Origin: Acidimicrobiia bacterium
GTDB taxonomy: Bacteria; Actinomycetota; Acidimicrobiia; Acidimicrobiales; AC-14
Length of the DNA stretch: 32,452 bases
Direction of reading: 5' to 3'
Assembly: GCA_023264995.1 (NCBI GenBank)
Contig: JAHFUR010000014.1
Span: 1 to 32,452, forward strand
Of the stretch, positions 1 through 32,452 are shown piece after piece; position 1 is the first letter of the stretch; each line of letters starts with the position of its first letter. The notes beneath the pieces are model-generated. The model was given only the letters and a program-made list of their open reading frames with translations, was not told the origin of the DNA and made no database searches. Made by a program: the position numbers and the translations under genes.

Positions 1-1
1 G

Positions 2-2092
2 GCGGCCGCCGGCCTCGCCGTGGCCGCGTCGCTCGGTGCCGGCGCCCAGTACCTGGCCCTGCTAGGTACTGGGCTGGCCCTGTCCTCGTTCCCGAGCGGG
101 GCGACCAGCCCCGGCCTCGACGCGGTCGTCAGCGCCGTCGTCGTGCAGGTGGCGTTGCGCCTCGGCCACGCCGGCACCCCGGGGTTCTCGTCGCTCCTTG
201 CCGTGCTCGTCCTGGCCCCGGTTGTGGTCGCCGGCGCCCGGGGGCTGGCGCCGGCCGCCCGGCGCCTGGTTCGGCGGGCGGAGGTCGTTGCCGACGCCGT
301 GGCCATCGTCGGCGCCCTGGGCGGTGGGGCCTCGGCGCTGCTGGCCCGGTCGTCACTGCAGTCGGGGGTCGACGTGGTCGGCGGTGGCCGCGCCGGGCTC
401 GAAGGGGCCAGCAGCGCGGTCCGGTTCGACGCGGCAGCCCGGTCCTTCGGCGACGCCCGGTCGACGCTGGAGAGCTGGTGGGCCCAGCCGGCGGCCATGG
501 TCCCCGTGGTGGCCCAGCACTGGCGCCTGCTCCACGCGGTGGCGGTCAGCGGCCAGGAGCTGTCGGTGGCCGCCGTGCGGGCGACCGCGGACGGGGCGGC
601 GTCGGACCTGAAGATCACCGGCGGGCGGGTGCCCCTGGAGCGCCTGGTGACCCTCGGCCCGGTGCTCGACGACACCGTGGCCCAGCTCGCGGCCGCCAAC
701 CGTCGGCTCGGCCAGGCATCGTCGCCGTGGTTGCTCCCGCCGCTCCGTCACCGCCTCGACGCCGAGCGTGACGACATCGAGGCCGCCACCTCGGCGGCGC
801 ACGGCCTGTCGGAGGCGCTGCCCGACCTGCCGGCGATGCTGGGTGCCGACGGGCCGCGCCGGTACTTCCTGGCCGTCCAGACGCCGGCCGAGGCCCGGGC
901 CACCGGCGGGTTCATGGGCAGCTTTGGCGAGATCACCGCCGACAAGGGCCAGCTCAAGCTGGAGAAGTTCGGCCGGAAGGGCGACCTGAACTTCAACCTC
1001 CCCCCCGACGGCGCCGTCCTCCGCGACGTCCCGGAGTTCCTGACCCGCTACGGCCGCTTCAACCCCCAGGGCGAGTGGGCCAGCATCAACGTCTCACCCG
1101 ACTTCCCGACCGTCGCCGGCCTGATCGCCCAGATGTACCCGCAATCGGGGGGCAAGCCGATCGACGGGGTGATCGCCGTCGACCCCGCCGGCCTGGCTGC
1201 GTTGCTCAAGCTGGTCGGGGGGATCACCGTGACCGGCTGGCCCGAGCCGATCACGGCCGACAACGCCACCAAGGTGCTCCTCTACGACCAGTACACCCGG
1301 TTCGACTACTTCGAGCGGGTCGACTTCCTCGGCGAGGTGGCCCAGGAGGCGTGGAAGCGCCTGACCACCGGGTCGCTGCCGTCGCCCCAGGAGTTCCTCC
1401 CGTCGTTGGGGCCGGCGGTGCGCAACAAGCACCTGATGGTCGCGGCCACCCGCCCGGCCGAGGCCGCGCTCCTCGACGAGGCCGGCGTGTCCGGGCGGAT
1501 GGCGCCGGTGGACGGCGACTTCCTCGGCCTGATCACCCAGAACGCCGGCGGGAGCAAGATCGACGCCTTCCTGCGGCGGGAGATCGACTACGACGTCACC
1601 GTGGACCCCGGCACGGGCCGGCTGTCGGCCGTCGCCAAGGTCGTGCTCCACAACGACGCCCCGGCCAGCGGCCTCCCCGACCCGGTCATCGGCAACCTGG
1701 TCGGCCTCCCGACCGGTACCAACCGGCTGTACCTGTCGCTCTACTCGCCATGGCAGCTGGCCCGGGCCACGGTGGCGGGCCGGCTGGTGGACTTCGACCG
1801 GGGGACCGAGCTGGGCCGCAACGTCTACTCGACCACCGTTGACATCGCGCCGGGCACGGCCGCCACTGTGGAGGTGCGGCTCACGGGCACGGTCACCGGC
1901 GACCGCGGGGGCTATCGCCTGGCCATTCACCGCCAGCCCACCGTCGGCCCCGACGACGTCCACGTGACCGTCGGGGTGCCCTCGGGCTGGCAGATCGGCG
2001 ACGGCGGCCGGCACTGGAGCGAGCGGGACGCGCTGGAGAGCGACCGGGTCGTCCACCTGGACCTCAGCAGGGCCCGCCTCTTCGGGCTGTAG
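2..2092 (+). CDS. DUF4012 membrane protein, 5' truncated by window edge
   Basis: The reading frame is open from the first bases of the window, so the true start probably lies upstream; the first in-frame start codon visible is GTG at 20, giving 690 residues. The N-terminal ~110 residues hold several hydrophobic stretches (for example SSLLAVLVLAPVVVAG) that look like membrane segments. The DUF4012 core follows, with its hallmark at about residues 276-305 (RRYFLAVQTPAEARATGGF). DUF4012 proteins are common in actinobacterial envelope and exopolysaccharide loci; their biochemical role is not established, so no function is assigned. The family resemblance is clear; the multi-membrane N-terminus differs from the second DUF4012 protein in this window (25498-27363), which has one anchor. 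It ends 42 bases before the convergent metalloprotease gene. Confidence 0.85.
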   Translation, partial: AAAGLAVAASLGAGAQYLALLGTGLALSSFPSGATSPGLDAVVSAVVVQVALRLGHAGTPGFSSLLAVLVLAPVVVAGARGLAPAARRLVRRAEVVADAVAIVGALGGGASALLARSSLQSGVDVVGGGRAGLEGASSAVRFDAAARSFGDARSTLESWWAQPAAMVPVVAQHWRLLHAVAVSGQELSVAAVRATADGAASDLKITGGRVPLERLVTLGPVLDDTVAQLAAANRRLGQASSPWLLPPLRHRLDAERDDIEAATSAAHGLSEALPDLPAMLGADGPRRYFLAVQTPAEARATGGFMGSFGEITADKGQLKLEKFGRKGDLNFNLPPDGAVLRDVPEFLTRYGRFNPQGEWASINVSPDFPTVAGLIAQMYPQSGGKPIDGVIAVDPAGLAALLKLVGGITVTGWPEPITADNATKVLLYDQYTRFDYFERVDFLGEVAQEAWKRLTTGSLPSPQEFLPSLGPAVRNKHLMVAATRPAEAALLDEAGVSGRMAPVDGDFLGLITQNAGGSKIDAFLRREIDYDVTVDPGTGRLSAVAKVVLHNDAPASGLPDPVIGNLVGLPTGTNRLYLSLYSPWQLARATVAGRLVDFDRGTELGRNVYSTTVDIAPGTAATVEVRLTGTVTGDRGGYRLAIHRQPTVGPDDVHVTVGVPSGWQIGDGGRHWSERDALESDRVVHLDLSRARLFGL

Positions 2093-2134
2093 ATCCCGGT
2101 GAGGGCGTGATGGACCAGCCTCCTCGGCCGGTGG

Positions 2135-2698
2135 CTACGGCGTGAAGAACTGGTCCTTGAGGGCGGCCAGCGCCTCGGGGGACGGGCGCTGGGTCGGGGC
2201 CTGCCAGCCGTCCACGGGCGGGCCGAAGAGGGTGGCGAAGACCTCGGCGTAGTCCTCCGTCCAGATCGACGGCGGCGTGCCGTCGGGGAGGCCCCGGGCC
2301 TGGAGCCACTGCGGGCCGAAGGTGGCGGTGCGGGTGTGGCGCATGTGGCCCAGCTCGTGGGCGATCGTGTGGGCCACGTCGGCCCGGGTCTCGGCGCGGC
2401 TGAGGTAGACCTCGATCCGGGGCCGGTCCCAGGGTGGGTCGCCGGCGGGTGGCGGGTACGAGAGGCCGCGCAGCCCCTCGCCTGCCTCCCGCCAGCGGCA
2501 GGTCGTCGGCCAGGGGTCGGGCTGGCGGACCAGCTCGGCCGCGCTGGCGCACCGGGCCGCCGGGTCGAGGGCGTCCCAGCCGGTGGCCGCGGCGGCGGCC
2601 GGCGCCGGCGGGTGCGACGGCCGGACGGCCCAGGTGACGGCGCCGGCCACGAGGGCCATGTTGGCCGCGGCCACCAGCGCCAGCGCACCCCTCCTCAC
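2135..2698 (-). CDS. small exported HExxH zinc metalloprotease-like protein
   Basis: 187 residues from a GTG at 2698. The start was chosen because the upstream reading frame runs into prfA, and because a TACAGT hexamer sits 7 bases before this GTG (leaderless arrangement). Residues 4-24 are a hydrophobic signal or anchor segment after VRRG, followed by a Pro/Ala-rich stretch. The catalytic motif HELGH is at residues 114-118, preceded by HTIA, and a Glu-rich helix (WTEDYAEVFATLFG, about 146-159) is placed to give the third zinc ligand, as in gluzincins. Two cysteines (about 50 and 67) may pair outside the cell. I do not recognise a named family. The motif and spacing support a zinc peptidase fold; substrate is unknown. 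It is divergent from prfA and the two promoters lie within 30 bases. Confidence 0.75.
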   Translation of the reverse strand: MRRGALALVAAANMALVAGAVTWAVRPSHPPAPAAAAATGWDALDPAARCASAAELVRQPDPWPTTCRWREAGEGLRGLSYPPPAGDPPWDRPRIEVYLSRAETRADVAHTIAHELGHMRHTRTATFGPQWLQARGLPDGTPPSIWTEDYAEVFATLFGPPVDGWQAPTQRPSPEALAALKDQFFTP

Positions 2699-2705
2699 CC
2701 GCCCG

Positions 2706-2711
2706 ACTGTA
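2706..2711 (-). promoter_or_regulatory. -10-like TACAGT, leaderless start of metalloprotease gene
   Basis: On the minus strand TACAGT is followed by 7 bases and then the GTG start at 2698. No Shine-Dalgarno sequence and no convincing -35 box are seen. Transcription would begin at or next to the start codon. Confidence 0.5.
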
Positions 2712-2728
2712 GGGCGGAGGTGCGGCGG

Positions 2729-2734
2729 TACCCT
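2729..2734 (+). promoter_or_regulatory. -10-like TACCCT, leaderless start of prfA
   Basis: TACCCT lies 7 bases before the ATG of prfA at 2742 (4 bases before an in-frame GTG at 2739). No Shine-Dalgarno sequence precedes the start. It faces the TACAGT element of the divergent metalloprotease gene, so both promoters occupy one short shared region. Confidence 0.5.
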
Positions 2735-2741
2735 GGCAGTG

Positions 2742-3803
2742 ATGTTCGAGCGCCTCGCCGGCCTGGAGACCGAGTACGAAGACGTCCTGGTCCGTCTCCA
2801 GGACCCCAACGTCTTCGCCGACCAGCGCGCCTACGTGAAGCTCTCGAAGCGGCTGAAGGAGCTCGAGCCGATCGTCCTGGCCTTCCGTGAGCACCGCGCC
2901 ACCTCCGAGGATCTCGGGGCCGCCAAGGGCATGCTGGCCGGGTCCGCGGGCGACGACCGGGAGTTCCTGCAGGCCTCGATCGACGAAGCCGAGGCCACCC
3001 TGGCCCGCATCGACGAGGAGCTGAAGGTGCTGCTCCTGCCCCGCGACCCCAACGACGACCGCAACGTTATCGTCGAGATCCGGGGTGCCGAGGGCGGCGA
3101 GGAGGCCAACCTCTTCGCCAAGGACCTCCACGAGATGTACTCCCGCTATGCCGACCGGCGGAGCTGGAAGCTCGAGGTCCTCGGTGCCGACCCGTCGGAC
3201 ATGGGCGGGTTCAACGAGATCACGTTCCTGCTCAAGGGCGACGACGTGTGGAACCGCATGAAGCACGAGGGTGGCCCCCACCGGGTCCAGCGGGTGCCGG
3301 TGACCGAGTCGCAGGGCCGCATCCACACCAGCTCGGCCACCGTCACCGTCCTGCCCGAGGCCGAGGAGGTCGACGTGCAGATCGACCCGAACGACCTGAA
3401 GATCGACGTCTACCGCTCCACCGGCCCGGGCGGGCAGTCGGTGAACACCACCGACTCGGCGGTGCGGATCACCCACCTGCCCACCGGCCTGGTCGTGGCC
3501 ATGCAGGACGAGAAGAGCCAGATCCAGAACCGGGCACGGGCCATGGTTGTCCTCCGGTCGCGGCTGCTCAAGGCCGAGCAGGACCGCCAGGCGGCCGAGA
3601 TGTCGGTGGCCCGGCGTAGCCAGATCGGCGGCGGCGGCCGGTCGGAGAAGATCCGCACGTACAACTACAAGGAGAACCGGGTCACCGACCACCGCATCGG
3701 CCTGACCCTCTACCACCTCGACCGGGTCCTCCAGGGCGACCTCGACGAGCTGGTCGACGCCATGCTGGCCGACGAGCGCACCCGCCAGCTCCAAGGGGAG
3801 TGA
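2742..3803 (+). CDS. prfA: peptide chain release factor 1
   Basis: 353 residues, close to the usual length for bacterial RF1 (360 in E. coli). RF1 recognises UAA and UAG in the ribosomal A site and triggers hydrolysis of peptidyl-tRNA. The codon-reading tripeptide is PVT inside RVPVTESQGRIHTS, which is the RF1 type (PxT) rather than the SPF of RF2. The catalytic GGQ is in STGPGGQSVNTTDSAVR. I chose ATG 2742 because it fits the family N-terminus MFERL and the upstream promoter; an adjacent GTG at 2739 would add one residue. The frame stays open further upstream but runs into the divergent gene's promoter. The stop overlaps a GTG that may start prmC, the enzyme that methylates this GGQ glutamine. 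Confidence 0.97.
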   Translation: MFERLAGLETEYEDVLVRLQDPNVFADQRAYVKLSKRLKELEPIVLAFREHRATSEDLGAAKGMLAGSAGDDREFLQASIDEAEATLARIDEELKVLLLPRDPNDDRNVIVEIRGAEGGEEANLFAKDLHEMYSRYADRRSWKLEVLGADPSDMGGFNEITFLLKGDDVWNRMKHEGGPHRVQRVPVTESQGRIHTSSATVTVLPEAEEVDVQIDPNDLKIDVYRSTGPGGQSVNTTDSAVRITHLPTGLVVAMQDEKSQIQNRARAMVVLRSRLLKAEQDRQAAEMSVARRSQIGGGGRSEKIRTYNYKENRVTDHRIGLTLYHLDRVLQGDLDELVDAMLADERTRQLQGE

Positions 3804-4831
3804 GCGAGCCTCGGCGAGCGGGGCCCGAGCGGCCCGCTGAGCGGGAAGCCCTGAGTGAGCCTCGGCGAGCGGGGCCCGAGCGGCCCCCTGAGCGGGAAGC
3901 CCTGAGCGAGCCTCGGCGAGCGGGGCCCGAGCGGCCCCCTGAGCGGGAAGCCCTGAGCGAGCCTCGGCGAGCGGGGCCCGCCGGCGCCACGACCTGGAAG
4001 GACGTGCAGCGGCGGGCCCAGGCCGCGCTGGGGTGGAGCGAGGCGTGGTTCGTGCTGGAGCGGGCGTCGGGCCTGGACCGGGCCGGCCTCGTCGCCCGGA
4101 TGGACGACCCCGTGCCTGCCCGCACGGTGGCCTTCGTCGAGGGCATGGTCGAGCGCCGCCAGCGGGGCGAGCCGCTGCAGTACGTGCTCGGGCTCTGGAG
4201 CTTCCGCCGCCTCGAGCTGGTCGTCGACCGCCGGGTGCTGATCCCCCGGCCGGAGACGGAGATGGTCGTCGACGTCGCCCTCGCCGCGCTCGAGCACCTG
4301 GGCGCGGCCCGGCCGCTCGTCGTCGACCTCGGGACCGGCTCCGGGGCCATCGCCATCTCGATGGCCCTCGAGGCGCCGACATCGCGGGTGTGGGCCACCG
4401 ACCGCTCCGACCACGCCCTGGCCGTGGCCCGGGCCAACCTGGCCGGCATGGGCGGGCGGGTGGCGCCCCGGGTGCGGCTGGCCGCCGGCGACTGGTTCGA
4501 CGCCCTGCCCGGGGAGCTGCGGGGCGAGGTCGACCTGGTGATCGCCAACCCGCCCTACATCGGCGACGGCGAGGAGCTGCCCCCCGAGGTTGCTGGTTGG
4601 GAGCCGGCCGGCGCCCTGTTCGCCGGCCCGACCGGGCTCGAAGCGGTCACGGCCATCCTGGCCGACGCCCCCCGCTGGCTGCGCCGCCCGGGCCTCGTCG
4701 TGGTGGAGATCGCCCCCCACCAGGCCGAGGCGGCCATGGCCCTGGCCACCGCCAGCGGGTTCACCGACGTCGAGGTACGGCCCGACCTGGCCGGCCGGCC
4801 CCGGGCCCTCGTCGGGACGCTGCCCCGATGA
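3800..4831 (+). CDS. prmC: peptide chain release factor N5-glutamine methyltransferase
   Basis: PrmC methylates the GGQ glutamine of release factors using S-adenosylmethionine, which fits its place right after prfA. The core has LIPRPETE, the SAM-binding DLGTGSGAIAIS and the catalytic NPPY (residues 250-253 of the long form). The start is uncertain. GTG 3800 overlaps the prfA stop as GTGA, matching other coupled junctions here, and gives 343 residues, the first ~60 being three and a half copies of a 17-residue Arg/Glu/Pro repeat. GTG 4004 is preceded by a GGAAGGA ribosome-binding site and gives 275 residues, almost the E. coli length (277), leaving the repeats untranslated. I cannot decide between them; the enzyme identity is firm. 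The stop overlaps the start of tsaC (ATGA). Confidence 0.93.
   Translation: MSEPRRAGPERPAEREALSEPRRAGPERPPEREALSEPRRAGPERPPEREALSEPRRAGPAGATTWKDVQRRAQAALGWSEAWFVLERASGLDRAGLVARMDDPVPARTVAFVEGMVERRQRGEPLQYVLGLWSFRRLELVVDRRVLIPRPETEMVVDVALAALEHLGAARPLVVDLGTGSGAIAISMALEAPTSRVWATDRSDHALAVARANLAGMGGRVAPRVRLAAGDWFDALPGELRGEVDLVIANPPYIGDGEELPPEVAGWEPAGALFAGPTGLEAVTAILADAPRWLRRPGLVVVEIAPHQAEAAMALATASGFTDVEVRPDLAGRPRALVGTLPR
3803..3980 (+). repeat. 51-bp tandem repeat, about 3.5 copies, between prfA and prmC
   Basis: Units begin at 3803, 3854, 3905 and 3956 (the last partial, about 25 bases). Copies 1-3 differ from one another at only a base or two. Each full unit contains an inverted repeat, GGGGCC-CGAGC-GGCCCC in copies 2 and 3 and one base pair shorter in copy 1. 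The unit length is a multiple of three and lacks stops in the prmC frame, so it can be read as SEPRRAGPERPPEREAL repeats. The near-identity points to recent expansion or repeated homogenisation. Confidence 0.9.
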
Positions 4832-5448
4832 TCCTTTCGGCCACAGGAGCGCCGGTCCCGCCGGCGGCGGTGCGGGAGGCCGTCGAGGCGCTGGCCCGGG
4901 GGCTGCCGATCGGGATCCCGACGGACACGGTGTACGGCCTGGCCGTCGACCCGTTCCGCCCCGGCGCCACCGACCGCATCTTCGCGGCCAAGCGCCGGCC
5001 GCGCGACGTCAGCCTGCCCGTGCTGGTGGCGGGTGTCGACCAGGCCCTCACCCTGGCCGCGGCCGTGCCCGACCTGGCCCGGCGGCTGATGGACCGGTAC
5101 TGGCCGGGCCCGCTCACGATCGTCGTGCCGGTGGCGCCCGGCCTCGGCGCCGACCTGGGCGACGACGGCCTGACCGTCGGGATCCGCCACCCCGACCACC
5201 CCGTGCCCCAGGCCCTCTGCGCCGCCGCCGGCCCGCTGGCCACCACCAGCGCCAACCTCCACGGCGGCCCGCCGCTGACCGGCGCCGCCGAGGTGGCCGC
5301 GACCTTCGGCGACGACCTGGCGGTGGTGCTGGACGGCGGGATTTGCCGCGGGAGCCCGTCGACGGTGGTCGACTGCACGGGCAACGACCTCAGGCTCCTG
5401 CGCGAGGGGCGCCTCCCCTGGGCCGAGCTGGTGGCGTTCGCCCGCTGA
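4828..5448 (+). CDS. tsaC: L-threonylcarbamoyladenylate synthase (Sua5/YwlC/YrdC family)
   Basis: 206 residues. This enzyme makes threonylcarbamoyl-AMP from threonine, bicarbonate and ATP, the activated intermediate for t6A37 modification of tRNAs that read ANN codons. Family motifs seen are GIPTDTVYGLAVDP, the KRRPRDVSLPVLV nucleotide/threonine loop, WPGPLTIVVP and LATTSANLHGG, followed by the GSPSTVVDCTG strand. The length matches the short TsaC/YrdC form, so there is no separate Sua5 C-terminal domain. ATG 4828 overlaps the prmC stop (ATGA), which indicates translational coupling in a prfA-prmC-tsaC operon. It meets the convergent coiled-coil gene with only three bases between stop codons. 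Confidence 0.95.
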   Translation: MILSATGAPVPPAAVREAVEALARGLPIGIPTDTVYGLAVDPFRPGATDRIFAAKRRPRDVSLPVLVAGVDQALTLAAAVPDLARRLMDRYWPGPLTIVVPVAPGLGADLGDDGLTVGIRHPDHPVPQALCAAAGPLATTSANLHGGPPLTGAAEVAATFGDDLAVVLDGGICRGSPSTVVDCTGNDLRLLREGRLPWAELVAFAR

Positions 5449-5456
5449 GCCTCAGC
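5444..5456. terminator. short palindrome spanning two convergent stop codons
   Basis: GCTGAG-C-CTCAGC covers the stop codons of both tsaC (plus) and the coiled-coil gene (minus). Arms of 6 bp around a 1-base centre could help bidirectional termination, though there is no T-tract and the loop is too short for a classical terminator. Confidence 0.3.
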
Positions 5457-6771
5457 CGGTCGGTGGCGGTGAGGCCGCCCGCCGACGGAGCAGAAGCGGC
5501 GGAGGCGGCGGCGCCAACGGGGCCTCGTAGTCGTAGAGGAGCGCGGTGTCAGCCTCCGGCTCCGGCTCCGGCTCGGGCGCCGGCGCCGGCGCCGGGCGGG
5601 CTCGGGCGGGGCGGGCGGTCGAGGCCGCCTTGCTCGCCTTCCGGGCCGCCGCGGCGCGAGCCGGGGCCGCCGGCTTCGAGGCCGCCTTCGGGACGGCCGC
5701 CTTCGGGACGGCCGCCTTCGGGATGGCCGCCTTCGGGACGGCCGCCTTCGGGGCCCGTACCTTCGGCGCGCCCAGGGCGTCGAGGCGGGCGCTGATCTCG
5801 GCCATCTGGCGGTCGGAGCGTTCGACGGCGGCCTCGACGGCGGCGGCGAGGGGTTGCAGCTGGCGGGTGACGCCGGCCTTGATCGACCGGGCCCGGGCCG
5901 CCTCGCGCTCCTCAGCGGCGTCGGCCAGGTCGCCCAGCTCGGCGAGCGCGGCGGACACCGGCCGGAGCTGGCGGCCGACCGACGCCTTCAGGGCCTCCAG
6001 GCGGCTGGCGCCCTCCTGGCGAGCGGCGTCGGTGTTCATCTCGGCGGTCATCTCGACCCGGCGGAGCAGCTCGCGCATGGCATCGGTGGTCGCCGCGCTC
6101 GACAGGTCGGCGGCCTCCACCGAGGCCCGGAGCTCGTCGAGGCCGGCGGCCACGACGTCGGCCAGGCCGTCAGACTGGTCGGCGAGCGCCTTGGCCGCCG
6201 CCTGGGCGGCCAGCTCGGGCAGCGACTCGGCCACCATCATCACCCGCAGCTCGGCGTCGCGCCCGTCGAGGAGCTCGGCCAGCATGGCCTGTTGGCGGGT
6301 GACGGCGCTGACCACGGCATGCAGCTCGTTGCGCAGCTCGTCGAAGGCGTCCTCGAACCATTGGAGGATCTCGGTGCGGGGCCCGGCGGCCGGCCCGGGG
6401 AGGGGTGGCGCCTGGCTGGGACGGGGCGGGGCGGGTGGTGCCTGGCGGGCGCCGTAGCCGCCTCCGTTGGCGCTCCGGCCGTTGGTACCGGTCCCGGCCG
6501 CCGCGCCGCCGTTGCTGGCCGCGCCGGCCGGCGCGGGTTGCGGTTGGGCCAGGTCCGGCCCGGCTCCCAAGGCCCGGGCCCGGGTCTCGATGGCGGGGGC
6601 CAACGTGAAGGTGACCGGGCGCGGGCCGCGCGCCCACACGTCGGGGCAGCCGTCGAACTGGCCCGGGCAGACCACGCCGCACTCCGGGCACGAACACGAC
6701 TGCTCGCCGGCCCGCATGGGGTGCCCGCAGCCCTCACGGATCTGGGAGCCGAACTCGTGGCAGCGACCCAT
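5452..6771 (-). CDS. Cys-cluster / coiled-coil protein with Lys-Ala-Pro repeats
   Basis: 439 residues from ATG 6771, chosen because TAACAT lies 7 bases upstream and the longer open frame only overlaps the CAP gene in another frame. The first 42 residues hold seven cysteines (C4, C15, C26, C28, C31, C35, C42) and two histidines, including CSCPECGVVC, which resembles a zinc ribbon. A low-complexity Pro/Gly/Ala segment follows. Residues about 155-330 are strongly helical and alanine/leucine rich, with coiled-coil character. The C-terminal part contains five PKAA-type pentapeptide repeats and then acidic and proline-rich tails. No signal peptide is present, so the protein is probably cytoplasmic. 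No family is recognised. A structural or scaffolding role is possible but not shown; its organisation resembles the coiled-coil protein at 28141-29739. Confidence 0.7.
   Translation of the reverse strand: MGRCHEFGSQIREGCGHPMRAGEQSCSCPECGVVCPGQFDGCPDVWARGPRPVTFTLAPAIETRARALGAGPDLAQPQPAPAGAASNGGAAAGTGTNGRSANGGGYGARQAPPAPPRPSQAPPLPGPAAGPRTEILQWFEDAFDELRNELHAVVSAVTRQQAMLAELLDGRDAELRVMMVAESLPELAAQAAAKALADQSDGLADVVAAGLDELRASVEAADLSSAATTDAMRELLRRVEMTAEMNTDAARQEGASRLEALKASVGRQLRPVSAALAELGDLADAAEEREAARARSIKAGVTRQLQPLAAAVEAAVERSDRQMAEISARLDALGAPKVRAPKAAVPKAAIPKAAVPKAAVPKAASKPAAPARAAAARKASKAASTARPARARPAPAPAPEPEPEPEADTALLYDYEAPLAPPPPPLLLRRRAASPPPTG
5686..5760 (-). repeat. 15-bp tandem repeat encoding Pro-Lys-Ala-Ala-Val units
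   Basis: On the plus strand the unit CTTCGGGACGGCCGC (one copy reads GGGATGG) recurs about five times. In the coiled-coil gene it encodes PKAAV/PKAAI/PKAAS pentapeptides. Lys/Ala/Pro repeats of this kind often form flexible basic tails in actinobacterial proteins; boundaries are approximate. Confidence 0.75.
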
Positions 6772-6778
6772 TCGCCCG

Positions 6779-6784
6779 ATGTTA
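6779..6784 (-). promoter_or_regulatory. -10-like TAACAT, leaderless start of coiled-coil gene
   Basis: On the minus strand TAACAT is followed by 7 bases and the ATG at 6771. No Shine-Dalgarno sequence is seen at the usual distance, so the transcript probably begins at or beside the start codon. Confidence 0.45.
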
Positions 6785-6833
6785 CCCTCGGGGTCGGAAA
6801 ATCCGGCGCGTCGCGCCCGCCGGTCCCCGCGTC

Positions 6834-8300
6834 CTACGAGGCGGCCGGGACGATCTGAGTGGAGTAGGTCGGGGTGCCCCAACCCTGCGCGTTGTGGGCG
6901 AACACCGCCAGCGTGTACGTGTGGCCGTTGGTCAGGCCGGGCACGCTGCCGCCGGTGCAGGTGGCACAGCCCACGCCCCACAGCCCGGTGTAGCCCGTCG
7001 AGTCGAACGCGAAGATCCCGTAGTAGTCGATGGCCGTGCCCGAGCTCGATGCCGCGGTCCAGGTCACGCTGGCCGACCCGTTGCCCCGGGTGACGGCCAC
7101 GTTGCCCGGGGGGCCGGGCGTACCGGCCACGACCCAGTCCGACAGGGTCGCCGCGCCCCAGCCGTTCGGGTTGTGGGCGTAGACCACGGCGAAGTACCGG
7201 TGGCCGTTGACCAGGCCCGGCACGGTCGCCGTCGAACAGGTGGCGCAGACCCATGCGTACTTGTTGGTGTAGCCGTTGTCGTCGAACGCGAACACGGCGT
7301 AGCCGTCGATGGCGGTGCCCGGGTTGGTCGGCCCCCGCCAGGAGGTGGTCATCGCCGCGTTGGCGGGCAGGGCCCGGACTTCGGTGGGCGCCCCCGGGGT
7401 GGCGGCAACGGTGACCCAGCCGGAGAACGTTGCCGGTCCCCATCCGGCCCCGTTGTGGCCGTGGGCGCTCACGTAGTACGTCGCCCCGTTGGTCAGGCCG
7501 GTCACGGTGGCGCTCCGGCAGGTCGCGCAGGCGGTCACGTAGCGGCTGGTGTACCCGCTGGCGTCCCAGACGAAGACGCCGTAGCTGTCGACTGCGGCGC
7601 CCGACGCCGCCGGCGTCCACGTGGCGTTGATCGAGGCGTCGGCGCCGGCGGCGGTGACCGACGCGGGGGCGGCGGGAAGCGTCGGGGTCGGGGTGGTGGA
7701 GGCCATCCGGCCGAAGACCTGGGTGGCCACGAACACGTTCGTCAACGGGCTCCCACCACCCGTCCAGCTCTGGCCGGCGGCCGTGTGCCAGGAGCCGATG
7801 CCGATGTGGGTGAAGTCGGGGTTCAGGATGTTGGCCCGGTGGCCGGAGCTGGCCATCAGGTCGTTGGTCAGGCGCTGGGCGGCCAACAGGGGGTCGGTGG
7901 TGCCGCTCATCCAGGCGATGTTCTCGCCCCAGCCCGATGTCGACACGCCGGCGGCACCGAACATGCTGGCCACGTTCTGGGTGCCGCAGCCGGCGATGGT
8001 GTGGCTGAAGTAGTTGCGGGCGCCCATGTCGGCGGACCGCCCCTGCACCGCGAAGCCGCACCCGTCATAGCGGCCGTCCTGGGCGATGCTCCCGAGGCTG
8101 GCCGACCATTGCAGCGGGGCGACGTTGGCGGCCGCCCGTTGCTGGTTGACGAGCTCGAGCATCTTGGCCGCGAACCCGCCGTCGTCAGTGGCGTAGGCCG
8201 GGGCGGAGCCGGCGATCGCCGCCACCGGGCCGACGAGGAGGGCCACGGCCACCGCCGCTCGAAGGATGGTGCAAACGCGTCTTGCGCTCGTTGTCAACAT
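6834..8300 (-). CDS. secreted CAP/SCP-domain protein with three Fn3 domains
   Basis: 488 residues with a signal peptide at about 1-37 (hydrophobic run AAVAVALLVG, cleavage likely near AYA). Residues 43-196 form a CAP (CRISP/antigen 5/PR-1) domain: YFSHTIAGC with H100, GENIAW with E126, and SSGHRANILNP with H154, the residues that line the CAP cavity. C81 and C105 are also conserved in the neighbouring CAP protein and probably form a disulfide. Three fibronectin type III-like domains follow (about 210-300, 301-393, 394-488), each with a CATC motif (258-261, 352-355, 445-448) and a HN..GWG element. Bacterial CAP proteins are secreted and have varied, mostly unproven roles. It is divergent from a homologous CAP gene, with 142 bases between the starts. 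Confidence 0.88.
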   Translation of the reverse strand: MLTTSARRVCTILRAAVAVALLVGPVAAIAGSAPAYATDDGGFAAKMLELVNQQRAAANVAPLQWSASLGSIAQDGRYDGCGFAVQGRSADMGARNYFSHTIAGCGTQNVASMFGAAGVSTSGWGENIAWMSGTTDPLLAAQRLTNDLMASSGHRANILNPDFTHIGIGSWHTAAGQSWTGGGSPLTNVFVATQVFGRMASTTPTPTLPAAPASVTAAGADASINATWTPAASGAAVDSYGVFVWDASGYTSRYVTACATCRSATVTGLTNGATYYVSAHGHNGAGWGPATFSGWVTVAATPGAPTEVRALPANAAMTTSWRGPTNPGTAIDGYAVFAFDDNGYTNKYAWVCATCSTATVPGLVNGHRYFAVVYAHNPNGWGAATLSDWVVAGTPGPPGNVAVTRGNGSASVTWTAASSSGTAIDYYGIFAFDSTGYTGLWGVGCATCTGGSVPGLTNGHTYTLAVFAHNAQGWGTPTYSTQIVPAAS

Positions 8301-8442
8301 GTCGAGGCCAGCGTCGGCACACGGGACCGAAAGCTTGAGCCTGACGACGTGACCGGCGATGTCCTAACGTTTAGTGGTGGATTCACCACGCAGAGTGACA
8401 ATATGCCTTAATTCCCGGTCAGGAGTTGCCGAAGGGCGGGTG
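8301..8442. promoter_or_regulatory. shared intergenic region of two divergent CAP genes
   Basis: The region holds a perfect inverted repeat GTGGTG-GATT-CACCAC at 8374-8389 and, just before it, a near-palindrome CTAACGTTTAG at 8364-8374. It is locally AT-richer than its surroundings. A minus-strand TATTGT (8398-8403) could be a -10 box for the 8300 gene, giving a ~90-base leader that would contain the hairpin. The elements are visible; a regulatory role is inference. Confidence 0.4.
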
Positions 8443-10209
8443 ATGCCCTCCACCGACTCCCTCGCCTCCCCCGCCACCGAGGCCGCCCGGGGCCGTCGCC
8501 CTGGGTCGTGGCGGGCCGGCATCGCCGCCGTGGGCATCGTCGTGGCCATCCTCGCTCCCGCCGGCCGGGCATCGGCCGACGTGACGTTCAACCAGCACCT
8601 GCTCGAGCTGGTCAACCGTGACCGGGCGGCCGCCGGCCTTCAGCCCGTGGTCGCCGACCCGACGCTGGGGGCCACAGCCGAGGACGCCCCGTACAACGGT
8701 TGCGGCTTCACCGTCAACGGCCGGGCCAAGGACATGGGCCAGCGGAACTACTTCAGCCACACGATCCTGGGGTGCACGACGCAGAGCGTGTTCAACATCC
8801 TGGCCGCCACCGGACTGGTCTTCAGCGGCGCCGGCGAGAACATCGCCTGGATGAGCGGCACCACCGACCCGCTGGTGGCGGCCGAGAACCTCCACAGCCA
8901 GATGATGAACAGCAGCGGGCACCGAGCCAACGTCCTTAACCCCAGCTGGACAAGGGTCGGGATCGGCTCCTGGCGCACCGCGGCCGGCCAGTCCTGGTCG
9001 GGTGGGGGCTTCGCCCTGACCAACGTGTTCATCGGCGTCGAGCTCTTCGCCGGCGGCGCGGTCGACAGCTCACCCCCGGGGCGTTACACACCTCTGACGC
9101 CGGCCCGCATCCTCGACACCCGCGACGGCACCGGCGGCCTTCCGGCCGGGGCCGTGCCGGCCGGGGGGACGATCGACGTGCAGGTGGCCGGCCGGGGCGG
9201 CATCCCCACCGCCGACGTCGCCGCCGTGGCCCTGACGGTGACGATCACGCAGCCTTCGGCCGCCGGCTACCTGTCCGTCTTCCCGAGCGGGACGGCCCGG
9301 CCCCTCGCGTCGAACATGAACTTCGTGCCCGCCCAGACCGTCTCGAACCTGGTGGTGGTCAAGGTCGGGCCCAACGGCAAGATCAGCATGTACAACCCCA
9401 ACGGCACCACCCACGTCGTCGCCGATGTTGCCGGCTGGTACTCCTCGGCGGGCACGGGCAACGCCGGGCGCTTCGACCCGGTGGCGCCGTCCCGCATCCT
9501 CGACACCCGGACCGGCTCCGGCGGGGTGCGGCTCGGCCCCGACGGGAGCCTGGACCTTCAGGTCACCGGGCGGGGCGGCGTCCCGGCGTCGGGGGCCGAG
9601 GCCGCGGTGCTGAACGTCACGGCGACGGGGACGACCGCCGCCAGCTTCCTCACCGTCTACCCGACGGGGGAGGCCCGGCCGTGGGCGTCGAACCTGACCT
9701 TCGCCGCCGGCGAGACCGTGGCCAGCCGGACCATCGTGAAGCTCGGCGCCGGCGGCAAGGTGACCGTGTACAACATGGCCGGCGGGGCCGACGTGATCGT
9801 CGACGTGGCCGGCTGGTTCACCGACTCGACCGCCGGCGGCTCGCTCGGGGTGCTCAGCCCCCTGGACCCGGCCCGGATCCTCGACACCCGCGACGGCACG
9901 GGCGGCGTGGCCGGTGCGCTCTCCCCGTTCGCGGTGACCGACGTCCAGGTCACCGGGCGGGGTGGGGTGCCGGCATCGGGCGTCCGCGCCGTCATCCTGA
10001 ACGCCACGGTCACCCAACCGGCCGCCGCCGGCTACCTCACCGTCTACCCCTCCGGCACGGCGACACCGCTGGCGTCCGACGTCAACTTCGCCGCCGGCGA
10101 GACCCGTTCGAACCTCGTGGTGGTGCAGGTCGGGGCCAACGGGAAGGTGGGCATCGTGGCGGCGACGGGCACGCACGTCGTGTTCGACGTGGCCGGCTGG
10201 ATCTCCTAG
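8443..10209 (+). CDS. secreted CAP-domain protein with C-terminal ILDTRDG triplet
   Basis: 588 residues from ATG 8443 (GTG 8440 is adjacent; an earlier in-frame GTG at 8374 lies in the palindrome and is unlikely). A long basic n-region precedes a hydrophobic core (AGIAAVGIVVAILAP) and a cleavage site near GRASA. The CAP domain spans about 47-203, with YFSHT (H106), GENIAW (E132) and SSGHRANVLNP (H160); C87 and C111 match the disulfide pair of the divergent CAP protein. Three repeats of ~128 residues follow, starting near 213, 341 and 469, each with a PxRILDTRxGxGG motif, a GRGGVP loop and an ending such as HVVADVAGWY. The third repeat ends at the C-terminus (FDVAGWIS). The repeats look beta-rich; I do not recognise a named domain. 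CAP identity is firm, function unknown. Confidence 0.88.
   Translation: MPSTDSLASPATEAARGRRPGSWRAGIAAVGIVVAILAPAGRASADVTFNQHLLELVNRDRAAAGLQPVVADPTLGATAEDAPYNGCGFTVNGRAKDMGQRNYFSHTILGCTTQSVFNILAATGLVFSGAGENIAWMSGTTDPLVAAENLHSQMMNSSGHRANVLNPSWTRVGIGSWRTAAGQSWSGGGFALTNVFIGVELFAGGAVDSSPPGRYTPLTPARILDTRDGTGGLPAGAVPAGGTIDVQVAGRGGIPTADVAAVALTVTITQPSAAGYLSVFPSGTARPLASNMNFVPAQTVSNLVVVKVGPNGKISMYNPNGTTHVVADVAGWYSSAGTGNAGRFDPVAPSRILDTRTGSGGVRLGPDGSLDLQVTGRGGVPASGAEAAVLNVTATGTTAASFLTVYPTGEARPWASNLTFAAGETVASRTIVKLGAGGKVTVYNMAGGADVIVDVAGWFTDSTAGGSLGVLSPLDPARILDTRDGTGGVAGALSPFAVTDVQVTGRGGVPASGVRAVILNATVTQPAAAGYLTVYPSGTATPLASDVNFAAGETRSNLVVVQVGANGKVGIVAATGTHVVFDVAGWIS
9079..10206 (+). repeat. three ~128-residue ILDTRDG protein repeats (copy A)
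   Basis: Repeat starts lie near 9079, 9463 and 9847. Unit features in order: PxRILDTRxGxGG, VQVxGRGGxP, a strand like AVVLNVTVTQP, YPSG or FPSG, N.NF..G.T, VVKVG..GK, and a closing DVAGW. The second unit carries GVRLGP and the third carries ASDVNFAAGETR, as in the other two proteins. Confidence 0.9.
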
Positions 10210-10226
10210 GTACCCCGGGGGACCAC

Positions 10227-10232
10227 TAGCCT
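10227..10232 (+). promoter_or_regulatory. -10-like TAGCCT upstream of the 10278 gene
   Basis: TAGCCT would start transcription near 10239, leaving a ~40-base leader that contains the GAGAGGAG ribosome-binding site at 10264-10271. No clear -35 box is seen. Confidence 0.35.
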
Positions 10233-10277
10233 GGTCGAAAGACGGGCTGGGGCGGTGGAAGGCGAGAGGAGCGGCGA

Positions 10278-12365
10278 GTGGGGGGCCGAGGCGGTATGGG
10301 AGTCCTAACGGGGCCGGCGCGGTGGTGGCGCTCTCTCGTGCTCGTGCCACTGCTGCTGGCCACCGTCCTGGCCTCGGCCGCCTCGGCCCAGGCGGTGAGC
10401 TTCTCGCTCAGCATCGGGATCCAGGGGCCTTCCTCTGTGACTGTCGGGGCCTCGAACGTGGTCGGTGGGCTCAACATCGTGAACACGTCGGTCGGCCTCG
10501 GGTCGGTGACGCTGACCTCCATCACCTACCACCCATCGTGCGCCGACTTCACCACGGCCTGCACCTCGCCTGAGACCGGTGTCTTCACGCTCGGCTCGAC
10601 GGCGTTCGGCGGCGCGGGCACGGCCTGCGCCGGCCGCACCTTCACCGTGACTTCCGACGTCTCGGGCCGCTACACCTTCGCCACCTCGCCCGCCATCGTG
10701 CTCGCGCCCCCAGGCGCCGGTGACACGTGCACGATCAGCTTCACCTTCAGCTCGCTGCGGGTCCCCACCACCGACTCGACGGTGAGCCCCGGGATCCAGA
10801 CCACCCGGTCGGCGATCCTCCTGGGCACGGCCACCGCCACCGGCGGCGGCACGGTGAACGGCACGTCGCGCAGCATCGCGTCGATCACGGTCCTGCCCGT
10901 CCAGACCACCGTCGTCACCCAGGTCTCCGCGGCGTCGGTGGCGCCGGGGGTGCCCTTCACCGACACGGCCACGGTGGTCGGCGCGGCCGGCGTGGCCGTC
11001 ACCGGGCTGGTCACGTTCAAGCTGTACGGGCCCGACGACGGCGCGTGCGCCACGGCTGCCGCGTTCACGTCCACCGTGCTCGTGGCGGGGAACGGGATGG
11101 CGACCTCCGCACCCTTCGCCACGTCGCAGCCGGGCGTGTACCGGTTCATCGCCACCTATGGCGGCGACGTCAACAACAGCCCGGTGGCCGGCGTCTGCAA
11201 CGCCGCCAACGAGGTCGTGACCGTGCTGCCGCCCGGCCGGTACGTGCCCCTGGCGCCGGCGCGGATCCTCGACACGCGTGACGGCACTGGCGGCATCGTC
11301 GGGCCGCTCGGCGCCGGCGCCGCGGTCAACGCCCAGGTGGCCGGCCGGGGCGGAGTACCGGCCTCGGGGGTCAGCGCCGTGGTGATGAACGTCACCGTGA
11401 CCCAGCCGACCGCCGCCGGCTTCCTGACCCTCTATCCCGCCGGCGCGGCATTGCCGGCCACCTCGAACCTGGGGTTCACGCCCGGCCAGACCGTGCCGAA
11501 CCTGGTCGTCGTCAAGCTCGGGACCAACGGGATGGTGGGCATCTACAACTCGGCCGGCGCCACCCAGGTGGTCCTCGACGTCGCCGGCTGGTACTCCGAC
11601 AGCGCCGGCCCGGGCGACGGGCGGTATCGGCCGGTGGTGCCGTCCCGCATCCTCGACACGCGTGACGGCACCGGCGGGGGCGTGCGCCTCGGCCCCGGTT
11701 CGAGCATCGACGTGCAGGTGGCCGGCTTCGGGGGTGTGCCGGCCACCGGGGCCAGCGCCGCCGTCCTGAACATCGCGGCGACGCAGACGACTGCCCCCAG
11801 CTTCGTCACGGTCTTCCCGACGGGTTCGGCCCGGCCTGGGGTCTCCAACCTGAACTTCACGGCCGGCCAGACGGTGTCGAACCGGGCCATGGTCAAGCTG
11901 GGGACCGGCGGGAAGGTGACCATCTACAACCTGGCCGGCGGCACCGACATCATCGTCGACGTGGGCGGCTGGTACACCGACGGCTCGGTGCCGGCCACCG
12001 GTGGCACGTTCGCCCCGGTCCCCCCGGCCCGGATCCTCGACACCCGCGACGGCACGGGCGGTGTTGCCGGCATCCGCCCTGCAGCCACGGCGGTCGACGT
12101 CGTGGTGACCGGCGTCGGGGGCGTGCCCGCCACGGGCGTGAGCGCCGTGGTCCTCAACGTCACGGTCACTCAGCCGGCGGGGCCGGGCTTCGTCACCGTC
12201 TTCCCGGCGGGCGGGAGCCTCCCGCTGGCCTCCGACGTCACCTTTGCCGCCGGCGAGACCCGCCCCAACCTGGCGGTCGTGGCCGTGGGTGCGGGCGGCA
12301 AGGTCACCCTGTACGTCTCGGCGCAGGCTCATGTCATCTTCGACGTCGCCGGCGTGTACTTCTGA
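10278..12365 (+). CDS. secreted Ig-like protein with C-terminal ILDTRDG triplet
   Basis: 695 residues from GTG 10278, which has GAGAGGAG six bases upstream. A signal peptide is visible (RSLVLVPLLLATVLASAASAQA, cleavage near residue 38). Residues about 40-205 form a beta-rich, Thr/Ser/Gly-rich region with several cysteines that I cannot assign. Residues about 210-318 look like a bacterial Ig-like domain (FTDTATVVGAAG, VTGLVTFKLYGP, YRFIATYGGDVNNSP). Three ILDTRDG repeats start near residues 320, 447 and 575 and end at the C-terminus (FDVAGVYF). There is no sortase motif or C-terminal membrane segment. The triplet is shared with the flanking genes while the N-terminal part differs, which suggests the triplet is a common carrier or attachment module. 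Confidence 0.85.
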   Translation: MGGRGGMGVLTGPARWWRSLVLVPLLLATVLASAASAQAVSFSLSIGIQGPSSVTVGASNVVGGLNIVNTSVGLGSVTLTSITYHPSCADFTTACTSPETGVFTLGSTAFGGAGTACAGRTFTVTSDVSGRYTFATSPAIVLAPPGAGDTCTISFTFSSLRVPTTDSTVSPGIQTTRSAILLGTATATGGGTVNGTSRSIASITVLPVQTTVVTQVSAASVAPGVPFTDTATVVGAAGVAVTGLVTFKLYGPDDGACATAAAFTSTVLVAGNGMATSAPFATSQPGVYRFIATYGGDVNNSPVAGVCNAANEVVTVLPPGRYVPLAPARILDTRDGTGGIVGPLGAGAAVNAQVAGRGGVPASGVSAVVMNVTVTQPTAAGFLTLYPAGAALPATSNLGFTPGQTVPNLVVVKLGTNGMVGIYNSAGATQVVLDVAGWYSDSAGPGDGRYRPVVPSRILDTRDGTGGGVRLGPGSSIDVQVAGFGGVPATGASAAVLNIAATQTTAPSFVTVFPTGSARPGVSNLNFTAGQTVSNRAMVKLGTGGKVTIYNLAGGTDIIVDVGGWYTDGSVPATGGTFAPVPPARILDTRDGTGGVAGIRPAATAVDVVVTGVGGVPATGVSAVVLNVTVTQPAGPGFVTVFPAGGSLPLASDVTFAAGETRPNLAVVAVGAGGKVTLYVSAQAHVIFDVAGVYF
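11235..12362 (+). repeat. three ~128-residue ILDTRDG protein repeats (copy B)
   Basis: Repeat starts lie near 11235, 11616 and 12003. Unit 1 has SNLGFTPGQTVPNLVVVKLG, unit 2 has GVRLGPG and VSNLNFTAGQTVSNRAMVKLG features, and unit 3 has ASDVTFAAGETRPNLAVVAVG. Each matches the unit in the same position of the 12452 protein better than its own neighbours. Confidence 0.9.
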
Positions 12366-12451
12366 TCTGATCAGGAGCCGGCAGGCTGAAGCGGTTGTCC
12401 CTGTCCCGGCGCGGTGGGAAACTGGGTACACCCACGGCGAGGAGTGATGGC

Positions 12452-14299
12452 ATGGTGACCCGGATCCGCTCACGTTCGGTCGCGTCGGTGGCGGCCACGG
12501 CCATGGTGCTGGCTGCGCTCGCCGTGGTGGTCGTCGCCGGCCCGGCCGAGGCTGCGGTCCTCGACGTGCGGGGGAGCGCCTTCGGGGCCCAGGCCAACGT
12601 CACCATTTTCGGTGGCCCGGTGATGAACGACGGCCCCGCACCCCACGCCTTCCTGCCGCCCGGGGGTTCGGCCAGCGCGGTGACCGCCAGCGCCACCACC
12701 CGCCTGGTCCAGTTCGGCCCGGCCATCCTCTTCAGCTCCGGGCAGGTCAATGTGAGCACCCAGGGGACGGCGGCGGGCGGGACGATCACCAGCTCCACGG
12801 GCATCACCGCGATCAACACGTCCCTCCAGGAGAAGTTCACCGCGTCCGGCGCGACGAGCTCGTGCACCGCCTCCGAGGTGAGCCATTCCGGCTCGGCCAC
12901 GGTCACGAGCGGCACGGTGATGATCTCCGAAGGCACCCCGGCCGAGGGTGACGAGGTGTTCGCGCCCGTGCCCGCCAACCCGGCGCCGAACACCGTGGTC
13001 CACGGGGTCATCGAGGGCGTCGGCGACAGCTTCGACTACATCTTCAACGAGCAGGTCGTGGACAGCGATGGCTCGTTCGCCGTGTCCGCCGCCCACCTCA
13101 GGCTGCTGGGGCCGACCGCAGTCGGCGACCTGTACATCGGCCGCTCCATCTGCGGCATCAACCCGGGCGGTCGCTACGTCCCCCTCACGCCGGCCCGGAT
13201 CCTCGACACCCGCGATGGCACGGGCGGCGTCGTCGGTGCGGTCGGCCCCGGCGCCGCGGTCAACGTGCAGGTGGCCGGGCGCGGGGGCGTGCCGGCGACG
13301 GGTGTGACCGCCGTCGTGATGAACGTCACCGTGACCCAGCCCACCGCGCCGGGGTTCCTCACCCTGTTCCCGGCCGGCAACGCGCTCCCCGTGGCGTCGA
13401 ACCTGGGGTTCACCCCCGGCCAGACCGTGCCCAACCTGGTCGTCGTCAAGCTCGGCACCAGCGGCATGGTCGGGGTGTACAACTCGGCGGGCTCGACCCA
13501 CGTCCTCTTCGACGTGGCCGGGTGGTACGCGGACAGCGCCGGCCCGGGTGACGGGCGCTACCGCCCGCTGGTACCGGTCCGGATCCTCGATACGCGCGAC
13601 GGCACGGGCGGCGGCGTCCGGCTGGGCGCGGGGGCCAGCCTCGACCTGCAGGTGACCGGCCGCGGCGGCGTGCCGGTGTCGGGCGTGAGCGCCGCCGTGC
13701 TCAATATCGTCGCCACCGGGACCACCGCCACCAGCTTCGTCACCGCCTGGCCGACGGGCGCGGCCCAGCCCGGAGTTTCCAACCTCAACTTCAACGCCGG
13801 CCAGACGGTCACCAACCGGGCCGTCGTGAAGCTGGGCACGGGCGGGAAGGTCACCATTTTCAACCTGGCCGGTGGCGCCGACATCGTCGTCGACGTCGGT
13901 GGCTGGTACACCGACGGCTCCACTCCCGCCACCCTCGGCACGTTCGCCCCCCTCGTGCCGGCCCGCATCCTCGACACCCGTGACGGCACGGGCGGCATCA
14001 CCGGGGCCAGGCCGGCGGCCACCGCGGTCGACGTCCAGGTCACCGGCCGGGGAGGGGTCCCCGCGTCGGGGGTGAGCGCCGTGGTCCTGAACGTCACCGT
14101 GACCCAGCCGGCCGCCCCCGGGTTTGTCACTGTCTTCCCGTCCGGGGGTGGCCTCCCACTGGCCTCAGACCTCACCTTTGCCGCGGGCGAGACGCGGCCC
14201 AACCTGGCCGTCGTGGCCGTCGGTGCCGGCGGCAAGGTCACCCTGTACGTCTCCGCCCAGACCCACGTCATCTTCGACGTCGCCGGCTGGACCTCCTGA
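12452..14299 (+). CDS. secreted protein with C-terminal ILDTRDG triplet
   Basis: 615 residues from ATG 12452, chosen because GAGGAG (12439-12444) lies seven bases upstream and a signal peptide begins directly (RSVASVAATAMVLAALAVVVV, cleavage near AEA). Residues about 35-238 are a beta-rich domain ending in LRLLGPTAVGDLYIGRSICG. This ending resembles the secreted actinobacterial choice-of-anchor P type, but I hold that loosely. Three ILDTRDG repeats start near residues 240, 368 and 496, and the last ends at the C-terminus (FDVAGWTS). The triplet is very close to that of the preceding gene, indicating duplication of the whole module. It converges on the GT2 gene with 12 bases between the stops. 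Confidence 0.85.
   Translation: MVTRIRSRSVASVAATAMVLAALAVVVVAGPAEAAVLDVRGSAFGAQANVTIFGGPVMNDGPAPHAFLPPGGSASAVTASATTRLVQFGPAILFSSGQVNVSTQGTAAGGTITSSTGITAINTSLQEKFTASGATSSCTASEVSHSGSATVTSGTVMISEGTPAEGDEVFAPVPANPAPNTVVHGVIEGVGDSFDYIFNEQVVDSDGSFAVSAAHLRLLGPTAVGDLYIGRSICGINPGGRYVPLTPARILDTRDGTGGVVGAVGPGAAVNVQVAGRGGVPATGVTAVVMNVTVTQPTAPGFLTLFPAGNALPVASNLGFTPGQTVPNLVVVKLGTSGMVGVYNSAGSTHVLFDVAGWYADSAGPGDGRYRPLVPVRILDTRDGTGGGVRLGAGASLDLQVTGRGGVPVSGVSAAVLNIVATGTTATSFVTAWPTGAAQPGVSNLNFNAGQTVTNRAVVKLGTGGKVTIFNLAGGADIVVDVGGWYTDGSTPATLGTFAPLVPARILDTRDGTGGITGARPAATAVDVQVTGRGGVPASGVSAVVLNVTVTQPAAPGFVTVFPSGGGLPLASDLTFAAGETRPNLAVVAVGAGGKVTLYVSAQTHVIFDVAGWTS
13169..14296 (+). repeat. three ~128-residue ILDTRDG protein repeats (copy C)
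   Basis: Repeat starts lie near 13169, 13553 and 13938. The same position-specific signatures occur as in copies A and B: TVTQPTAPGFLTLFP in unit 1, GVRLGAG and NRAVVKLG in unit 2, ASDLTFAAGETRPN in unit 3. Confidence 0.9.
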
Positions 14300-14311
14300 G
14301 GCGCCGGCGCC
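14300..14311. terminator. 12-bp perfect palindrome filling a convergent gap
   Basis: GGCGCCGGCGCC is self-complementary and makes up the whole space between the stop codons of the 12452 gene and the minus-strand GT2 gene. It might aid termination in both directions; with no loop or T-tract this is a weak call. Confidence 0.3.
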
Positions 14312-15133
14312 CTACCGTGCCGCCAGGGCCACCCGGAGCCGGCCCGTGGCGCGGATGAGGCGGAGCTCGACGGGGCGGGCGCCGACCTTGCGGGCGTAGG
14401 TCAACCGGCTCTCGTGGTACCGGCGTTTCTGGTCGCGGGCCGAACGCCAGCTCTGGCCCCCGCCGTGCACGACCTGGGCGGCAGGCAGCCGGCCGACGGC
14501 TTGGCCGCGGGCCATCACCCGCCGGCAGAGGTCGAGATCCTCGAAGTACATCTCGAAGGCCTCGTCGAACCCCCCGAGCGCCAGGAAGTCAGCGGTACGG
14601 AGGACCATGGCCACGCCCGACACCCACTCGGGGCGCAGGGCGTCGGCCCGGCGGCCGCCGTGCGCCGTCCGCCAGCCGGGGACCACGAGCTCCCAGCGGC
14701 GGGGTAGCCGGCCGAAGGCCTGAGGTTGGGGCGTGACGCCGTCGGCCAGCACCACCTCCGGCGCGAGGATGCCGAGGGAGCCGTCGGCGGCCAACGCGGT
14801 GACGAGCCGGCCGACCGACCCCGGCCGGACGGTGGCGTCGCTGTTCAGGATGAAGAGGAACGGCGCGGCGCAGGCGGCGACGCCGAGGTTCACGCCGGCG
14901 CCGAAGCCCCCGTTCCTGGGCGACCCGACGACCCGCGCTCGGGGGTCGTCGCCGAGCGCCTCGCGCAAGGTGGCGGCGCTCCCGTCGCCTGAGGCGTTGT
15001 CGACCACTACCACCTCGCCCACGTCATCCTCGGCCAGGACCGAGCGGGCGGCGGCCGTGGTCAGCTCGGCGGTGCGGTAGTTGACGATGACCACGGCCGT
15101 GCTCCTCGGCCCCGGTCGCTCGCCGTCGGTCAC
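14312..15133 (-). CDS. family 2 glycosyltransferase, WbbL-like
   Basis: 273 residues from GTG 15133, which overlaps the stop of the upstream methyltransferase (GTGA). A GT-A nucleotide-sugar fold is indicated by VVIVNYRTAEL at the N-terminus, VVVDNASGDGS, NGGFGAGVNLG and ILNSDATV, the last holding the DxD-like metal-binding position. Later come WVSGVAMVLRTADF and DEAFEMYFEDLDLCRR, typical of the rhamnosyltransferase-like WbbL/RfbF branch of GT2. The donor is therefore possibly dTDP-rhamnose, which is inference. It probably adds a sugar to a lipid-linked oligosaccharide at the inner membrane face. It is the last gene of a four-gene minus-strand unit with three methyltransferases. Confidence 0.9.
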   Translation of the reverse strand: MTDGERPGPRSTAVVIVNYRTAELTTAAARSVLAEDDVGEVVVVDNASGDGSAATLREALGDDPRARVVGSPRNGGFGAGVNLGVAACAAPFLFILNSDATVRPGSVGRLVTALAADGSLGILAPEVVLADGVTPQPQAFGRLPRRWELVVPGWRTAHGGRRADALRPEWVSGVAMVLRTADFLALGGFDEAFEMYFEDLDLCRRVMARGQAVGRLPAAQVVHGGGQSWRSARDQKRRYHESRLTYARKVGARPVELRLIRATGRLRVALAAR

Positions 15134-15981
15134 CCAGCCGTCCGGTGCCCGACGACGGTGAACATCCGGCGGGCCCGGCCCTGGTAGAGCTGGGTGTGGT
15201 AGCTGACCGTGGTCCGCTCGAACCCGAGGACGCCGACGAACGCCACGATCAGGTCGGGGGAGAGGCGCCACCAGCCGTCGGGGTTCTGGCCCGTCCTCCA
15301 GTCGGGGCGGAACCGCATGGCCGGTTGGCGGAGCCGGCGGGGCAGCAGGTCCTTCAACCGCACGAGGGCCGGCGGCAGGCTCAACCGGTCGAGCATCTCG
15401 GTGACGACGACGGTCTCTCGGGCCAGGCGCAGGGGCGATGCCAGGGCGGCGAAGGGGTCACGGGTGTGGAGGAGGATGGCCCCGAAGATGGCAACGTCCA
15501 CGGGGCCGACGGCCTCGGGCACCGAGTAGACGTCGCCGTAGACCACCTGGGCCGACGAGCCGTAGGCCCGGTGGTTGAACCAGTAGGCGTTGTTCAGCCG
15601 GGTGATGCCGTCCTTGAACCGGTCCTCGGTGGTCAGCCAGTGGCCCGGGTCGCCGGTCCGGGCCGTGCTCAGCGCCGATCGGGCATAGGGAACGACGTCC
15701 CACCGGAAGTCGGGGGAGAGGTCGTAGCTGACGACGTCGGCGCCCTGGCGCTCGATCTCGAAGGTGATGAAGCCGTCGGCGGTGCCGAGCTCGAGGACCC
15801 GCTTGCCGGCGAACGGGACCCCGCCCAGGTACGTGCCCAGGGTGCCCCGCAGGTCCCATTGGCCCTCGACGTGGCCGTGCCCAGGGATGTCCATCGTGTG
15901 GTAGAAGTCGCACGCCGCCGGGTCGTCGACGAGGCGCGGCGGCGCCGCCACCGCGGCAACGCCGCGCTCGACGTCGGTCAC
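15130..15981 (-). CDS. class I SAM-dependent methyltransferase
   Basis: 283 residues from GTG 15981, which overlaps the TGA of the preceding methyltransferase gene by the GTGA arrangement. The N-terminal ~50 residues contain FYHTMDIPGHG. The SAM-binding motif I is KRVLELGTADGFITFEIE, followed by the acidic strand end VVSYDLSP. Later motifs include VDVAIFGAILLHTRDP and a basic C-terminal segment. The substrate cannot be read from the sequence. Its place in a translationally coupled unit with two other methyltransferases and a GT2 enzyme suggests it methylates a sugar of the cell-surface glycan. Confidence 0.85.
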   Translation of the reverse strand: MTDVERGVAAVAAPPRLVDDPAACDFYHTMDIPGHGHVEGQWDLRGTLGTYLGGVPFAGKRVLELGTADGFITFEIERQGADVVSYDLSPDFRWDVVPYARSALSTARTGDPGHWLTTEDRFKDGITRLNNAYWFNHRAYGSSAQVVYGDVYSVPEAVGPVDVAIFGAILLHTRDPFAALASPLRLARETVVVTEMLDRLSLPPALVRLKDLLPRRLRQPAMRFRPDWRTGQNPDGWWRLSPDLIVAFVGVLGFERTTVSYHTQLYQGRARRMFTVVGHRTAG

Positions 15982-16661
15982 GAACGGTGGGCCGGCGTGG
16001 CGCGGACGGCGAAGCCGGTGTAGGCGAAGTCCCGCAGGAGGAACCGCCAGGTGGCCTCCCCGGGGAACGTCGACCCGCCGACTGCGTTGATGCCCTTGAT
16101 CATTTCGACGGTGTAGCCGCTTTCGCTGAACAGGTCGCGGATGGACGCGCCGGTGAAGAACCGCAGGTGGGTGCGGTCCATGATCCCGATGTCGGTGTAG
16201 GTCCACCGGCCGCGCAGCACCAGGTCGACGACGACCCGGATGTTGCGGACGTTGGGGATCGAGGCCACGACCACCCCGCCGGGGGCGAGGAGCGGCCGGG
16301 TGGCACGCAGCGTGGCCCAGGGGTCGGCGACGTGTTCGAGCACGTCGTTGCACACGATGCAGTCGAACGTGCGCTCTCGGCCGGCGAGCGCCTCAGGGAA
16401 CAGGCCGGTGACCATCGTGTCGTAGTAGGGCGCCGCTTCGGCGGCGACGGCGGGGTCGGCCTCGACCGCCCACAGCTCGCGCTTGCGGGCGGGGTCGGCC
16501 TGGCGGAGGGCCTGACCGAACCCGCCGGGGCCGCAGCCGACATCGAGGACCGTGCGGGCCGTGCCCGGCACGAAGGCCAGCATCTCCGGGCGGGCCGAGA
16601 ACGGGTAGCGGGACACCGTCGCCGGCGAGGCAGCGGGGCGGGCCTTGACCACGAGCGCCAT
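15978..16661 (-). CDS. class I SAM-dependent methyltransferase (Methyltransf_23-like)
   Basis: 227 residues from ATG 16661, one base after the FkbM gene's stop. A longer start upstream would overlap that gene. Motifs are VLDVGCGPGGFGQAL (motif I), WAVEADP (motif II), CIVCNDVLEHVADPW (motif IV, with the LEH typical of this group) and LLAPGGVVVASIPN (motif VI). Proteins of this kind are common in O-antigen and exopolysaccharide clusters, where they methylate sugars or terminate chains. The acceptor here is unknown. The order FkbM, this gene, the 15130-15981 gene and GT2, all nearly touching, indicates one operon read on the minus strand. Confidence 0.9.
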   Translation of the reverse strand: MALVVKARPAASPATVSRYPFSARPEMLAFVPGTARTVLDVGCGPGGFGQALRQADPARKRELWAVEADPAVAAEAAPYYDTMVTGLFPEALAGRERTFDCIVCNDVLEHVADPWATLRATRPLLAPGGVVVASIPNVRNIRVVVDLVLRGRWTYTDIGIMDRTHLRFFTGASIRDLFSESGYTVEMIKGINAVGGSTFPGEATWRFLLRDFAYTGFAVRATPAHRS

Positions 16662-16662
16662 C

Positions 16663-17586
16663 CTAGAGGTCGGCCCGCGGGCCACCGGCTGCCCCTCCGG
16701 GCGACGGTCCGGGGGCGAGGAGGAGGTCGACCGTGCGCCCCTCGAGGGCCGCGGGCCGGCGCTCGAGGGAGGTGGTCGGCATATAGCCCATCGACGCGAA
16801 GGTGGCCAGGAGGGCGGAGGAGGAGGTGCCCGCCTGGCGCAGCAGGACGTCGTTGAACTCGCACAGGACGAGGGGGCGGAGCGTGGCCAGTGTCTGGCCG
16901 GCGCCCTTCAGCACCTCGGGCTCGAACCCCTCGGCGTCGATCTTCAGGAGCCGGAGCCGGCCGGGATGGGGGTGCTCGGCCAGGAGGTCGTCGAGGCGGG
17001 TGGTGGGTACGTCGATCTCGCCGGCGGTCTCCCAGGTGGCAACGAACGACCCGAACGCGCCCCCTCCCCGGACCGGGATCCGCAGGCGTGCCGTGCCCGT
17101 CTCCGACGAGAGGGCGAGGGGGACCACGGTGAGCTGGCGCAGGTCGTTCACGGACCGGAGGCGTTCGAGGCGCTCGACGTTCCTGGGCAGCGGCTCCACG
17201 GCCCAGACCGAACCGGTCGGGCCGACGAGCGCGCAGAGCCGGCTGGTGACCAACCCGACGTTGGCGCCGACGTCGATCACCCAGTCGCCGGGGCCGGCGA
17301 CCCGGTCGAGGCCGCGCAGGAGCTCGGGGCTGTGGGCGCCCAGGAACCCGGCCCGCTCCAGGTAGTCCGACACGTCGGCCTCGACCAGGTGCCCCCAGGG
17401 GTCCCGGTACGAGTAGACGCCAGTGGTCAGCAGGCGCGACGCCACCCGGCGGGTCACGGCGCTGGTGACCCATCCGGCCCGGCCCCGGCCCTGGGCACGC
17501 CGAGAGGCGCCGGCCGCGGCCTCGACGAAGCGGTTCGGTGCCCCCCCGGTCCGCTCGGCGGGATCCGGGTGTCTGTCCGGGCCCAC
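16663..17586 (-). CDS. FkbM family methyltransferase
   Basis: 307 residues from GTG 17586, supported by TAGTGT six bases upstream. The first ~60 residues are basic and poorly ordered. The FkbM fold is shown by DWVIDVGANVGLVTSRL (SAM motif I), VWAVEPLPRNVERL, and the hallmark LLKIDAEGFEPEVLKGA. The family O-methylates sugars and other metabolites and often sits in glycan clusters. It is the first gene of the minus-strand unit running to 14312 and is divergent from the flippase gene, with 68 bases between starts. Confidence 0.9.
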   Translation of the reverse strand: MGPDRHPDPAERTGGAPNRFVEAAAGASRRAQGRGRAGWVTSAVTRRVASRLLTTGVYSYRDPWGHLVEADVSDYLERAGFLGAHSPELLRGLDRVAGPGDWVIDVGANVGLVTSRLCALVGPTGSVWAVEPLPRNVERLERLRSVNDLRQLTVVPLALSSETGTARLRIPVRGGGAFGSFVATWETAGEIDVPTTRLDDLLAEHPHPGRLRLLKIDAEGFEPEVLKGAGQTLATLRPLVLCEFNDVLLRQAGTSSSALLATFASMGYMPTTSLERRPAALEGRTVDLLLAPGPSPGGAAGGPRADL

Positions 17587-17592
17587 GCCGGC

Positions 17593-17598
17593 ACACTA
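17593..17598 (-). promoter_or_regulatory. -10-like TAGTGT, leaderless start of the FkbM gene
   Basis: On the minus strand TAGTGT is followed by GCCGGC (6 bases) and the GTG at 17586. No ribosome-binding site can fit. The same hexamer precedes the coiled-coil gene at 28141. Confidence 0.55.
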
Positions 17599-17642
17599 CC
17601 GGCGCCCGTCGACGGTCCCGGGGAGCGTCGGCCGGGCCGTGC

Positions 17643-17648
17643 TAGCTT
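17643..17648 (+). promoter_or_regulatory. -10-like TAGCTT, leaderless start of the flippase gene
   Basis: TAGCTT is followed by six bases (GCCGCG) and the GTG at 17655. It is back to back with the TAGTGT of the FkbM gene, so both transcripts of this divergent pair appear to lack leaders. Confidence 0.55.
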
Positions 17649-17654
17649 GCCGCG

Positions 17655-18974
17655 GTGGTCGCTGACGGCGACTGCTCCGGCTTGGGTGGGAACGACGGTC
17701 AGCCGGTCGAGCAGATGGACGAGCCGGGGGCCGTTGGTCCCGTGGGCGCGGCGCGGTCAGGGCTACTGGCCCGCTCGGCGTGGTCGCTCATCGGCCAAGG
17801 CCTGTCGAGCAGCTCGAACTTCGTGCTCTCCGTCCTCGTGCTCTCCCGGGCCTCGCGGGTGGAGTTCGCCACGCTGTCGGTGGTCCTCACGACGTACACG
17901 TTCCTGGTGCTGTTGCTGCGGTCGGTGGTGGGCCTGCCGGTCACACTGCTGTACTCGCACGGCCTGGGCCGGGGGAACGAGCGCGACTTCCGCGCCGCGG
18001 CCGGTGTCACGCTTGTCGTGTCCGTCGTGGCCGGCGCCGCGCTGCTTGTCGCCGCCGCCGTCTCGCCGCGCGACCGCGGGCAGTTGGTCGTCCTGGGCGC
18101 CGCCCTCCCGCTACTCCTCCTCCAGGACGCGGCCCGGTACGCGTGGTTCGCCATGGGCCGGCCGCGGATGGCGGCCGAGGCCGACGGCCTCTGGGTGCTC
18201 CTGCAGGTCGTCGGGTCGGCGCTCGTGCTCACCCTCGCCGGCACCGGGGCGCCGGCGACGCTCCTCCTCGGCGCCTGGGCCGGCGCCGGCGCCGTCTCCG
18301 GGTGCTTCCTCGTCCTCCGGACGCGCCTCTGGCCGGCGCCGGCGGCCGGGTACCGCTGGCTGGTCGCCCACCGGGCCTTGTGCGGCAAGCTGGTCACCGA
18401 CTACCTCGTCGGCGCCGGCAGCCACTACGCGGTCTTCTTCGGCCTGGCCGTGGTCGCTGGCTCCGACGAGCTCGGCCGGCTGAAGGCGGCGCAGACGTTC
18501 CTCGGACCGCTCATCGTCCTCCTCCTCGGAGGGGCGGTCTTCGGCGTGCCCGAGAGCGTGCGGGCCGGGGCCGACCCGGCCCGGCTCTGGCGGCTGACCC
18601 GCCGGCTCGGCGGGGCCCTGGTCGGCGCGTCGGTGGCGTGCGGGGCGGTCGTGTACGCGGTCCTGCCGGTGATCGGGCCGGCGACGTTCCCCGACGCGTG
18701 GGCCGGCGCCCGGCCGGCCATCCCGCTGCTCACGGTCTTCGCCGCGGCCGTCGGGGCGTCCACCGGGGCGACGAGCGGGCTACGGGCCTTGGACCAGAAC
18801 GCCTGGCTGCTGCGCGCCCGCATGCTGACCGGCCCGGTGCTCGTGCTGGCGAGCATCCCGGCGTCGGCGTCCTTCGGCGTCAACGGCGCGCTGGCCGTGC
18901 TGTCGTCGGTCGAGTGGACCGTCGCCGTCCTCTCCTGGCGGCGACTTCGAGGCATGCTGGCGCAGCCGGCATAG
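17655..18974 (+). CDS. polysaccharide flippase-like integral membrane protein
   Basis: 439 residues from GTG 17655. After a ~35-residue cytoplasmic N-terminus the protein is a chain of hydrophobic segments, roughly a dozen, such as FVLSVLVLSRASRVEF, YTFLVLLLRSVVGLPVTLLY, VTLVVSVVAGAALLVAAAV and LIVLLLGGAVFGVP. Length and topology fit the MOP/Wzx-type lipid-linked oligosaccharide flippases, and the position inside a glycan cluster agrees. Sequence motifs in this superfamily are weak, so assignment rests on topology and context. Its likely job is to move undecaprenyl-diphosphate-linked units across the membrane. A shorter start at ATG 17715 is possible but lacks the promoter fit. Confidence 0.78.
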   Translation: MVADGDCSGLGGNDGQPVEQMDEPGAVGPVGAARSGLLARSAWSLIGQGLSSSSNFVLSVLVLSRASRVEFATLSVVLTTYTFLVLLLRSVVGLPVTLLYSHGLGRGNERDFRAAAGVTLVVSVVAGAALLVAAAVSPRDRGQLVVLGAALPLLLLQDAARYAWFAMGRPRMAAEADGLWVLLQVVGSALVLTLAGTGAPATLLLGAWAGAGAVSGCFLVLRTRLWPAPAAGYRWLVAHRALCGKLVTDYLVGAGSHYAVFFGLAVVAGSDELGRLKAAQTFLGPLIVLLLGGAVFGVPESVRAGADPARLWRLTRRLGGALVGASVACGAVVYAVLPVIGPATFPDAWAGARPAIPLLTVFAAAVGASTGATSGLRALDQNAWLLRARMLTGPVLVLASIPASASFGVNGALAVLSSVEWTVAVLSWRRLRGMLAQPA

Positions 18975-19002
18975 GTGGACGAGGGCGAGGAGGTACCCAG
19001 CA

Positions 19003-19377
19003 ATGGTGAGCGTGCGCTACATCGTTGAGGACATCGACGCGTCGGTCGAGTTCTACGAGCGCCTCGGTTTCGAGGTCCGGCTCCGTCCCGGGCCGGGTTT
19101 CGCCATGGTGCAACGTGATGAGCTTCGCCTCCTGCTCAACACGCCCGGTGGCGGGGGCGGTGCGGGCCAGGCGATGCCCGACGGCACCCGACCCGCGCCT
19201 GGGGGATGGAACCGCATCCAACTCGAGTTCGACGACCTCGATGCCACAGTCGAACGCCTGGCGCAGGCCGGTGTCAGCTTCCGCAGCGGGATCATCGCCG
19301 GCATGGGTGGCCGGCAGGTGCTTGCCGACGACCCGTCGGGGAACCCCGTCGAGCTGTTCCAGCCGGCCGGCCGCTGA
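19003..19377 (+). CDS. VOC (glyoxalase/bleomycin-resistance) family protein
   Basis: 124 residues, one VOC domain, from ATG 19003 with a strong GAGGAGGT site eight bases upstream. The fold is seen as two beta-alpha-beta-beta-beta halves: VRYIVEDIDASVEFYERLGFEVRL with LRLLLNTP, then WNRIQLEFDDLDATVERLAQAGV ending in VLADDPSGNPVELFQPA. The final Glu in the GNPVELFQ motif is the usual metal ligand, but the His expected near the N-terminus is replaced by Tyr in this copy (RYIVED). Metal use and reaction are therefore uncertain. It is 28 bases after the flippase gene on the same strand, and no role in glycan synthesis is evident. Confidence 0.88.
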   Translation: MVSVRYIVEDIDASVEFYERLGFEVRLRPGPGFAMVQRDELRLLLNTPGGGGGAGQAMPDGTRPAPGGWNRIQLEFDDLDATVERLAQAGVSFRSGIIAGMGGRQVLADDPSGNPVELFQPAGR

Positions 19378-19390
19378 GCGGAAAGCGTCC

Positions 19391-19418
19391 ACGGGCGGTG
19401 CCGCTCTGCGGCGGCCGT
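19391..19418. terminator. stem-loop between convergent VOC and ligase genes
   Basis: GCCGC-TCT-GCGGC (19400-19412) forms a GC hairpin, with outer ACGG/CCGT arms allowing an interrupted extension. It lies in the 68-base gap between two convergent genes, where a bidirectional terminator is expected. There is no T-run. Confidence 0.4.
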
Positions 19419-19445
19419 CCAGAAGAGGGCCGCGGCGGCGACCCC

Positions 19446-20807
19446 TCAGGGGCCGACCGCGGCCAGGAGGTCGGCGACCGCCGGCTCGGGTGCCGGCGGC
19501 GCCGGATCCAGCAGGGCGACGCCGATCAGGGCGCCGAGGAACCAGGTCGTGAGCGTCTGGCCCAGCGAGTCCTGCAAGAGGCCGCTGACGCAGAGGGCGA
19601 GCAACAGCCCGGCCCGCATCTCGGGGGCCAGCTCGCGGGCGCGACCCGGGTGCAGCGCGAAGGTGACCCGGGCCAGGGCGGCCAGGATGACGATGCCGGC
19701 CGCGCCGGCTTGGGCCAGGTACAGGAGCCAGAAGTTGTCCGTCCGCGATTCGCTGGCCCCGGTGCCGATCAACGGCGACTTCCGGAACTCCCGCAACGAG
19801 CCTCGCCAGTCGTCGATCCGGCCGGTGAGTGAGATGCCGGTCGCGCTCTGGACGCGCTGATCGGTGATCTCGCGCGCCGTCGGGGAGCTGAGGACGGCGG
19901 TGACGACGATGAGGCCGACGACGACCTCGGCGCCGATGAGCACGACGCGGCGGCCCGGAGCGGCGCGGTAGGTGAGGTAGAGGATGGCGCAGGTCAACCC
20001 GAGGCCAGCGGCCCGCGAGCCGGCCAGCAGCAACGCCGAGGCGCCCGAGGCCATGACCGCCACCGCCAGCTTCCGGGGTAGGTCGGGCCGGCCGAACAGC
20101 CAGGCCGAGGCGCCGAATATCACCGCGTAGGCGCCGTAGGTGCCCAGGTTGTTCGGGTAGGTGAACGCCCCGGTCGCCCGGGCGAAGCCGCCGATGGCCG
20201 ACACGAACGGCAGGTCGCTCGGCCGGGAGAACCGGAACGGGTCGAAGGCGGGGAACAGGGCGTTGACCGACGCCGCCGTGCACCCGATGGTCGACCCCCA
20301 CGCTAGCGCCAGCACCAGGGGTCGGGGCGCGTGGTGCCGGAAGAGGGCCACCACCGTGAAGGCGACGAAGAAGACCTGCAGCGGCCGGTAGACCCACGCC
20401 AGCCCACTGTCGGCGCGCCCGACGGTCTCGACGCCGATCAGCAGGACCGTGAGGACCAGCACCTGGGTGGCCGGCCCATGGAGCCCGGAGCGGGCCGCGA
20501 CCGAGATCGCGCCCAGGAAGGTGCACACCATCAGGATCTGGACCACGTACACCCGGCCGCTGCCCAGCCCCACGACGGGTGGGTTGAACATCGGCCCAAT
20601 GGCGATCGTGCCGACGAAGACGAGCCGGCAGACCCGCGGGAAGAACAGGAAGACGCACAGGCCGGTGATGCCCAGGACGTAGACCGGCTTCTCGTTGGCC
20701 AGGTACGCCATGCCCGCGGCGACGACGACGGCGAAGGTGCCCAGGAACGTCAGGGGCACGCCGTGGCCGGGCCGCCACGCCGGCCTCGCCGCCGCCTCAG
20801 GGGACAT
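19446..20807 (-). CDS. O-antigen ligase/polymerase-like membrane protein (Wzy_C type)
   Basis: 453 residues from ATG 20807, which overlaps the upstream glycosyltransferase end by 11 bases. It is strongly hydrophobic, with about ten membrane segments (for example FLGTFAVVVAAGMAYLA and GITGLCVFLFFP). The large periplasmic loop and the Wzy_C/WaaL-type signature are seen as SLTGRIDDWRGSLREF, KSPLIGTGAS and DNFWLLYLAQAGAAGIVIL. Such proteins either polymerise repeat units or transfer glycan to an acceptor; sequence alone does not tell which. It is the last gene of a minus-strand operon that starts with the phosphoglycosyl transferase. Confidence 0.85.
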   Translation of the reverse strand: MSPEAAARPAWRPGHGVPLTFLGTFAVVVAAGMAYLANEKPVYVLGITGLCVFLFFPRVCRLVFVGTIAIGPMFNPPVVGLGSGRVYVVQILMVCTFLGAISVAARSGLHGPATQVLVLTVLLIGVETVGRADSGLAWVYRPLQVFFVAFTVVALFRHHAPRPLVLALAWGSTIGCTAASVNALFPAFDPFRFSRPSDLPFVSAIGGFARATGAFTYPNNLGTYGAYAVIFGASAWLFGRPDLPRKLAVAVMASGASALLLAGSRAAGLGLTCAILYLTYRAAPGRRVVLIGAEVVVGLIVVTAVLSSPTAREITDQRVQSATGISLTGRIDDWRGSLREFRKSPLIGTGASESRTDNFWLLYLAQAGAAGIVILAALARVTFALHPGRARELAPEMRAGLLLALCVSGLLQDSLGQTLTTWFLGALIGVALLDPAPPAPEPAVADLLAAVGP

Positions 20808-21867
20808 TGGCCTCCACGATGCCACGGAACTGCGCGCCGAACTGGGCGACGGTCGGCGCGGTCGCACGCAGGCGGTCCGACGCCGCCGCGGCCGCCCCGG
20901 CGCCCTGGCGCCCGCCGCCCGCGCAGGCGTCGATGGCGGCCGCCATCGCCGCGGTGTCCTCCGCCGGGAACGGTGCGACGGTGGCCCCGACCACCTCGGG
21001 GAGGCTGCCGCCGTCGCTGGCACACACGGGCAGCCCGCAGCACATCGCCTCCCACGCCGGGAGGCCGAAGCCCTCCTCCAGCGACGGCTGGACGAGGAAC
21101 TGAGAGGTGGCGAAGAGGTGGTCGAGGTCGGCTTGGGTGCACGACGGGAGCACCGTGAGGTACCGGTGGGCCTCGGGGTTCGCTCCCCGCCAGAGCTCGC
21201 GGACCTGCGCCGCCGTCCCGCCGACCAGCGTCAGGCGGCCCCCGTCGCGGCAGAACTGCGTCGTGCCGAAGGCCGTGAGAAGGCGTGGGAGGTTCTTATG
21301 GGGTAGGAAACCGCCGACGTAGAGCGCCACCGGCTCAGGTGGCGCCGACTGGCGCTGGAGGAGGACCCGGTCGACGAAGGCGTCGTCGAAGGGGAAGCGC
21401 AGTACGTCGATGCGTTCCGGCGCCACGCCGAGGTCGGCGATGATCGAGGCCCGAGAGTGCTCGCTGATGGTCAGGATGCGTCGGGACGTGGCCGCAACGC
21501 GTGCCAGGAACGCCCGCTTCAGCCGGCGCACGACCGGGTTGGTGCCGTAGCGGAGGGCGATGGTGTCGTAGACCATGGTGATCGCCGGCCCACTGCGGAG
21601 GGGCCGCTGCTGGTGCATGAACACGGCCAGCCGGGCGTGGGGCATGGCCCGGGCGTGGCGCTGGCCGAGCCCCAGCCTCGGGTCGTGGGTGATCGGCACC
21701 ACGGTGGCGCCGGGCCAGGCCAGCCGGGAGGCTGCCGGTGGGCCCCACAGGGCCCAGTCCTCTGGGGCGGCGCCGGCGGCCAGGCCGCGTAGCAGCAGCT
21801 CGGTCGTGCGCCCGGGCCCGCCGATCGGCAGCCACCGGCAGTCGAGCACCACCTTCGCCTCGGTCAC
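20797..21867 (-). CDS. family 4 glycosyltransferase
   Basis: 356 residues from GTG 21867, ten bases after the previous gene's stop. The N-terminus KVVLDCRWLPIGGPGRTTELLLRGLA is the glycine-rich start of a GT-B fold. The C-terminal donor domain begins at about VALYVGGFLPHKNLPRLLTAF, and the GT4 signature with two catalytic glutamates is SLEEGFGLPAWEAMCCGLPV, followed by SDGGSLPEVVG. It is a retaining glycosyltransferase using a nucleotide sugar; the sugar is not evident. It acts at the cytoplasmic membrane face on the lipid-linked glycan. Neighbours are another GT4 upstream and the ligase/polymerase downstream, all closely spaced. Confidence 0.92.
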   Translation of the reverse strand: MTEAKVVLDCRWLPIGGPGRTTELLLRGLAAGAAPEDWALWGPPAASRLAWPGATVVPITHDPRLGLGQRHARAMPHARLAVFMHQQRPLRSGPAITMVYDTIALRYGTNPVVRRLKRAFLARVAATSRRILTISEHSRASIIADLGVAPERIDVLRFPFDDAFVDRVLLQRQSAPPEPVALYVGGFLPHKNLPRLLTAFGTTQFCRDGGRLTLVGGTAAQVRELWRGANPEAHRYLTVLPSCTQADLDHLFATSQFLVQPSLEEGFGLPAWEAMCCGLPVCASDGGSLPEVVGATVAPFPAEDTAAMAAAIDACAGGGRQGAGAAAAASDRLRATAPTVAQFGAQFRGIVEANVP

Positions 21868-21877
21868 ATCGACAGGC

Positions 21878-23023
21878 TTAGGCCGGGTGGGCGTGGCGAG
21901 GGTCGTCGAGGGCGATGCCCTTGGCGGCTGCGGCCCCGATGACCCAGTCGAGGAAGGCATCCCGGAAGCGCCCGACCGAGAAGCGCTCGGCGTTCCGGCG
22001 ACAGGCCGCGGGGTCGAAGCCGGAGCGCAGCGCCGTCTCGATGCCGGCGGCGACGCTCTGCTCGTCCTGGGCCGGCACCAGGACACCCGTCACCCCCTCC
22101 ACGACGGTGTCGAGCGCCCCGCCCCGGCTGAACGCGACCACCGGTGTGCCGCAGGCCTGGGCCTCCACGGGGACGATCCCGAAGTCCTCCTCGGCGGGAA
22201 AGACGAGGACGTCGGCATCGCGATAGAGGGCGGCGAGCTGGTCGTCGGTGGGCCCGACGACGAAGCGGACGTCGGCCCCCAGCCCGGTGGCGAGGGCACG
22301 GAGGCGCTGCTCCTCAGGCCCGGCGCCGGCGACGACGAGGGGGTACCCGGCCCGGTGGGCGCCTCGGACGGCCAGGTCGAGCCGCTTGTAGGGGACCATC
22401 CGCGACACGGCCAGGGCGAACCCGCCGCCGCCCGGCTCCGGCGCCGGCGTGAACCGGTCAAGGTCCACCGGAGGGTGGACCACCACGGCCGGGCGGCCGT
22501 AGAAGTCCTCGATCCGGCGGGCGACGGCGGTGGAGATGGCGGCGAACTCGTCGACCCATCCGGCCGCGCGGAGGTCCCAGGCCCGGAGCCGGCGGGCCCC
22601 GAACGCCCGCCATGGGCTCGCCGGCCGGCGCTGGTCGACGTCGGTCAGCCACGCGTAGCGCATGGGGGTGTAGCAGTAAGAAAGGTGCAAGGCGTGCCGC
22701 CCGGGCCGGAAACCCTTGGCGCAGGCGTGGCTCGAGGTGATGACCGCGTCGTAGGACCGCCCGGTGGCGTAGCGCCAGGCCAACGGCATCAGGGGGAGCT
22801 GGAGGGCCCGGCTCTGCCGGCGGAGGAGGGGATGGTCCAAGAAGGTGGTCGAAACCGGGCGGCCCCCGAACTCGAGGCCGGCCGCCGGGTTCCGGGTGAG
22901 GGCATAGAGGTCCGCCGTCGGGAGCGCGGCGGCCATAACCTCGAAGGTCTTCTCACTCCCATGCCGTGCGTTCAGCCACTCGTGGCACAGGGCGACCCGC
23001 GGCCCCGGTGTCCCAACGGCCAC
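21878..23023 (-). CDS. family 4 glycosyltransferase, possibly mannosyltransferase-like
   Basis: 381 residues from GTG 23023, with GGGG about five bases upstream. GT-B features are RVALCHEWLNARHGSEKTFEVM at the N-terminus, HPPVDLDRF, FALAVSRMVPYKRLDLAV at the start of the donor domain, and the EX7E motif in AEEDFGIVPVEAQACGTPVV. The pattern of GSEK near the N-terminus and YKRLDL in the donor domain resembles the WbaZ-type GDP-mannose enzymes, which I offer only as a possibility. It probably adds an early sugar after the initiating transferase encoded 11 bases upstream. Confidence 0.92.
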   Translation of the reverse strand: MAVGTPGPRVALCHEWLNARHGSEKTFEVMAAALPTADLYALTRNPAAGLEFGGRPVSTTFLDHPLLRRQSRALQLPLMPLAWRYATGRSYDAVITSSHACAKGFRPGRHALHLSYCYTPMRYAWLTDVDQRRPASPWRAFGARRLRAWDLRAAGWVDEFAAISTAVARRIEDFYGRPAVVVHPPVDLDRFTPAPEPGGGGFALAVSRMVPYKRLDLAVRGAHRAGYPLVVAGAGPEEQRLRALATGLGADVRFVVGPTDDQLAALYRDADVLVFPAEEDFGIVPVEAQACGTPVVAFSRGGALDTVVEGVTGVLVPAQDEQSVAAGIETALRSGFDPAACRRNAERFSVGRFRDAFLDWVIGAAAAKGIALDDPRHAHPA

Positions 23024-23034
23024 CTAGCCCCGCA

Positions 23035-23769
23035 CTAGTCGGCGCCCAGCCCGGTGACGATGACGAGAGGTGTCCGGGCCAGGATCTTCGTGTCGACCCA
23101 CGGCCCGCAGGTGGCGAGGTAGCGGGTGTCGAGCTCGGCCCGCTCCGGGAACTGGACCGTGCTGCGCCCACTGACCTGCCACAGGCCGGTGAGGCCGGGG
23201 CGCAGCTCCAGGTAGGCCGGCTCGAAACCCTGGTAGTCGCGCTCCAGCTGCGTCCGCTCGACCGGGCGGGGGCCGACAAGGCTCATGTGGCCGACCAGCA
23301 CGTTGAAGAACTGGGGAAGCTCGTCGAGGCTGGTCCGGCGGAGGAACCTGCCAACCCGCGTGACGCGCGGGTCGATGCGGCTGGGGATCTTGTGGCTCCC
23401 GTCGAGGAACAGGCGCTGCAGCTGCTCGTTCGACTGGAGCTGCGCCTCGGCGTCGATGAACATGGTCCGGAACTTCAGGATGGAGAAGTCGGTCCCGTGG
23501 CGGCCCACCCGCCGCTGGCGGAAGAGCACCGGCCCGGGCGACGTGAGCTTGATGGCCAACGCGATGGCGGCGAGGACGGGCAGCGCCAGCAGGACCAGCA
23601 GCGACGAAACGACGACGTCGAGCAGGCGCTTCCCGCGCCAGCCGGTACGCGCCGCGGTTGCCGGGGCGGCGACCCCCACGGCCGGGTCAGCGCCGATGGG
23701 GGACGAAAGCCGAGCACCCGCCGGCACGGGGCCACCCACGGCCGTCAGGTTGTCACCCCCCGCCAGCAT
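23035..23769 (-). CDS. undecaprenyl-phosphate sugar phosphotransferase (initiating)
   Basis: 244 residues from ATG 23769. The open frame extends to 23904 but then overlaps the start of the divergent Wzc gene. A TATCTT box at 23822-23827 would start transcription near 23815, and GGGGGTGA lies just before this ATG, so I prefer the shorter form. Motifs of the monotopic bacterial sugar transferase family are complete: KRLLDVVVSSLLVLLALPVL (membrane hairpin), SPGPVLFRQRRVGRHG, FSILKFRTM, RRTSLDELPQFFNVL, MSLVGPRP and RPGLTGLWQVSGR. The enzyme transfers a sugar-1-phosphate onto undecaprenyl phosphate and so begins glycan synthesis. The short N-terminus fits the ExoY-like form. It is first in a four-gene minus-strand operon. 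Confidence 0.93.
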   Translation of the reverse strand: MLAGGDNLTAVGGPVPAGARLSSPIGADPAVGVAAPATAARTGWRGKRLLDVVVSSLLVLLALPVLAAIALAIKLTSPGPVLFRQRRVGRHGTDFSILKFRTMFIDAEAQLQSNEQLQRLFLDGSHKIPSRIDPRVTRVGRFLRRTSLDELPQFFNVLVGHMSLVGPRPVERTQLERDYQGFEPAYLELRPGLTGLWQVSGRSTVQFPERAELDTRYLATCGPWVDTKILARTPLVIVTGLGAD

Positions 23770-23821
23770 CCCGTACGTCACCCCCGCGATCAGTCGCCGT
23801 TCCCGCCAATCACTTCCTGTG

Positions 23822-23827
23822 AAGATA
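23822..23827 (-). promoter_or_regulatory. -10-like TATCTT for the sugar transferase operon
   Basis: On the minus strand TATCTT would give a transcript starting near 23815, with a leader of roughly 45 bases before ATG 23769. It supports the shorter N-terminus of the transferase. No clear -35 box is seen. Confidence 0.4.
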
Positions 23828-23885
23828 CCCCAGTCTCCGACCAGGACGAGGAATGGGGCAACGGCGTCGGAGGCCGGCCCGGCAC

Positions 23886-23891
23886 TACCAT
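23886..23891 (+). promoter_or_regulatory. -10-like TACCAT, leaderless start of the Wzc-type gene
   Basis: TACCAT is followed by six bases (CGGCGT) and the GTG at 23898. No ribosome-binding site is present upstream. Together with TATCTT (minus) it makes the 128-base region 23770-23897 a divergent promoter for the two arms of the glycan cluster. Confidence 0.55.
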
Positions 23892-23897
23892 CGGCGT

Positions 23898-25445
23898 GTG
23901 GCACTGGAGGATCACGCGAGGGAGTTCGGGCTCCGTGACTACCTGCGCGTTGTCACCGGTCGCAAGCAGCTCATCATCGTCGTCACCCTGCTCGTCACCG
24001 TCCCGGCGGTGGTGCTCTCCCTCCTGAAGACCCCGGTGTACGCCGGCCAGGCCGAGGTGCTGCTCCAACCCAAGACCAGCGAGACCCTCTTCGACCCCAA
24101 CAGCGGTGTGCGGGCCGACCCGGCCCGCCAGGTCCAGAACGAGATCCGCATCCTCTCGAGCGCGCCGGTGCGCGATGCCGTGCGGGCCCAGCTCGGCTCG
24201 GCGCCGAAGGTCTCGGCCAGCGCCATCGGCACCACCGACATCATCCGCGTCACGGCCCGGAGCACCGACCCGGCCCGGGCCGCATCACTCTCCAACGCCT
24301 ATGCCACGTCCTACATCGACTACCGGCGGAAGCAGGCGGTCGACGACGTGCTGGCCGCCGGCCAGCAGGTGCAGGCCAAGATCAGCGAGCTGCAGAAGCA
24401 GATCGACACGGCGCCGACCGGCGCCCAGAAGGACTCCCTCATCCAGGCCCAGGCCCTGTTCAAGCAGCGGCTCGACCAGCTCCAGGTCGACGGTGCGCTC
24501 AAGCAGGGCGGGGCCCAGCTCGTGACGCCGGCGGTGGTGCCCACGTCGCCCGTCGAGCCCCAACCGCTGCGGACCGGCATCGTCGCCTTCCTGTTCGGGC
24601 TGGTCCTGGGCCTCGGCCTAGCCTTCCTGCGGGAGTTCCTCGACGACTCGGTGAAGAGCAAGGACGACTTCGAGCGGGTCGCCCCCGGCCTCCCGGTCCT
24701 GGGCCTCATCCCGGTGGTGAGCGCCTGGCGGGGCAAGGAGACGCCGTACCTGGTGTCGCTGGCCGACTCCACGTCGCCGGCGGCGGAGGCGTACCGCACT
24801 CTCCGCACGTCGGTCCAGTTCCTCGGGCTCGACCAGCCGATGCGCATCCTCCAGATCACCAGCGCCAACCCCCAGGAGGGGAAGACCACCACGCTGGCCA
24901 ACCTGGCCGTCGCCCTGGCCCGGTCGGGTTCCACGGTGGCCATCGTCTGCTGTGACCTCCGTCGGCCGCGGGTGCACGAGTTCTTCGGCCTGAGCAACGA
25001 GGTCGGCTTCACCTCGGTGCTGCTGGGGAAGGTCGGCCTGGCTGCGGCCATGCAGCCGGTACCCGAGCAGCCCCGGCTGTCGCTCCTGGCATCGGGCCCA
25101 CTGCCCCCCAACCCCTCCGAGCTGCTGTCGTCGAAGCGCACCGTGGAGGTGCTGGGTTCGCTGCAGGCCGAGTACGACATCGTCCTGATCGACGCCCCGC
25201 CCGTCCTACCGGTCACCGATGCGCTGGTGCTCTCGGGCCGGGTCGACGCCACCCTGCTCGTGGCCGTCGCCGGGGCGACGACCCGGAAGGAGGCGGCCCG
25301 AGCCGTCGAGCTGCTCCGCCAGGTCGACGCCCCCCTGGTGGGCGCGGTGCTGAACGGGGTCGACACCGAAGGCTCGTACGGGTACGCCTACCAGTCCTAC
25401 CGCTACGAGTCGCCTTCTGGTCGTCGAGAGCCAATCCAGAAGTAG
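23898..25445 (+). CDS. Wzc-type chain-length determinant / BY-kinase
   Basis: 515 residues from GTG 23898. Residues about 6-250 form the Wzz domain with two membrane segments (about 24-43 and 227-245) flanking a mostly helical extracytoplasmic part. The cytoplasmic kinase domain has Walker A in TSANPQEGKTTTLAN (about 321-335), Walker A' VCCDLRRPR (350-358) and Walker B IVLIDAPP (428-435). The tail holds five tyrosines between 494 and 503 (YGYAYQSYRY), the autophosphorylation cluster of bacterial tyrosine kinases. Both domains are fused, as in Wzc. Such proteins set polymer length and coordinate export with the flippase and polymerase. It is divergent from the initiating transferase gene and 52 bases before a DUF4012 gene. 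Confidence 0.94.
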   Translation: MALEDHAREFGLRDYLRVVTGRKQLIIVVTLLVTVPAVVLSLLKTPVYAGQAEVLLQPKTSETLFDPNSGVRADPARQVQNEIRILSSAPVRDAVRAQLGSAPKVSASAIGTTDIIRVTARSTDPARAASLSNAYATSYIDYRRKQAVDDVLAAGQQVQAKISELQKQIDTAPTGAQKDSLIQAQALFKQRLDQLQVDGALKQGGAQLVTPAVVPTSPVEPQPLRTGIVAFLFGLVLGLGLAFLREFLDDSVKSKDDFERVAPGLPVLGLIPVVSAWRGKETPYLVSLADSTSPAAEAYRTLRTSVQFLGLDQPMRILQITSANPQEGKTTTLANLAVALARSGSTVAIVCCDLRRPRVHEFFGLSNEVGFTSVLLGKVGLAAAMQPVPEQPRLSLLASGPLPPNPSELLSSKRTVEVLGSLQAEYDIVLIDAPPVLPVTDALVLSGRVDATLLVAVAGATTRKEAARAVELLRQVDAPLVGAVLNGVDTEGSYGYAYQSYRYESPSGRREPIQK

Positions 25446-25497
25446 CGGTCCGAGCAGCCGGCACCGGCGGCGGCGCCGATGGTGGAGCCCCGCCTGG

Positions 25498-27363
25498 ATG
25501 TGGCGGCACCGGTCCGGCCGGCGCCGGCGCCGGCGGTTCGACGTCCACGGCCGTCGCCGGCGCCGGCGGCTGCTGCGCCGGGGCTGGATCGCGGCCGGCG
25601 TGCTCCTGGTGGCCGGCATGCTGGGCGCGCTCGGGCTCTCCGAGGCCCTGCGGGCCCGCACCCAGCTCACCGGGGCCAAGGCCGCGCTCCAGGCCGCGGT
25701 CGACGACCCTGCCGCCCTCGGCACGGCCGAGGGCCGGGCCGCGTCATTGGCCCAGGTGGACGGGGCGGTGGCGGCGATCGCCGACGCCCGGGCGCGCGTC
25801 GCCGGGTCGCCGGTCCTGTCCCTGATCGGCGCCGTCCCCGTCGTCCGCGGCCAGCGGGCGGGGTTCCTCCGCCTGATCGACGACTCGGCCGCCGCGGCCG
25901 CGGCCGGCCGCCAGCTCCTGGCCGCGGTGGACAGCCTGGCCGAGCGCACCAAGGTCCGCGACGGCGCCCTGCCCCTCGACGGCCTGGCCGAGCTCCAGCA
26001 GCAGGTCAAGGCGACCGGTGACGCCATCGGGAGCCGGGCCCGGGCCCCCGGCGGGTTGTGGGGGCCCCTCGGCGATGCCCGGCGCCAGTTCGACCAAGTG
26101 GCGGCGTCGAGTGGTCGCCGGCTCACCGAAGGTGCCGACGCCCTGGGTGCCGCCCGCACGTTCCTCGGCGCCGGCGGTGACCGCAAGTACCTCGTCGCCC
26201 TCCAGAACAACGCCGAGATGCGCGATCAGGGGATCGTGCTGTCCTATGTGCCCTTGTCGTTCACCGGCGGCCGGTTGGTCATCGGCAAGGGCGGGTCGAC
26301 CAACGACATCCCTCTCGACCGGGCCGCGCCGACGGTGCTCCCCGATGGCACCCGGGAGGTCTTCGGGCCGGCCCGGCCCACCCAGCGGTGGACGGCAGTC
26401 AACGCCACCGCCGACTTCGCCTTCAGCGGGCGGGCCATGGTCGACATGTACCGCCAGGCCACCGGCAACGCCGTCGACGGCGTCATCGCCATGGACGTGC
26501 CGGCTCTGGCCGCCCTGCTCCGGGTGGTCGGGCCGGTGAGCCTCGACGGCCGGGCCGAGCCCATCACCGCCGACAACGTCGGGCGGGTCCTGCTGAAGGA
26601 CTTCTACGACGGGCTGGGCGTCACCAGCGACCAGACGGCCCGCAAGGAGCGCCTCGGCGACGTCCTCAAGCTGGTCAGCGACAAGCTCACGACTGGTGCC
26701 CGCGACGGGGTCTCCCTCGGCCGGGAGCTGGGGCAGGCGGCGCGGGGCGGCCACCTCAAGCTCTGGAGCGCCCAGGCCGCCGAGGAGGCCGTCTTCGAGC
26801 GCACGGGCCTGGGCGGGGGGCCGGCCAGTGTGGACGCTGACCGCACCTTCCATGTGGCCGTCGAGAACCGCAGCGGCACCAAGCTCGACTACTACGTCAA
26901 GCCGTCGGTCCACCAGGACGTCACCCTCACCCCCCAGGGGACGGCCGTCGTCCGCACGACGGTCACCGTCGACAACCAGGCGCCCGTCAACGCCCCGCCG
27001 TCGTACGCCCTCGGGCCCGACGAGTTCACCAAGAAGCCGGGCGACTACCTGGCCTGGGTGCTGTTCTGGGCCCCGGCCGGCTCCACCATGCAGGTGGGCA
27101 CGCCGGAGTCGGGCCTGAACCTGGCCAACTTCATCGCCGTGGTCGGCGCCGGCGAGCGCCGGGAGTTCATGTTCGAGACCGTGGTCCCCGATGCGGTGCG
27201 CGACGGGCGGCTCCGGCTGCGCTTCGTACCCCAGGCCCGTCTCACGCCGATGCCGCTCGACGTGCACCTCGACGCGCCCGGCTGGCGGGTCGAGGGAGCC
27301 TCCTCGTGGCAGGGCCCGCTCGACGTGGTCCGCACCGTCGAGTGGGCCGTGCGGAGGGGATAG
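25498..27363 (+). CDS. DUF4012 membrane-anchored protein
   Basis: 621 residues from ATG 25498. A very basic N-terminus (about 15 Arg in the first 28 residues) precedes one membrane segment (WIAAGVLLVAGMLGALGL), which gives an inside-facing N-terminus. A helical region follows up to ~200, then the DUF4012 domain, recognisable by GDRKYLVALQNNAEMRDQG (about 222-240), NATADFAFSGRAMVDMY and AVDGVIAMDVPALAALL, the last closely matching the first DUF4012 protein (DGVIAVDPAGLAALLKLVGG). Here the usual R-TGG-F signature is altered to RDQGIVLSY. DUF4012 proteins have no assigned biochemical role; location directly after the Wzc-type gene suggests a part in envelope glycan export or attachment. Confidence 0.87.
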   Translation: MWRHRSGRRRRRRFDVHGRRRRRRLLRRGWIAAGVLLVAGMLGALGLSEALRARTQLTGAKAALQAAVDDPAALGTAEGRAASLAQVDGAVAAIADARARVAGSPVLSLIGAVPVVRGQRAGFLRLIDDSAAAAAAGRQLLAAVDSLAERTKVRDGALPLDGLAELQQQVKATGDAIGSRARAPGGLWGPLGDARRQFDQVAASSGRRLTEGADALGAARTFLGAGGDRKYLVALQNNAEMRDQGIVLSYVPLSFTGGRLVIGKGGSTNDIPLDRAAPTVLPDGTREVFGPARPTQRWTAVNATADFAFSGRAMVDMYRQATGNAVDGVIAMDVPALAALLRVVGPVSLDGRAEPITADNVGRVLLKDFYDGLGVTSDQTARKERLGDVLKLVSDKLTTGARDGVSLGRELGQAARGGHLKLWSAQAAEEAVFERTGLGGGPASVDADRTFHVAVENRSGTKLDYYVKPSVHQDVTLTPQGTAVVRTTVTVDNQAPVNAPPSYALGPDEFTKKPGDYLAWVLFWAPAGSTMQVGTPESGLNLANFIAVVGAGERREFMFETVVPDAVRDGRLRLRFVPQARLTPMPLDVHLDAPGWRVEGASSWQGPLDVVRTVEWAVRRG

Positions 27364-27387
27364 TTCCCTCCACCGGTCGCGTTCGGT

Positions 27388-27393
27388 TACGCT
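27388..27393 (+). promoter_or_regulatory. -10-like TACGCT upstream of the 27427 gene
   Basis: TACGCT would start transcription near 27400. The GAGGAGGA ribosome-binding site at 27413-27420 lies in the short leader, six bases before ATG 27427. No clear -35 box. Confidence 0.4.
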
Positions 27394-27426
27394 TCCGCTC
27401 TTGCGGCGTCCTGAGGAGGACATGAC

Positions 27427-28023
27427 ATGAGGCGGAAACTTCTGGCTCTCTCGATGGCCCTGCTGGCCATGGTGGGTACGGCCGTGCTCGCGCTGGCGTC
27501 GCCGGCGTCGGCCCAGACCGGTTCCGGCATCGGAGCCTGCACGACGATCGCGGGGATCCAGAACGTAGGTTCGGTCGCTGTCGGGCAGCACTTCATCCTG
27601 CAGCTGGCGCCGACATGCGTCTTCACCCCGGGCGCCGTCGTCACCGTCACCGTGAACGGCGTGAACATCCCGGGCAAGGTGGCCAACGCCAACGGGTTCG
27701 TCCTGGTGGACATCACCGTGATCTCCGCCACCCAGCTCTCGATCGACGACCCGGTCCTCACGCCGGCCATCTGCGGTACCAACACGGTGATCGCCAGCGG
27801 CCTCTCGACGACGGCCCTGGGCGGCACGTCCACCCAGACGGCCACGTTCACCCTGACCTGCCCGGTCGTCACGCCCGTCGTCGTGGCCCAGCCCGTCCAG
27901 GGCCGGCTGTCGCTCACCGGCGCCAACAGCCTGCGCTACGGGGCCGTCGCATTGGCCCTCGTCGCCATCGGCTCGATCGCCGTCGTCGCCACCCGCCGGC
28001 GCCGGGCCGACAGCACCATCTAG
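27427..28023 (+). CDS. small exported protein with sortase-like C-terminus
   Basis: 198 residues from ATG 27427, which has GAGGAGGA six bases upstream. A signal peptide is clear (RRKLLALSMALLAMVGTAVL, cleavage near ASA, residue ~29). The mature part (about 30-155) is beta-rich and Thr/Val-rich, with four cysteines that could form two disulfides. The C-terminus reads LSLTG, then a hydrophobic stretch (YGAVALALVAIGSIAVVA), then TRRRRAD: the layout of a cell-wall sorting signal, with LSLTG as a variant of LPxTG or LAxTG. No sortase gene is in the window, so anchoring is inference; a simple C-terminal membrane anchor is the alternative. The middle domain is not recognised. Confidence 0.8.
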   Translation: MRRKLLALSMALLAMVGTAVLALASPASAQTGSGIGACTTIAGIQNVGSVAVGQHFILQLAPTCVFTPGAVVTVTVNGVNIPGKVANANGFVLVDITVISATQLSIDDPVLTPAICGTNTVIASGLSTTALGGTSTQTATFTLTCPVVTPVVVAQPVQGRLSLTGANSLRYGAVALALVAIGSIAVVATRRRRADSTI

Positions 28024-28035
28024 TCCCCACCTCCC

Positions 28036-28085
28036 GAACTGGTGACGGATCCGGGGGCCAGGGCCCCCGGACGTGTCACCAGTTC
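28036..28085. terminator. 50-base interrupted inverted repeat (strong hairpin)
   Basis: Arms GAACTGGTGAC (28036-28046) and GTCACCAGTTC (28075-28085) match perfectly, as do inner arms CCGGGGGCC (28051-28059) and GGCCCCCGG (28062-28070) around a 2-base loop, with a 4-base bubble between. It begins 12 bases after the stop of the 27427 gene. It could be an intrinsic terminator without a T-tract, or a copy of an interspersed repeat. Confidence 0.6.
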
Positions 28086-28126
28086 GCTCGGAGGGCGCTC
28101 GGCAGATGCGGGAGCCGGGGAGCCGG

Positions 28127-28132
28127 TAGTGT
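28127..28132 (+). promoter_or_regulatory. -10-like TAGTGT, near-leaderless start of coiled-coil gene
   Basis: TAGTGT is followed by eight bases and the in-frame GTG at 28141. The same hexamer precedes the FkbM gene at six bases. This supports GTG 28141 over the longer frame, which runs back through the hairpin at 28036-28085. Confidence 0.45.
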
Positions 28133-28140
28133 GCGGGACC

Positions 28141-29739
28141 GTGGCCACCGAAGGTGGGGAGTCGCCGGCCGACGACGCGCCCAGCGCCTCGTTCGACGGC
28201 CCGGTACCGGCTGACGCCGAGGCGCCGGAGGAGCAGGTCGTCATCACGACTGTCGTGTCCGCCGACGAGCCGCGGCCGTCGGGTACGGCGCCCCTGCCCC
28301 CTCCACCCGGCGACGACGACGTGCTCGACGACCTGGTGTGGGGCTGGGGCGCGGGTGACGACAACGACCTTCGACCCCCGCCACCGCCACCGCCACCGCC
28401 ACCGCCACCGCCACCGCCACCGCCACCGCCACCGCCCGTTGCCGCCGAGCCGCCATCCCCGCCTCCCGCGCCATCGCCGCCGCCGGCCCCCCTCTCGGCG
28501 GTCGAGGAGCGCCTGGCCGCCCTCGAGGCGGTGCCCGGCGCCGTCGACACGCTGGGCCGGGCCATCCGCCACGAGCTCGAACGGTGCGCGGCGGTGCTCT
28601 TCAGCCACGACCGGGCGCTGGGCGCCCTCGTCGGCCGGCTCGACGCCGTCGAAGCCGCCGGCGCCGGCCCCGGCGACCCGGCCCACGCCCTCGCCGAGCG
28701 CGCCCGGTTCGCCGAGGAGGCCGTCGCCCGCGTGCTCGACCAGGTCGGTCGTATGGACCAGCGCTTGGCGGCGATGGAGGCCCGGGTGGAGCCCCTCGAG
28801 CCCCTGCCCACCGTGGTCCAGGCCCTCCGCCGCGCCGTCCGGGCCAACGACGACCTGCTGGCGGGGGAGACGGCGGCGCGCGAGCAGGCGCTCGTCGCCC
28901 TGGCCGGCCAGCAGGCCACCGAGGCTCATTCGCGCGACGACGCGTTGCGCCGGCTGGTCGCTCAGGACCTCGACCGGGTCAGCGCCATCTCGACGGCCCA
29001 GGCCAAGGGCCTGGCCGACGTGGCCGCTCGGCTGGCCGCGGCCGAAGCCCGGCTGGCACCGCTCGACAGCGGGCCGGAGGACATCGCCGCGCTGAGCCGC
29101 ATCCTCCGCCGCGAGCTCGACGCCATCGTCACCGACGGCCAAGCGCGCGACCAGATGCTGCGCCGGGCGCTCCAGAACGAGATCGACCAGCTCCAGGCCA
29201 CGTCCGAGGCGCGCGAGCAGGCGGCCCTGGGCCTGGCGTCCCGGCTCGACGTGCTCGAGGCCGGCGCCGGCCGGCTCGACGACCTGGAGGCCCGCGTCAC
29301 GGCCGGCGACGGGATCCGGTCCGACCTCGACCACCTGGCCGACGCGGTGACGATGGAGCTCGAGGCGCTGCGGGGCACGGGCCAGGTGCACGAACAGCTG
29401 GTCGGCGAGCTGACCCGGCGGATGTCGGCTGCCGACGCCCGGCTGGCCCGGCTCGACACGGTCCCGGGCGAGGTGCAGTCCTTACGCACGGCCATGCTCC
29501 AGGAGGCCGAGCGCACGGTCACGTCGCTGCGGGCCGCCGAGGAGCGCACGGGCCAGTTGGCGTGGGTGCCGGGTGAGTTCCAGGAGGCCCGCAAGCGCAT
29601 CATGGCCCTGACGTCGGGCGTGCAGGCCAGCCAGGACCGCGTCCGCCAGTTGGAGGCGGCCCTCGTCGCGGTGAACGAGCGCCTGGACACGCTCCGGGCC
29701 CGGGCCGTCGCCGCCCCCCCGCTCGAACCACCCGGGTAG
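28141..29739 (+). CDS. polyproline / long coiled-coil protein
   Basis: 532 residues from GTG 28141. The frame extends back to 28042 but there lies inside a hairpin, so the shorter start is preferred. Residues 1-78 are acidic and low complexity. Residues about 79-99 are an uninterrupted run of 21 prolines. From about 120 to 525 the protein is a long, highly charged helical region with weak internal repeats of ~90 residues (patterns such as RLAALEAVPGAVDTLGRA, RVEPLEPLPTVVQALRRA and RLARLDTVPGEVQSLRTA), which points to a long coiled coil. There is no signal peptide or membrane segment, so it is likely cytoplasmic. It resembles in style, not in clear sequence, the Cys-cluster coiled-coil protein at 5452-6771. 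Function is unknown; a scaffold is a reasonable guess. Confidence 0.75.
   Translation: MATEGGESPADDAPSASFDGPVPADAEAPEEQVVITTVVSADEPRPSGTAPLPPPPGDDDVLDDLVWGWGAGDDNDLRPPPPPPPPPPPPPPPPPPPPPVAAEPPSPPPAPSPPPAPLSAVEERLAALEAVPGAVDTLGRAIRHELERCAAVLFSHDRALGALVGRLDAVEAAGAGPGDPAHALAERARFAEEAVARVLDQVGRMDQRLAAMEARVEPLEPLPTVVQALRRAVRANDDLLAGETAAREQALVALAGQQATEAHSRDDALRRLVAQDLDRVSAISTAQAKGLADVAARLAAAEARLAPLDSGPEDIAALSRILRRELDAIVTDGQARDQMLRRALQNEIDQLQATSEAREQAALGLASRLDVLEAGAGRLDDLEARVTAGDGIRSDLDHLADAVTMELEALRGTGQVHEQLVGELTRRMSAADARLARLDTVPGEVQSLRTAMLQEAERTVTSLRAAEERTGQLAWVPGEFQEARKRIMALTSGVQASQDRVRQLEAALVAVNERLDTLRARAVAAPPLEPPG
28381..28434 (+). repeat. hexanucleotide repeat (CCACCG)9 encoding polyproline
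   Basis: Nine perfect copies of CCACCG encode 18 prolines of the 21-proline run. The perfect hexamer, although other proline codons would serve equally, suggests slippage-driven growth. Changes in copy number would keep the frame and alter linker length only. Confidence 0.95.
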
Positions 29740-29749
29740 GCCCCGGGTG
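29729..29749 (+). terminator. stem-loop over the coiled-coil gene's stop codon
   Basis: CACCCGGG-TAGGC-CCCGGGTG forms an 8-bp perfect stem with a 5-base loop that contains the TAG stop. It lies seven bases before the phosphatase promoter, so it may separate the two transcripts. There is no T-tract. Confidence 0.45.
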
Positions 29750-29755
29750 CCTCGT

Positions 29756-29761
29756 TAGACT
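29756..29761 (+). promoter_or_regulatory. -10-like TAGACT, leaderless start of the phosphatase gene
   Basis: TAGACT is followed by six bases (CCGCCC) and the ATC codon at 29768 that begins the conserved phosphatase sequence. The spacing equals that at the FkbM, flippase and Wzc-type genes. The TAG of the hexamer is also the in-frame stop that closes the reading frame upstream. Confidence 0.5.
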
Positions 29762-29767
29762 CCGCCC

Positions 29768-30328
29768 ATCAACATTCTCTTTCTCTGTACCGGGAACATC
29801 TGCCGGTCGCCGATGGCCGAGTTCCTGCTGCGCCAGCGCGCCGGTGACCTGGGGCTCGACGTCCGGGTGGCGTCGGCCGGCCTGCTGCGGGCCGGCCTCC
29901 CGGCCAGCGACCACGGCGTCGACATCATGGGCCAGCGGGGCGTCGACATGACCGCCCACCGCAGCCACACCATGACCCGGGAGGTCCTCCTGTCGGCCGA
30001 CCTGGTGGTGGGCATGGCCCGCGAGCACGTCCGGGAGGCGGTGGTCGTCGATCCCGCCCTCTGGCCCCGCACCTTCACCCTGAAGGAGCTCGTGCGCCGG
30101 GGTGAGTCCTCCGGGCCCCGGCGGGCCGAGGAGCCTCTGGCCGAGTGGCTGGCCCGGGTCGGGCAGGGCCGGCGCATCTCCGAGCTCACCGGCTCCTCGC
30201 CGGCTGACGACGTGGCCGACCCCTACGGCGGGCCTCGGTCGGCCTACGAGCGGATGGCCACCGAGCTCGACGACCTCATCGACCGCCTGGTGGCCCTGGT
30301 GTTCGCCGGGTCCCTGAGCCGTCGATGA
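29768..30328 (+). CDS. low-molecular-weight protein tyrosine phosphatase, apparent ATC start
   Basis: 186 residues if read from ATC 29768. The catalytic loop CTGNICRS (C-x5-R-S) is at residues 7-14 after the expected family N-terminus NILFL, and the acid DP is in [11 protein letters not shown] near the C-terminus. The first canonical start, ATG 29813, lies after the catalytic loop and would give a dead enzyme. An in-frame TAG at 29756-29758 excludes an upstream start, and no ATG, GTG, TTG or CTG lies between. Initiation on ATC 29768 (or ATT 29774) is therefore the simplest reading unless the sequence has an error. The enzyme could dephosphorylate the Wzc-type kinase, as Wzb does, but this is inference. 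glyA starts 13 bases downstream. Confidence 0.88.
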
Positions 30329-30341
30329 AGAAGAGCCGACG

Positions 30342-31589
30342 ATGATGCCCAGCTACGACGAGTTCGACGACCGCGAGCTGTTCGACATCCTCGACCGCGA
30401 GCTGGAACGCCAGAACACCACCATCCAGCTCATCGCCTCGGAGAACTTCACCTCGCCGGCGGTCATGGCGGCCCAGGGCTCGGTGCTCACCAACAAGTAC
30501 GCCGAGGGGTACCCGGGCAAGCGCTACTACGGCGGCAACCAGGTGGTCGACGAAGCCGAGGAACTGGCCCGCGAGCGCTGCAAGGCCCTCTTCGGGGCCG
30601 ACCACGCCAACGTCCAGCCCCACTCGGGCGCCAATGCCAACCTGGCCGCCTACCTGGCCCTCTTCGAGCCGGGCGACACCGTGCTGGGCATGCGCCTCGA
30701 CCAGGGCGGCCACCTGACCCACGGTTCGCCGGTCAACATCAGTGGGAAGTTCTACCGGTTCGTCTCCTACGGGGTGACCGAGAGCGACGAGCGCCTCGAC
30801 TACGACCAGATCCGCGACCTGGCCAAGGCCGAGCGGCCGAAGGCCATCATCGCCGGCGCCACCGCCTACCCCCGGGTCATCGACCCCGAGCCGTTGCGCG
30901 ACATCTGCGACGAGGTCGGGGCACTGCTCATCTTCGACGCGGCCCACATCGCCGGGCTCATCGCCGGCGGGGCCCACCCCAGCCCGGTCCCGTTGGCCGA
31001 CGTGGTCACCTTCACCACCCACAAGACCCTCCGCGGCCCTCGATCAGGCACCATCCTGTGCAAGGCCGAGCACGCCACGGCCATCGACAAGGCGGTGTTC
31101 CCCGGCTTGCAGGGCGGCCCGCTCATGCACGTGGTGGCGGCCAAGGCCGTGGCCTTCCGCGAGGCGGCGCAGCCGGCCTTCCGGGACTACGCCGCGGCCG
31201 TCGTCACCAACGCCCAGGCGCTGGCCCGGGCGCTGGCGGGCGAGGGTTTCCGCCTGGTCTCGGGGGGCACTGACAACCACCTCATGCTCGTCGACCTCCG
31301 GCCGTTCGACGCCGAGCTCACCGGCAAGGTGGCCCAGGACGTGCTCGACCGGGCCGGGATCACCCTCAACAAGAACACCATCCCCAACGACCCCCGCTCG
31401 CCGTTCGTCACCAGCGGCCTGCGCATCGGCACTGCCGCCGTCACCACCGCCGGCATGCGGGAGCCGGAGATGGCCGAGATCGCCTCCCTCGTCGGTCGGG
31501 CCCTGCGGGCCCGGGCCGACGATGCTGCGCTGGCCGAGATCCGTGCCGCCGCCGCCGTCCTCTGCTCGAAGTTCCAGCCCTACCGCTGA
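30342..31589 (+). CDS. glyA: serine hydroxymethyltransferase
   Basis: 415 residues, the normal length for bacterial SHMT. It interconverts serine and glycine with tetrahydrofolate and supplies one-carbon units. Motifs seen are [20 protein letters not shown] at the N-terminus, [16 protein letters not shown], the PLP-phosphate-binding [30 protein letters not shown] with the cofactor-contacting Asp and His, and [14 protein letters not shown] with the PLP-binding lysine. ATG 30342 is followed at once by a second ATG (30345); either would serve. It lies 13 bases after the phosphatase gene and 25 bases before the wecA-type gene, so an operon is likely. Confidence 0.97.
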
Positions 31590-31614
31590 CCCCGCTGATG
31601 CCGGCCTGCCGCTG

Positions 31615-32452
31615 ATGTGGCGCTACGGGGTCGTGTTCGCGGTGGCCGCCGCGGTCACCTTCGTGTTGACCCCGGTGGTCTGGCGCCTGGCCCGCCGGTG
31701 GGGGGCGGTGGTGAAGCCCGACGAGCGGCGCATCCACGAGCGCCCCACGCCCACCCTGGGCGGCATCGCCATGCTCATCGCCCTCCTGGCGGCCCTGGGC
31801 GTGGCCCGGGTCATGCCCGGCTTCGGGGCGGTGTTCGAGTCCTCGGAGCCGTTCGGACTGGCCATCGCTGCCATCGTCATCCTGGCCATCGGCATGCTCG
31901 ACGACCTGCGGGAAGTGTCGGCGCCGGCCAAGGTGGCCGGCCAGGTCTTCGCCGCCTCCATCCTGGGCCTGGCCGGCGTGGTGATGTTCTACTTCCGGGT
32001 CCCTTTCGCCGACTTCTACGTCCTGTCACCCGACCTCGGGTTCCTCGTGACGGTGGTGTGGGTGGTGGCCATGGCCAACGCGGTGAACCTCATCGACGGC
32101 CTCGACGGGCTGGCCGCGGGGGTGGTGGCCATTGCCGCCGGCGCCTTCTTCGTCTACTCCTACCGCCTGGCCGATGTGGGCCTGCTCTCGCCAGACAACA
32201 TGGCGCCGCTGATCGTGGCCATCACCTGCGGCCTCTGCGTCGGCTTCCTGCCCCACAACTTCCACCCGGCCAAGGTCTTCATGGGCGACAGCGGGTCGCT
32301 GCTGCTGGGCCTGCTGATGGCGGCCACCACCATCTCCGTGGGGGGGCGCACGGCCGACCAGTTCAGCGGCCAGACCTACTTCTTCTTCGCCCCCCTGGTC
32401 ATCCCGTTCGTGATCCTCGGCGTGCCCTTCGTCGACACCGCCCTGGCCATCA
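31615..32452 (+). CDS. wecA: polyprenyl-phosphate GlcNAc-1-phosphate transferase, 3' truncated
   Basis: The frame is open from ATG 31615 to the window end, at least 279 codons. It is a polytopic membrane protein of the MraY/WecA/TagO family, which transfers a HexNAc-1-phosphate from UDP to undecaprenyl (or decaprenyl) phosphate. Conserved elements are RRIHERPTPTLGGIAML, the Asp pair in GMLDDL, the nucleotide and metal site NAVNLIDGLDGLAAG, and the cytoplasmic loop HNFHPAKVFMGDSGS. In actinobacteria this gene sits next to glyA and upstream of the ATP synthase genes and starts arabinogalactan or other wall polymer synthesis. The WecA rather than MraY assignment follows from HNFHPAK and from context. 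Confidence 0.93.
   Translation, partial: MWRYGVVFAVAAAVTFVLTPVVWRLARRWGAVVKPDERRIHERPTPTLGGIAMLIALLAALGVARVMPGFGAVFESSEPFGLAIAAIVILAIGMLDDLREVSAPAKVAGQVFAASILGLAGVVMFYFRVPFADFYVLSPDLGFLVTVVWVVAMANAVNLIDGLDGLAAGVVAIAAGAFFVYSYRLADVGLLSPDNMAPLIVAITCGLCVGFLPHNFHPAKVFMGDSGSLLLGLLMAATTISVGGRTADQFSGQTYFFFAPLVIPFVILGVPFVDTALAI

Follow-up and report, generated by a model that had tools for sequence, protein, structure and literature searches.

Bacterial secreted proteins carry a repeat module with three units per chain or one, the triplet being probably a trimer built as a single chain

Three neighbouring proteins encoded within a 32,452-nucleotide stretch of DNA from an Acidimicrobiia bacterium (contig JAHFUR010000014.1, analysed in full and referred to here as the window) each end in three copies of a repeat unit. 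Here and in related proteins of other genomes, a chain has either three units or a single one; two are rare, and more than three were never seen. We think it very probable that the triplet is a trimer built as a single chain. By analogy with known three-repeat anchors, that it retains secreted proteins at the cell surface is an evenly balanced proposition, and the two statements taken jointly could equally go either way. What had been an unnamed repeat now yields a testable structural rule, namely three units per chain, or one unit together with a means to trimerise.

The three genes lie on the forward strand, and their nine units span positions 9079 (start of A1) to 14296 (end of C3). Protein A (8440-10206, with the start chosen within open reading frame 8374-10209) contains a signal peptide, recognised by reading, and a CAP domain, followed by units A1 (9079-9444), A2 (9466-9822) and A3 (9847-10206). 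Protein B (open reading frame 10278-12362) contains a signal peptide and a possible Ig-like region, both recognised by reading, followed by B1 (11235-11597), B2 (11619-11978) and B3 (12003-12362). Protein C (open reading frame 12395-14296) contains a signal peptide, again by reading, and an N-terminal region without a Pfam match, followed by C1 (13169-13531), C2 (13553-13912) and C3 (13937-14296). The initial annotation of this DNA placed three repeats at the C-terminus of each protein, which holds, with units of 119-122 amino acids whose starts are spaced 127-129 amino acids apart. It had also given A a CAP domain, which Pfam confirms (PF00188, E 1.1e-8), and B an Ig-like domain, a call made by reading that Pfam does not support; a Pfam scan at E≤1 found no match in B or C.

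Identity with a known family was rejected for the units of A, B and C by Pfam and NCBIfam (E≤1), for those of C by PHROGs (E≤0.1), and by PDB sequence searches. No family was found over the units in the first three of these, in line with the earlier remark that no named domain was known for them. The PDB searches gave no convincing match, the unit profile retrieving a single chain, an unrelated one, at E 1. Neither a CWB2 or SLH profile nor a C1q or TNF profile was found in A, B or C by the Pfam scan at E≤1.

Within A, B and C, units at the same position are more alike across proteins (mean identity 71%, 9 pairs) than units within one protein (56%, 9 pairs), as had been described, and the remaining 18 unit pairs also average 56%. 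The motif GVRLG is confined to A2, B2 and C2, ASD-x-x-FAAGETR to A3, B3 and C3, and LGFTPGQTVPN to B1 and C1, all in line with the initial reading. The units also share an LDTR motif whose Asp and Arg are invariant. A tree of the nine repeats, which that reading had proposed, groups unit 2 (100/100) and unit 3 (94/91) by position. It does not do so for unit 1 as a whole: B1 and C1 are placed together (95/93), and A1 is left outside any supported group. Position labels were as tightly clustered in 1 of 200 shuffles. Position-wise identity, motifs and the tree (which does not place A1) together support the view that in A, B and C the triplet was established before its duplication.

The 145 proteins from six genomes comprise 109 with three units, 34 with one and two with two, the contribution of G170 being drawn from among the matches listed. 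Nine proteins of G000 have three units and one has two; G015 has 37 proteins with three (one by way of a weak middle unit) and 11 with one; G075 has six with three and three with one; G142 has five with three and one with two; and all three proteins of G260 have three. For G170, among 69 groups listed, all of which were read (the true number being at least 69), 49 have three units and 20 have one. On named contigs, three units were found in 93 of 104 uncut open reading frames and more than three in none, while all 12 plasmid proteins read contain three. Two-unit proteins were rejected as a regular class, as most apparent cases are fragments left by frameshifts, sequences cut at the end of a contig or region, or artefacts of the match listing. 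Four intact cases remain, namely L021, L052, L173 (also L259) and L121, with units 98, 88, 95 and 70% identical, respectively.

AlphaFold2 predicted triplet C (13160-14296) as a single rigid all-beta body (pLDDT 96.9, pTM 0.94) of 24 strands, without any helix longer than three residues, and unit C2 modelled alone (13544-13918) reached a pLDDT of 96.7. Pseudo-threefold packing, suggested at the outset, agrees with this compact predicted model, with the copy-number rule and with the stalks found on single-unit proteins; the symmetry itself we infer. The best fold match of the lone predicted unit was the tip of the Bd2133 fibre (8ond, Z 9.9, rmsd 2.7 over 107 residues; 8ok3, Z 9.6), the next entry scoring 7.5, and Foldseek matched the tip at E 5.4e-4 and TM 0.64. 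As to a match to a characterised domain, which the initial annotation had said would count against its reading, none was convincing by sequence, and the predicted fold has a precedent in this tip. The Bd2133 tip domain of Bdellovibrio bacteriovorus is a crystallographic homotrimer (PDB 8ond, 8ok3; PMC10769870), present once per chain on a trimeric beta-helix, whereas here there are mostly three units per chain on unrelated proteins, and no sequence relation to PDB chains was found for the unit at a convincing level. The long trimeric beta-helix that carries the tip in the MAT fibre protein likewise differs from the CAP or unmatched N-termini of A, B and C, in which Pfam found no beta-helix match.

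Matches spanning the whole triplet included BAFF/APRIL and C1q trimers in single-chain form (4zch, 5hkj and 5kca, Z 6.4-6.5), 4zch and 5hkj being called single-chain constructs from their titles. All structural matches of the triplet fall below Z 8 and possibly reflect a mere common arrangement. C1q and TNF trimers, with beta sandwiches side by side, resemble the module in being matched across the triplet, and collagen adjoins single units here; however, their structural scores are middling, and Pfam identified neither C1q nor TNF in A, B or C. For the single unit, the BclA and BC2L-C matches, which bear on a jelly roll of the C1q/TNF kind, had TM below 0.5. Foldseek matches to the complete triplet, for example the archaeal virus turret 4ind, had TM ~0.18 and were set aside. 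If the triplet is as we propose, it would be a natural counterpart of the single-chain trimers made by protein engineers, its three units forming one closed pseudo-threefold beta-sandwich head out of three protomers fused in one chain.

In single-unit proteins, the head would be assembled from three chains contributing one unit each, with the stalk beside the unit putatively trimerising. As a three-unit head could come from one chain or from three, a chain would carry three units or one. Gly-X-Y runs or a tail-fibre-like HDD motif are present in 23 of 37 single-unit proteins versus 5 of 157 triplets, and in G170 such marks were found in 17 of 20 single-unit proteins (among the matches listed) versus 1 of 37 triplets. 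Pfam Collagen scored above cut-off in five of the six single-unit proteins scanned. One example of a single-unit protein with a collagen part is encoded in L176. Both marks are absent from 14 of the 37, eight of which are stalkless by every crude test used, and L230, with one unit and neither mark, runs counter to part of a prediction set beforehand. Judging from these sequence features, single-unit proteins usually appear to adjoin stalks of trimerising kinds.

The module sits C- or N-terminally on a wide variety of unrelated secreted proteins, including CAP proteins, proteases, amidases, GH18, PQQ and RHS proteins. On RHS proteins, some of them plasmid-borne, its placement is N-terminal, and among its partners are some without a stalk and some without a polymer-degrading part. 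It is found on 48 proteins in the single-contig genome G015 and on at least 69 in G170. We propose that it would bind an envelope glycan and so keep varied cargo at the cell surface, a reading supported by its placement as the tail of widely differing proteins and by the polysaccharide genes beside A, B and C. These neighbours, identified by Pfam, are GT2 (14315-15271), a methyltransferase (15981-16685), Wzy_C (19449-21023) and GT4 (20800-22086) on the reverse strand, and Wzz/GNVR (23853-25442) on the forward strand; on the basis of one window, the surface-polysaccharide genes at 14315-25442 are possibly related to A, B and C.

Retention of this kind would do the job of helical SLH and CWB2 triplets via a different, all-beta fold. 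As described in PMC6081394, SLH domain trimers also have three repeats per chain with approximate threefold symmetry and anchor diverse surface proteins, yet their core is a parallel three-helix bundle; they bind a pyruvylated secondary cell wall polymer. In Clostridioides difficile, CWB2 triplets (PMC4973711, PMC8881574) likewise comprise three tandem repeats, all required and in an order that matters, on many surface proteins per genome and with pseudo-threefold symmetry (which we infer here). They differ from the predicted all-beta module in a helical core (one alpha helix per repeat), and their ligand is the anionic polymer PSII. Micromonospora and Microbacterium are among the cultivated carriers of the module, which also occurs in Rudaea and in one Proteobacteria MAG. 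The latter two have outer membranes, and their carrying the module fits poorly with a Gram-positive wall polymer as ligand.

The same single-chain trimer might instead face outward as an adhesin or lectin for other cells, surfaces or insoluble food. The nearest fold belongs to the tip of a prey-contacting fibre of Bdellovibrio (PMC10769870), single units are borne on collagen or fibre-like stalks, and BclA and the BC2L-C lectin are among the weaker fold matches (TM <0.5). We nevertheless consider such a role rather unlikely, as the module is carried by many enzymes and stalkless proteins, often more than 40 per genome, and by the N-termini of RHS proteins, a pattern closer to a shared address than to a large set of adhesins.

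It is very doubtful that the units are independent beads, with three inherited by chance from one ancestral triplet. For 337 of 460 units, the best cross-protein match occupies the same position (against about one third expected by chance, with orthologues counted), so many triplets do descend as wholes; the nearest relative lies inside the same protein for 91 of 460. However, own-genome units outside A, B and C group by protein rather than position. Among all 29 located units of that genome, clustering by position does not exceed that of randomised labels (116 of 200 shuffles scored as low), and clustering by protein is tighter than in any of 200 shuffles. The generalisation that units group by position everywhere was rejected, failing for these distant paralogues while holding for A, B and C and being common overall. 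Since the fused units of this genome do not sort by position, the constancy of three may be due in part to descent. Also against independent beads, seven of 146 triplets have near-identical units (at least 90% identity), where unequal exchange should alter the number, and none of the 145 proteins of the six genomes has four or more (G170 among the matches listed). A separate fusion, L174, arrived at three by repeating a different, two-domain subunit in one chain, and the pTM of the triplet model indicates a fixed mutual arrangement.

A role as carbohydrate-binding modules, present in several copies to raise avidity for the polymer on which the attached enzyme acts, is quite improbable for the units: structural matches of the unit do include CBM35 and CBM36 chains (Z 6.3-7.2) and several partners are hydrolases, yet these scores lie well under that of the Bd2133 tip, avidity alone is compatible with two, four or five units, and the partners include proteins that degrade no polymer.

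For the single-chain trimer we tentatively suggest, at somewhat less than even confidence, that a homotrimeric fibre-tip domain was fused threefold into a monomeric module that became a general surface address. This would be a third, all-beta three-repeat anchor, unrelated to SLH and CWB2, with single units on stalks as the ancestral three-chain form and L174 as a fusion, arisen independently, of an entire fibre subunit. If true, some genomes would show about 50 or more different proteins via the module. Given the numbers in G015 and G170 and the plasmid RHS proteins, its ligand would explain the placement of a large share of surface proteins in these poorly known bacteria.

A phage origin was rejected, as tblastn of 50,697 phage records gave no match (triplet at E≤1e-5, one unit at E≤1). 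Pattern matches in viral contigs (216) included no confirmed relatives, and likeness to the unit was limited to predicted folds of phage proteins. No paper on the module was found in full-text literature judged on titles and abstract starts, with subscription journals and preprints outside its scope. The genome of the window holds 30 units by count, 29 of them located, and a 43-residue match with stop codons is present on contig C37.

Proteins A, B and C are encoded consecutively on the plus strand of the window (8440-10206, 10278-12362 and 12395-14296), and each comprises an N-terminal signal peptide (by reading), an N-terminal region of its own and three units of 119-122 residues. CAP in protein A is the only domain recognised by Pfam among the three. 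Mean identity is 71% for units at the same position across proteins; among units of one protein, and likewise among the remaining pairs, it is 56%. The tree of the nine units supports a unit 2 group (100/100) and a unit 3 group (94/91); A1 has no supported placement. The same-position identity and the tree support indicate that in this cluster the triplet was already fixed when it was copied. The initial annotation, which had noticed a duplicated three-part module and proposed this order of events, was right in its observation, and its reading holds for the A/B/C cluster.

Within the genome from which the window derives (3.8 Mb, 81 contigs), ten unit-bearing proteins with 29 units were located, nine containing three units and one containing two that are 98% identical. 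The other N-terminal parts, by reading, include two more CAP domains, an amidase, a metalloprotease-like part (in this protein Pfam found fn3) and a PQQ-like propeller; one protein, again by reading, has hardly anything beyond a signal peptide and a triplet. In a tree of the 29 units position was uninformative, with 116 of 200 shuffles as good, and grouping by protein was matched by 0 of 200. The number of units is kept here even where positional identity is gone.

When named contigs were scanned with the nine units, the 80 best of 150 confirmed stretches yielded 77 loci. Most of these lie in Acidimicrobiia, in other Actinomycetota or in MAGs that bear a Chloroflexi or Dormibacterota label; a few carry the label Proteobacteria. 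Counting was limited to the 104 ORFs clear of the ends of the stored DNA: 93 contain exactly three units, four contain two, six contain one and one holds a fragment only, while four or more units were found in 0 of the 104. Among the eleven non-triplet ORFs, two each at loci L063 and L099 look like frameshifted triplets, and those at L067 and L068 look like fragments. Seventeen plasmid records match, and the one protein read from each of 12 had three units in every case. Compared unaligned, the 875-aa protein of locus L100, on a contig labelled Stenotrophomonas maltophilia, and the 874-aa protein of L090 (Microbacterium saccharophilum) have nearly the same triplet places and scores; the L100 contig may be mislabelled or contaminated.

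Because the named-contig scan is biased to close relatives, whole genomes were counted. Genome G015 (one contig, 4.78 Mb) contains, from the best 150 of 184 candidates, 48 unit-bearing proteins with 121 units in all. Three units occur in 36 of them and a single unit in 11; the last has two, spaced so that a further unit would fit between them. A weak match lies in that gap, and the protein was tallied as three. In G075 (one contig) six proteins have three units and three have one; in G142 one protein has two units and five have three; the three proteins of G260 all have three. For G170 (one contig) all of the best 150 of 254 candidates match, forming at least 69 groups, and the tally covers proteins with a unit among those 150. 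These groups were at first 37 of three, seven of two and 25 of one; when all 69 were read, each of the seven twos proved to have three, as did five of the 25 ones, leaving 20 with one. At locus L187 of this genome the count of three includes a third unit with a weak score of 17 bits, and a weak fourth unit was found in none of 37 G170 triplets (35 in uncut ORFs, two in cut copies, duplicates dropped). Across the six genomes, 109 of 145 proteins have three units, 34 have one and two have two, and 0 of 145 have more than three. With G170 set aside, the other five genomes hold 76 proteins, among which a zero-truncated Poisson distribution of the same mean predicts 22 with two units and 18 with at least four.

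A prediction was written before the last ten G170 ORFs, namely three units, or one together with a collagen or tail-fibre trimeriser. Nine of the ten carry three units. The exception is L230, which has a single unit and neither mark, against the prediction, together with a long repetitive stretch. In this 985-residue protein (G170:C1:410000-417000) many copies of a GDMYID..LYGPK..GAW-type repeat come after the unit, possibly forming a fibrous stalk.

Intact two-unit proteins number four. At L021, L052 and L173 the units are 98, 88 and 95% identical, and given such identity a third copy could possibly have been lost or collapsed; at L121 they are 70% identical. The triplet at L163 (G015:C1:2519622-2520746) has three units identical by reading, which looks like recent homogenisation with the number still three. 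A second route to three is found at L174 (G260:C1:5938500-5943500), an 819-residue ORF with three copies, 41-43% identical, of a two-domain subunit made up of a domain of about 75 residues and one unit. The small domains align at scores of 73-94, compared with 12 +/- 9 for a shuffled pair, and it looks as if the entire subunit was fused three times.

If the triplet is a one-chain trimer, single-unit proteins would be expected to associate with partners, and on this basis 37 singles (11 from G015, three from G075, 20 from G170 and three from named loci) were compared with 157 triplets for stalk marks, defined as eight or more Gly-X-Y in succession or an HDD[RLYE] motif. From 42 single-unit rows, six were removed as fragments or edge pieces (L067, L099, L217, L102, L068 and L189), and one L160 protein, earlier merged for its identical unit, was added back; L230 is outside the 37. 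Marks were found in 23 of 37 singles (12 Gly-X-Y, 11 HDD) versus 5 of 157 triplets, with a p of 1e-15 that treats paralogues of one genome as independent, which they are not. Comparisons were therefore made within genomes, giving 4/11 singles versus 1/36 triplets in G015 (p 0.008) and 17/20 versus 1/37 in G170 (p 1e-10). The marked triplets are L200, a Gly-X-Y run in a 3530-residue protein, L007, with HDD in a protease-like part, and L054-L056. With crude coiled-coil and GVxG repeat tests added, 28 of 37 singles and 14 of 157 triplets are marked. Of the nine singles left, one has a short Gly-X-Y run by reading and eight have no mark. Truncated ORFs were also extended to full length, and none of the nine singles read in this way gained a further unit. 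Pfam Collagen was above cut-off in five of six single-unit proteins scanned and just under it in the sixth. The HDD motif, as in HDHDDRYYTKTE, is one that we take to be reminiscent of trimeric phage tail fibres; PHROGs gave it one marginal tail-fibre row (E 0.048).

Triplet C was modelled using AlphaFold2 with 92 aligned triplets as all beta, with eight strands per unit (mean pLDDT 96.9, pTM 0.94), and by this pTM the mutual arrangement of the units is confidently predicted. Structural matches spanning the triplet included PNGase F at Z 7.2, a single-chain APRIL-BAFF-BAFF trimer and a Cbln1 C1q-domain trimer entry, both at Z 6.5, and a single-chain C1q head at Z 6.4; such triplet-wide Z scores under 8 may reflect no more than a common arrangement. 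Judged by alignment ranges, two-domain proteins among the matches extend from about residue 9 to about residue 379, which suggests that units 1 and 3 would adjoin. For the lone unit (pLDDT 96.7), both searches of the PDB ranked the Bd2133 fibre tip, a crystallographic homotrimer, first (Foldseek E 5.4e-4; Z 9.9 with rmsd 2.7 over 107 residues; next entry Z 7.5). The rule of three units or one, with its link to trimerising stalks, is the larger result, and it makes it very likely that the triplet is a single-chain trimer.

The module serves as a common tail. The triplet ends at most eight residues from the C terminus in 58 of the 93 uncut triplet ORFs; in another 27 the distance is up to 50 residues, and in the remaining eight it is greater. 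Pfam matched the N-terminal region in 77 of the 93 proteins, to 61 families altogether, including fn3, M23, S8, CAP, GH18, Amidase_2, PQQ and C39. On two plasmids the triplet opens RHS proteins (L240 5776-10275, L244 5725-10314). The module was found in 20 of 296 genomes sampled from the phylum, and among 60 closer relatives 20 carry it; the distribution is patchy, yet carriers may hold dozens of unit proteins.

Polysaccharide genes (GT2, methyltransferase, Wzy_C, GT4 and Wzz) adjoin A, B and C. Use as a common tail, varied cargo, patchy occurrence with dozens of proteins in some carriers, and such neighbours are the habits of an envelope-anchoring module. The known anchoring modules SLH (PMC6081394) and CWB2 (PMC4973711, PMC8881574) likewise consist of three repeats related by threefold or pseudo-threefold symmetry, and their ligands are wall polymers. 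S-layer anchoring domains determined to date are all mainly alpha-helical according to PMC8881574, so an all-beta envelope anchor, if true, would be new. The main rival to anchoring in the cell's own envelope is that the module is an adhesin. The module is a new family within a known kind of module, whose function we infer.

The divergent neighbour of A (6837-8300, minus strand) is another CAP protein; it has three fn3 domains at its end where A has the triplet. Beside its gene, within dense coding sequence, ARAGORN called a tRNA-Ala (ggc) at 6409-6502 (plus strand), which we suspect to be a false positive. Two DUF4012 proteins (23-2089 and 25498-27360, both plus strand) flank the polysaccharide region, one on each side.
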